Position numbers and translations under genes: made by a program. From assembly GCA_949358305.1 (NCBI GenBank), contig OX442314.1, forward strand, positions 65,295,369 to 65,359,368: 64,000 nt of DNA, read 5' to 3'. The notes below the pieces were generated by a model that was not told where the DNA came from, made no database searches, and saw nothing but the letters and a program-made list of their open reading frames with translations. Below are positions 1 through 64,000 of the stretch, in pieces (positions within the stretch are counted from its first letter, which is position 1; the number at the start of each line of letters is the position of its first letter). Source of the stretch: Strigamia acuminata. Its lineage: Eukaryota > Arthropoda > Chilopoda > Geophilomorpha > Linotaeniidae.

Positions 1-3000
1 CATTTAAACGGCGCTTGTAAAAAGGATTTCGAAATTAACGCGAAAATCGAAATAGTTAAGAAAAACCGACTGTGTTTTAATTGTTTCAGAACTGGGCATA
101 GAGTGGGAGACTGCAAGGTCAAATTTTCTTGTAAACATTGTGGTGGGCGACACCATTTCACAATATGCAAAAAATCCGAGGTGAAGAATTCAACGAGCGC
201 TGCGGAGAAGCCGAAGGAGCCACAAGTAACAACACATGTTTCATGCGCAATCTCGACGACTCTACAACTAATGATCTTCACCGCGGACCTCAAAACAAAA
301 TCAGGAGGAACTCACAGCATTCGAGGGATGATTGATCCGGGAAGCCATCGATCGTTCATCACAAAAGAATTTGTTGAAAGACTGAAACTTAAAAAGTGCG
401 GCAGTGTTTCTGCCACCACACAACGTTTTAATGATTCGTCTCCAGCAGCTACGGACTACGATGTGTTCAATGTCACACTGCAGAGTAAAAATGACACTCA
501 AGATTTGAAACTTTCCATGCTTTCTGTGGAAGATTTGCCACGAGTGCAAGGCATTCTGAACTCATCAATGATTGACAAAGTGAAGAAACTAAATCTCGAA
601 CTTGCTGAAGACCTACCAGCTAAGACTGCTCAAATTGATGTGCTTTTAGGAGTCGACGTGTGGTGGAAGGTCGTTAAGGATGGCAAGAAAAAGGTAAACG
701 CCGACCTTGGACTCATTAACACAATTTTTGGATGGGTCTTGGCTGGAGCGGCTGGAAACACCAATTTGTTTGAGGATGAGGAAGGAATGACAACATGTTG
801 CAACACATGCGACTTAGACATCCAAGAAAAATTGGACAAACTGTGGAACTTGGAAGCAATCGGAATAAATGCAGGAGAAAAAGAATCCGACTTTATTCGC
901 GATCGATTCGAATCAACTACAAAGCGTCTAGACGATGGACGTTATGAAGTCATGCTGCCATTCAATGGACAGGAAGTCGACTTGGAGTCTAATTGGGAAT
1001 TGGCCATGAATCAACTGGCCAACACGCTCAAAAGAATAGATGCCAACGAAGACTACAAAAAACGTTACGACGAGTCCATGTGGCAATATATTCACGAAAA
1101 TCACGCGGAGGAAGTCCCAAAAGAAGAGCGTTTTTTGAAGAAAGGAACCTACAATATACCTCACCACCCTGTAATCAAGGAGGATCGAGACACGACGAAA
1201 TTTCGAGTAGTGTTCAACGCGTCTTCATCCAAGAAGGGGAAACTTTCCCTCAATGACTGTTTATTTCCGGGACCTTCCCTTAATCCAGACTTAATACTCG
1301 TTATTGTGAGATTCCGTCTCTATTGTATTCCAATAATAGCAGACATTAAGCAAGCGTTTCTCCAAGTAATGATCAACCCTACTCAAACAAACTTTCTACG
1401 TTTTTTGTGGGTCGCTCGTGACTATTTCAAAGAGCCATACTCATGGCAAAATTTGTGGAATAATCTAATGGTTCTGCGAATGATTGTCGTGCCATTTGGC
1501 GTCATTTCTTCTCCATTCCTCTTGTGTGCGACGATTAGGAAACAAGCGAAACAATTTGAAGAAACTCATGCAAAAGAAGTCGACGCACTCGATGATGGAA
1601 TCTTCATGGATGATTTGACGTCAGGAGGAGATTTTACAGCCGACACAACATCACATTGCGAGAAACTGAAAATGATATTAGACGACGGAAAGCTTCCCCT
1701 TGTAAAGTGGGCGACCTCAAGCAAGGACGTCTTCAACAATTTGAAAAAAGAAGGTTTTCATATGCGAGGAGAGGAGTTTTTGGACTTAGGAATTATAAAA
1801 ATGCTTGGAATATTGTGGAACACGGCAGAAGATGTCATGATGTTTAACATTCCGACCATTGAAAAAATTCCGAATACAAAGCGAGAAGTTGTTTCATTAA
1901 TGGCTTCCATATTCGATCCAATGGGACTCATTGCTCCTGTTGTGCTTCAAATGAAACTGCTAGTTCAAGCAATCTGGATTAGGACAAAAAACTGGGATGA
2001 AAAGATTCTTGACTCAGAGAAAAAAGAAGTCGAAGAGTGGAGTCAAGACATACAAAAATTAAAAGAATTGAAAGTACAACGTTGGCTGCAGACTTATTCC
2101 GGTCAAGACATCACTTTAGAAGTTTTCTGTGACGCAAGCACAAAGGCATTTGGCTGTTCAATTTTTGTCGTCAATCTAGAGGGCAAAAGAACTTTATTGT
2201 TGAGTAAATGTCGTATTGCGCCGACGAAAAAAGTGACTCTTCCTCGACTTGAATTAACTGCAGCAGTGGTTGGAGTGCGAATGACCAAGTACCTGTTAGA
2301 AAACTTTCTTCCCGGTTACCCGGTCACTGAGGTGAAATACTACTCGGACTCCACCATAACTCTAGCCTGGATAAATTCGGACAAGAACGTATGGAAGCCA
2401 TACGTCTCAAACCGTGTTCAAGAAATTATTTCTTCAACTAAGCCCGAACAATGGTCTCATGTACCAACAGAATTTAACCCAGCAGATTTATTAACTCGAC
2501 CACATAACTCAAAAACATTGATGCAAAATAAACTTTGGTGGTTTGGAGTTGATGTCTCGAAACTGGAAAAAAGAGAAATTATACAAGAGGATCTTCCAGA
2601 AGAAGAACGAAAAATCGTTGTGATGACAATTCAAGTGACAGAAAGCTTTATTGGTCGATTCTTCAAACGATTCCGAAATTACAACCGACTTTTGAGAGTT
2701 TTCTCATACATTTTGCGATGGAAAAACAAACTTTTGCGCGGTGAGCCTCTCTCGCCACTCGAGTTAGAGGACAACCAATTGAAGATCCTGCAATTTTCCC
2801 AGAAGCTACATTTTTCTGAGGAGATTGATGATGTGAAAAACAAAAGAGAACTGTCTAAACATTCCACCCTACGCAATTTCGAGCTCTTCATTGACGAGGA
2901 CGGATTACTTCGACTTCGTAGCCGCTTGAAAAAATCTTTATTGACATTTGATGAGGTTTATCCAATTATCTTGCATTATGATAGTTGGATAACAAGACTG

Positions 3001-4113
3001 TTAATTAAAAAAGTGCATTTGGAGTTGCTTCATGGTGACATAAGCGAAACCTTGTATCACCTACGCGAACGATTTTGGATTATTAGAGGAAGAAGAACAA
3101 TTCAGACAGTTATAAGAGAATGTGAAATTTGCAGACGAGGAAAACTTGCACGCAACAACCCTTCAACGGGTGACCTTCCTGCTGAACGTGTGACGCCAGC
3201 GGCGCCATTCCAAAACACAGGAGTGGACCACTTGGGTCCCATTTATGTCGGCAGCAACAAGAAGGAAAAGAAAAAAGTTTACATCTTGCTTTTCACGTGT
3301 ATGGTGACCCGTTCCATACATTTAGAAGTTTCAGAGGACCTTTCTGTGCCAAAGTTTTTGCTTGCAATGAGAAGATTTGGGGCACGCCACGGATACCCCG
3401 GGAAGATTTTCTCTGACAACAGTAAGACGTTTGAGCGCGGAAGCCTCGAATTACAATCATGGGGGAAACTCATCGGTCATAATGACGTGAAAACATTCCT
3501 ATCTGAAAAAAGGGTGCTCTGGACATTCATCCCACCGCTTTCTCCATGGATGGGCGGAGCGTGGGAGCGTCTAGTCCGCTCTGTCAAAGATAAACTTCGA
3601 AAGACATTGTTGCGCAGCACCGTAGACTTAGAAACTCTCCAAACTTTGGCTCTGGAAATTAGTTCAGTGCTAAATTCACGACCCTTAAGTTATGTCCCCG
3701 ACAGTGTTGATGGTGGTAGAATTTTGGCACCTGAAAACTTTCTAACCGGAGGTATGCCTAAATACGTAATAAACAAACAATTGAGTGCAATTAAAAAATC
3801 CGATTTGAGAAAACTGGACATTAAACGACGCCAATTTATTTGGGAGTTCTGGAAAATTTGGAAAAAGAGTTACCTCATGCAATTGAGGAATTTTTATGAA
3901 TCCAAAGGTGATAAGTTCTTCAAAAACCCTAAAGTAGACCAAATAGTGCTTCTAGAAAAAATGGGTACTAACCCATATTTTTGGCCACTTGCCAGGATAA
4001 AAGAAATTTTTCCCGGTGAGGATGGTCAAATCCGTGTGATAAAAGTTGTGCTACCCGATGGACGTGAGTTAAAAAGGTCAGTCAAGCATGTGAGAGCCCT
4101 AGAACTTGAGTGA
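1..4113 (+). CDS. gag-pol: BEL/Pao Gag-Pol polyprotein, N-terminus off the window
   Basis: The frame is open from base 1 (first codon CAT), so the first ATG at 103 is not a real start. Order seen: three CCHC-type zinc knuckles of nucleocapsid; retropepsin-like protease with DPGS; reverse transcriptase with the FMDD active site near 1605-1616; RNase H with FCDAS and SDS motifs; integrase with an HHCC finger and D, D, E catalytic residues in GVDHLGP, FSDNS and GGAWERL; then the C-terminal domain found after BEL integrases. These parts make, cut and integrate a cDNA copy of the element. The protein ends VRALELE, as in element B. The third zinc knuckle has Phe where B and C have Ser. No stop or frameshift is seen in this part, and the 3' end is intact where B is frameshifted. 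Confidence 0.95.
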   Translation, partial: HLNGACKKDFEINAKIEIVKKNRLCFNCFRTGHRVGDCKVKFSCKHCGGRHHFTICKKSEVKNSTSAAEKPKEPQVTTHVSCAISTTLQLMIFTADLKTKSGGTHSIRGMIDPGSHRSFITKEFVERLKLKKCGSVSATTQRFNDSSPAATDYDVFNVTLQSKNDTQDLKLSMLSVEDLPRVQGILNSSMIDKVKKLNLELAEDLPAKTAQIDVLLGVDVWWKVVKDGKKKVNADLGLINTIFGWVLAGAAGNTNLFEDEEGMTTCCNTCDLDIQEKLDKLWNLEAIGINAGEKESDFIRDRFESTTKRLDDGRYEVMLPFNGQEVDLESNWELAMNQLANTLKRIDANEDYKKRYDESMWQYIHENHAEEVPKEERFLKKGTYNIPHHPVIKEDRDTTKFRVVFNASSSKKGKLSLNDCLFPGPSLNPDLILVIVRFRLYCIPIIADIKQAFLQVMINPTQTNFLRFLWVARDYFKEPYSWQNLWNNLMVLRMIVVPFGVISSPFLLCATIRKQAKQFEETHAKEVDALDDGIFMDDLTSGGDFTADTTSHCEKLKMILDDGKLPLVKWATSSKDVFNNLKKEGFHMRGEEFLDLGIIKMLGILWNTAEDVMMFNIPTIEKIPNTKREVVSLMASIFDPMGLIAPVVLQMKLLVQAIWIRTKNWDEKILDSEKKEVEEWSQDIQKLKELKVQRWLQTYSGQDITLEVFCDASTKAFGCSIFVVNLEGKRTLLLSKCRIAPTKKVTLPRLELTAAVVGVRMTKYLLENFLPGYPVTEVKYYSDSTITLAWINSDKNVWKPYVSNRVQEIISSTKPEQWSHVPTEFNPADLLTRPHNSKTLMQNKLWWFGVDVSKLEKREIIQEDLPEEERKIVVMTIQVTESFIGRFFKRFRNYNRLLRVFSYILRWKNKLLRGEPLSPLELEDNQLKILQFSQKLHFSEEIDDVKNKRELSKHSTLRNFELFIDEDGLLRLRSRLKKSLLTFDEVYPIILHYDSWITRLLIKKVHLELLHGDISETLYHLRERFWIIRGRRTIQTVIRECEICRRGKLARNNPSTGDLPAERVTPAAPFQNTGVDHLGPIYVGSNKKEKKKVYILLFTCMVTRSIHLEVSEDLSVPKFLLAMRRFGARHGYPGKIFSDNSKTFERGSLELQSWGKLIGHNDVKTFLSEKRVLWTFIPPLSPWMGGAWERLVRSVKDKLRKTLLRSTVDLETLQTLALEISSVLNSRPLSYVPDSVDGGRILAPENFLTGGMPKYVINKQLSAIKKSDLRKLDIKRRQFIWEFWKIWKKSYLMQLRNFYESKGDKFFKNPKVDQIVLLEKMGTNPYFWPLARIKEIFPGEDGQIRVIKVVLPDGRELKRSVKHVRALELE

Positions 4114-4173
4114 TTTTTCTTTTGTGAATTTTTTGTGTGGTTCTCCTTCTCTGTCCTTTCGCCGGCAATTCGT

Positions 4174-5686
4174 TGTTGCAAACAACGTGGAAGTATTTTA
4201 GAAATTGCATTTATTACTGTGTTTTATGTCATAATAAATATTCATAGTGTAATTGAGTTTTTGCCTAATATTTTCATTTATTGCTTTTCAGGTTTTTATC
4301 TTATTAAACCATTTTCTAGTGTTTTTAGTATTTTTAGTGTCTTTTGTGTTGATATTACATTTTAATTTACTGTTATTTCAAGTGTTATTGAAGTTTTATG
4401 TCATTTCTCATTGATTTCTTATGCATTTTCATGATTTTCGGCATTTTTAGGTACATTCGTCGAAGTGCAGTTCAGTTACGCTACACGCGTGACGTCATTT
4501 TTCCTTTACTAGTCTCGTTTCGTTAGAACTTCTAACGTTTCGTTCTATACTTTCCGAGTTGTTAAGAATTCTATTCACAATTGCTTTCTACTAATTATTG
4601 TCTGCTCTTTCGACTGGTGTGCTTTATTATTGCCCAAGTGTTTTCGTTTCGTCAGTGCGAACGTTCGTTGTCGGCCACCGCATGGGCGCGGCCGATAATG
4701 TTCGGTTCGTGCGGCTTACGATCTATTTCAAAGTGTTGTGTTGAATAAATAGTGTGATTTTATGCAGGAAATAACATTTCCTAATTTTATTTAACATTCC
4801 TATGTGGTTTTTATAAACATTCTGTGTATCTAATTTCAAATGTACTGGTTTTACCGCCAATATGACGTTCGAGGCCGCCATGTTGGAATTTATCGGTAAT
4901 TCGTTTTTATTTCAATTTGTTTGCGATGTATATTGATTGAATTGATTATACTATTTCATTACGATGTTTTTTAACCTGAATTCTTATGTTATTTTGTGTT
5001 TTAAAGCCATTTTAAATTCAAATCTTACGGTTACGTCATCATACTTGCCTGTGATTGGCTATTGCGATCGTCTGCTACACGATCATTGTTTTGTGCTTCG
5101 TTTTCATTGTTTTACTTATTGAATCGAATTGTTATGATTAGCTTTTTTATTCACTGCATTCTTGCGGTCATTTTGATATATTACAAACTGTAATCCGTGC
5201 TAATTTCACAATTTGTCAACTTTGCCTGTATTTTCGTTTTCCTCCGTTGCCATGACAACGGAGAATTTTGTATCTGTATTTCGCCGCTAATCTGTTCGGC
5301 GCGTGCCGTTATCGGTATTGCGCATGTGCGGCTCCCTTGAGGGCCAATTGTATTCGTGTATTTTAAGCAGTTTTCATCTAACCGTTCATTAAAGAAGTTG
5401 TTGAATTTTAGCTCGTGTTTAACTTTATTTCCGCCATCTTTTCCAATGTGTCGGGAGTAGTTAATCTCTTTTCCCCGCTGGCTTATGGATAAACAAGCAC
5501 TCGGATACCTTTCAACAGTGCTCTCGATTGCTTTCTCCTCATGCAACAATGGATTCGGGAGTGATTATTGTGGTTTCCAGCACGGTTTATGTACGTACTT
5601 TGCTATACGATCATCAAATCTTAGTGGCGGGAATTTCAAACCGCAAATGCCCATTTCTTCTATATTCGTGTTGACCGACCGCAACA
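4174..5686 (+). repeat. 3' LTR of BEL element A
   Basis: 1513 bp, starting TGTTGC and ending GCAACA, which are perfect 6-bp inverted ends. Its limits follow from alignment with the solo LTR G and the two LTRs of B. It is of the same subtype as solo LTR G and differs from the LTRs of B at many scattered sites. It holds a TGACGTCA palindrome at 4490-4497 and a short hairpin with CTCCGTTG and CAACGGAG arms near its 3' third. Short reading frames at its 3' end (for example 5485-5694) recur in every LTR copy of this family and are not taken as genes. Confidence 0.95.
4490..4497. promoter_or_regulatory. CRE-like TGACGTCA palindrome in BEL A LTR
   Basis: Perfect 8-bp consensus for CREB/ATF-type bZIP factors. 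It lies about 316 bp into the LTR and is present at the same place in the LTRs of B, C and G. Function is inferred from the motif and its conservation only. Confidence 0.5.
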
Positions 5687-7255
5687 TCGAATAACTTCTG
5701 TAAAACTTATCGAGACTTCATCACAGATAAAAAATTTCCCGACAAGAATTTCGACGAAATCCAACGCGAAGAATTCGAAAGAGAAGCCTCCACGTACTTA
5801 ATCGAGGATGGACTTCTACTAAAACACCACCCGAATTTCCGCGATGATCTGACGGAGACAGGTACTTCGATGAAAGTCGTTATACCCAGGAGTCTGCTAA
5901 CAAGGTTTCTGTGGATGGTCCACGGACACCCACTCGCCGGACATTCTGGAGTGGCCAGAACAATCTACCGTGCGAACCAACTCTATTTTTGGCCCAAAAT
6001 GACCCGAGATATTGTTCGTTTCATTCACCACTGCCCCAGATGCCAAGCGTGCAAACCTAGGACGCCCAAGAATTACGAAAGAATCTCACTCGGCCCCTTC
6101 GCACCCTTCGACTGCTGGAGCGTGGATTTAATGGGCCCAAAACCCACGTCATCCAATAAAAACAAATATATTTTAGTAATCATGGATGTCGCGACCGGAT
6201 GGCCCGAGCTCTTTCCAATGGAGAGACCAACTAAGCAGAAAATCATTCGATGTTTGTACGAAGTGGCGCTTCATTTCGGATTCCCTCGGAAACTAATTTC
6301 CGATAATGGACCACAGTTTGCGTCAAATTTGTATAAAGACTTCTGTAAAAAATTCGACATCGAGACATCATACACATCAACCTATAATCCACGGGCCAAT
6401 CCCGTCGAAAGGTTAAATCGCGACATAAAATATGCGCTGGCAATTTTCACCGATGTTCACTCCAGCTGGGACGAATATCTTCGTGAAATTGCCTTCAGCA
6501 TCCGCACGACGATCTCGAGGAACCGCAAATTTTCTCCCGCGTTTCTAAACTTCGCTCGGGAACTCAGAGTGCCCTGGGACCCGCGAATACCGGAGGAAAT
6601 ACTGGAAATCGATCCCGAGAAGCCTCATATTTATGTCGATAGATTGGAGCAAATAATTTCGGCCACTTATCAACACATGATGTCTCACATATTCGACATG
6701 AGAGATCGTATTAGCATTGCTGGAAAGGATCGGCCCTTCTGCAATTTTAAAGTCAATGACCTCGTCTGGAAAGACACACATATTCAGTCCAGCGCCGATA
6801 AGGGGATCCACGCAGGCCTAGCAGACAAACGCGACGGCCCGTACGTCATACTCGAAGCCCACGGCGGAAACGCTTTCAAGCTAAAAAGATTGGCAGACAA
6901 CGTTAATTTTAGATCGATCCACGCCCGAGAATTAACTCCATACTTACCTGAGTTTCCTCAAGAGGCTTGGACGGAATATCAGACGAAACCAGCGCAAAAT
7001 CCAATTATTCGCGACATGTTTTTAGATGAACAAACTGGCCCAACCAATTTAGTTCAAGATGAGTTACACGAAGCGGCCGACGCCCCGGATGAGATTTCGG
7101 AGAGGGAGGAAATAGTCGAAGAATCTCCTAAAAAAGGAAAGCAATCAAACAAAAATAAGACTACAAGAATCCTCAAACCTGATAAAATATACGGTATTCG
7201 TCGACACAAGCCAAACCCGTTCATAAAAGACGGGAAACTCGTCGGAAAACAATAA
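5687..7255 (+). CDS. pol: Gypsy Pol C-terminal part: integrase and GPY-type tail
   Basis: The frame is open from the first base after LTR A (TCG AAT AAC), 61 codons upstream of the first ATG at 5870, so this is an internal fragment of pol cut by BEL A. Integrase joins element cDNA to the target. Visible parts: the HHCC finger (HPLAGHSG followed by HHCPRCQAC), catalytic D in WSVDLMGP, second D in ISDNGPQF, and E in NPVERLNRD, so the triad is intact. Then come the FKVNDLVW and DGPYVI motifs of the GPY/F module and a Lys/Pro-rich tail ending at 7255. Protease, reverse transcriptase and RNase H should lie left of the window. Nothing in the visible part is broken apart from the insertion. Confidence 0.9.
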   Translation, partial: SNNFCKTYRDFITDKKFPDKNFDEIQREEFEREASTYLIEDGLLLKHHPNFRDDLTETGTSMKVVIPRSLLTRFLWMVHGHPLAGHSGVARTIYRANQLYFWPKMTRDIVRFIHHCPRCQACKPRTPKNYERISLGPFAPFDCWSVDLMGPKPTSSNKNKYILVIMDVATGWPELFPMERPTKQKIIRCLYEVALHFGFPRKLISDNGPQFASNLYKDFCKKFDIETSYTSTYNPRANPVERLNRDIKYALAIFTDVHSSWDEYLREIAFSIRTTISRNRKFSPAFLNFARELRVPWDPRIPEEILEIDPEKPHIYVDRLEQIISATYQHMMSHIFDMRDRISIAGKDRPFCNFKVNDLVWKDTHIQSSADKGIHAGLADKRDGPYVILEAHGGNAFKLKRLADNVNFRSIHARELTPYLPEFPQEAWTEYQTKPAQNPIIRDMFLDEQTGPTNLVQDELHEAADAPDEISEREEIVEESPKKGKQSNKNKTTRILKPDKIYGIRRHKPNPFIKDGKLVGKQ

Positions 7256-8089
7256 GCGACTCCAGCCATTGTCTCAAACAATCGATAAAAACAACCACAG
7301 GAGGGACACCTGTTACGTCCCACAATGCTTTTTCGTATCGCCTGTCGATTTCGACGCCAGCGATCCGAAGATAGGATTCGGGCACGGAGCATTTATTTGT
7401 CTTGTGCAAATCGCCCGATCTGAGTCGCATCGACTCTCGTCGTTATGCCTGGTCTTCAGCATTTTTTGGTGTTTTGCAAGGAGATATGGAGAGAGAGAGA
7501 AGAGCTGACTATTCAACGTGAGGTTTGATTCGCAAGTGTCTAATATAATCCTTTTAACAATGAGACGAGACGTGACACGAGATGCACAACAATTAAATAT
7601 CAAGTGTCACAAAACAAGGTTTATGTTTTTTAAGCCTAACATTGATTAAATGACTTATTTATACCTCAGAAACTTCATTTATAGAAGACATGAAGTTTCC
7701 TAATTAAATATAACAGGGGGGAAGTTGTCAGGCGCTTTTCTGGCCTAAAATCATCACTTTTAACACAAGTGTATAATTTAACATTGTAAGTGATTGAATG
7801 CAAATAATCAAACTTAAATACACCTCTCAGATCACGTAGAAAGTAGCAATCCGAGAGAAAAGCATATTTTAACCTAACAAACAACATTTTGAGTTATATT
7901 AACATTGATAAAATACAACTCCTCTGTATATGACGTCATTTGCGAGTATGACTGCTCCATCGCGTCTCGTCATCTCTCGCAAATCGTCTAATCGTACATC
8001 GAAATTAAATCAGGAGTGAAAGTGAACAAATTACTTAAACTAATTCATCAAATTACACAATCAAACCTAATTACTATTTATTTCAACAG
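7256..8089 (+). other. Non-coding stretch between Gypsy pol and the first predicted exon
   Basis: No convincing reading frame. A purine run AGGAGGGAC near 7301 resembles the tract before the F 3' LTR. Short GA repeats lie near 7486-7502 with a possible splice donor (AAC|GTGAGG) at 7518. A TGACGTCA palindrome lies at 7931-7938, in a context similar to the one in the F 3' LTR (15 of 18 bases around it match). A pyrimidine-rich 3' splice site lies at 8074-8089. It may be an intron plus an internal promoter; neither is proven. Confidence 0.4.
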
Positions 8090-8229
8090 ATAATCGAGGA
8101 AAACTTCAACCGCACGCTTCATCCGGGTCTCAACTACTGAAAATGGCCGACCTAATGCAACGCCGTCGCTCACGATCGCCTTTTGCTGCGGATTACTTCT
8201 CTCCCGCGATCCCATGAATTACCGCTCAG
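8090..8229 (+). other. Predicted exon 1 of the post-pol exon chain
   Basis: Bounded by a pyrimidine-rich acceptor ending ..TTTCAACAG at 8089 and a consensus donor CAG|GTAAGT at 8229/8230. It contains an ATG at 8143 opening a 24-codon peptide, rich in Arg-Ser at its start, that stops at TGA 8215-8217. The same frame then runs without further stops through exon 2. Coding status is uncertain; it may be a spliced untranslated leader. Confidence 0.45.
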
Positions 8230-8311
8230 GTAAGTAAGCACATATGTATTTCCTTCCAACATATTGCTTGTGTCTTTGAGCTTAAACGAGCGTTTCCTTT
8301 GGCCATTTCAG
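8230..8311 (+). other. Short intron whose acceptor was hit by BEL element D
   Basis: An 82-bp GT-AG intron from GTAAGT (8230) to ATTTCAG (8311). Element D is inserted directly after the AG. Its 4-bp target duplication is TCAG, so a second AG stands at 17532-17533 in front of predicted exon 2. Confidence 0.5.
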
Positions 8312-9884
8312 TGTAGCAAACAACCTTGGATCTCACAGGAAAAAACTGGCGAATTGGTCACCAAACTCTGGAAACCGCCCGAGACTGTATAGTGGTTGAA
8401 GAGACAAGTTGAAATCCTCTCTCTGAGCATAAGCCTAACTTGAAGAAGGGTTAGGCCTGACTGCATGAAACTAGGCCTGACTGCATTTAGATGAAGTGAT
8501 TGGCAAAACCTCTTTAGCTGCTGGGTAGAAATTCCGTGCTCCCAGGGAGGAGGAGAGCAGGCAAAGCTCTCTACTCACAAGTCATCATGTTTATTGAAGT
8601 AAAAGAAACCCAGGAATAAATTATCCAAAGAAGGAGGAAAAACATCAACTGGATTTAATACTTAACAACTGATAACAACTGTTGCTTCTTTAGCAACCTA
8701 CTCTTAACAACTGGTCACCTGATTACAATAAATGTCAGTGACCAAACAATACAGATTTGAATAATAACAATAGTGCCAACAAGGTTTCCGTATTTCTACA
8801 ACAGATGTCAAACTTAACATAAGTAAAGGCAAAACTTAACCTAACACCTTGATAACATTATGACCTGTGCAAACAGCACTTCACTTAAACTTAACAGATA
8901 ATTCAAAGGCTAAAACTAACATTAGTTACACTCAAAACACAATGCTTAGCCCAAACCCAATCACCACCAACAGAGGGCGCAACGTGTCACAGTTTTAACC
9001 CCTTAACAACCATGCAATAACAAAGGTAAAAGCTTAGATTAATAACAACTAATATTGGTAAATATACAAACAATAACTAGTATATATTCCCTACGTCCAG
9101 GTTCCAATAAAACCCCAAAAGAAACAATAACAGGGCACCAGTGCAGCACCAAATCTAAGATGGCGACCATGCAACTGCCAAAATGACGTGAATGGAGCCA
9201 GACAAGGTCGCGAGCGACTCACAGGCCTTCTCAACGATGGATCTGCGTCCTAGAACGGTTAGTACAGCTTTCCCAGTGCTTGGACATTGAAACCCGACCG
9301 ATTCAACTCATTTGCAGGACCCATACGACCACGAGAGGCGTCGCAAGGCGTGCGCTCACGCCCGACGCTCGCAAACGCTCACAAACGATGTCCAACGTCC
9401 ATCCAGCGACCCAAGACACCTGTGGACTACCTTAAACACCAATACAAGTTAGTATAAATTAAATTACAAGTAAAACAAGCACTAAAACTGCAATTGTGCT
9501 TATTTCAGGTTCTTCCCGTCTCCCAGTTCACTTGCGCTATGGCGACCATCTTGCCGATGCACGCCTATCTCCTTCGCAAGTGAACTGGAAACAGGAGAGA
9601 ACTTACAAATCCTATAAATAACACATAAAAGTGAAAAAGACACATAAGACAATTACAAAAGACTAAAAACACAACTTTCAAACATTCCAGGTGTGGCAAG
9701 CGAAGTGACCACCCCCTTGAACTTCCAGGATCGTGACAACAAGGCAGCAAACCAACTGGACATGTCAGATAAGAGTTGCAAATCTATTCAAACTTGACAA
9801 CAAAATTAAAAAGCCTTTTCTCTCTTTCAGAAAATAAACAACGTGAAATCTCCAGATCTTTTTGTTGCGTTCTTGCTCGCAACA
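8312..9884 (-). repeat. 3' LTR of BEL element D
   Basis: 1573 bp; on the plus strand it runs from TGTAGC to GCAACA. Same length and, by eye, same sequence as 15957-17529. It contains a doubled AGGCCTGACTGCAT motif near 8452-8480. The 61-codon minus-strand frame at 9565-9750 is present in both LTR copies and is not taken as a gene. Confidence 0.95.
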
Positions 9885-9936
9885 TCGCTGCCAGCCGAAA
9901 AAGAAGCGGACAGCCGGCCTAAGCGACTCGACCACG

Positions 9937-12900
9937 CTAGTCCAGCTCCAAAGCCCTTACGTGTTTGACCGAGCGTCGATATTCCTTTCCATTGGCTGTA
10001 ACCACTCTCACGACGCGCACAAACCCATCTTCGCCTGGTAGGACCTCGATGACCCGTGCCAGCGGCCAGAAGTACGGATTGCAGCCGACCTTTTCCAGCA
10101 ATACTATCTGGTTGACCTCCGGATTCTTGAAACGTGAGTCGCCCTTAACTTCATGAAAATTTCTTAGTTGTTTCAGGTAACTCTCGCGCCAAATCCGCCA
10201 GAACTCCCAAATGAAAAGTCGTCTTTTTCTATCCAATCTCCGTAGGTCTTTCTTCTGTATCGCGTGCAGTGGACGGTTGATAACCCACTTGGGCATTCCT
10301 CCAGTGAGAAAATTCTCAGGGCTGAGAATTCTCCCGCCGTCAACCTCCTCATGTACGTAAGACAGGGGCCTCGAGTTAAGCACGGAGCTTATCTCGACGG
10401 CTAGCGTCTGAAGCGTCTCCAAGTCTACAGTCCTACGCAGCAGCATCTTACGTAGTTTATCTTTCACCGAACGCACAAGTCTCTCCCAGGCTCCTCCAGC
10501 CCAAGGTGACAATGGTGGGATGAACGACCAAACCACTCTCTTCTCCGAAAGGAACGTCCGGATCCCATCCTTGGTCAGCAATTTACCCCACGACTGTATC
10601 TCCTGGCTTCCTCGCTCGAAAGTTTTGGAGTTATCGGAGAACACTTTCGCCGGATACCCAAATCTGGCGCCGAAACGACGGAAGGCCAGAAGAAACTTTT
10701 CCACTGAAAGGTTCTCGGAAACTTCCAAATGTATCGCTCGCGTTACTAGGCAAGTAAATAATAGAATATAGACTTTCCTTCCTTTCTCCTTATGCCTGAC
10801 TGTGAGAGGGCCGAGGTGGTCAATTCCTGTATGCTGGAACGGGGCTGCCGGCGTGACGCGCTCCATAGGAGGGTCACCAGTGGCTGGGTTATTTCGTTCC
10901 AACCGCTCTCGTTTGCAGACCAAGCAACTCCGGATCACAGCCTTGACTGTTCGGCGTCCTCTTACAATCCAATACTTGTCTCTCAACCGGTAAAACGTCT
11001 CACTCAGCTCACCATGCAGGAGCTGTAAGTGGACCTTCTTGATGATTAGTCTTGTTACCCAACTATCCGGGTGTAAAATGATGGGAAATGCCTCGTCGAA
11101 GGGAAGCGCTGACTTCCCTAGACGGCTCCTTAGTCTTAGTAAATCTCTCTCATCCAGAAAAACGTCGAAATTTTTCAGGATAGAGCCCTTTGCCACTTTC
11201 TCTTTCAACATTGCGGCTTGTCTTTCGTCTGGAAAACTCAAGACCTGAGCCAAGCGGATGACTCTTTCCTCGGCAACTTCTATCTCGAGAACCTCGAGGT
11301 CCCTCCCGCGGGCGAAAAAAGGAAGCCAGCGCCGCATGAGCGCGAAAACTCGCACGAGGCGATTAAAACTACTAAATCGCTTGAAAACCTCGCACATATG
11401 CGCTTCTCCATCTGACGCAACCAAAGCTACCTTTTCCTTTTTTGCCTCTTCCATTGGGAGGTCAACGTCCTCAGGTTCGTCCGCGAGGTCTTCCAAATGA
11501 CCGGGCCCGTCCCACCAGAGACGGTTGGCCAAAAGGTTCTTTGCCTCGCATGGGCGTGTCAATACGTCCGCTGGATTTCGGTCCGTCGGGACGTATGCCC
11601 ACTGACTCGGACTTGACTTTTCAAGAACTTCTGCCACTCTGTTGGAGACATATGGCTTCCACCTGTTCTTATCAGACTTCAACCACCCGAGCGCAACCAT
11701 TGAGTCCGAGTAATACCTTATCTTCCCGATTGGATAACCTGGTAGGAAATCCTCTAGGATGTACTCCACCATCCGGACTCCAACAACAGTTGCGGTCAAT
11801 TCTAGGCGTGGCAAAGTCAACTTGGTGGTGGGGGCAATTCTGCTTTTGCTCAAGAGCAGTTGGGTCGCGCCTGACGCAGCTCGAACGTAGATCGCGCACC
11901 CGTACGCTTGTGGACTTGCGTCGCAAAAGACGTCAATGTCCATTTCTTGGCCCGAGTACGTCCCCATCCAACGCTTCACCCGGGCTTCGGTGAGGCGCTG
12001 AAGATCGGCGTACCATTTTGTCACTATCTCTCGGTTCTCTTCGGAGATTATGTCGTCCCATTTGATGTCGCGACCCCACATACTCTGTAAAAGTAGCTTC
12101 ATCCGCAAAATGACTGGAGCTATCAACCCCAAGGGGTCGAAGACTGATGCCAATAATGACAGAATGCCCCTCCTTGACTGGGGAATCTCAACACCGGTCG
12201 GGATCCTGAACATTAGCGTATCATCTTGGACGCTCCAAAGGATGCCCAGCATCTTGACAACTCCTAGATCTTCAAACTTGTCTGCACGCATGTGGAAATC
12301 CTTGTCTTTGAGTGCATCAAAGACTTCTGCCTTTGATGCTGCCCACTTGACGAGAGGCATCTTTCCCTCGTCAAGGATCCTGCGTAGATTGACACAGTGC
12401 CTAACTGTCTCTTGGGTTCCATCGGCCCCGGACGTCAAATCGTCCATGTAGATGCCCTTATCAAGGGCGTCTGCCTCTTTGGGGAAAAGCACCAAATACA
12501 ATCGCCCTTGCGCGCGGATGACAGCGCACAACAAGAATGGCGACGAATTCACCCCGAAAGGGACGACTATCATTCTTAAAACGACCAGGTGATCCCACAA
12601 ATTCTGCCAAGAATATCCTTCTTGGAAATATTCTTCTGAAACCCAAAGGAACCGCAAAAAATCGCAGTGGTCAGGATTAATCAGCACTTGCAGGAAAGCC
12701 TGCTTGATGTCTGCTATCGCCACTACACAAAAAAGGCGGAAACGGATCATAACTGGGACAATATCCGGATTTAAAGAAGGGCCAGGATACAGACAGTCGT
12801 TCAGCGAAGGTAGCCCCTTCCTCGCCGACGACGCGTTGAAAACGACACGGAACTTGGTTGTTTCCCGGTCCTCCTTGATCACTGGATGGTGCGGGATAAC

Positions 12901-15213
12901 ATAAACTCCAGTTTTCTTGTATCTCTCTGCAAGAGGTACTACTTCCGCGTGCTCTTCCTTGACGTAGTCCCACATGGCTTTGTTATAACGTTCCTTGTGG
13001 TCGCGGTTACTATCAATTCGCCTAAGCGTATGTGATAGTTGGTTCAGAGCCAACTCCCAGTTTGATTCCAAAGCCCCGATCTTATCGTTAAAGGGCAAGC
13101 AAACTTGGTAGCGACCATCCTCCATTCGCTTGTGCGACTTCTCAAAGCGATCTCGAACAAAATCTGAATCGCGTTCGCCAGCGGTAATCCCAACAGCCTC
13201 CAAACTCCAAAGCTTTTCCAAATCATGGCCAGTCTTAATTTCACAGGTGTTGCAGCAAGACACGTCACGCGAGCTCTCTGAGAAGACATCTGTCGACCCA
13301 GCGGCTCCGGACAACACCCACCCAAAAATGGTATTGACCAAACCCAAGCGGTTATCCAATCGCTTTCGTCCGTCAAGGCAGATTTCCCACCAAACATCAA
13401 CTCCAAGCAAGATATCAACATTGCCCGCAGTCGAAGGTAAGTCTTCAGCCAATTCGAACCCCAAATCTTTAACCTTCTGAATGGTATCAGGGCTGGCTAT
13501 CCCATACACATGCGGTAGGCTTCTTGCACTTAAAGCCGTCACCTTGAGCTCTCTGGCTCCGTGTCTAGACTGAAGGAGTAGCTTGTAAACGTCGTAAGAC
13601 GTCGATCCAGCATTATCCTCTTCATTGAGGCGTTGGGCTGTGGCTTCGATTGACCCGCAACTCTTCAACCGTATCCGGTCGGCTACACTCTTTAAAATGT
13701 AGGACCGATGGCTGCCCGGATCTAACATGCCACGTATCGTGTGCGAACCTCCAGACTTTGTTTTTAACTCCGCTGTGAATATCATCAACTGAAGTGTTGA
13801 GGAGATCGCCAAGGAAACGTTCGCGCTCACGTCCTTGGGCTTCTCTATCCCACCTCCACTTCCTGTGTTCAATTTCCTGCAGATGGACGAATGATGTCGT
13901 CCGCCGCAAGTCCTGCAGCTGGTTTTAACCTGGCACCGCATTGCCCTGTGTCCCTCTTGCAGGCAATTGAAGCAAAGTCGGTTCTGTTGAATAATCGTGG
14001 TCTTCTCTGCCACGCTCATTTCTTTCCTACAGAAAGTGTTAGCATGACCTTCTTTGCAAAAAATGCAAATTGCGCTTTCCACGGTCAGCTTTGGGCTAAA
14101 AGACTCTTTGGCTTTTTTGGACGTAGCGCAGGTGGACATCGTGCCCTTGCGTTGATCCTTATCCTTGTCGGAACTTCCAAACTTGTCTTTCTTAGTTGCA
14201 AGACCTCCTGCCCCCATGACATCTTCCATCTGCTCCAAGAGCTGAACTTCAGCCGCAAAGAAATTCAAGATTGTCACTAAATTTGAGGTCTTAGCCCCTT
14301 GCTGCTGGTAAAACCTCATCACCATGGCAGGTGGAAATTTCCTCAGCACGTCGGGTGCCAGAAGCAGACCAGCAGTCTGTACTGGAACGCTCAACTGCTC
14401 CAGCAAGCGGATAGCAGTGGACACCTTGGTCAACTGTGTACGGACAGCTTTGACCGGATGCAATTCCGTAACCTGTTTCATATCCCTTATGGACTTGACC
14501 AATGCCACTCTCTGGGCTTCATCGTCCCCGTAGGAACGTTCCAACTCTTCTCTTGCCAAATTGTAATTACCGTCCACTAACGGAAATGCAGAGATCAGCA
14601 TGGCAGCTTCTCCCGTGCACAGCGACTGCAAGTATTGCAACTTCTCAATTTCTGATAAATCAGGGTTGCTGTGAACAGCAGAATCAAAGCTGCTTAGGAA
14701 GGGACGAAATGTCGTCACATCTCCATTGAATTTCCGCATTTCCAACTTAGGAAGCTTTGCATTATTATGCCTTCTTGTCGATTGCGACAAGGTCTGGTTC
14801 AAAATCGAACTCTGAGACGTACTGGTCGTCAACGCTGAAGCATTTGCTGGATTTGCTGACCAATGCGTCACGAACTTCTTGGACATTCGGGTTCTGTGCT
14901 TAAGAACTGAAATCGGTGTCTCTAACTCTTCGATTTCCCTTAGATTTGCCAAGTACTGATCTCTTGTCAGGTTGGGCTGCATCGTGTTCAGGTCGTTTAT
15001 CATTCTCATCATCTGTTCATCTGCAGCCATTTCTACAGCTTCCAGCTCGCCAGTATCTTTTAGTGTCAAGGACCTTCTCAAAAGCGCGTCCAAAGAGATC
15101 CCCAAAGTCGTGAACCTCCCAGACAACACGTCCATTTCTTCCGGCGGTTGTTGCTCAACCGTTGTTGGCGTTGTTCTCCCTGAACCTGACCTTGATCCAC
15201 CTCCTGTAGCCAT
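9937..15213 (-). CDS. gag-pol: BEL/Pao Gag-Pol polyprotein of element D, full length
   Basis: 1758 residues, one frame from ATG at 15213 to TAG at 9937-9939. Order: Gag with an acidic N-terminus after a Gly/Ser/Thr-rich start; three zinc knuckles starting CIFC, CFNC and CRTC (about residues 385-440); protease with LDPGS; reverse transcriptase with VVFNASS, IADIKQAFLQ and catalytic YMDD (about 12438-12452); RNase H with VFCDAS, LPRLELTA and YYSDS; integrase with an HHCC finger, then D in GIDHLGP, D in FSDNS and E in GGAWERL; C-terminal domain ending VRALELD. All catalytic residues I can check are present. The start is chosen because the leader upstream is in other frames and the N-terminus is alike in position to B and C. 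Many plus-strand frames over this region are shadows. Confidence 0.97.
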   Translation of the reverse strand: MATGGGSRSGSGRTTPTTVEQQPPEEMDVLSGRFTTLGISLDALLRRSLTLKDTGELEAVEMAADEQMMRMINDLNTMQPNLTRDQYLANLREIEELETPISVLKHRTRMSKKFVTHWSANPANASALTTSTSQSSILNQTLSQSTRRHNNAKLPKLEMRKFNGDVTTFRPFLSSFDSAVHSNPDLSEIEKLQYLQSLCTGEAAMLISAFPLVDGNYNLAREELERSYGDDEAQRVALVKSIRDMKQVTELHPVKAVRTQLTKVSTAIRLLEQLSVPVQTAGLLLAPDVLRKFPPAMVMRFYQQQGAKTSNLVTILNFFAAEVQLLEQMEDVMGAGGLATKKDKFGSSDKDKDQRKGTMSTCATSKKAKESFSPKLTVESAICIFCKEGHANTFCRKEMSVAEKTTIIQQNRLCFNCLQEGHRAMRCQVKTSCRTCGGRHHSSICRKLNTGSGGGIEKPKDVSANVSLAISSTLQLMIFTAELKTKSGGSHTIRGMLDPGSHRSYILKSVADRIRLKSCGSIEATAQRLNEEDNAGSTSYDVYKLLLQSRHGARELKVTALSARSLPHVYGIASPDTIQKVKDLGFELAEDLPSTAGNVDILLGVDVWWEICLDGRKRLDNRLGLVNTIFGWVLSGAAGSTDVFSESSRDVSCCNTCEIKTGHDLEKLWSLEAVGITAGERDSDFVRDRFEKSHKRMEDGRYQVCLPFNDKIGALESNWELALNQLSHTLRRIDSNRDHKERYNKAMWDYVKEEHAEVVPLAERYKKTGVYVIPHHPVIKEDRETTKFRVVFNASSARKGLPSLNDCLYPGPSLNPDIVPVMIRFRLFCVVAIADIKQAFLQVLINPDHCDFLRFLWVSEEYFQEGYSWQNLWDHLVVLRMIVVPFGVNSSPFLLCAVIRAQGRLYLVLFPKEADALDKGIYMDDLTSGADGTQETVRHCVNLRRILDEGKMPLVKWAASKAEVFDALKDKDFHMRADKFEDLGVVKMLGILWSVQDDTLMFRIPTGVEIPQSRRGILSLLASVFDPLGLIAPVILRMKLLLQSMWGRDIKWDDIISEENREIVTKWYADLQRLTEARVKRWMGTYSGQEMDIDVFCDASPQAYGCAIYVRAASGATQLLLSKSRIAPTTKLTLPRLELTATVVGVRMVEYILEDFLPGYPIGKIRYYSDSMVALGWLKSDKNRWKPYVSNRVAEVLEKSSPSQWAYVPTDRNPADVLTRPCEAKNLLANRLWWDGPGHLEDLADEPEDVDLPMEEAKKEKVALVASDGEAHMCEVFKRFSSFNRLVRVFALMRRWLPFFARGRDLEVLEIEVAEERVIRLAQVLSFPDERQAAMLKEKVAKGSILKNFDVFLDERDLLRLRSRLGKSALPFDEAFPIILHPDSWVTRLIIKKVHLQLLHGELSETFYRLRDKYWIVRGRRTVKAVIRSCLVCKRERLERNNPATGDPPMERVTPAAPFQHTGIDHLGPLTVRHKEKGRKVYILLFTCLVTRAIHLEVSENLSVEKFLLAFRRFGARFGYPAKVFSDNSKTFERGSQEIQSWGKLLTKDGIRTFLSEKRVVWSFIPPLSPWAGGAWERLVRSVKDKLRKMLLRRTVDLETLQTLAVEISSVLNSRPLSYVHEEVDGGRILSPENFLTGGMPKWVINRPLHAIQKKDLRRLDRKRRLFIWEFWRIWRESYLKQLRNFHEVKGDSRFKNPEVNQIVLLEKVGCNPYFWPLARVIEVLPGEDGFVRVVRVVTANGKEYRRSVKHVRALELD

Positions 15214-15956
15214 GTCAAACCTGGAATGGCAGAAAGTGAAGACAATCAGTCAGTCAAAAACCAAAGACACACAACTCTAAACACAGGTGATATTTGGACA
15301 AACAATGACCAAATACACTAACTGCTCAACTAAACCGCTAGTGATCTGAATGATATACAGACAGACTCACTGTAAACTCTATGCTACTAAAGATCTGAGT
15401 GGCGCAACACCCAGTCTCTAATTCCTATAGTAGACTAATTCCTGTTAACTGCTAAACTCTCTAAACTCCTAAGGATTTGAGTGATGCAACACCCAAAAAC
15501 TCTAAGCTGTCAAGCAGACCCTTTTAACTACTAGGCTATCTAATTCTCCCCTGCCTAAGCAGTTATAGTGGAGAAAAACTTAAACTTTAACTTAAACACG
15601 AAAATGCACACTTCCCCTCCCCCCAGAAGGGACACACCAAAAAACCCAAAAAACGGCCCACCAAAAAACACTTTAAAAACTAAAACTGTTCTTCTTCTTT
15701 CAGGCTGTAGCTGTTCAACTTGCACATTGCGTTGTGTTTGACTTGGCAGACTCAGGACGTCAATGGCCGCTCTCACGTGACTCTCTGGCGTGCGCACTTG
15801 ATGCCGGTCGCTCACGGAACCAGCCGTACAAACAAACCAACTGGCACGCACCAAACCACTTGAATCACTTGCTGAACGTCCGAATGACCTCTTTTTCATG
15901 CGCGCTGTACACACGCGCATGAAATCCTGGTATCACGGTACCAAAAAACAGCTCCC
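15214..15956 (-). other. 5' leader of BEL element D
   Basis: 743 bp between the 5' LTR and gag. A primer-binding-site-like motif reading TGGTACCGTGATACC on the minus strand lies at 15929-15943, 13 bp inside the LTR edge; B and C have similar motifs at similar distances. I cannot name the tRNA. A minus-strand frame of 121 codons at 15555-15920 occupies the same place as leader frames in B and C. Confidence 0.6.
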
Positions 15957-17529
15957 TGTAGCAAACAACCTTGGATCTCACAGGAAAAAACTGGCGAATT
16001 GGTCACCAAACTCTGGAAACCGCCCGAGACTGTATAGTGGTTGAAGAGACAAGTTGAAATCCTCTCTCTGAGCATAAGCCTAACTTGAAGAAGGGTTAGG
16101 CCTGACTGCATGAAACTAGGCCTGACTGCATTTAGATGAAGTGATTGGCAAAACCTCTTTAGCTGCTGGGTAGAAATTCCGTGCTCCCAGGGAGGAGGAG
16201 AGCAGGCAAAGCTCTCTACTCACAAGTCATCATGTTTATTGAAGTAAAAGAAACCCAGGAATAAATTATCCAAAGAAGGAGGAAAAACATCAACTGGATT
16301 TAATACTTAACAACTGATAACAACTGTTGCTTCTTTAGCAACCTACTCTTAACAACTGGTCACCTGATTACAATAAATGTCAGTGACCAAACAATACAGA
16401 TTTGAATAATAACAATAGTGCCAACAAGGTTTCCGTATTTCTACAACAGATGTCAAACTTAACATAAGTAAAGGCAAAACTTAACCTAACACCTTGATAA
16501 CATTATGACCTGTGCAAACAGCACTTCACTTAAACTTAACAGATAATTCAAAGGCTAAAACTAACATTAGTTACACTCAAAACACAATGCTTAGCCCAAA
16601 CCCAATCACCACCAACAGAGGGCGCAACGTGTCACAGTTTTAACCCCTTAACAACCATGCAATAACAAAGGTAAAAGCTTAGATTAATAACAACTAATAT
16701 TGGTAAATATACAAACAATAACTAGTATATATTCCCTACGTCCAGGTTCCAATAAAACCCCAAAAGAAACAATAACAGGGCACCAGTGCAGCACCAAATC
16801 TAAGATGGCGACCATGCAACTGCCAAAATGACGTGAATGGAGCCAGACAAGGTCGCGAGCGACTCACAGGCCTTCTCAACGATGGATCTGCGTCCTAGAA
16901 CGGTTAGTACAGCTTTCCCAGTGCTTGGACATTGAAACCCGACCGATTCAACTCATTTGCAGGACCCATACGACCACGAGAGGCGTCGCAAGGCGTGCGC
17001 TCACGCCCGACGCTCGCAAACGCTCACAAACGATGTCCAACGTCCATCCAGCGACCCAAGACACCTGTGGACTACCTTAAACACCAATACAAGTTAGTAT
17101 AAATTAAATTACAAGTAAAACAAGCACTAAAACTGCAATTGTGCTTATTTCAGGTTCTTCCCGTCTCCCAGTTCACTTGCGCTATGGCGACCATCTTGCC
17201 GATGCACGCCTATCTCCTTCGCAAGTGAACTGGAAACAGGAGAGAACTTACAAATCCTATAAATAACACATAAAAGTGAAAAAGACACATAAGACAATTA
17301 CAAAAGACTAAAAACACAACTTTCAAACATTCCAGGTGTGGCAAGCGAAGTGACCACCCCCTTGAACTTCCAGGATCGTGACAACAAGGCAGCAAACCAA
17401 CTGGACATGTCAGATAAGAGTTGCAAATCTATTCAAACTTGACAACAAAATTAAAAAGCCTTTTCTCTCTTTCAGAAAATAAACAACGTGAAATCTCCAG
17501 ATCTTTTTGTTGCGTTCTTGCTCGCAACA
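15957..17529 (-). repeat. 5' LTR of BEL element D
   Basis: 1573 bp, the right-hand copy, 5' for a minus-strand element. Its end GCAACA at 17529 is followed by the TCAG duplication. It should carry the promoter of element D. No TGACGTCA was seen in it, unlike the other BEL LTRs here; a near match AATGACGTGAA occurs instead. Confidence 0.95.
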
Positions 17530-17533
17530 TCAG

Positions 17534-17619
17534 CGTCCATCACCCGAACCAAGCCGTACGATTTCCGCCTCCCCGACTTTGCAACCTCGTGAGATGTTCT
17601 TCACCGATATAACTATAAG
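17534..17619 (+). other. Predicted exon 2 of the post-pol exon chain
   Basis: 86 bp from the rebuilt acceptor TCAG (17530-17533) to donor AAG|GTACAT. In the frame joined to exon 1 it is open throughout and rich in Pro, Ser and Thr. The end of its frame (EMFFT) faintly resembles the end of exon 5 (EFFTF), which might mean an old exon duplication. Confidence 0.4.
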
Positions 17620-17676
17620 GTACATAAATATTTGAATGAATAACAAGTGTAAATAAAACTTAATATCTATTTACAG

Positions 17677-17725
17677 CCTCATGCAACTCCCGAATTGATT
17701 TGCATCCGGATTTCGTAAACTTAAG
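17677..17725 (+). other. Predicted exon 3 of the post-pol exon chain
   Basis: 49 bp between acceptor TATTTACAG and donor AAG|GTAAGC. Joined in the same frame it has one TGA (17696-17698) and then continues open into exons 4 and 5. The preceding intron is only 57 bp. Confidence 0.4.
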
Positions 17726-17832
17726 GTAAGCAATTGAGCGGTTATAAATTAAAACATAACTTAACATTTCGTGTGAACATATTTAAACCAAACCAAACAT
17801 CCGCTTTAATTTAAACCTTCCTTTATTTACAG

Positions 17833-17898
17833 TTATTCCCACATCTGAGGCAGATTCGTGACTTCTACCCCAATCCAGCGAACCGTCTTTATTTATCC
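17833..17898 (+). other. Predicted exon 4 of the post-pol exon chain
   Basis: 66 bp (22 codons, phase 0 on both sides) between acceptor TTATTTACAG and donor TCC|GTAAGT. Open in the shared frame; the other frames carry a stop. The preceding intron is 107 bp. Confidence 0.4.
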
Positions 17899-17968
17899 GT
17901 AAGTGATAAAACAACGCGAATGAAAAACTGTAAACCTCGATTATAATTAACCCGTATTTTCCTTTCAG

Positions 17969-18021
17969 ACATACTCGACTCCAGAGATTGTATCACGACC
18001 CGGGGAGTTCTTCACATTCAG
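17969..18021 (+). other. Predicted exon 5, with a probably mutated donor
   Basis: 53 bp after acceptor CCTTTCAG. It is open in the shared frame. It ends CAG|ATAAGT at 18021/18022, which is the donor consensus with its first G changed to A. This suggests that the donor has been lost here, or that the real boundary is elsewhere. Confidence 0.35.
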
Positions 18022-18083
18022 ATAAGTTGTAGCAATTAATTCCCGATCTGAACAATTATTTAAAAGCTCGAACTCCTTTTCAG

Positions 18084-18169
18084 AACCTCCTAGAACTTCA
18101 ACGTGAGTGACAACCCGAGATTATGCCTATTCGACTTCAACAAAGTGACAACTGATTGTCTTCTGACAG
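18084..18169 (+). other. Predicted exon 6, with two alternative donors
   Basis: It starts after acceptor CCTTTTCAG. It could end at 18102 (AAC|GTGAGT, a 19-bp microexon) or at 18169 (CAG|GTAAAT). The shared frame from exons 1-5 reaches TAG a few bases into it. A further acceptor CTTTAG at 18216 leads into the stretch before the ATG at 18455. I see no other feature between 18217 and 18454. Confidence 0.3.
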
Positions 18170-18454
18170 GTAAATAAACTTAGCTAATTTATTTCTTCCT
18201 TTCGTTCTTTCTTTAGTGAAAAGTTCGGACTTATTTCAACTTTCACCATCTTTTCTTTCCTTTATATTTTGAGAAGCATTTCCTGTTTCGAACTGATTCG
18301 CAACAATGCGTCTTAATTGGCCAAACCAATCAAAGACGACATGAGACTAATAGTTAACCTCTAACCCGACCCACACTTATCACTGTCATCTCCGACTAAG
18401 CGACGATCACCTCGAGGCAGCCGTAAATCAAAGTATCAAATTAATTTCCGAAAA

Positions 18455-18604
18455 ATGAGAAATGATTGGAAGAAAGAAATTGAACGGGCCGTAAACAACG
18501 CTTCCGAGGATGACGATGAAGATCAAGTGGATTTGTTACAAATAGTCGTAAACAACGAAGAGGGAAATTGGGACGAACCCAATGAACCCAATGTCCAACC
18601 CGAC
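18455..18604 (+). CDS. Gypsy F accessory gene, first coding exon
   Basis: 50 codons starting at ATG 18455 in AAAAATG context and ending in a codon-perfect donor GAC|GTAAGT (18604/18605). Without splicing the frame would stop at TAG within five codons of the donor. The encoded stretch is strongly acidic (a run of Asp/Glu, then Glu-Pro-Asn repeats). It joins in phase 0 to 18876. The product is not recognised. It is downstream of pol and upstream of the 3' LTR, where some Gypsy elements carry a spliced env; it does not look like env, as no signal peptide or membrane anchor is visible. Confidence 0.55.
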
Positions 18605-18875
18605 GTAAGTAAAAAATAGAAAAAATTCAATTATCGATAATCAAAAATACGAAATAAGTTCGTGGACTGACCACGAACGAAGAAATAATTTAACTTTAAG
18701 TGACAAATTGTCAAAATTAATCAAATACCGAAAGAAAAAGTAACTTCAAGACACGTGGTCGAAAAGCACATGGCCGACCATGACGCCATCTTGTGTTAGA
18801 CGAAAGAATCTCTAAAGAAAAATATGACAAATTAATCAACGATCCTAATATATTCATTAATATTCTAATATTTAG
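18605..18875 (+). other. Phase-0 intron of the Gypsy F accessory gene
   Basis: 271 bp, GTAAGT at its start and TATTTAG at its end, AT-rich. The reading frames on both sides agree across it and long open frame continues after it. This is prediction from consensus sites, not transcript evidence. Confidence 0.5.
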
Positions 18876-19437
18876 GACGGATATCGCACTACGTGGGGAC
18901 AAATCGACCCGAAAAGAGTTTCCGCAGGCAGCTTATGGCGAGAAGTCATCCCCATACTGTTCCGACAAGCGCTCGAAGAATCGGTCAACTTTGAACCATG
19001 GAAAATTCGCCTTTTATTATCTCGTGCAATCAGCCGCTACTGGTCCAGCCAGCAAACGTTGATCCACTACATGCCGCGCCAATACCAAGCAGCTTTGCGG
19101 GCGGTAATTTCAAGAAATATGGATCCGCCGGCGCCAATCCCGAATCCACTAATACGAGCCGCCTTTCCAGACGACCAACGGGGATGGGAAGTGTACGAAC
19201 AATGGCGCGACGCCGAAACGGAGGAAGAAAAATACGAAATCCATATGGCGTATTACGAGGAGGTGAGGCGGACCGCTCATGACGAAGTTTTCGATTATTT
19301 GCAGCCGGACGGTTACTCGACCGAGGAAATTAAGACTTGGCTCCAACAGATCCGCGAAGACCGGCCCGACCGCCCAGATTGGAGACCGAGGCACGGATTT
19401 ATCACCTCGCAGCGAGCAATGCACCAATTGCATTTTT
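18876..19437 (+). CDS. Gypsy F accessory gene, second coding exon, left part cut by Copia-type element E
   Basis: Open from the acceptor at 18875 through to the insertion of element E. It encodes a Trp- and Arg-rich basic-to-mixed region (for example SLWREVIPILFRQ, then WSSQQTLIHYMP) followed by a Glu/Tyr-rich helical region with many charged residues. No family is recognised. After the TTTTT target duplication at 19433-19437 the same codon phase resumes at 34861, so the insertion is the only thing that breaks it here. TTG at 19059 and ATG at 18793 that open frames in this region are not credible starts: the first is internal and the second is in another frame lying partly in the intron. Confidence 0.55.
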
Positions 19438-19514
19438 TGTTGGTATTTGGAGCAGGCATATGGTGTCAGTCAGCTAAAGTCGCGTGTTTCCGGTTAAATG
19501 CGACTGCGACACAT
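19438..19514 (+). repeat. 5' LTR of element E, left piece
   Basis: The first 77 bp of the E LTR, the same as the start of the copy at 34383. It ends in ACAT, the target site of BEL B. Confidence 0.92.
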
Positions 19515-21026
19515 TGTTGCAAACAACGTGGAAGTATTTTAGAAATTGCATTTATTACTGTGTTTTATGTCATAATAAATATTCATAGTGTAGTGGAATT
19601 TTTGCCTAATATTTTCATTTATTGCTTTTCAGGTTTTATCTTATTAAAACATTTTCTAGTGTTTTCAGTATTTTTAGTGTCTTTTGTGTTGATATTACAT
19701 TTTAATTTACTGTTATTTCAAGTGTTTTCAAAGCTTTGTGTCTTATCTCATTGATTTCTTATGCATTTTCATGATTTACGGCATTTTTAAGTACATTCGT
19801 CGAAGTGCAGTTCAGTTACGCTACACGCGTGACGTCATTTTTCCATTACTAGTCTCGTTTCGTTAGAACTTCTAACGCTTCGTTCTATACTTTCCGAGTT
19901 GTTAAGAATTCTATTCACAATTGCTTTCTACTAATTATTGTCTGCTCTTTCGACTGGTGTGCTTTATTATTGCCCAAGTGTTTTCGTTTCGTCAGTGCGA
20001 ACGTTCGTTGTCGGCCACCGCATGGGCGCGGCCGATAATGTTCGGTTCGTGCGGCTTACGATCTATTTCAAAGTGTTGTGTTGAATAAATAGTGTGATTT
20101 TATGCAGGAAATAACATTTCCTAATTTTATTTAACATTCCTATGTGGTTTTTATAAACATTCTGTGTATCTAATTTCAAATGTACTGGTTTTACCGCCAA
20201 TATGACGTTCGAGGCCGCCATGTTGGAATTTATCGGTAATTCGTTTTTATTTCAATTTGTTTACGATGTATATTGATTGAATTGATTATACTATTCCATT
20301 GCGATGTTTTTTAACCTGAATTCTTATGTTATTTTGTGTTTTAAAGCCATTTTAAATTCAAATCTTACGGTTACGTCATCATACTTGCCTGTGATTGGCT
20401 ATTGCGATCGTCTGCTACACGATCATTGTTTTGTGCTTCGTTTTCATTGTTTTACTTATTGAATCGAATTGTTATGATTAGCTTTTTTATTCACTGCATT
20501 CTTGCGGTCATTTTGATATATTTCAAACTGTGATCCGTGCTAATTTCACAATTTGTCAACTTTGCCTGTATTTCGTTTTCCTCCGTTGCCATGACAACGG
20601 AGAATTTTGTGTCTGTATTTCGCCGCTAATCGGCTTGGCGCGTGCCATTTTCGGTATTGCGCATGTGCGGCTCCCTTGAGGGCCAATTACATTCGTGTAT
20701 TTTATTCAGTTATCATCTAACCGTTCATTAAAGAAGTTGTTGAATTTTAGCTCGTGTTTAACTTTATTTCCGCCATCTTTTCCAATGTGTCGGGAGTAGT
20801 TAATCTTTTTTTCCCCGCTGGCTTATGGATAAACAAGCACTCGGATACCTTTCAACAGTGCTCTCGATTGCTTTCTCCTCATGCAACAATGGATTCGGGA
20901 GTGATTATTGTGGTTTCCAGCACGGTTTCTGTACGTACTTTGCTATACGATCATCAAATCATAGTGGCGGGAATTTCAAACCGCAAATGCCCATTTCTTC
21001 TATATTCGTGTTGACCGACCGCAACA
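19515..21026 (+). repeat. 5' LTR of BEL element B
   Basis: 1512 bp, TGTTGC to GCAACA. TGACGTCA at 19830-19837; hairpin arms CTCCGTTG (20581-20588) and CAACGGAG (20595-20602). Promoter function is expected for a 5' LTR. Confidence 0.95.
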
Positions 21027-22034
21027 TCGAATATCTAGTTTTGGTAGCCGTGACCAGGATAGCCGTTGCATTCTTTCTGTGTTTTCGTCGTGACGTCAGT
21101 GCAACGTCCGATCGTGCGTTTGGTGCGATCAACGGAATAATTTACGTTCGCGATTCGTCGTCTGCTACAAGTAGTGTCAACGTTCAACGTGACTTCAGCC
21201 ACAACGAGGACAGGTACGGCGTCGAATTTGAACAATCGTGTGCAAGCAACGGGATCTTCCGGTCGCCATATTTGGATACACAACGCGCTGCGCTGGGAAG
21301 ACGATTTGCCCCTGGATTATTTGCATTTTCTTGTTTTTGGAGTTCTGTGTTTTCATTTTGGGGATTTTTATTGCATGAGGGTATTGTTTTGGGTATTCCA
21401 TTGGTGTTTTTTGTTGTTTCATTTGCTAGTTTTGGGGAAAATTTTAGTAAAAGTGTTTTCATACCAAATTTTGAAGTGTTTTTTTCATTGCATGTTTAGT
21501 TCTCCATTATAACCGCCATAAGCGGGGGAGATTAGATTTATTTCGAGCAGAACTGACTAGTTTCAAGTTGAATGAGCTGTCAGTAGAGTCAAAATTTAAT
21601 GTTAAGAGTTATTGGCGTGTTTTGTTGCAAAACGAACCGTCAATTGTTTTCAAAAGAGTTTATTGGCGTGCTTTGTTGCAAAACAAACCGTCAATTATTT
21701 TCAAACTGTGCAGGGTAATTGTGTCACGTTTTATTTACGTACACAAAAACCGCTCAAATTTTTGGTCATCCTCGATTGGCCAAACATTTGATATTCTAAA
21801 ATTCTCACGTGTCACCAAGGACCGTGAAAATTGAGTGCTTTTTGGGGGATAAAATAAAAAAGTTTATTCTCTTTAAAGTTAAAACAAAAACCGTGAAAAT
21901 TGAGAAATTTTTGGGGGATAAAATTACAAGGTTTATTCTCTTAAAAATTAAAACAAAGTTGAATTGTCATGCCCGTTTTTATCTGTTCTTTCCAAATTTC
22001 ACAGCCGAATTTTTTGTGAGAGAGGACAGAGAGA
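21027..22034 (+). other. 5' leader of BEL element B with primer-site-like motif and internal repeats
   Basis: A primer-site-like TGGTAGCCGTGACCAGG starts at 21042, 15 bp inside the LTR. It holds two pairs of direct repeats: units of about 50 bp at 21605-21654 and 21655-21705, and units of about 69 bp at 21821-21889 and 21890-21957. A reading frame that starts in the LTR runs through the leader to 21499, and its protein-level match to the leader frame of element C is noted under findings. Confidence 0.7.
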
Positions 22035-25000
22035 ATGGCGGAACCTACAATGAGAGATCTTCTAACTGAGGATCAAATCGAAGTGCAACAACAACGTTGG
22101 GAGTCGCAAGTCACTGCAATGAATCATTTGTTGTCTATATCGGAGAAGACAGCAGATCCAGGTGAACTGGAAGCGCTGGTGCAAACTGCGACCCCGAAAG
22201 AAACGAGAATAGTCGGTGCTCTGAATGATCTACAGGAATATTCGGACCACGGCTATTATCTAGAATGCATTGACAAGCTTGAGACTATGCAAGCAAGAGT
22301 GGATCTTCTTCGCACGAGATACGAAATTTCAAAGCGATCACTTCCAACTTTGGGAGGAAGATTAAATACGTCGACAAGCTCAAACCAGAATACAACCTTG
22401 AACGCGACAGCAACGTTTAGAAAAAATTCGAAGCTGCCCAAACTGGATTCCGTAAAATTCGACGGAGATATTTTGAAGTACAGAACATTCAAAAGTAACT
22501 TCGAGACCTCCGTACACAAGGATCCAGACCTGAGTAACATTGAAAAACTCCAGTATTTACAAACTATGTGTACTGGAGAAGCGGCAATTCTCATCTCAAC
22601 TTTTCCCCTGATCGAGGAATCCTACGACCTTGCAAGAGAAGAACTCGAAAGACATTTTGGTGATGAGGATGCCCAACAAACTGCGTTAATAAAATCAATT
22701 CGAGAATTAAAAGCTGTTTCAAGTGTATATCCAACTAAAGCGATAAAAACAAATTTGACAAAGATTTCTGCGACTATTAGACTTCTCGAGCAACTAAAAA
22801 TTCCTATTCAGACTTCCGGAGCTTTCTTATTGCCCGACATAATTAGCAAGTTTCCAACTTCAATGGCATTAAGATTTTACCAAGTTCACGGGATTCAAAA
22901 TAAGAACATTGTTACGTTGCTCAATTTCTTTGTGAATGAAGTTGCGATGGCCGAACGAACTGAAAGCGTCTCGGAAAAATCGAAAAAAGACAAGAATGAA
23001 AAATCGGACGTAGAGAAAACGAAAGTGAAAGGTTCAATGACCACGTGCGCAACTACTCAAGACGCCAAGCAGTCTACTAGTGCAAAAACGAAGAGTGAAC
23101 CGAAATCTGAAAGCAAGAATACGCCTTTCAAGACAAACAAGTGCATTTTTTGTGAAGATGAACATTTAAACGGCGCTTGTAAAAAGGATTTCGAAATTAA
23201 CGCGAAAATCGAAATAGTTAAGAAAAACCGACTGTGTTTTAATTGTTTCAGAACTGGGCATAGAGTGGGAGACTGCAAGGTCAAATTTTCTTGTAAACAT
23301 TGTGGTGGGCGACACCATTCCACAATATGCAAAAAATCCGAGGTGAAGAATTCAACGAGCGCTGCGGAGAAGCCGAAGGAGCCACAAGTAACAACACATG
23401 TTTCATGCGCAATCTCGACGACTCTACAACTAATGATCTTCACCGCGGACCTCAAAACAAAATCAGGAGGAACTCACAGCATTCGAGGGATGATTGATCC
23501 GGGAAGCCATCGATCGTTCATCACAAAAGAATTTGTTGAAAGACTGAAACTTAAAAAGTGCGGCAGTGTTTCTGCCACCACACAACGTTTTAATGATTCG
23601 TCTCCAGCAGCTACGGACTACGATGTGTTCAATGTCACACTGCAGAGTAAAAATGACACTCAAGATTTGAAACTTTCCATGCTTTCTGTGGAAGATTTGC
23701 CACGAGTGCAAGGCATTCTGAACTCATCAATGATTGACAAAGTGAAGAAACTAAATCTCGAACTTGCTGAAGACCTACCAGCTAAGACTGCTCAAATTGA
23801 TGTGCTTTTAGGAGTCGACGTGTGGTGGAAGGTCGTTAAGGATGGCAAGAAAAAGGTAAACGCCGACCTTGGACTCATTAACACAATTTTTGGATGGGTC
23901 TTGGCTGGAGCGGCTGGAAACACCAATTTGTTTGAGGATGAGGAAGGAATGACAACATGTTGCAACACATGCGACTTAGACATCCAAGAAAAATTGGACA
24001 AACTGTGGAACTTGGAAGCAATCGGAATAAATGCGGGAGAAAAAGAATCCGACTTTATTCGCGATCGATTCGAATCAACTACAAAGCGTCTAGACGATGG
24101 ACGTTATGAAGTCATGCTGCCATTCAATGGTCAGGAAGTCGACTTGGAGTCCAATTGGGAATTGGCCATGAATCAACTGGCCAACACGCTCAAAAGAATA
24201 GATGCCAACGAAGACTACAAAAAACGTTACGACGAGTCCATGTGGCAATATATTCACGAAAATCACGCGGAGGAAGTCCCAAAAGAAGAGCGTTTTTTGA
24301 AGAAAGGAACCTACAATATACCTCACCACCCTGTAATCAAGGAGGATCGAGACACGACGAAATTTCGAGTAGTGTTCAACGCGTCTTCATCCAAGAAGGG
24401 GAAACTTTCCCTCAATGACTGTTTATTTCCGGGACCTTCCCTTAATCCAGACTTAATACTCGTTATTGTGAGATTCCGTCTCTATTGTATTCCAATAATA
24501 GCAGACATTAAGCAAGCGTTTCTCCAAGTTATGATCAACCCTACTCAAACAAACTTTCTACGTTTTTTGTGGGTCGCTCGTGACTATTTCAAAGAGCCAT
24601 ACTCATGGCAAAATTTGTGGAATAATCTAATGGTTCTGCGAATGATTGTCGTGCCATTTGGCGTCATTTCTTCTCCATTCCTCTTGTGTGCGACGATTAG
24701 GAAACAAGCGAAACAATTTGAAGAAACTCATGCAAAAGAAGTCGACGCACTCGATGATGGAATCTTCATGGATGATTTGACGTCAGGAGGAGATTTTACA
24801 GCCGACACAACATCACATTGCGAGAAACTGAAAATGATATTAGACGACGGAAAGCTTCCCCTCGTAAAGTGGGCGACCTCAAGCAAGGACGTCTTCAACA
24901 ATTTGAAAAAAGAAGGTTTTCATATGCGAGGAGAGGAGTTTTTGGACTTAGGAATTATAAAAATGCTTGGAATATTGTGGAACACGGCAGAAGATGTCAT

Positions 25001-27276
25001 GATGTTTAACATTCCGACCATTGAAAAAATTCCGAATACAAAGCGAGAAGTTGTTTCATTAATGGCTTCCATATTCGATCCAATGGGACTCATTGCTCCT
25101 GTTGTGCTTCAAATGAAACTGCTAGTTCAAGCAATCTGGATTAGGACAAAAAACTGGGATGAAAAGATTCTTGACTCAGAGAAAAAAGAAGTCGAAGAGT
25201 GGAGTCAAGACATACAAAAATTAAAAGAATTGAAAGTACAACGTTGGCTGCAGACTTATTCCGGTCAAGACATCACTTTAGAAGTTTTCTGTGACGCAAG
25301 CACAAAGGCATTTGGCTGTTCAATTTTTGTCGTCAATCTAGAGGGCAAAAGAACTTTATTGTTGAGTAAATGTCGTATTGCGCCGACGAAAAAAGTGACT
25401 CTTCCTCGACTTGAATTAACTGCAGCAGTGGTTGGAGTGCGAATGACCAAGTACCTGTTAGAAAACTTTCTTCCCGGTTACCCGGTCACTGAGGTGAAAT
25501 ACTACTCGGACTCCACCATAACTCTAGCCTGGATAAATTCGGACAAGAACGTATGGAAGCCATACGTCTCAAACCGTGTTCAAGAAATTATTTCTTCAAC
25601 TAAGCCCGAACAATGGTCTCATGTACCAACAGAATTTAACCCAGCAGATTTATTAACTCGACCACATAACTCAAAAACATTGATGCAAAATAAACTTTGG
25701 TGGTTTGGAGTTGATGTCTCGAAACTGGAAAAAAGAGAAATTATACAAGAGGATCTTCCAGAAGAAGAACGAAAAATCGTTGTGATGACAATTCAAGTGA
25801 CAGAAAGCTTTATTGGTCGATTCTTCAAACGATTCCGAAATTACAACCGACTTTTGAGAGTTTTCTCATACATTTTGCGATGGAAAAACAAACTTTTGCG
25901 CGGTGAGCCTCTCTCGCCACTCGAGTTAGAGGACAACCAATTGAAGATCCTGCAATTTTCCCAGAAGCTACATTTTTCTGAGGAGATTGATGATGTGAAA
26001 AACAAAAGAGAACTGTCTAAACATTCCACCCTACGTAATTTCGAGCTCTTCATTGACGAGGACGGATTACTTCGACTTCGTAGCCGCTTGAAAAAATCTT
26101 TATTGACATTTGATGAGGTTTATCCAATTATCTTGCATTATGATAGTTGGATAACAAGACTGTTAATTAAAAAAGTGCATTTGGAGTTGCTTCATGGTGA
26201 CATAAGCGAAACCTTGTATCACCTACGCGAACGATTTTGGATTATTAGAGGAAGAAGAACAATTCAGACAGTTATAAGAGAATGTGAAATTTGCAGACGA
26301 GGAAAACTTGCACGCAACAACCCTTCAACGGGTGACCTTCCTGCTGAACGTGTGACGCCAGCGGCGCCATTCCAAAACACAGGAGTGGACCACTTGGGTC
26401 CCATTTATGTCGGCAGCAACAAGAAGGAAAAGAAAAAAGTTTACATCTTGCTTTTCACGTGTATGGTGACCCGTTCCATACATTTAGAAGTTTCAGAGGA
26501 CCTTTCTGTGCCAAAGTTTTTGCTTGCAATGAGAAGATTTGGGGCACGCCACGGATACCCCGGGAAGATTTTCTCTGACAACAGTAAGACGTTTGAGCGC
26601 GGAAGCCTCGAATTACAATCATGGGGGAAACTCATCGGTCATAATGACGTGAAAACATTCCTATCTGAAAAAAGGGTGCTCTGGACATTCATCCCACCGC
26701 TTTCTCCATGGATGGGCGGAGCGTGGGAGCGTCTAGTCCGCTCTGTCAAAGATAAACTTCGAAAGACATTGTTGCGCAGCACCGTAGACTTAGAAACTCT
26801 CCAAACTTTGGCTCTGGAAATTAGTTCAGTGCTAAATTCACGACCCTTAAGTTATGTCCCCGACAGTGTTGATGGTGGTAGAATTTTGGCACCTGAAAAC
26901 TTTCTAACAGGAGGCATGCCAAAATACGTAATAAACAAACAATTGAGTGCAATTAAAAAATCAGATTTGAGAAAACTGGACATTAAACGACGCCAATTTA
27001 TTTGGGAGTTCTGGAAAATTTGGAAAAAAAAGTTACCTCATGCAATTGAGGAATTTTTATGAATCCAAAGGTGATAAGTTCTTCAAAAACCCTAAAGTAG
27101 ACCAAATCGTGTTGCTAGAGAAAATGGGTACTAACCCATATTTTTGGCCCCTTGCTAGGATAAAGGAAATTTTTCCCGGTGAGGATGGTCAAATCCGTGT
27201 TATAAAAGTTGTGCTACCCGATGGACGTGAGTTAAAAAGGTCAGTCAAGCATGTGAGAGCCCTAGAACTTGAGTGA
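22035..27276 (+). CDS. gag-pol: BEL/Pao Gag-Pol polyprotein of element B, with one late frameshift
   Basis: ATG at 22035, just after the leader. Domains by residue: Gag 1-365; zinc knuckles near 370, 401 and 420; protease DPGS near 488; reverse transcriptase with FMDD at about 911; RNase H FCDAS near 1085; integrase D near 1450, D near 1514 and E at about 1565. A run of eight A at 27024-27031, where element A has a five-A run and GAG, adds one base. The frame then stops at 27062, and the C-terminal domain continues in another frame to 27276. Without it the polyprotein lacks about its last 75 residues. The frameshift could be a real mutation or a homopolymer sequencing error. All catalytic residues upstream of it are present. 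Confidence 0.95.
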
Positions 27277-27336
27277 TTTTTCTTTTGTGAATTTTTTGTG
27301 TGGTTCTCCTTCTCTGTCCTTTCGCCGGCAATTCGT

Positions 27337-28848
27337 TGTTGCAAACAACGTGGAAGTATTTTAGAAATTGCATTTATTACTGTGTTTTATGTCATAATAA
27401 ATATTCATAGTGTAGTGGAATTTTTGCCTAATATTTTCATTTATTGCTTTTCAGGTTTTATCTTATTAAAACATTTTCTAGTGTTTTCAGTATTTTTAGT
27501 GTCTTTTGTGTTGATATTACATTTTAATTTACTGTTATTTCAAGTGTTTTCAAAGCTTTGTGTCTTATCTCATTGATTTCTTATGCATTTTCATGATTTA
27601 CGGCATTTTTAAGTACATTCGTCGAAGTGCAGTTCAGTTACGCTACACGCGTGACGTCATTTTTCCATTACTAGTCTCGTTTCGTTAGAACTTCTAACGC
27701 TTCGTTCTATACTTTCCGAGTTGTTAAGAATTCTATTCACAATTGCTTTCTACTAATTATTGTCTGCTCTTTCGACTGGTGTGCTTTATTATTGCCCAAG
27801 TGTTTTCGTTTCGTCAGTGCGAACGTTCGTTGTCGGCCACCGCATGGGCGCGGCCGATAATGTTCGGTTCGTGCGGCTTACGATCTATTTCAAAGTGTTG
27901 TGTTGAATAAATAGTGTGATTTTATGCAGGAAATAACATTTCCTAATTTTATTTAACATTCCTATGTGGTTTTTATAAACATTCTGTGTATCTAATTTCA
28001 AATGTACTGGTTTTACCGCCAATATGACGTTCGAGGCCGCCATGTTGGAATTTATCGGTAATTCGTTTTTATTTCAATTTGTTTACGATGTATATTGATT
28101 GAATTGATTATACTATTCCATTGCGATGTTTTTTAACCTGAATTCTTATGTTATTTTGTGTTTTAAAGCCATTTTAAATTCAAATCTTACGGTTACGTCA
28201 TCATACTTGCCTGTGATTGGCTATTGCGATCGTCTGCTACACGATCATTGTTTTGTGCTTCGTTTTCATTGTTTTACTTATTGAATCGAATTGTTATGAT
28301 TAGCTTTTTTATTCACTGCATTCTTGCGGTCATTTTGATATATTTCAAACTGTGATCCGTGCTAATTTCACAATTTGTCAACTTTGCCTGTATTTCGTTT
28401 TCCTCCGTTGCCATGACAACGGAGAATTTTGTGTCTGTATTTCGCCGCTAATCGGCTTGGCGCGTGCCATTTTCGGTATTGCGCATGTGCGGCTCCCTTG
28501 AGGGCCAATTACATTCGTGTATTTTATTCAGTTATCATCTAACCGTTCATTAAAGAAGTTGTTGAATTTTAGCTCGTGTTTAACTTTATTTCCGCCATCT
28601 TTTCCAATGTGTCGGGAGTAGTTAATCTTTTTTTCCCCGCTGGCTTATGGATAAACAAGCACTCGGATACCTTTCAACAGTGCTCTCGATTGCTTTCTCC
28701 TCATGCAACAATGGATTCGGGAGTGATTATTGTGGTTTCCAGCACGGTTTCTGTACGTACTTTGCTATACGATCATCAAATCATAGTGGCGGGAATTTCA
28801 AACCGCAAATGCCCATTTCTTCTATATTCGTGTTGACCGACCGCAACA
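27337..28848 (+). repeat. 3' LTR of BEL element B
   Basis: 1512 bp, same length as the 5' LTR and apparently the same sequence. Preceded by a pyrimidine-rich stretch and GCCGGCAATTCG rather than a purine tract. TGACGTCA at 27652-27659. Confidence 0.95.
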
Positions 28849-29248
28849 ACATCAAGTGTTTTACCGTATTTAGTCTCGAGGTCGAGAGTCGCTTGATTCT
28901 GGTTTTTATCTCGCGTGTTTATATATCGCAAGCTGCTCATATAGCACGGTAATCATTGTTAAGTCGTCTGCTCGAAAGAGCTTATTGTTTAGTCTGTTTT
29001 GGTGTGTTATCACTTGATAATGCATGATTTTACCTTTATTTATGTAAAGGACAAATCAATGATGGTTATCCATTGATTTGTTCTCTTTTGTTATGTACTT
29101 GACTTGAGGAGAACAAATCTCAAGTCATGACACTTGTTTTTATGATTTGGTCAAATAAAATGGCTGCCGACAGTTTGTCAGCAATGTCAGCACATTTTAA
29201 CTATGGCTGCATTTTTCCAACTCACTACACATTTAGTAAATCCCAATA
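28849..29248 (+). repeat. 5' LTR of element E, right piece
   Basis: Begins with B's duplicated ACAT and then matches 34460-34855 by eye. It has a TATA-like TTTATATAT stretch and two strong hairpins: arms ACAAATCAATG (29051-29061) and CATTGATTTGT (29071-29081), and GACTTGAG (29101-29108) and CTCAAGTC (29119-29126). Confidence 0.93.
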
Positions 29249-29249
29249 A

Positions 29250-29268
29250 TGGTAGCAGAGGATGGTTT
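29250..29268 (+). promoter_or_regulatory. Primer-binding site of element E, complementary to initiator tRNA-Met
   Basis: TGGTAGCAGAGGATGGTTT is the exact complement of the last 19 bases of eukaryotic initiator methionine tRNA including CCA, as known for many Copia elements. It lies one base after the 5' LTR end. Confidence 0.9.
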
Positions 29269-31372
29269 TGGTGAGTGCTACGTTAATTTAACGCTCGGAA
29301 TCGAATTCGCGACGTAATTCTGGCCGGGAACGTCTTGTGCGCATCGACGGGAATTGCCGTAGCGGCGGGCAGCACGAGAGCGACGATTTTTCCGACCGGA
29401 CGAGCGAGTTTCGCGTGCTTCGTAAAGCAGCGAAGTCGGCGAATTGCGACCCGAAGCAGTGAGAAGCAATTGTCAACGAATTTGGCAACGAAACATCTTG
29501 GAATTTCGCGTCATCGTGGATTTGAAACACGAAAAAACGGTGTTATTTTCACCAAATGTATTCGACAAATACTTTCTAATGTTCCTGCAGTCCAGGCAAC
29601 TAATTCCACGATGATTCCAAGCTGTTTCGTTGAACGTCTACCCGACGTAATCCAACGCAGAAATGCTCAATTAGAATGAGTGACAACTTCTGAACGTTGT
29701 GAAATCCAATTTCACTCGTCGCCGCCGGAAAATGCTTCGTTTTCGACGAAAAATGGTCCGTTTCGACTCCAAACCGGTCCCAATCGATTCTTAGACTTCT
29801 TATGTGGTCCCACGTCGTAATTCCAGCGCTGGTGACCACTCCACGACTTCAAAACAGGCTAAACACGGCTGCTATCGTGGATTGAGATGGCTGTTGATTT
29901 CGGACGATTTTCGTTATTTGTGAGCGGTTTCAGCGCTGGAAATACGACGCTGGAACACATAAACGTCCAAGGAAACACAGGAGCCTGGTTTGGAATTTAT
30001 TCTTCGACGGAATTTTGCGAAAACAACGTTTTTCGGCGGCGACGAGTGCGAACTTAGTTCGCCAACGTTTCAAAGCAGAACTCACGTATTAAATACCTGC
30101 CCATCGATTCGAAAACGTTTAGGAAACGTATTTCGGTGGAAAGAGAAGATTTTCGTGTCCGGGACACGATAAACGAGCTGGTTTTACAGCGTTTGTGGAG
30201 CGACGAGACACGCTACGGACTAGCGGCGTCGCATGCGACGATAAAGCGTCAACGAGAAGCGGAATTCGTTTGGAATTTACGTGAAACAACGTGTGGAAAA
30301 GGACTAGGATTGTCAAAAGCCAGTAGGTTTTTATTATTTGTCGAAATAATTATTTTGCCGTTGTATTTTTGCCGAGATGCGCGGAACAGCCGAATCCAAG
30401 ATGGCGGCGCCCACGACTGTACGAGTCTGAGGCCGTGTTTGGACTGTTTTCGGGCCGAGACGTGGATCCCAGCGCTGGAAAATACAACGTGGGACCTCAT
30501 AAAGAGCCAAGGAATCGATTGGAATCGGTTTCGGATCGTTTTGGAGAAGTTTTCGGCGAAAACAAAGCGTTTTTCGTCGTCGGCGATCGGGATTGACTGC
30601 CGCTACGTTTTCCAGACGTCGCTTGCCTATATCGAGCTGGATACGAACACAGGACGTTCGTACAATCACGAGAGCAGCAGTACGGATCGATTTGGATCGA
30701 TATTTTCCGGTTTTGGACGCGTTTCGTGCGACGAGCACAAACGCATCGCGGATTTGCACGTAGAGTGTATCTGCGCATCGGAGGGACCGGTTAAGTCTTG
30801 TGCCAGGTGCACAAGTGAATTGCATCGGATCCAAGCGACGTTTCAGCGACGTCAACGCGGGATTTGCGACGCAAAAATCCCGCAAGAAGACAACTTGCCA
30901 GCAAAGTGTTTATTATTATTTTGGGTTGTCGTGAAACTTTGTATAGTTATTTAAGGTTTTGTTTTGGGGTCCCTTTGTTTGTTTTCCGCCCTTTACTCAT
31001 TCGAGTAGCGGAATCCTATTTCCACACAGGCTATTTCTGGCCACCAAGTGTCCCGCGGGCCCAGGCGCACCGGTCGGAACTTGGGAAATACTGTGTGGAG
31101 TTTTGCGTCTCACTTATTGAGATAAGTCCAGGGTGGATTGTGATTTTTCTCCTTCATTTTGGTTGGGGAAAATTGTGTTTTTGTGTATTTGCAAAGTGGA
31201 AAAGTGCATTTTAGTGAAAGTGCTGCAAATAATTGAAGCAATGTGTTTTGTGCCGTCACTAAATTTATTAGTGAGTGTGGTGTGGTTGTGTGGCTCGAAT
31301 TTTGTGCGCACAGCGTTTTGTGCAAGGAGAAGGTCTTTAACAGACAATGTGAGTGCCTGCAACAAGCAGACA
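29269..31372 (+). other. Long 5' leader of element E with inverted repeat arms
   Basis: About 2.1 kb without a convincing gene. It holds three diverged copies of a module of roughly 150 bp built around AGCGCTGG...GGGACC.CATAA...ATCGATTGG: one on the minus strand (about 29670-29835) and two on the plus strand (about 29925-30065 and 30462-30620). Open frames across it (for example 30136-30954) arise on both strands from these modules. The 3' part becomes T/G-rich before ORF1. Confidence 0.5.
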
Positions 31373-32074
31373 ATGGATGACACACACAAGGCACAATTGA
31401 AGATGGAAACACATGGACAGAATGTCTTTAACGGACAGGCAGTGTATAACGCACTTAATGAACAATTGAAAAGGAAAATTACTGTTCTTGGAAAAGAGAA
31501 ATTTGATTTGTGTTTTGATTATGACAAAAGTGTATTGTTACTAACCCATTTAGTCTGTAAGAGCGCATTAACAGAAAACATTGATGTTATGGCAGGGGCC
31601 ATTAGTGATCTAGTTTTGACACTTTGTGCAATGCATGTGCATGTGAGAGAAGCGAATGGGGTTAGCAGTAACAAAGTGCAGGGCACTAGTGATGGTAATC
31701 AGAACAGCAACGTGGTTGATTCAAATGTGATTTTGAATGCCATGAATGATGTGCAAAACATCAAATCCCAACATGGACACGGGGATTTAGAATATTTGAA
31801 CAAGGTTCAAATTAGAAAAAGAAATAAAGAATTGAATTTCACCACAATTAAAGGTGGTAACCCTCTTAATTTTGTTAAAATGAAGAAAGAAACTAGGCCT
31901 AAATTGACAGAAATGGAACATTCGAACCGGGTTCGGAATGAAAAGAGAGAGGGGGACCCAGATAATATGAAAAAGGGTTTTGTAAGCAATAGGAAATTGC
32001 ATGGTGCAACCTTAATTAAGGGAAGTGATCTTCCAAAGGGGATTTCAGGGAAATCCAAAAAGGGTTTTGAGTAA
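31133..32074 (+). CDS. Element E ORF1, gag-position protein of unknown fold
   Basis: The frame is open from 31133 to TAA at 32074. The most sensible starts are ATG 31373 (233 codons, giving a soluble protein that begins MDDTHKAQLK) or ATG 31241, which would prefix a hydrophobic stretch. The middle has a Leu-rich helical segment; the C-terminal half is basic and rich in Lys, Arg and Asn. It stands where Gag would be, but I see no CCHC zinc knuckle and no clear capsid motif. It overlaps ORF2 by 50 bp in a different frame (ORF2 is at +1), as if ORF2 were reached by frameshifting or by a separate start. Confidence 0.6.
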   Translation: MDCDFSPSFWLGKIVFLCICKVEKCILVKVLQIIEAMCFVPSLNLLVSVVWLCGSNFVRTAFCARRRSLTDNVSACNKQTMDDTHKAQLKMETHGQNVFNGQAVYNALNEQLKRKITVLGKEKFDLCFDYDKSVLLLTHLVCKSALTENIDVMAGAISDLVLTLCAMHVHVREANGVSSNKVQGTSDGNQNSNVVDSNVILNAMNDVQNIKSQHGHGDLEYLNKVQIRKRNKELNFTTIKGGNPLNFVKMKKETRPKLTEMEHSNRVRNEKREGDPDNMKKGFVSNRKLHGATLIKGSDLPKGISGKSKKGFE

Positions 32075-34166
32075 ACAAAAGTCAGGTATGACAACGGGAA
32101 TTAGACAGAATGGTCCCTTGAATTCTGGTATTAAAAATCAGAAAAAGAGTTCTAGAAATGTTACAAAACAAGAAAAGTTTGAAAAGGACCGGGTACTCCC
32201 ATTAGAATTGTGGCATACCCGGATGGGGTATTTAAATAAAGACAGTGTTCTTAACATGGATGGGTCTAGAAACGTGTTTGGTGTCCGATTAGAAGACACG
32301 GGGACCGCCCCTATAACAGGGAACTTTGCAAATACAGATATTTGCCCGACACAAAAGATTAAAGACATGAAAGCTTTAGAAGTTGTACATTTGAGTGTCT
32401 GGAGGGCCCCAACTGGAGAGAAATACATCATTATAGTTGATGATTGCTCTGAATATGTGTGGTTTAGACCATTAAAGGGAGACAGCATTTTAACAGAATT
32501 TCAAAATTGGTTGGCTGAAATCAAATGCATAACAGAAACTGTGAATAGAGTTTATTTGGGCCCTGGGATGGATTTTTCCACAGAAGAATTAACAGCATGG
32601 GTAGAAGTAATGAGGAATTTTGGGATTACAATTGACAACGTAGATTCTGAAAACCCAGTGGCTAACTCCATCTCCGAGAGGGCTAATGCGAATATCATGA
32701 ACGGGGTAGAAAGTTTGATTAAAGAGAATAAATTCCCCAATAATTTGTGGTTGGAATTAGCCAACACAATGGCATATTTAAGGAATAGAGCCCCTAGGAT
32801 CGTTTTAGATTGGAAAACCCCATACAATGTACTGTATGACAGATGCATTTCTGTGCGACACCTTAGATGTATTGGGTCAAGAGTAAAGGTTTTTCACGTT
32901 AGAAATAGAGAAAGGCATTCCTGGGCGGGCGCTCTAGTGGGTTATTCGAATTCACGAAAGAAATATCGGGTCTGGGACTCGCAAAGAGACAGAGTTTTTC
33001 AAACTAACAACTTAAAGATACATGAATGGAGTTATTGGCACGAGGGGGAATTAAAACCCTCCCTGGAATTTCCTAATGTGGACCAAACTTCAGGTCGTGA
33101 AGGAATTGAAATTCCATCGACGGTTGTTGGAGTGCCAACATCTCCTCAGTTTGAAATGCCTTCCCCATGGCGAGTAGGATTTGAAAATCCCCCATTGTTG
33201 CTAAGCAAGGAAAGGAAACACTTAGGAAGTATTGAAAGTATTGAAAAGGAGGGGGAACATTTAGGAACATTTACTTCAAGTGATGAAGAGGTTCATGAGG
33301 GACTGGCTTCTGACCAGCAATCTTCCCCTTTAGTGAACACAGTGGAAGATGAAATCTCCACATCCTTAAGCGAGGGGAAACTGACTGAGACAGAGGGGGA
33401 GGTTAATAAGAAACCGAAAGAATTGGAACAAGAAAGGAGATTTAGTGATGAGGAAATTAAATTGCTTGTAGAAAATCCTCCAGAGTCAACACACAGGGTT
33501 GACATGAATAATTCCGAGGTTATTGCAAACGGAAGTGAAGGATTAGAGCAGTTTACATTGGAATTTGAGCCCAAATCTGATGAAGGGTTTAGACAGGCCG
33601 ATTCCATGAAAGTTTGTGAGATTTCTTCGACGTCACTGGAAGATGACATTTCCACAACACCGTTAGAGACATTGACAGGTGTAAATAAATATAAATTCAT
33701 CAAGACAGAGGGGGAATGTGCAAAGAAATCCAAAAAGAGAAAGAAAAAGAATAAGAAACGGAATGCTGATGAGAGTGAAGGAGTTAATGGTATCCCCATT
33801 TGTGACACAAAACACATTAAGAGTTTGGACTTAATAACAGAAATGGTTGGGACCTCGTGTTACTCCACATACTATTATTCTGGGACGGACCTAAAGATGC
33901 TTGACATGTCCCAGTGGATTAGACAGGCCACGGTTGAGCAAACGAAAAATGGGACAAATAAGATTGTTGTTTATTACGTATCACCATTTGGAGATCAAAT
34001 GTATTGCATCGAGGATGTGATAGATTGGTGCGGTGATAATGGTTTTAACCTAGACGTGCTTTGGTTTGATTTTAGAAATGAGAAACCTTTGCTCCCGGCA
34101 TATCCCGTAGCAAGTAATTGTGTAGACTATGTTGACAAGGTCGTGGAGGAATTTGATGACTGGTAA
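32025..34166 (+). CDS. Element E ORF2: degenerate Copia-type integrase fused to an MBD-like domain
   Basis: 713 codons, uninterrupted. Pre-integrase motif LWHTRMGYLNKDS near residue 62 (the family has GH; here GY). The integrase fold is recognisable from HLSVWRAPTGEKY (about 120), VDDCSEYVWFRPLKGDS, SISERANAN (about 217) and the AYLRNRAP motif. The first catalytic Asp (HxD) is Ser, the second (family DNG) is replaced in YLGPGMDF, and only the Glu of ER remains. Residues about 340-565 are acidic and Ser/Glu-rich, then a Lys-rich tract KKSKKRKKKNKKR that could be a nuclear signal. Residues about 615-690 match the methyl-CpG-binding domain: QWIR, VVYYVSPFG, then WFDFR. No YxDD or other reverse transcriptase motif. 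Likely a DNA-binding, non-catalytic protein; the role is inference. Confidence 0.8.
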   Translation: MIFQRGFQGNPKRVLSKQKSGMTTGIRQNGPLNSGIKNQKKSSRNVTKQEKFEKDRVLPLELWHTRMGYLNKDSVLNMDGSRNVFGVRLEDTGTAPITGNFANTDICPTQKIKDMKALEVVHLSVWRAPTGEKYIIIVDDCSEYVWFRPLKGDSILTEFQNWLAEIKCITETVNRVYLGPGMDFSTEELTAWVEVMRNFGITIDNVDSENPVANSISERANANIMNGVESLIKENKFPNNLWLELANTMAYLRNRAPRIVLDWKTPYNVLYDRCISVRHLRCIGSRVKVFHVRNRERHSWAGALVGYSNSRKKYRVWDSQRDRVFQTNNLKIHEWSYWHEGELKPSLEFPNVDQTSGREGIEIPSTVVGVPTSPQFEMPSPWRVGFENPPLLLSKERKHLGSIESIEKEGEHLGTFTSSDEEVHEGLASDQQSSPLVNTVEDEISTSLSEGKLTETEGEVNKKPKELEQERRFSDEEIKLLVENPPESTHRVDMNNSEVIANGSEGLEQFTLEFEPKSDEGFRQADSMKVCEISSTSLEDDISTTPLETLTGVNKYKFIKTEGECAKKSKKRKKKNKKRNADESEGVNGIPICDTKHIKSLDLITEMVGTSCYSTYYYSGTDLKMLDMSQWIRQATVEQTKNGTNKIVVYYVSPFGDQMYCIEDVIDWCGDNGFNLDVLWFDFRNEKPLLPAYPVASNCVDYVDKVVEEFDDW

Positions 34167-34371
34167 AAATAATTGATTAGAGGGGGCAATGATAGAGATT
34201 GCGCGTTAATTGAATTGGAATCTTTAATATCAGGCACGTTATGGGAGAGAACAACTTGTAACTTGTAACCCTAGGCAAATACTTTTTAGGGGCGCAATTG
34301 GCATAATTCGCAGTGATGGGGTTATGGCGTATTCGGGTTATTCTTCTGTCCGGTTTAGACCATATGCTGCT

Positions 34372-34380
34372 CAGAGGGGG
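34372..34380 (+). promoter_or_regulatory. Polypurine tract of element E
   Basis: CAGAGGGGG, two bases before the 3' LTR at 34383. The right place and composition for the plus-strand primer. The stretch 34167-34371 before it has no gene. Confidence 0.8.
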
Positions 34381-34382
34381 TA

Positions 34383-34855
34383 TGTTGGTATTTGGAGCAG
34401 GCATATGGTGTCAGTCAGCTAAAGTCGCGTGTTTCCGGTTAAATGCGACTGCGACACATCAAGTGTTTTACCGTATTTAGTCTCGAGGTCGAGAGTCGCT
34501 TGATTCTGGTTTTTATCTCGCGTGTTTATATATCGCAAGCTGCTCATATAGCACGGTAATCATTGTTAAGTCGTCTGCTCGAAAGAGCTTATTGTTTAGT
34601 CTGTTTTGGTGTGTTATCACTTGATAATGCATGATTTTACCTTTATTTATGTAAAGGACAAATCAATGATGGTTATCCATTGATTTGTTCTCTTTTGTTA
34701 TGTACTTGACTTGAGGAGAACAAATCTCAAGTCATGACACTTGTTTTTATGATTTGGTCAAATAAAATGGCTGCCGACAGTTTGTCAGCAATGTCAGCAC
34801 ATTTTAACTATGGCTGCATTTTTCCAACTCACTACACATTTAGTAAATCCCAATA
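34383..34855 (+). repeat. 3' LTR of element E, intact
   Basis: 473 bp, TGTTGG to CCAATA, followed by the duplicated TTTTT. It shows the uninterrupted site into which B inserted in the other copy. Confidence 0.95.
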
Positions 34856-34860
34856 TTTTT

Positions 34861-35069
34861 TAGGATTTTTTGGTCGCAAACGCCAGAAGGCCGAGAAACG
34901 TCTCTCCAACGAGCACGACGAAGGAGGCTGCTCAGCGAAGAAACAATGCCTGGACAAGCCAAGCACTTCCAGCAACACACAGAGTAAGAAACCCGCGACA
35001 AAGAAACGCCTGGCCAAACCAAGCGCTTTCTCTCGCCTAGGAAAAACGGAGGCCCCACAAACATCGTGA
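34861..35069 (+). CDS. Gypsy F accessory gene, second coding exon, right part up to TGA
   Basis: Continues the codon phase of 18876-19437 after element E. It encodes FFGRKRQKAEKRLSNEHDE and a Ser/Lys-rich basic region with repeated KPS-type motifs, ending at TGA 35067-35069. As spliced, the product from 18455 would be about 306 residues: acidic N-terminus, Trp/Arg-rich middle, basic tail. The ATG at 34734 that opens this frame lies inside the LTR of E and is not a real start. Confidence 0.55.
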
Positions 35070-36992
35070 TTTCAATCTAGGGACGCCCCGTCAACCAGCC
35101 GTAGAAGAGAAAATGTACGCGAACGCCCCGACCGCCGAGAAGATCAACACCGACGCGATAGGAACCAAGAAAATTGGGACGATTATCGTAGAAATTACTT
35201 TCGACGGCGGGAGGAAAACAAAGAGTCTTGGAACAGACACCGAGAAGAGTTCCTACGTGAACGTGATGAGAAAGCCCGACGTGAACGAGAGAACCTCTGT
35301 CTTCAAGACGAACGAAGAAGGAGAGGATCGGAGAGTCGCGCACGTTCATGGAAAGCGTATCGTGAAGAGGAAATACGACAGCGAGATAGGAGACGCTACG
35401 AAGATACCAAATCGATTCGGGACAGTCCCGAACCGATGAAGATCGACGACGAAGTAATTATCGACGAGGTCCCTGAGCAGAAAAAGATGTATACTCAGGC
35501 GGATCTCCTCGCGGTGGTCATGAAATACCAACAAATGCAGCCGAAACCGATCTACCGCCCAACTCCCTCGACCGCCTCGAGTCTAGAGACGGCGCCAAGT
35601 GCTTTCATCAAGCCGGAACTCTCGCAGACGGGAAGCGTAACATCTAGCGTCAGCCTCCCAAGCGCCTTTCGCAAGAAAGTGATAATCGGCGCACCGACAC
35701 TGAGTTCTGAAGAACAACTCAAGCATCGAGAAGCTCGCTTTGGACCAGCCAAAGTCGAACCTCTCCCAACTATCCCCGAAGCTTCAACTTCGACGAGAAC
35801 TCCAATTGTTTGGGACAAGCCCGAACCGGAAAAATCAAGACGTCTGGTCAAATCTGTGCCTCAGCCAACGACATCCACGGGACCCAATCCGATGTTGCCA
35901 GCCCCAGCAGTCGTTCAAGCCTCGACTCCAATCAACCCTTCGGAGGTAACGTTGCAACAATTCCTGGACGTCACAACCGTGGAGCAGGCCAGAGCACTTT
36001 TGTGCGAAATGGATTCGTACCAACAAAACGTAATCCAGAACGTCATCACAAACCTTCAGCGAATTTCAATCGAATATACGCAGAACAAAAACCGGAATCA
36101 TCCGAATTGGAACACTAGGATCGTGGTCGCCATCACCGATCTGATGTCGATTTTGCTAGCTGCCGCCACCTTCCGGAACGCACGTGTTGCTGTGGCGGCC
36201 TGGATCGTGGTGGCCCACGAAGGTTTCCAGGTCCCGCCGGCTCTCGTAGACAGTTGGACGCGCCTGGTACCCTCGGCGGCCGTAATTCGAGCCCAAATGG
36301 TGGCCCAGGACCCGGATCCGGAGGCCTCATACCAAAACGTGCGAGCTGCCATTCGGAATCCACCTCCGTCGCTTCCAGCCGCCGATACCGTCATGGAAGA
36401 CCTGGACTCGACAGATTCGATTCCGCCTCCTCCTCCCCCGCCTATCAATAAGAAGAAAGCTCCCGAGCAACTGGCCAAACCAGTCCAACTTGCGAAGAAA
36501 AAGACCAAATCGACGATGCTTCGTCCACAGCCGCAGGATAAGGCTCCAGAACCAACGCCACCCCGGATCGCTCCGAGACTAACGTTGTACTATCCAGGCT
36601 TATCCTTAACCGAAGACACTAAGCAAAAGTTGCTGCAAACTCCGGATCGCGGCTTCTCCCTTTACGTGTGGATGAAAAAGGCTATTGAAGCTGGGCCAGG
36701 AAACGACATGTTTATCCAGCACCAGCGACTACTCCGAGCCCATCGAGCGCCAACCAGCGCCGCCGAAGCGCAAAGGATCCATCACACGAACCAGGGCATG
36801 GCCCCTTTCCTACCCCAAATTTGGGCTCATGAGAGAACGGGAAACCCTTTGGAGCCTCCCGGCCATCTACGATTCTACCTGAATGAAAGCGAGGATCCGA
36901 CGGATTACTCGTCTAGATTGACCACATCTCTTAACCTGGACAAACCAAGTTCGGAGGATAAAACGAGCTACGCCGACAATCTAAAGAAATAG
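35070..36992 (+). CDS. Gypsy F accessory gene, part after the TGA: charged coil, Pro-rich linker and unknown C-terminal domain
   Basis: Same frame as the preceding part, open for 640 codons after TGA 35067. If translated separately, the first good ATG is 35436 (518 codons). Residues before that ATG are an extreme Arg/Glu/Asp/Asn region (RRRENVRERPDRREDQ and similar), resembling RE/RD-type charged domains or a long charged helix. Then come Pro/Ser/Thr-rich sequence, an Ala/Val-rich helical region, a run of seven prolines (about residues 329-335 from 35436), Lys/Pro-rich linkers and a Pro/Arg-rich end. No known family recognised. It ends 226 bp before the 3' LTR, so it is the last gene of the element. 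The TGA may be a mutation or a readthrough stop. Confidence 0.6.
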   Translation, partial: FQSRDAPSTSRRRENVRERPDRREDQHRRDRNQENWDDYRRNYFRRREENKESWNRHREEFLRERDEKARRERENLCLQDERRRRGSESRARSWKAYREEEIRQRDRRRYEDTKSIRDSPEPMKIDDEVIIDEVPEQKKMYTQADLLAVVMKYQQMQPKPIYRPTPSTASSLETAPSAFIKPELSQTGSVTSSVSLPSAFRKKVIIGAPTLSSEEQLKHREARFGPAKVEPLPTIPEASTSTRTPIVWDKPEPEKSRRLVKSVPQPTTSTGPNPMLPAPAVVQASTPINPSEVTLQQFLDVTTVEQARALLCEMDSYQQNVIQNVITNLQRISIEYTQNKNRNHPNWNTRIVVAITDLMSILLAAATFRNARVAVAAWIVVAHEGFQVPPALVDSWTRLVPSAAVIRAQMVAQDPDPEASYQNVRAAIRNPPPSLPAADTVMEDLDSTDSIPPPPPPPINKKKAPEQLAKPVQLAKKKTKSTMLRPQPQDKAPEPTPPRIAPRLTLYYPGLSLTEDTKQKLLQTPDRGFSLYVWMKKAIEAGPGNDMFIQHQRLLRAHRAPTSAAEAQRIHHTNQGMAPFLPQIWAHERTGNPLEPPGHLRFYLNESEDPTDYSSRLTTSLNLDKPSSEDKTSYADNLKK

Positions 36993-37205
36993 AACACCTT
37001 CCGATAGCTCTTGTAAAAAGGAAAATCCTTTCTAGTCATAAGTTAATCATGTCTTTACGAGCAATTCTCTTATTTAAAAACATATAGTAAATTTTAAAGT
37101 GTATAATAATTTTTATTCATCGCCTCATCCTCACTATAATAAAAGCATTTGTTTTCTGAGATGATGTTTTTCCATTGTTATTTAGAGGGTCCCGATAGTT
37201 CATTC

Positions 37206-37218
37206 TCGGGGAGGGACG
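37206..37218 (+). promoter_or_regulatory. Polypurine tract of Gypsy element F
   Basis: CGGGGAGGGACG directly before the TGTGG start of the 3' LTR. Between the gene end at 36992 and here there is only AT-rich sequence with AATAAAA at about 37138. Confidence 0.7.
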
Positions 37219-37848
37219 TGTGGTGATTCGGCATCACCAGAAGATATAATTAGTGGTAATTATCTCATTATTAATTCTTGACACTAGAGTGCGCCAGGAA
37301 CGGTGACTAGACTGGCTAGTCTCTCGTTTCTGCGAGCCTGCATAATCACAATGATTTGCATATGACGTCATTTCCGGTTAATATATAACGCCAACGCTTG
37401 ACCGGAAACGACACTACAGTTACCACATTTCAGCAAGAGCACCATTTACCTCACCTTTCAGGCCGTTTCACGGATTGATCGAGGACCGGTGCCCGCTGAC
37501 CATTCAACTGTACAACAGCCACATTTATTTAGCGTAGCCAAACTACGCTAGAATAAATATCCGAACGATATTCGTTTAATTCGCACGAGAAAGCGAATTC
37601 TCGCGTGTTCATAATAACACGTGGAAATACCCTAGACAACAAACACAGACCACGCGTAGGACTAAACAATTGGATCCGCCATTGTTTAGCGGCAACTCGT
37701 ATTCGCAGCCGAATCCGAGGACCACCACAAGAAACATCTTAACTTATATTTGTATTAGTAAGCGTGTTTTAATAAAGCAGTATTTGAAGTATATTGTATT
37801 CCCGAGTGTATTATTTATTATCTTTAACCACGAAGTCGAATCACGACA
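37219..37848 (+). repeat. 3' LTR of Gypsy element F
   Basis: 630 bp with 12-bp inverted ends TGTGGTGATTCG and CGAATCACGACA (one mismatch). Contains an octamer ATTTGCAT (37354-37361), TGACGTCA (37363-37370) and TATATAA (about 37382), an ordered core promoter, then AATAAA at 37771-37776 for poly(A). It abuts the satellite in ACTATTTCTGAAC, so the element is inserted in the array. The 5' partner is not in the window. Confidence 0.85.
37354..37388 (+). promoter_or_regulatory. Promoter cluster in Gypsy LTR: octamer, CRE and TATA
   Basis: ATTTGCAT, one base, TGACGTCA, then a TATATAA about 12 bp downstream. Motif order fits an RNA polymerase II promoter. Factor binding is inferred. Confidence 0.5.
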
Positions 37849-39534
37849 ACTATTTCTGAACATTCAGAGACATTGGTCTTGTGGTGTTTGTGCTAAGTCA
37901 ACTGTGATGAGATCAAAAGTCTATTCTCCCAAATCATTGGTTGGATGTTTCTAAAACTTACATTGGAGCCTTCTACTAAGGTTTAAACACTATTTCTGAA
38001 CATTCAGAGACATTGGTCTTGTGGTGTTTGTGCTAAGTCAACTGTGATTAGATCAAAAGTCTATTCTCCCAAATCATTGGTTGGATGTCTCTAAAACTTA
38101 CATTGGAGCCTTCTACTAAGGTTTAAACACTATTTCTGAACATTCAGAGACATTGGTCTTGTGGTGTTTGTGCTAAGTCAACTGTGATTAGATCAAAAGT
38201 CTATTCTCCCAAATCATTGGTTGGATGTCTCTAAAACTTACATTGGAGCCTTCTACTAAGGTTTAAACACTATTTCTGAACATTCAGAGACATTGGTCTT
38301 GTGGTGTTTGTGCTAAGTCAACTGTGATGAGATCAAAAGTCTATTCTCCCAAATCATTGGTTGGATGTTTCTAAAATTTACATTGGAGCCTTCTACTAAA
38401 GTTTAAACACTATTTTTGAACATTCAGAGACATTGGTCTTGTGGTGTTTGTGCTAAGTCAACTGTGATGAGATCAAAAGTCTATTCTCCTAAATCAATGG
38501 TTGAATGTTTCTAAAACTTACATTGGAGCCTTCTACTAAGGTTTAAACACTATTTCTGAACATTCAGAGACATTGGACTTGTGGTGTTTGTGCTAAGTCA
38601 ACTGTGATGAGATCAAAAGTCTATTCTCCCAAATCATTGGTTGGATGTCTCTAAAACTTACATTGGAGCCTTCTACTAAGGTTTAAACACTATTTCTGAA
38701 CATTCAGAGACATTGGTGTTTGTGCTAAGTCAACTGTGATGAGATCAAAAGTCTATTCTCCCAAATCATTGGTTGGATGTTTCTAAAATTTACATTGGAG
38801 CCTTCTACTAAGGTTTAAACACTATTTTTGAACATTCAGAGACATTGGTCTTGTGGTGTTTGTGCTAAGTCAACTGTGATGAGATCAAAAGTCTATTCTC
38901 CTAAATCAATGGTTGAATGTTTCTAAAACTTACATTGGAGCCTTCTACTAAGGTTTAAACACTATTTCTGAACATTCAGAGACATTGGACTTGTGGTGTT
39001 TGTGCTAAGTCAACTGTGATGAGATCAAAAGTCTATTCTCCCAAATCATTGGTTGGATGTTTCTAAAACTTACATTGGAGCCTTCTACTAAGGTTTAAAC
39101 ACTATTTCTGAACATTCAGAGACATTGGACTTGTGGTGTTTGTGCTAAGTCAACTGTGATGAGATCAAAAGTCTATTCTCCCACATCATTGGTTGGATGT
39201 TTCTAAAACTTACATTGGAGCCTTCTACTAAGGTTTAAACACTATTTCTGAACATTCAGAGACATTGGTGTTTGTGCTAAGTCAACTGTGATGAGATCAA
39301 AAGTCTATTCTCCCAAATCATTGGTTGGATGTTTCTAAAATTTACATTGGAGCCTTCTACTAAGGTTTAAACACTATTTTTGAACATTCAGAGACATTGG
39401 TCTTGTGGTGTTTGTGCTAAGTCAACTGTGATGAGATCAAAAGTCTATTCTCCTAAATCAATGGTTGAATGTTTCTAAAACTTACATTGGAGCCTTCTAC
39501 TAAGGTTTAAACACTATTTCTGAACATTCAGAGA
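37849..39534. repeat. 140-bp satellite array, left block
   Basis: About 12 tandem monomers. Period measured as 140 bp from repeated GTTTAAACAC at 37981, 38121 and 38261. At least two monomers lack 8 bp (CATTGGTGTTTG form, 132 bp). Ends in CATTCAGAGA at the insertion of BEL C. Confidence 0.97.
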
Positions 39535-41003
39535 TGTTGCAAACAACGTGGAATAATTTAGAAACTACTTTTATTGCCAATTTGTGTCTGAATAAATGTT
39601 TCCAAAGTGTGTTTTATTTTGCATAACATTTCAGTTTTTATTTACAGGATTTTTGCATTATTAAAATGTTTTTAGTGCTTTCAGATACTGATGTTTGATG
39701 AAATGTGATATTCCATTGTTTATTGCATTTATTTCTAGTGTTTATTGCGTGATTTTGTGTTACTTTATTCATTTTCTATCAATTTGTGTGATTTCGGGTG
39801 AAATTTGGTGCATTTGTCGTTAAACAGTTCACTAGTGTTATCGACGTGACGTCATATTTCAAGTTCTAGTTCGGTTTTTGTTCAAACTTCTAACCTTCCG
39901 TTTGGACGGAATTTTGATGGTTAGAATTGTTTTTGACATTGTTTTAGACTAATTTGGGGGTGATCTGTTGATTCGTGCACTCTAATTTCGTCCCGGAACA
40001 GCCGTTTTTCTGCTACGAGCGATCGTGACGGACCCCGCATGTGCGTTGCCGTCCAAGATCATTTCGTTCGGTTTGCGGTTGATTTCAAGTGTTCTTTCAT
40101 TAAAACGTGTCTTGTTTGCGGGAAATTACATTTCCTGAACTTATTTACTTATTCCAAAGTGTTTACATAAGTTATTTCTTGTGTTGAAATTCAAACCTTG
40201 TGTTTTGCCGCCAATGTAGAGTTTACCGGACGCCATGTTGGATTTTGCCAATGATTTGTAAATCTTTCATGTCGTTTTGTTTTTATATCTCAATTGGTGT
40301 TTGTACTATTTAGTTTTAGTGTATTTCAATGCAAAATCTTTACTTATTTGGTTTTGTGTGTGACTTTGAATTCAAACTTGATGATTATGTCATTTTGCTT
40401 GTCTTTGATTGGTTAGGCCCAATTATCTGCTTAGCGATCACTGTTTTCGCTGTTTTCTCATTGTTTTGATTAACGAATTTTGTTGTTACGATAGACTTTA
40501 ATATTCCTGAGTTTTTTGTGCTCATTTTGAGTTATTACACATTATTTTTAGTACATTTCTCGTAATTTGTTGTCTTTGCTTGAAATTGCATTTCCTCCGT
40601 TTCCATGTCAACGGAGTATTTCTTTATTGTAATTTGCCGACAATTGGTTTGGCGTGTGCCATCCTATTATAATGTGTAATTATTGAGTTGCCGTTTTATA
40701 TTTGATTAAAATAGTCGTGTTAATGTTAACTCTTACCTTTTCTGCTTTTGACCTGTTTTCAATGTGTCCTGAGTAGGAAACCATTTTCCCAGACTGGCCA
40801 ATGGATCAGCAAACCCTTTGGATACCATGCAAAAGTGTTTCCAACAGTTAAACCTTCATGTAACAGGAGATTTTGAGGCGAATCAAGTGCATTTCCACAC
40901 GGTACACGTACGAATTTCACTATACGATCGTTTGAGTTTGTTGGCGGGAGTTTCGAATCGCCACATCTCAGTTCTTCTCTGTTCCTGTTGACTGACCGCA
41001 ACA
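39535..41003 (+). repeat. 5' LTR of BEL element C
   Basis: 1469 bp, TGTTGC to GCAACA. TGACGTCA at 39847-39854. A hairpin with arms CTCCGTT and AACGGAG corresponds to that in A/B LTRs. Confidence 0.95.
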
Positions 41004-41913
41004 TCGAATAAGAATTTTTGGTGCACGTGACCATGGATTTCGTCTGCTTCTTGTGGGTTTTTTCCGGTTCATCATTTGATACGTTCAACCGTGCGTCTGG
41101 TGCGATTGACGGAAATTACGTCTGTGAGTCGTCGTCTGCTAGAATGGTCGTCGTTCAACGTGGCAACAGCCACAACGGGGATTTATTTGGCGTCGATCAC
41201 GAACATTTCTGTGCAAGCAACGAGATTCTTCGGTCGACATCTTGGATTACACAACGCGCTGTGCTGGAAAGCCGATTTGCCCCTGAAATAATTGCTTATT
41301 CTTGTGTTTTGCATTCAGTGCTTGTATTTTTAAGATTTTGGTTGCATGAGGGTATTGTATTGGGTATTTCAAAGCTGTTTTTGCTGTTTCCTAAGCTAGT
41401 TTTGAGGGAAAATTCACTGAAAGTGTATTTTATTGTGAATTTTTCAAGTGATTTCTTGATTTTGTGCATGCATCTCCATATAACTGGCTTAACCAGGGGA
41501 GGTTTAGATTTTTTGGAGTTAGAAACTGTTCAGTCTCTCATTGCAAGAGCTGTCAGTTATTATCGTGAAATTTTGATAGTCAACTTTGGTGACATTCGTT
41601 CAAAACGAATCGCCGAAGTATTTCAAACTTGTGCAGGACTTTTTGAGTCACGTTTTTAATACGTGATCAAGGTCGCTCGTTTGTTTTGGCATCCTTGATT
41701 GCTAAAACACTCGATATTCTTGTGTATTTTCAAGGTTTTTTGTCGTTTGGGCAAGAAAACTTTGAAAAATTCTGTTCTTTTAAAGTAAATGATTGTGAAT
41801 TTTATTCTTTTCAAGTATAAAGTTTAAGTTATATTCTTTTTAAGTTTAAAGCGAAGTGTTTTGTTGTTCAAAATATTATCTTCTGTTTCATAATTTACAG
41901 CCGTGAATTTGAG
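41004..41913 (+). other. 5' leader of BEL element C
   Basis: Primer-site-like TGGTGCACGTGACC starts at 41019, 15 bp inside the LTR. A frame at 41018-41659 (213 codons) has local protein-level similarity to the leader frame of element B, for example SSSA, VQR, CASN and RFAP in order. The rest is T-rich. Confidence 0.6.
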
Positions 41914-44900
41914 ATGGAGAGAGATAGAGAAACAGAAACTTCCGAACGCGATTTACTCACTGTGGAGCAAATTGAAATACTAGAGACCAGGTGGGAAGCA
42001 CAACTTTCATCTCTCAACGACTTGCTGTCTTTGTCGGAGAAGACGAGCGATCCAGGAGAGTTAGAAGCGCTTCTGCTTACTGCAAATCTGAAAGAGACAC
42101 GCGTTGTAAATGGCCTGAACGAGCTTCAAGTCTACTGTGAGCACGCGTTTTACCTTGAGAGTGTCGAGAAACTGGAATCATCACAAACGAGAGTGGAACT
42201 TCTCCGAAGAAGGTGGGAGGTTTCAAAGCGGTCTCTTCCAACCCTTGGAGGAAGACTCAACATGTCTACAGTTTCCGGTGCAAATACGTCCCTGAATACT
42301 TCGACTTCTTTCCGCAAGAATTCCAAGTTGCCCAAACTTGAATCTGTAAAGTTTGACGGGGAGATAATCAAATACAAGACGTTTAAGAGCAACTTTGAAA
42401 CTTCTGTGCATAATGACCCAGATCTGAGCAGTGTTGAAAAGTTGCAATACCTTCAAACTATGTGTACAGGTGAGGCTGCGGCTTTGATTTCCACCTTTCC
42501 TTTGATCGAGGAATCCTATGACTTGGCACGGGAAGAACTTGATCGTAACTATGGCGATGAGGATGCGCAACAGACGGCTCTCATCCAATCCATTCGAGAC
42601 TTGAAGACTGTTTCAAGCATATACCCGACAAAGGTGTTGAAGGCAAATTTGACAAAGATTTCTTCAACAATACGACTTCTTGAGCAACTGAAGATTCCTG
42701 TACGGACATCTGGTGCATTTCTGATGCCGGACATTCTTAGCAAGTTTCCTGCTCCAATGACTTTGCGTTTTTATCAAGTCCACGGACTATCTTGCAAGAA
42801 CATTTTGACCTTGCTTGACTTTTTCCAAAAGGAAGTAGCTATGGCAGAACGCACTGAAGCTGTTTCTCCATCTGAAAAAGCAAAGAAGGAAAAGTCTGAA
42901 GTTGAAAAGGCTAAAGTTAAAGGATCCATGACGACTTGCACCGCGACGCAAGACTCAAAATCGTCTTCAATCTCCAAAGTGAAGACAGAGTCGAGACAAG
43001 AGAACAAGTCTGCGAATTCCAAGGCACTCAAGTGCATTTTTTGTCAAGAAGACCATTTGAGCGGTTCTTGCAAAAAGGAGTTCGAAATCAATGCAAAGAT
43101 TGAATTGATAAAGAAAAACAGACTTTGCTTTAATTGTTTTCGAACAGGTCATCGCGTTGGTGACTGCAAAGTGAAGTTTTCCTGCAAGCATTGTGGCGGA
43201 AGACATCATTCAACCATTTGTAAGAAGTCTGAGGTGAACAATTCTCCAAGTCCGACAGAGAAACCCAAGGAGTCGCAAGTGACCACACACGTCTCGTGCG
43301 CGATATCCACTTCTCTTCAACTTATGATTTTTGTTGCTGACCTCAAAACCAAATCTGGAGGTTCACACCACATCCGAGGCATGATTGACCCGGGTAGCCA
43401 TCGGTCATTCATTACAACTGAACTGGTGAACCGACTAAAACTGAAGAAGTGCGGCAGTATTTCTGCGACCACACAACGGTTCAACGATTCTATGCCTGCT
43501 GCCACTGATTACGACGTATACAACGTTACTCTTCAAAGCAAGAATGACGCACAAAACTTCAAATTATCAATGCTTTCAGTGGAAAATTTGCCGAAAGTGC
43601 AAGGCATTTTGAATGCATCGGTAATAGAAAAGGTGAAGAAGCTGAATCTTGAACTTGCCGAAGATCTGCCAGCCAAGACATCTCAAATAGACATTCTTTT
43701 GGGAGTTGATGCTTGGTGGAAAGTCATTAAAGATGGCAAAAAGAAAATCAACGACGATCTTGGACTCATAAATACGTTATTTGGATGGGTGCTTATCGGA
43801 GCAGCCGGAAATACGGATTTATTCGAAGATGAAGCTGATTTGACTTCATGTTGTAATACTTGCAACATAGAAATCCATGAACAATTGGACAAACTTTGGA
43901 ATTTAGAGGCAATTGGGATTAATGCTGGTGAAAAAGAATCCGATTTCACAAGAGATCGATTTGAAGCCACGACAAAACGTCTCGATGACGGAAGATACGA
44001 GGTGATGCTGCCTTTTAATGGACAAGAAACTGACTTGGACTCAAACTGGGAGCTCGCACTTAACCAATTAGCCAACACATTGAAGAGAATCGACTCAAAT
44101 GACGATTATAAGAAGCGATATGACGACTCAATGTGGCAATACATTGAAGAAAACCACGCTGAGGAAGTTCCAACTGAAGAACGGTTCCTAAAGAAAGGGA
44201 TATATAACATTCCACATCATTCAGTGATCAAAGAGGACCGGGAAACAACGAAATTCAGAGTCGTATTCAATGCGTCGTCTGCGAAAAAAGGAAAACGCTC
44301 ATTAAATGACTGCATTTTTCCTGGACCATCCTTAAATCCAGATTTGATATTGGTGATGGTCAGATTCAGATTGTATTGCATTCCAATCATTGCTGACATT
44401 AAACAAGCATTCCTCCAAGTAATGATAAACCCCACACATAGGAACTTTCTGCGTTTTTTGTGGGTTTCGAGGCAATATTTCAAGAACCCCTATTCGTGGA
44501 AAAATTTGTGGAATAATATTATGATTTTGAGGATGATAGTCGTACCATTTGGAGTTATTTCCTCTCCTTTTCTCCTGTGCGCAACAATTCGGAAACAAGC
44601 TGATCAATACAAAGAGACACATCCGAAAGAAGTTGATGCACTAGACGCCGGGATATACATGGATGATTTAACTTCTGGAGGTGATCACACGACAGACACA
44701 ACAAAACATTGTGAAGAATTAAAAATGATTTTAGATGATGGGAAACTCCCACTTGTAAAATGGGCAACAGCCAATGAAAAGGTTTTCAATGACATCAAAG
44801 AAAAGGGATTTCACATGAGAAGTGACGGATTCTGTGAACAGGGAGTGATAAAAATGCTTGGAATTTTATGGGACACGCAAGAAGACGTCCTCATGTTCAG

Positions 44901-47166
44901 GATTCCACAAATGGACATTATTCCGAACACAAGACGTGAAGTTCTCTCTTTGGTAGCCTCTATTTTCGATCCGATGGGACTCATTTCTCCAGTCGTTTTG
45001 AAAATGAGACTCCTTCTTCAAGACATTTGTTTACGTACAAAGAACTGGGACGGAAGAATTTCGGACTCAGAAAAGCAAGAGATTAACGAATGGAGTCGAG
45101 ACATCCAGAAATTAAAAGACTATAAAGTACCTCGATGGTTAGAAACCTATTCTAATAAAGAATTGAGTATTGAAGTTTTCTGTGATGCCAGCACTAAAGC
45201 CTTTGGATGTGCAATTTTCATCGTCAACAATAAAGGAAAAAGAACTTTGCTACTCAGCAAATGTAGACTAGCCCCTGCAAAAAAGATTACCTTGCCTAGA
45301 CTTGAATTAACTGCTGCGGTCGTTGGTGTACGGATGTGTCAGTATTTGACAAATAACTTTCTGCCAGGTTATCCAATCAAAACCATTCGATATTTTTCTG
45401 ATTCCACCATAACTTTGGCTTGGATAAATTCGAAGAAAAATGAGTGGAAGCCTTATGTTTCTAACCGCGTTCAGGAAATTGTTTCATCGTCTGACGCAAG
45501 CCAATGGTCACATATTCCGACAGAGTTCAATCCTGCAGATCTACTTACACGACCACACGATGCAAAAACATTAATGACAAATAAACTTTGGTGGAACGGC
45601 GTGGACGTTTCTAAAATCGAAAAAGTCGAGGTCGTGCAAATAAAACTACCCGAAGAAGAAAAAAGAATTGTGGTTATGAATGTTCAAGTTAAAGAGACAT
45701 TTATAAGCAAATTTTTCAAAAGATATCGCAACTTCAACCGTCTAGTTAGAGTATTTTCGTACATTTTGCGCTGGAAATCTCATCGTTTTCGCGGCGAAGA
45801 TCTCGCGCAACGCGAAATGGAATCCAGTCAAATTAGGATTCTTCAATTTTCACAAGAAATCTACTTTCGAGAAGAGATCGAAGCTGTGAGAAACAAGACT
45901 GAAGTTGAGAGATACTCCCCTTTGAAGAATTTCGAATATTTCTTAGATGAGGATGGACTTTTACGTTTGCGCAGCAGACTGAGATTGTCTTTGCTTTCAT
46001 TTGACGAAAAATACCCGATTCTTTTGCATAACGAAAGTTGGGTAACTAGACTAATTATTCGCAAGACTCATCTTGATCTCATGCATGGAGATTTGAGTGA
46101 AACGCTTTATCGAATTCGTGAGAAATTTTGGGTTCTCCGAGGACGCAGGACCATTCAGACTGTGATAAGAGAATGTTCCGTTTGCAGAAGGACTAAACTT
46201 GCAAGAAATAATCCGTCTACTGGAGAATTACCGAAAGAAAGAGTAACCCCAGCAGCTCCTTTTCAACACACCGGAATCGATCATTTGGGACCTATTTTTG
46301 TGGGAAAGGACAAAAAACGATTGAAGAAAACATACATTTTATTATTCACTTGTATGGTTACACGAAGTTTACATCTCGAAGTGTCCGAAGATTTATCCAC
46401 TGAGAAATTCTTATTGGCATTCAGACGATTTTGTGCTCGTTACGGTTGTCCAGCAAAAGTCTTCTCGGACAACAGTAAAACCTTTGAAAAAGGAAGTACA
46501 CAAATTCAGTCATGGGGAAAACTGATTGGCCGTTCGGACATAAAAACATTTCTGTCTGAGAAAAGGATTGTATGGACATTTATCCCTCCGCTCTCACCGT
46601 GGATGGGAGGAGCTTGAGAGAGACTAGTCCGCTCAGTCAAGGATAAATTGCGGAAAACTTTATTGCGACACACTGTGGATTTGGAAACCCTACAAACCTT
46701 GGTTCTTGAGATCAGCTCCGTGTTGAATTCACGACCTTTGTCGTATGTACACGAAAATATAGACGGCGGCAGAATCCTTTCACCTGAAAACTTTTTAACG
46801 GGAGGTATGCCGAAATACATGATCAACAAGACCCTGAATGCAATCAAGAAAAGTGACCTTCGAAAACTCGACAAGAAAAGAAGACAGTTCATTTGGGATT
46901 TTTGGACTATATGGAAACACAGTTACTTGATGCAGTTAAGAAACTTTTACGAGGTCAAAGGAGATAAGTCTTTTCAAAACCCCAAAATTGACCAGATTGT
47001 TCTTCTTGAAAAGATGGGAACCAACCCTTACTTTTGGCCTCTTGCCAGGATAAAACAAGTGTTTCCTGGCGATGATGGACTAATTCGCATCGTTAGTGTT
47101 GTGCTTCCCGATGGAAGAGAGTTGCGTCGTTCTGTAAGGCATATTAGAGCCCTTGAACTTGATTGA
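41914..47166 (+). pseudogene. gag-pol: BEL/Pao Gag-Pol polyprotein of element C, with an in-frame TGA
   Basis: ATG at 41914; one frame to TGA at 47164-47166, but with a premature TGA at 46615-46617 (codon 1568). The family has Trp at this place, one residue before the catalytic Glu of integrase, so a TGG to TGA change is the simplest explanation. Upstream are Gag, zinc knuckles starting CIFC, CFNC and CKHC, protease DPGS, reverse transcriptase with YMDD, RNase H with FCDAS, and the integrase HHCC finger and first two Asp. The part after the stop is fully open and conserved. The truncated product would lack the third catalytic residue and the C-terminal domain, so this copy cannot make a complete integrase unless the stop is read through. 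Confidence 0.95.
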
Positions 47167-47224
47167 TGTGTGTTTTGCAGACTTCTCTCATCTCTCTTCT
47201 CTCTCTTTCTCGCTGGCAATTCGT

Positions 47225-48693
47225 TGTTGCAAACAACGTGGAATAATTTAGAAACTACTTTTATTGCCAATTTGTGTCTGAATAAATGTTTCCAAAGTGT
47301 GTTTTATTTTGCATAACATTTCAGTTTTTATTTACAGGATTTTTGCATTATTAAAATGTTTTTAGTGCTTTCAGATACTGATGTTTGATGAAATGTGATA
47401 TTCCATTGTTTATTGCATTTATTTCTAGTGTTTATTGCGTGATTTTGTGTTACTTTATTCATTTTCTATCAATTTGTGTGATTTCGGGTGAAATTTGGTG
47501 CATTTGTCGTTAAACAGTTCACTAGTGTTATCGACGTGACGTCATATTTCAAGTTCTAGTTCGGTTTTTGTTCAAACTTCTAACCTTCCGTTTGGACGGA
47601 ATTTTGATGGTTAGAATTGTTTTTGACATTGTTTTAGACTAATTTGGGGGTGATCTGTTGATTCGTGCACTCTAATTTCGTCCCGGAACAGCCGTTTTTC
47701 TGCTACGAGCGATCGTGACGGACCCCGCATGTGCGTTGCCGTCCAAGATCGTTTCGTTCGGTTTGCAGTTGATTTCAAGTGTTCTTTCATTAAAACGTGT
47801 CTTGTTTGCGGGAAATTACATTTCCTGAACTTATTTACTTATTCCAAAGTGTTTACATAAGTTATTTCTTGTGTTGAAATTCAAACCTTGTGTTTTGCCG
47901 CCAATGTAGAGTTTACCGGACGCCATGTTGGATTTTGCCAATGATTTGTAAATCTTTCATGTCGTTTTGTTTTTATATCTCAATTGGTGTTTGTACTATT
48001 TAGTTTTAGTGTATTTCAATGCAAAATCTTTACTTATTTGGTTTTGTGTGTGACTTTGAATTCAAACTTGATGATTATGTCATTTTGCTTGTCTTTGATT
48101 GGTTAGGCCCAATTATCTGCTTAGCGATCACTGTTTTCGCTGTTTTCTCATTGTTTTGATTAACGAATTTTGTTGTTACGATAGACTTTAATATTCCTGA
48201 GTTTTTTGTGCTCATTTTGAGTTATTACACATTATTTTTAGTACATTTCTCGTAATTTGTTGTCTTTGCTTGAAATTGCATTTCCTCCGTTTCCATGTCA
48301 ACGGAGTATTTCTTTATTGTAATTTGCCGACAATTGGTTTGGCGTGTGCCATCCTATTATAATGTGTAATTATTGAGTTGCCGTTTTATATTTGATTAAA
48401 ATAGTCGTGTTAATGTTAACTCTTACCTTTTCTGCTTTTGACCTGTTTTCAATGTGTCCTGAGTAGGAAACCATTTTCCCAGACTGGCCAATGGATCAGC
48501 AAACCCTTTGGATACCATGCAAAAGTGTTTCCAACAGTTAAACCTTCATGTAACAGGAGATTTTGAGGCGAATCAAGTGCATTTCCACACGGTACACGTA
48601 CGAATTTCACTATACGATCGTTTGAGTTTGTTGGCGGGAGTTTCGAATCGCCACATCTCAGTTCTTCTCTGTTCCTGTTGACTGACCGCAACA
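47225..48693 (+). repeat. 3' LTR of BEL element C
   Basis: 1469 bp. Preceded by a striking C/T-rich run (about 47180-47212) and GCTGGCAATTCG. TGACGTCA at 47537-47544. Confidence 0.95.
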
Positions 48694-50793
48694 GAGACAT
48701 TGGACTTGTGGTGTTTGTGCTAAGTCAACTGTGATGAGATCAAAAGTCTATTCTCCCAAATCATTGGTTGGATGTCTCTAAAACTTACATTGGAGCCTTC
48801 TACTAAGGTTTAAACACTATTTCTGAACATTCAGAGACATTGGTGTTTGTGCTAAGTCAACTGTGATGAGATCAAAAGTCTATTCTCCCAAATCATTGGT
48901 TGGATGTTTCTAAAACTTACATTGGAGCTTTCTACTAAGGTTTAAACACTATTTCTGAACATTCAGAGACATTGGTGTTTGTGCTAAGTCAACTGTGATG
49001 AGATCAAAAGTCTATTCTCCCAAATCATTGGTTGGATGTTTCTAAAATTTACATTGGAGCCTTCTACTAAGGTTTAAACACTATTTTTGAACATTCAGAG
49101 ACATTGGTCTTGTGGTGTTTGTGCTAAGTCAACTGTGATGAGATCAAAAGTCTATTCTCCTAAATCAATGGTTGAATGTTTCTAAAACTTACATTGGAGC
49201 CTTCTACTAAGGTTTAAACACTATTTCTGAACATTCAGAGACATTGGACTTGTGGTGTTTGTGCTAAGTCAACTGTGATGAGATCAAAAGTCTATTCTCC
49301 CAAATCATTGGTTGGATGTCTCTAAAACTTACATTGGAGCCTTCTACTAAGGTTTAAACACTATTTCTGAACATTCAGAGACATTGGTGTTTGTGCTAAG
49401 TCAACTGTGATGAGATCAAAAGTCTATTCTCCCAAATCATTGGTTGGATGTTTCTAAAACTTACATTGGAGCCTTCTACTAAGGTTTAAACACTATTTCT
49501 GAACATTCAGAGACATTGGACTTGTGGTGTTTGTGCTAAGTCAACTGTGATGAGATCAAAAGTCTATTCTCCCAAATCATTGGTTGGATGTTTCTAAAAT
49601 TTACATTGGAGCCTTCTACTAAGGTTTAAACACTATTTTTGAACATTCAGAGACATTGGTCTTGTGGTGTTTGTGCTAAGTCAACTGTGATGAGATCAAA
49701 AGTCTATTCTCCTAAATCAATGGTTGAATGTTTCTAAAACTTACATTGGAGCCTTCTACTAAGGTTTAAACACTATTTCTGAACATTCAGAGACATTGGT
49801 CTTGTGGTGTTTGTGCTAAGTCAACTGTGATTAGATCAAAAGTCTATTCTCCCAAATCATTGGTTGGATGTCTCTAAAACTTACATTGGAGCCTTCTACT
49901 AAGGTTTAAACACTATTTCTGAACATTCAGAGACATTGGTCTTGTGGTGTTTGTGCTAAGTCAACTGTGATTAGATCAAAAGTCTATTCTCCCAAATCAT
50001 TGGTTGGATGTCTCTAAAACTTACATTGGAGCCTTCTACTAAGGTTTAAACACTATTTCTGAACATTCAGAGACATTGGTCTTGTGGTGTTTGTGCTAAG
50101 TCAACTGTGATGAGATCAAAAGTCTATTCTCCCAAATCATTGGTTGGATGTTTCTAAAATTTACATTGGAGCCTTCTACTAAGGTTTAAACACTATTTTT
50201 GAACATTCAGAGACATTGGTCTTGTGGTGTTTGTGCTAAGTCAACTGTGATGAGATCAAAAGTCTATTCTCCTAAATCAATGGTTGAATGTTTCTAAAAC
50301 TTACATTGGAGCCTTCTACTAAGGTTTAAACACTATTTCTGAACATTCAGAGACATTGGACTTGTGGTGTTTGTGCTAAGTCAACTGTGATGAGATCAAA
50401 AGTCTATTCTCCCAAATCATTGGTTGGATGTCTCTAAAACTTACATTGGAGCCTTCTACTAAGGTTTAAACACTATTTCTGAACATTCAGAGACATTGGT
50501 GTTTGTGCTAAGTCAACTGTGATGAGATCAAAAGTCTATTCTCCCAAATCATTGGTTGGATGTTTCTAAAACTTACATTGGAGCCTTCTACTAAGGTTTA
50601 AACACTATTTCTGAACATTCAGAGACATTGGACTTGTGGTGTTTGTGCTAAGTCAACTGTGATGAGATCAAAAGTCTATTCTTCCAAATCATTGGTTGGA
50701 TGTTTCTAAAATTTACATTGGAGCCTTCTACTAAGGTTTAAACACTATTTTTGAACATTCAGAGACATTGGTCTTGTGGTGTTTGTGCTAAGT
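48694..50793. repeat. 140-bp satellite array, middle block
   Basis: About 15 monomers, 140 bp with several of the 132-bp form. Interrupted on the right by solo LTR G within GCTAAGT. Confidence 0.97.
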
Positions 50794-52305
50794 TGTTGCA
50801 AACAACGTGGAAATATTTTTGAAATTGCATTTATTACTGTGTTTTATGTCATAATAAATATTCATAGTGTAATTGAGTTTTTGCCTAATATTTTCATTTA
50901 TTGCTTTTCAGGTTTTATCTTATTAAAACATTTTCTAGTGTTTTCAGTATTTTAGTGTCTTTTGTGTTGATATTACATTTTAATTTACTGTTATTTCAAG
51001 TGTTTTCAAAGCTTTGTGTCTTATCTCATTGATTTCTTATGCATTTTCATGATTTTCGGCATTTTTAAGTACATTCGTCGAAGTGCAGTTCAGTTACGCT
51101 ACACGCGTGACGTCATTTTTCCATTACTAGTCTCGTTTCGTTAGAACTTCTAACGTTTCGTTCTATACTTTCCGAGTTGTTAAGAATTCTATTCACAATT
51201 GCTTTCTACTAATTATTGTCTGCTCTTTCGACTGGTGTGCTTTATTATTGCCCAAGTGTTTTCGTTTCGTCAGTGCGAACGTTCGTTGTCGGCCACCGCA
51301 TGGGCGCGGCCGATAATGTTCGGTTCGTGCGGCTTACGATCTATTTCAAAGTGTTGTGTTGAATAAATAGTGTGATTTTGTGCAGGAAATAACATTTCCT
51401 AATTTTATTTAACATTCCTATGTGGTTTTTATAAACATTCTGTGTATCTAATTTCAAATGTACTGGTTTTACCGCCAATATGACGTTCGAGGCCGCCATG
51501 TTGGAATTTATCGGTAATTCGTTTTTATTTCAATTTGTTTACGATGTATATTGATTGAATTGATTTTACTATTTGTTTACGATGTTTTTTAACCTGAATT
51601 CTTATGTTATTTTGTGTTTTAAAGCCATTTTAAATTCAAATCTTACGGTTACGTCATCATACTTGCCTGTGATTGGCTATTGCGATCGTCTGCTACACGA
51701 TCATTGTTTTGTGCTTCGTTTTCATTGTTTTACTTATTGAATCGAATTGTTATGATTAGCTTTTTTATTCACTGCATTCTTGCGGTCATTTTGATATATT
51801 ACAAACTGTAATCCGTGCTAATTTCACAATATGTCAACTTTGCCTGTATTTTCGTTTTCCTCCGTTGCCATGACAACGGAGAATTTTGTATCTGTATTTC
51901 GCCGCTAATCTGTTCGGCGCGTGCCGTTATCGGTATTGCGCATGTGCGGCTCCCTTGAGGGCCAATTGTATTCGTGTATTTTAAGCAGTTATCATCTAAC
52001 CGTTCATTAAAGAAGTTGTTGAATTTTAGCTCGTGTTTAACTTTATTTCCGCCATCTTTTCCAATGTGTCGGGAGTAGTTAAATCTTTTTTCCCCGTTGG
52101 CTTATGGATAAACAAGCACTCGGATACCTTTCAACAGTGCTCTCGATTGCTTTCTCCTCATGCAACAATGGATTCGGGAGTGATTATTGTGGTTTCCAGC
52201 GCGGTTTCTGTACGTACTTTGCTATACGATCATCAAATCATAGTGGCGGAAATTTCAAACCGCAAATGCCCATTTCTTCTATATTCGTGTTGACCGACCG
52301 CAACA
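50794..52305 (+). mobile_element. Solo LTR G of the BEL A/B family
   Basis: 1512 bp, TGTTGC to GCAACA, with a 4-bp duplication AAGT (50790-50793, 52306-52309) in the satellite. The uninterrupted satellite reads GCTAAGTCAACTG. A solo LTR with matching flanks means an original full insertion lost its interior by LTR-LTR recombination. Subtype as in element A. TGACGTCA at 51108-51115. Confidence 0.96.
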
Positions 52306-55300
52306 AAGTCAACTGTGATGAGATCAAAAGTCTATTCTCCTAAATCAATGGTTGAATGTTTCTAAAACTTACATTGGAGCCTTCTACTAAGGTTTAAACA
52401 CTATTTCTGAACATTCAGAGACATTGGACTTGTGGTGTTTGTGCTAAGTCAACTGTGATGAGATCAAAAGTCTATTCTCCCACATCATTGGTTGGATGTT
52501 TCTAAAACTTACATTGGAGCCTTCTACTAAGGTTTAAACACTATTTCTGAACATTCAGAGACATTGGTGTTTGTGCTAAGTCAACTGTGATGAGATCAAA
52601 AGTCTATTCTCCCAAATCATTGGTTGGATGTTTCTAAAATTTACATTGGAGCCTTCTACTAAGGTTTAAACACTATTTTTGAACATTCAGAGACATTGGT
52701 CTTGTGGTGTTTGTGCTAAGTCAACTGTGATGAGATCAAAAGTCTATTCTCCTAAATCAATGGTTGAATGTTTCTAAAACTTACATTGGAGCCTTCTACT
52801 AAGGTTTAAACACTATTTCTGAACATTCAGAGACATTGGACTTGTGGTGTTTGTGCTAAGTCAACTGTGATGAGATCAAAAGTCTATTCTCCCAAATCAT
52901 TGGTTGGATGTCTCTAAAACTTACATTGGAGCCTTCTACTAAGGTTTAAACACTATTTCTGAACATTCAGAGACATTGGTGTTTGTGCTAAGTCAACTGT
53001 GATGAGATCAAAAGTCTATTCTCCCAAATCATTGGTTGGATGTTTCTAAAACTTACATTGGAGCCTTCTACTAAGGTTTAAACACTATTTCTGAACATTC
53101 AGAGACATTGGACTTGTGGTGTTTGTGCTAAGTCAACTGTGATGAGATCAAAAGTCTATTCTCCCAAATCATTGGTTGGATGTTTCTAAAATTTACATTG
53201 GAGCCTTCTACTAAGGTTTAAACACTATTTTTGAACATTCAGAGACATTGGTCTTGTGGTGTTTGTGCTAAGTCAACTGTGATGAGATCAAAAGTCTATT
53301 CTTCTAAATCAATGGTTGAATGTTTCTAAAACTTACATTGGAGCCTTCTACTAAGGTTTAAACACTATTTCTGAACATTCAGAGACATTGGACTTGTGGT
53401 GTTTGTGCTAAGTCAACTGTGATGAGATCAAAAGTCTATTCTCCCAAATCATTGGTTGGATGTTTCTAAAACTTACATTGGAGCCTTCTACTAAGGTTTA
53501 AACACTATTTCTGAACATTCAGAGACATTGGACTTGTGGTGTTTGTGCTAAGTCAACTGTGATGAGATCAAAAGTCTATTCTCCCACATCATTGATTGGA
53601 TGTTTCTAAAACTTACATTGGAGCCTTCTACTAAGGTTTAAACACTATTTCTGAACATTCAGAGACATTGGTGTTTGTGCTAAGTTAACTGTGATGAGAT
53701 CAAAAGTCTATTCTCCCAAATCATTGGTTGGATGTTTCTAAAACTTACATTGGAGCCTTCTACTAAGGTTTAAACACTATTTCTGAACATTCAGAGACAT
53801 TGGACTTGTGGTGTTTGTGCTAAGTCAACTGTGATGAGATCAAAAGTCTATTCTCCCAAATCATTGGTTGGATGTTTCTAAAACTTACATTGGAGCCTTC
53901 TACTAAGGTTTAAACACTATTTCTGAACATTCAGAGACATTGGTCTTGTGGTGTTTGTGCTAAGTCAACTGCGATGTGAAATGAACTCAAAATTTTTTTT
54001 TCAAAATTTATTGCTTGGGTGTTGCTAAAACTTATATTGAAGGCTTCTACTAAGGTTTAAACACTATTTCTGAACGTTCAGAGACATTGGACTTGTGGTG
54101 TTTGTGCTAAGTCAACTGTGATGAGATCAAAAGTCTATTCTCACAAATCATTGGTTGGATGTTTCTAAAACTTACATTGGAGCCTTCTACTAAGGTTTAA
54201 ACACTATTTCTGAACATTCAGAGACATTGGACTTGTGGTGTTTGTGCTAAGTCAACTGTGATGAGATCAAAAGTCTATTCTCCTAAATCAATGGTTGAAT
54301 GTTTCTAAAACTTACATTGGAGCCTTCTACTAAGGTTTAAACACTATTTCTGAACATTCAGAGACATTGGACTTGTGGTGTTTGTGCTAAGTCAACTGTG
54401 ATGAGATCAAAAGTCTATTCTCCTAAATCAATGGTTGAATGTTTCTAAAACTTACATTGGAGCCTTCTACTAAGGTTTAAACACTATTTCTGAACATTCA
54501 GAGACATTGGACTTGTGGTGTTTCTGCTAAGTCAACTGTGATGAGATCAAAAGTCTATTCTCCCAAATCATTGGTTGGATGTTTCTAAAACTTACATTGG
54601 AGCCTTCTACTAAGGTTTAAACACTATTTCTGAACATTCAGAGACATTGGACTTGTGGTGTTTGTGCTAAGTCAACTGTGATGAGATCAAAAGTCTATTC
54701 TCCCAAATCATTGGTTGGATGTTTCTAAAACTTACATTGGAGCCTTCTACTAAGGTTTAAACACTATTTCTGAACATTCAGAGACATTGGTCTTGTGGTG
54801 TTTGTGCTAAGTCAACTGTGATTAGATCAAAAGTCTATTCTCCCAAATCATTGGTTGGATGTCTCTAAAACTTACATTGGAGCCTTCTACTAAGGTTTAA
54901 ACACTATTTCTGAACATTCAGAGACATTGGTCTTGTGGTGTTTGTGCTAAGTCAACTGTGATGAGATCAAAAGTCTATTCTCCCAAATCATTGGTTGGAT
55001 GTTTCTAAAATTTACATTGGAGCCTTCTACTAAGGTTTAAACACTATTTTTGAACATTCAGAGACATTGGTCTTGTGGTGTTTGTGCTAAGTCAACTGTG
55101 ATGAGATCAAAAGTCTATTCTCCTAAATCAATGGTTGAATGTTTCTAAAACTTACATTGGAGCCTTCTACTAAGGTTTAAACACTATTTCTGAACATTCA
55201 GAGACATTGGACTTGTGGTGTTTGTGCTAAGTCAACTGTGATGAGATCAAAAGTCTATTCTCCCAAATCATTGGTTGGATGTTTCTAAAACTTACATTGG

Positions 55301-58300
55301 AGCCTTCTACTAAGGTTTAAACACTATTTCTGAACATTCAGAGACATTGGTGTTTGTGCTAAGTCAACTGTGATGAGATCAAAAGTCTATTCTCCCAAAT
55401 CATTGGTTGGATGTTTCTAAAACTTACATTGGAGCCTTCTACTAAGGTTTAAACACTATTTCTGAACATTCAGAGACATTGGACTTGTGGTGTTTGTGCT
55501 AAGTCAACTGTGATGAGATCAAAAGTCTATTCTCCCAAATCATTGGTTGGATGTTTCTAAAACTTACATTGGAGCCTTCTACTAAGGTTTAAACACTATT
55601 TCTGAACATTCAGAGACATTGGTCTTGTGGTGTTTGTGCTAAGTCAACTGCGATGTGAAATGAACTCAAAATTTTTTTTTCAAAATTTATTGCTTGGGTG
55701 TTGCTAAAACTTATATTGAAGGCTTCTACTAAGGTTTAAACACTATTTCTGAACGTTCAGAGACATTGGACTTGTGGTGTTTGTGCTAAGTCAACTGTGA
55801 TGAGATCAAAAGTCTATTCTCCCAAATCATTGGTTGGATGTTTCTAAAACTTACATTGGAGCCTTCTACTAAGGTTTAAACACTATTTCTGAACATTCAG
55901 AGACATTGGTCTTGTGGTGTTTGTGCTAAGTCAACTGTGATGAGATCAAAAGTCTATTCTCCTAAATCAATGGTTGAATGTTTCTAAAACTTACATTGGA
56001 GCCTTCTACTAAGGTTTAAACACTATTTCTGAACATTCAGAGACATTGGACTTGTGGTGTTTCTGCTAAGTCAACTGTGATGAGATCAAAAGTCTATTCT
56101 CCCAAATCATTGGTTGGATGTTTCTAAAACTTACATTGGAGCCTTCTACTAAGGTTTAAACACTATTTCTGAACATTCAGAGACATTGGACTTGTGGTGT
56201 TTGTGCTAAGTCAACTGTGATGAGATCAAAAGTCTATTCTCCCAAATCATTGGTTGGATGTTTCTAAAACTTACATTGGAGCCTTCTACTAAGGTTTAAA
56301 CACTATTTCTGAACATTCAGAGACATTGGACTTGTGGTGTTTCTGCTAAGTCAACTGTGATGAGATCAAAAGTCTATTCTCCCAAATCATTGGTTGGATG
56401 TTTCTAAAACTTACATTGGAGCCTTCTACTAAGGTTTAAACACTATTTCTGAACATTCAGAGACATTGGACTTGTGGTGTTTCTGCTAAGTCAACTGTGA
56501 TGAGATCAAAAGTCTATTCTCCCAAATCATTGGTTGGATGTTTCTAAAACTTACATTGGAGCCTTCTACTAAGGTTTAAACACTATTTCTGAACATTCAG
56601 AGACATTGGTCTTGTGGTGTTTGTGCTAAGTCAACTGTGATGAGATCAAAAGTCTATTCTCCTAAATCAATGGTTGAATGTTTCTAAAACTTACATTGGA
56701 GCCTTCTACTAAGGTTTAAACACTATTTCTGAACATTCAGAGACATTGGACTTGTGGTGTTTCTGCTAAGTCAACTGTGATGAGATCAAAAGTCTATTCT
56801 CCCAAATCATTGGTTGGATGTTTCTAAAACTTACATTGGAGCCTTCTACTAAGGTTTAAACACTATTTCTGAACATTCAGAGACATTGGACTTGTGGTGT
56901 TTGTGCTAAGTCAACTGTGATGAGATCAAAAGTCTATTCTCCCAAATCATTGGTTGGATGTTTCTAAAACTTACATTGGAGCCTTCTACTAAGGTTTAAA
57001 CACTATTTCTGAACATTCAGAGACATTGGTCTTGTGGTGTTTGTGCTAAGTCAACTGTGATTAGATCAAAAGTCTATTCTCCCAAATCATTGGTTGGATG
57101 TCTCTAAAACTTACATTGGAGCCTTCTACTAAGGTTTAAACACTATTTCTGAACATTCAGAGACATTGGTCTTGTGGTGTTTGTGCTAAGTCAACTGTGA
57201 TGAGATCAAAAGTCTATTCTCCCAAATCATTGGTTGGATGTTTCTAAAATTTACATTGGAGCCTTCTACTAAGGTTTAAACACTATTTTTGAACATTCAG
57301 AGACATTGGTCTTGTGGTGTTTGTGCTAAGTCAACTGTGATGAGATCAAAAGTCTATTCTCCTAAATCAATGGTTGAATGTTTCTAAAACTTACATTGGA
57401 GCCTTCTACTAAGGTTTAAACACTATTTCTGAACATTCAGAGACATTGGACTTGTGGTGTTTGTGCTAAGTCAACTGTGATGAGATCAAAAGTCTATTCT
57501 CCCAAATCATTGGTTGGATGTTTCTAAAACTTACATTGGAGCCTTCTACTAAGGTTTAAACACTATTTCTGAACATTCAGAGACATTGGTGTTTGTGCTA
57601 AGTCAACTGTGATGAGATCAAAAGTCTATTCTCCCAAATCATTGGTTGGATGTTTCTAAAACTTACATTGGAGCCTTCTACTAAGGTTTAAACACTATTT
57701 CTGAACATTCAGAGACATTGGACTTGTGGTGTTTGTGCTAAGTCAACTGTGATGAGATCAAAAGTCTATTCTCCCAAATCATTGGTTGGATGTTTCTAAA
57801 ACTTACATTGGAGCCTTCTACTAAGGTTTAAACACTATTTCTGAACATTCAGAGACATTGGTCTTGTGGTGTTTGTGCTAAGTCAACTGCGATGTGAAAT
57901 GAACTCAAAATTTTTTTTTCAAAATTTATTGCTTGGGTGTTGCTAAAACTTATATTGAAGGCTTCTACTAAGGTTTAAACACTATTTCTGAACGTTCAGA
58001 GACATTGGACTTGTGGTGTTTGTGCTAAGTCAACTGTGATGAGATCAAAAGTCTATTCTCCCAAATCATTGGTTGGATGTTTCTAAAACTTACATTGGAG
58101 CCTTCTACTAAGGTTTAAACACTATTTCTGAACATTCAGAGACATTGGTCTTGTGGTGTTTGTGCTAAGTCAACTGTGATGAGATCAAAAGTCTATTCTC
58201 CTAAATCAATGGTTGAATGTTTCTAAAACTTACATTGGAGCCTTCTACTAAGGTTTAAACACTATTTCTGAACATTCAGAGACATTGGACTTGTGGTGTT

Positions 58301-61300
58301 TCTGCTAAGTCAACTGTGATGAGATCAAAAGTCTATTCTCCCAAATCATTGGTTGGATATTTCTAAAACTTACATTGGAGCCTTCTACTAAGGTTTAAAC
58401 ACTATTTCTGAACATTCAGAGACATTGGACTTGTGGTGTTTGTGCTAAGTCAACTGTGATGAGATCAAAAGTCTATTCTCCCAAATCATTGGTTGGATGT
58501 TTCTAAAACTTACATTGGAGCCTTCTACTAAGGTTTAAACACTATTTCTGAACATTCAGAGACATTGGTCTTGTGGTGTTTGTGCTAAGTCAACTGTGAT
58601 TAGATCAAAAGTCTATTCTCCCAAATCATTGGTTGGATGTCTCTAAAACTTACATTGGAGCCTTCTACTAAGGTTTAAACACTATTTCTGAACATTCAGA
58701 GACATTGGTCTTGTGGTGTTTGTGCTAAGTCAACTGTGATGAGATCAAAAGTCTATTCTCCCAAATCATTGGTTGGATGTTTCTAAAATTTACATTGGAG
58801 CCTTCTACTAAGGTTTAAACACTATTTTTGAACATTCAGAGACATTGGTCTTGTGGTGTTTGTGCTAAGTCAACTGTGATGAGATCAAAAGTCTATTCTC
58901 CTAAATCAATGGTTGAATGTTTCTAAAACTTACATTGGAGCCTTCTACTAAGGTTTAAACACTATTTCTGAACATTCAGAGACATTGGACTTGTGGTGTT
59001 TGTGCTAAGTCAACTGTGATGAGATCAAAAGTCTATTCTCCCAAATCATTGGTTGGATGTTTCTAAAACTTACATTGGAGCCTTCTACTAAGGTTTAAAC
59101 ACTATTTCTGAACATTCAGAGACATTGGTGTTTGTGCTAAGTCAACTGTGATGAGATCAAAAGTCTATTCTCCCAAATCATTGGTTGGATGTTTCTAAAA
59201 CTTACATTGGAGCCTTCTACTAAGGTTTAAACACTATTTCTGAACATTCAGAGACATTGGACTTGTGGTGTTTGTGCTAAGTCAACTGTGATGAGATCAA
59301 AAGTCTATTCTTCCAAATCATTGGTTGGATGTTTCTAAAACTTACATTGGAGCCTTCTACTAAGGTTTAAACACTATTTCTGAACATTCAGAGACATTGG
59401 TCTTGTGGTGTTTGTGCTAAGTCAACTGCGATGTGAAATGAACTCAAAATTTTTTTTTCAAAATTTATTGCTTGGGTGTTGCTAAAACTTATATTGAAGG
59501 CTTCTACTAAGGTTTAAACACTATTTCTGAACGTTCAGAGACATTGGACTTGTGGTGTTTGTGCTAAGTCAACTGTGATGAGATCAAAAGTCTATTCTCT
59601 CAAATCATTGGTTGGATGTTTCTAAAACTTACATTGGAGCCTTCTACTAAGGTTTAAACACTATTTCTGAACATTCAGAGACATTGGTCTTGTGGTGTTT
59701 GTGCTAAGTCAACTGTGATGAGATCAAAAGTCTATTCTCCTAAATCATTGGTTGAATGTTTCTAAAACTTACATTGGAGCCTTCTACTAAGGTTTAAACA
59801 CTATTTCTGAACATTCAGAGACATTGGACTTGTGGTGTTTCTGCTAAGTCAACTGTGATGAGATCAAAAGTCTATTCTCCCAAATCATTGGTTGGATGTT
59901 TCTAAAACTTACATTGGAGCCTTCTACTAAGGTTTAAACACTATTTCTGAACATTCAGAGACATTGGTCTTGTGGTGTTTGTGCTAAGTCAACTGCGATG
60001 TGAAATGAACTCAAAATTTTTTTTTCAAAATTTATTGCTTGGGTGTTGCTAAAACTTATATTGAAGGCTTCTACTAAGGTTTAAACACTATTTCTGAACG
60101 TTCAGAGACATTGGACTTGTGGTGTTTGTGCTAAGTCAACTGTGATGAGATCAAAAGTCTATTCTCTCAAATCATTGGTTGGATGTTTCTAAAACTTACA
60201 TTGGAGCCTTCTACTAAGGTTTAAACACTATTTCTGAACATTCAGAGACATTGGTCTTGTGGTGTTTGTGCTAAGTCAACTGTGATGAGATCAAAAGTCT
60301 ATTCTCCTAAATCATTGGTTGAATGTTTCTAAAACTTACATTGGAGCCTTCTACTAAGGTTTAAACACTATTTCTGAACATTCAGAGACATTGGACTTGT
60401 GGTGTTTCTGCTAAGTCAACTGTGATGAGATCAAAAGTCTATTCTCCCAAATCATTGGTTGGATGTTTCTAAAACTTACATTGGAGCCTTCTACTAAGGT
60501 TTAAACACTATTTCTGAACATTCAGAGACATTGGTCTTGTGGTGTTTGTGCTAAGTCAACTGCGATGAGATCAAAAGTCTATTCTCCCAAATCATTGGTT
60601 GGATGTTTCTAAAACTTACATTGGAGCCTTCTACTAAGGTTTAAACACTATTTCTGAACATTCAGAGACATTGGTCTTGTGGTGTTTGTGCTAAGTCAAC
60701 TGTGATTAGATCAAAAGTCTATTCTCCCAAATCATTGGTTGGATGTCTCTAAAACTTACATTGGAGCCTTCTACTAAGGTTTAAACACTATTTCTGAACA
60801 TTCAGAGACATTGGTCTTGTGGTGTTTGTGCTAAGTCAACTGTGATGAGATCAAAAGTCTATTCTCCCAAATCATTAGTTGGATGTTTCTAAAACTTACA
60901 TTGGAGCCTTCTACTAAGGTTTAAACACTATTTCTGAACATTCAGAGACATTGGTCTTGTGGTGTTTGTGCTAAGTCAACTGTGATGAGATCAAAAGTCT
61001 ATTCTCCTAAATCAATGGTTGAATGTTTCTAAAACTTACATTGGAGCCTTCTACTAAGGTTTAAACACTATTTCTGAACATTCAGAGACATTGGACTTGT
61101 GGTGTTTGTGCTAAGTCAACTGTGATGAGATCAAAAGTCTATTCTCCCAAATCATTGGTTGGATGTTTCTAAAACTTACATTGGAGCCTTCTACTAAGGT
61201 TTAAACACTATTTCTGAACATTCAGAGACATTAAACTTGTGGTGTTTGTGCTAAGTCAACTGTGATGAGATCAAAAGTCTATTCTCCCAAATCATTGGTT

Positions 61301-64000
61301 GGATGTTTCTAAAACTTACATTGGAGCCTTCTACTAAGGTTTAAACACTATTTCTAAACATTCAGAGACATTGGTGTTTGTGCTAAGTCAACTGCGATCT
61401 GAAATGAGCTCAAAATTTTTTTTTCAAAATTTATTGCTTGGGTGTTGCTAAAACTTACATTTAAGGCTTCTACAAAGGTTTAAACACTATTTATAAACAT
61501 TCAGACACATTGGACTTGTGGTGTTTGTGCTAAGTCAACTGTGATGAGATCAAAAGTCTATTCTCCCAAATCATTGGTTGGATGTTTCTAAAACTTACAT
61601 TGGAGCCTTCTACTAAGGTTTAAACACTATTTCTGAACATTCAGAGACATTGGACTTGTGGTGTTTCTGCTAAGTCAACTGTGATGAGATCAAAAGTCTA
61701 TTCTCCCAAATCATTGGTTGGATGTTTCTAAAACTTACATTGGAGCCTTCTACTAAGGTTTAAACACTATTTCTGAACATTCAGAGACATTGGTCTTGTG
61801 GTGTTTGTGCTAAGTCAACTGTGATGAGATCAAAAGTCTATTCTCCCAAATCATTGGTTGGATGTTTCTAAAACTTACATTGGAGCCTTCTACTAAGGTT
61901 TAAACACTATTTCTGAACATTCAGAGACATTGGTCTTGTGGTGTTTGTGCTAAGTCAACTGTGATTAGATCAAAAGTCTATTCTCCCAAATCATTGGTTG
62001 GATGTCTCTAAAACTTACATTGGAGCCTTCTACTAAGGTTTAAACACTATTTCTGAACATTCAGAGACATTGGTCTTGTGGTGTTTGTGCTAAGTCAACT
62101 GTGATGAGATCAAAAGTCTATTCTCCCAAATCATTGGTTGGATGTTTCTAAAATTTACATTGGAGCCTTCTACTAAGGTTTAAACACTATTTCTGAACAT
62201 TCAGAGACATTGGTCTTGTGGTGTTTGTGCTAAGTCAACTGTGATGAGATCAAAAGTCTATTCTCCTAAATCAATGGTTGAATGTTTCTAAAACTTACAT
62301 TGGAGCCTTCTACTAAGGTTTAAACACTATTTCTGAACATTCAGAGACATTGGACTTGTGGTGTTTGTGCTAAGTCAACTGTGATGAGATCAAAAGTCTA
62401 TTCTCCCAAATCATTGGTTGGATGTTTCTAAAACTTACATTGGAGCCTTCTACTAAGGTTTAAACACTATTTCTGAACATTCAGAGACATTGGACTTGTG
62501 GTGTTTGTGGTAAGTCAACTGTGATGAGATCAAAAGTCTATTCTCCCAAATCATTGGTTGGATGTTTCTAAAACTTACATTGGAGCCTTCTACTAAGGTT
62601 TAAACACTATTTCTAAACATTCAGAGACATTGGTGTTTGTGCTAAGTCAACTGCGATCTGAAATGAGCTCAAAATTTTTTTTTCAAAATTTATTGCTTGG
62701 GTGTCGCTAAAACTTACATTTAAGGCTTCTACAAAGGTTTAAACACTATTTATAAACATTCAGACACATTGGACTTGTGGTGTTTGTGCTAAGTCAACTG
62801 TGATGAGATCAAAAGTCTATTCTCCCAAATCATTGGTTGGATGTCTCTAAAACTTACATTGGAGCCTTCTACTAAGGTTTAAACACTATTTCTGAACATT
62901 CAGAGACATTGGTCTTGTGGTGTTTGTGCTAAGTCAACTGTGATTAGATCAAAAGTCTATTCTCCCAAATCATTGGTTGGATGTCTCTAAAACTTACATT
63001 GGAGCCTTCTACTAAGGTTTAAACACTATTTCTGAACATTCAGAGACATTGGTCTTGTGGTGTTTGTGCTAAGTCAACTGTGATGAGATCAAAAGTCTAT
63101 TCTCCCAAATCATTGGTTGGATGTTTCTAAAATTTACATTGGAGCCTTCTACTAAGGTTTAAACACTATTTCTGAACATTCAGAGACATTGGTCTTGTGG
63201 TGTTTGTGCTAAGTCAACTGTGATGAGATCAAAAGTCTATTCTCCTAAATCAATGGTTGAATGTTTCTAAAACTTACATTGGAGCCTTCTACTAAGGTTT
63301 AAACACTATTTCTGAACATTCAGAGACATTGGACTTGTGGTGTTTGTGCTAAGTCAACTGTGATGAGATCAAAAGTCTATTCTCCCAAATCATTGGTTGG
63401 ATGTTTCTAAAACTTACATTGGAGCCTTCTACTAAGGTTTAAACACTATTTCTGAACATTCAGAGACATTGGACTTGTGGTGTTTGTGCTAAGTCAACTG
63501 TGATGAGATCAAAAGTCTATTCTCCCAAATCATTGGTTGGATGTTTCTAAAACTTACATTGGAGCCTTCTACTAAGGTTTAAACACTATTTCTGAACATT
63601 CAGAGACATTGGTGTTTGTGCTAAGTCAACTGCGATCTGAAATGAGCTCAAAATTTTTTTTTCAAAATTTATTGCTTGGGTGTTGCTAAAACTTACATCT
63701 ACAAAGGTTTAAACACTATTTATAAACATTCAGACACATTGGACTTGTGGTGTTTGTGCTAAGTCAACTGTGATGAGATCAAAAGTCTATTCTCCCAAAT
63801 CATTGGTTGGATGTTTCTAAAACTTACATTAGAGCCTTCTACTAAGGTTTAAACACTATTTCTAAACATTCAGAGACATTGGTCTTGTGGTGTTTGTGCT
63901 AAGTCAACTGTGATTAGATCAAAAGTCTATTCTCCCAAATCATTGGTTGGATGTTTCTAAAACTTACATTGGAGCCTTCTACTAAGGTTTAAACACTATT
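52306..64000. repeat. 140-bp satellite array, right block, with higher-order structure
   Basis: About 83 monomers running off the window. Three length classes: 140 bp, 132 bp (8 bp missing after GACATTGG) and a diverged 147-bp class containing GCGATGTGAAATGAAC or GCGATCTGAAATGAGC and a nine-T run. The 147-bp class recurs at 53971, 55650, 57889, 59428, 59995, 61394, 62653 and 63632. No reading frame of note. Confidence 0.97.

Follow-up and report, generated by a model that had tools for sequence, protein, structure and literature searches.

Copia retrotransposons with an MBD behind the integrase in Strigamia acuminata, and a derived branch with a catalytically dead integrase

The window, that is, the whole stretch of 64,000 nucleotides analysed here, contains a Copia-type element on the forward strand. 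The element begins with a 5′ LTR remnant of 400 bp (28849..29248), which shows 100% identity to positions 34456-34855, and ends with a 3′ LTR of about 473 bp (34383..34855), whose start was placed by eye at the TGTTGG past the polypurine tract. If this start is correctly placed, the first ~73 bp of the 5′ LTR are absent. A primer binding site, TGGTAGCAGAGGATGGTT, lies at 29250..29267; all of its 18 bases were also found at L011, one of the related Copia loci that bear a methyl-CpG-binding domain (MBD-Copia), and its first 12 bases at L010. The polypurine tract AGAGGGGG (34373..34380), upstream of the 3′ LTR, was named by eye. The truncated LTR start adjoins the cut-off LTR of a Pao-like element (27336-28848), forming a rearranged junction, and no target duplication was seen by eye at the window element.

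Two ORFs on the same strand lie between the LTRs. ORF1 (31241..32074) corresponds to the N-terminal part of an accessory protein, and its start motif (MCFVPSL...) was present in 14 of the 15 frames inspected. ORF2 (32016..34166) encodes a catalytically dead Copia integrase, followed by an SH3-like domain (32841..33038; PF25597, E 1.7e-9), a charged linker, and an MBD-like domain with its core at residues 634-690 (33915..34085). In the nearest other copy (L019, 99%), ORF1 and ORF2 form a single frame of 1,063 aa, whereas in the window copy this frame is interrupted between the two ORFs. A Pfam search of ORF1, ORF2, and three leader frames returned no match to gag or RVT_2, and no chromodomain was among the matches of ORF1 and ORF2. 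The window copy is not an autonomous Copia element, as it is without an RT match and the catalytic Asp residues of its integrase are replaced. It belongs to a derived non-autonomous group without gag or RT matches, and its product is probably an accessory protein put to a new use. The AlphaFold model of the N-terminal region of this protein had a mean pLDDT of 40, too low to be of use.

Some other features of the window can be described briefly. Two direct repeats of 1,575 bp (8312-9886 and 15957-17531; 100% identical) are probably the LTRs of a further, very young element. At 35070-36992 there is an ORF of 640 aa, whose match to Eap1 is under threshold (27.6 bits, cut-off 28) and probably compositional. 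The flank of the L069/L070 insertion resembles the coding sequence of this ORF by eye; thus, this ORF likely belongs to a mobile element present in repeated copies. Furthermore, a 140-bp satellite occupies 48973-64000 and 37849-39534, with 106.8 copies in the larger array. Its CpG observed/expected ratio is 0.04-0.16 in 4-kb segments from 52 kb onward; away from the satellite, the DNA sampled showed no CpG depletion. The scored matches of the satellite (40 of 730 candidates) fall at 65.18-66.03 Mb of contig C1, and this is possibly a centromere.

The preliminary description, made from the letters of the sequence, had proposed a Copia-type integrase ORF with an MBD-like domain at its C-terminus, and both parts of this proposal are borne out. 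Against Pfam PF01429, the C-terminus scored 15.9 bits on the whole ORF and 19.5 and 19.8 bits on C-terminal pieces, the last of these being the isolated region (E 6e-4); all values are below the curated cut-off of 21. Therefore, we call the domain MBD-like, and it is homologous to MBDs that score above the cut-off. In the AlphaFold model, the core has a pLDDT of ~87-93, and a Foldseek search with this model placed MBD/TAM structures at all of ranks 1-44, one of them at E ≤ 0.001. Residues 634-690 are thus predicted to adopt the MBD fold. A single-sequence PDB search with the window C-terminus found MBD2 at E 1.1 only. The slightly low Pfam score could speak for a similarity due to chance, a chimera of recent origin, or an artefact of the assembly. 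However, numerous divergent elements, spread over many contigs, carry this domain in the same position, and together with the fold search this rules out chance or an assembly artefact; we give this explanation practically no credence.

To follow the domain beyond the window, the 237.5 Mb genome was searched with PF01429. All 150 scored matches (of 1,092 candidates) contained the domain, most of them in frames >1,400 aa. We found that Copia gag-pol proteins of ~1,510-1,640 aa carry an MBD between the SH3 domain of the integrase and the RT. The four full polyproteins scanned, from about three families, all show the order gag2-CCHC-Pol_BBD-gag_pre-rve-SH3-MBD-RVT_2, with MBD E values of 1.0e-10 to 3.3e-10, and the partial protein of L014 shows SH3-MBD-RT (MBD E 1.4e-11). 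The MBD exceeded the Pfam cut-off in 5/5 MBD proteins scanned (39.9-44.2 bits). In a wider set of 18 aligned MBD stretches, Pfam recognised 14 at E ≤ 0.01. By their gag-PR-IN-RT order and Copia-type domains (4/4 full polyproteins), these relatives are Ty1/Copia elements. They have no chromodomain among their Pfam matches, and with the Copia order and an MBD they are not chromoviruses.

The MBD was absent at E ≤ 10 from all eight other Copia loci in which it was sought, and a second Copia element adjoining L009 also has none; the non-MBD set was checked in these nine cases. In an unrooted RT tree (15 rows, 13 of them different), the 6 MBD rows were split from the 9 non-MBD rows by a branch with 100/100 support. 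This grouping fits a single gain of the MBD. The top match of the L009 MBD among solved structures was MBD2 (E 2.4e-8), and a profile of 18 MBD rows also gave MBD2 (E 1e-11), so by sequence MBD2 is the nearest solved structure. Meanwhile, the host genome contains a probable MBD2/3 exon, which matches residues 22-54 of a 54-residue MBD2 query at 82% identity, as if the host domain were split by an intron. The element MBDs cover nearly the entire query at ~44-51% identity. When the L009 MBD region was compared with a protein database, none of the 52 candidates reached E ≤ 0.001, and in a viral contig collection the six pattern matches included no relative. Both results say little about presence in other animals.

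The MBDs fall into two classes by the residues at three positions (Arg, Asp, and Arg), which we take to be the two arginine fingers and the Asp that read mCpG. These residues are kept in 11/11 rows outside the dead-integrase group (9 distinct stretches, some rows being fragments); L005 was omitted from this count, and it has Arg-Asp-Arg in another alignment. A neighbouring position, whose Tyr presumably helps mCpG reading, is occupied by Tyr in 6 of the 11 rows and by Ile or Val in the other 5, the latter including the much-copied L009 family. All three reading residues are lost in 6/6 rows of the dead group, and in 9/9 in a larger alignment. Stretches of <40 residues, L002 and L045 among them, were dropped. 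For the window domain, the alignment gives Glu-Val-Tyr in place of Arg-Asp-Arg, just as the preliminary description had noted, and methylation-dependent binding by the window copy is accordingly doubtful as far as its residues tell. On the other hand, the gag-pol relatives, with intact reading residues, are the elements that could use the MBD for chromatin choice.

The dead-integrase group is uniform in its replacements. Among the 11 members aligned, every one has Ser at the first catalytic Asp; at the second, 10 have Gly and one has Ser, and the Glu is retained in 10. All 11 have Tyr in place of the second zinc-site His and lack the CxxC. In the unrooted integrase tree, seven dead rows formed one group (100/100) on a long stem (1.51), and they joined the MBD-bearing L009, L011, L017, and L008 at 100/98, apart from 8 non-MBD rows. 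Because the dead group joins the MBD-bearing rows, it most likely descends from MBD-bearing Copia, with the integrase and mCpG-reading activities lost later.

The integrase region of this group is constrained. Omega was 0.22-0.34, with a bootstrap upper bound <0.5, in 10/10 dead-group pairs, and 0.22-0.41 in 17/18 pairs of a wider set (pairs share sequences in both sets); the remaining pair, the window copy and L019, has zero synonymous differences in this region. The MBD of the branch is only weakly constrained (omega upper bound <1 in 3/6 pairs). It could be argued that the dead integrase-MBD ORF is a functionless, decaying passenger: in the window copy the frame is interrupted and the 5′ LTR truncated, several listed copies contain stops, and omega of the MBD is only weakly below 1. 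However, single frames of 918-1,158 aa stay open in several subfamilies, other copies being broken, despite an integrase-region dS of 0.47-1.32 between dead-group pairs. The low integrase-region omega and the same replacements at the two Asp positions are also against simple decay, and we consider a passenger very unlikely.

The C-terminal parts of the group are more variable. PF01429 was matched at E ≤ 1 in just 2/6 whole dead-group ORFs, and two of the six have another C-terminus. We observed that the subfamilies L020-L026 and L028-L031 end in ...ELGFTWDENFIYPKY or a near variant (IYPKY end) instead of the MBD, as if the C-terminus of the group were exchangeable. In addition, some copies look mosaic: L027 has its ~60 first residues in common with the window copy and thereafter follows L050, and L044 and L050 share the MBD of the window copy and not its tail. 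These patterns suggest recombination between subfamilies.

Young copies of the gag-pol elements exist. For the L009 family, 40/40 scored LTR matches were 100% identical, and 17 LTR pairs at element spacing were identical; both counts come from the best 40 of 309 candidates, and thus they do not mean that all copies are young. Target duplications of 5 bp were found at 10/10 elements of this family fetched on both sides, which had been chosen for identical LTRs. Two MBD-Copia insertions, L055/L056 and L065/L066, are located on different contigs but within one and the same repeated sequence, where their positions differ by a few bases and their orientations are opposite (target duplications acccg and acgtg). 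This pair may hint at a local site preference.

The flanks of MBD-Copia insertions are CpG-dense. The median was 8.24 CpG per 100 bp for 25 insertions (170 bp of flank), compared with 2.35 for 15 insertions of a non-MBD Copia family (p 1.4e-4) and 4.12 for 20 controls 30 kb off (p 0.02, and 0.014 in a separate test against local controls). Five of the 20 one-flank loci were dropped for not starting exactly at the LTR end, and the control L101 stems from one of them. Flank GC was 0.48 for MBD-Copia against 0.32 for the non-MBD family, and the CpG observed/expected ratio did not differ significantly (p 0.27 against the non-MBD family, 0.077 against the local controls). Since the ratio is not significantly different and GC differs, the CpG-dense flanks may reflect a GC preference or an effect of the zone. 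No peak of CpG density was seen at the insertion point of MBD-Copia.

The two classes of Copia also sit in different chromosome zones. In a test on ten large contigs, with 107 MBD-Copia hits (MBD frames ≥1,400 aa, from 150 scored of 1,092 candidates) and 88 other Copia hits (RVT_2 frames ≥1,300 aa, from 150 scored of 2,633 candidates), the nearest neighbour was of the same class in 144 of 195 cases versus 103 expected, and 0/5,000 within-contig permutations reached this value. For instance, ten MBD elements lie at 13.5-16.1 Mb of contig C6 and eleven others at 0.3-13.0 Mb. On C1, 14/31 MBD elements and 1/35 others lie at ≥62 Mb (p 5e-5, for a cut chosen post hoc), and the MBD elements beyond 62 Mb surround the 140-bp satellite arrays at ~65.2-66.0 Mb.

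We propose that the ancestor of one Copia clade captured an MBD2-like domain, placed C-terminal to its integrase and immediately ahead of the RT. In the autonomous members, this MBD with its intact reading residues would tether integration complexes to DNA that is rich in CpG and probably methylated, and new copies would thereby land in certain repeat-rich chromosome zones. A side branch would have lost gag, RT, both catalytic Asp residues of the integrase, and the three mCpG-reading residues, its protein remaining under purifying selection as an accessory factor. We favour this reading as a whole, though by no great degree. The missing CpG peak at the insertion point, the lack of CpG depletion outside the satellite, and the Ile or Val at the Tyr position of the L009 family weigh against it. 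CpG-guided integration as such is plausible, and it is confounded by GC content, zone, and selection.

These same factors make up a different explanation, in which selection, recombination rate, and GC content produce the zoning and the CpG-dense flanks and the MBD matters little. The LTRs of the window's Pao-type element occupy zones similar to those of MBD-Copia (40 scored of 245 candidates), and no MBD was found at E ≤ 1 in a related Pao polyprotein (Peptidase_A17, E 6e-40); thus, such zoning is not special to MBD elements, and the zone alone is no proof of guidance by the MBD. The lack of a significant difference in the CpG observed/expected ratio points in the same direction, as does the fact that just one MBD family was compared with one non-MBD family. 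However, the sampled copies with identical LTR pairs are young, so that selection has had little time to act; near-identical Copia copies without the MBD sit in other zones of this genome; and CpG density is lower in the local controls at 30 kb. We hold this explanation to be possible, though rather less than probable.

The MBD could also act after insertion or in expression, by binding the element's own methylated copies for anti-silencing or for holding at silenced copies, with no choice of target. This would agree with the retention of the dead-branch protein, of which integration is not expected, and with a host that has DNMT1-like genes as well as the probable MBD2/3. By our reading, the 11 PF00145 matches include four loci of DNMT1 type, of which one may be decayed, and a single DNMT2-like locus (together L033, L034, L035, L036, and L038), with no clear DNMT3 among the matches; four DNMT1-like loci seem unusual. 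However, the MBD of the gag-pol proteins stands directly behind the SH3 domain of the integrase, and the integrase C-terminus is the site of the targeting interaction in Ty5 (PMC5911963). Thus, we regard an action purely after insertion as unlikely.

Within the favoured tethering model, the dead protein is, at our best guess from its residues, a non-catalytic, methylation-blind accessory factor, which might pair with the integrase of its parents or bind DNA or chromatin without reading methylation. The preliminary description had suggested that the window element uses the domain to choose or hold chromatin. Holding is plausible, but choosing is hard to reconcile with an ORF that has no working integrase. 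A bolder extension is a two-part system, in which the autonomous Copia elements read DNA methylation through their integrase-MBD and so pick zones, and the dead protein of the parasitic branch, non-catalytic and methylation-blind, joins or redirects the integration complexes of the parents in trans. This extension is speculative and on the whole improbable; if true, the branch would be a satellite of retroelements that brings its own adaptor for targeting.

Some non-autonomous LTR elements keep a protein-coding gene, gag-only elements being an example. Like them, the window group has no RT, but it keeps a dead integrase and an MBD rather than gag. As to the domain itself, MBD2/MBD3, MeCP2, and MBD4 have the same fold, and the Arg-Asp-Arg is shared with the gag-pol elements, but the MBD-Copia domain sits in a retroelement polyprotein. 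The window MBD, with its reading residues lost, rather resembles the MBD of SETDB2 and the TAM of BAZ2, which read mCpG weakly and were both among the fold relatives found by Foldseek. Having this fold without the reading residues, the dead-integrase branch is a natural counterpart for comparison.

The preliminary description knew of no LTR element with an MBD, and our literature search, with most subscription papers out of reach, likewise turned up none; one may have been mentioned before. A cytosine methyltransferase has been reported in retrotransposons (de Mendoza 2018, PMC5890265), and PMC6338049 places those that carry it in the Ty3/Gypsy and DIRS clades. The Symbiodinium Copia elements in the latter paper are without a DNMT domain, and "MBD" occurs nowhere in its main text. 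Both these elements and MBD-Copia captured DNA-methylation machinery, the former a writer. The yeast Copia element Ty5 binds Sir4 through its integrase C-terminus, which directs insertion into silent chromatin (PMC5911963). It shares with MBD-Copia the superfamily and the integrase C-terminus, but Ty5 works by a protein-protein contact, whereas MBD-Copia would use a whole DNA-binding fold of the MBD2 type.

The closest parallel is found in the chromoviruses of Ty3/Gypsy, which carry a chromodomain at the integrase C-terminus and build up in particular chromosome zones (PMC3605345). The comparison with chromodomains made in the preliminary description holds for the position at the integrase C-terminus and for the zoned distribution, whereas the targeting itself is something we infer. 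MBD-Copia differs in having the integrase before the RT and in the fold, which is of a DNA-methylation reader instead of a histone-mark reader. Chromodomain integrases reportedly read histone marks, and an integrase-MBD fusion would be their equivalent for DNA methylation, here from an animal and within Copia. Whether a genome's own methylation mark guides the landing of transposons thus becomes a testable question. An integrase fused to a chromatin reader is known already; what would be new in MBD-Copia is the reader fold and the superfamily.
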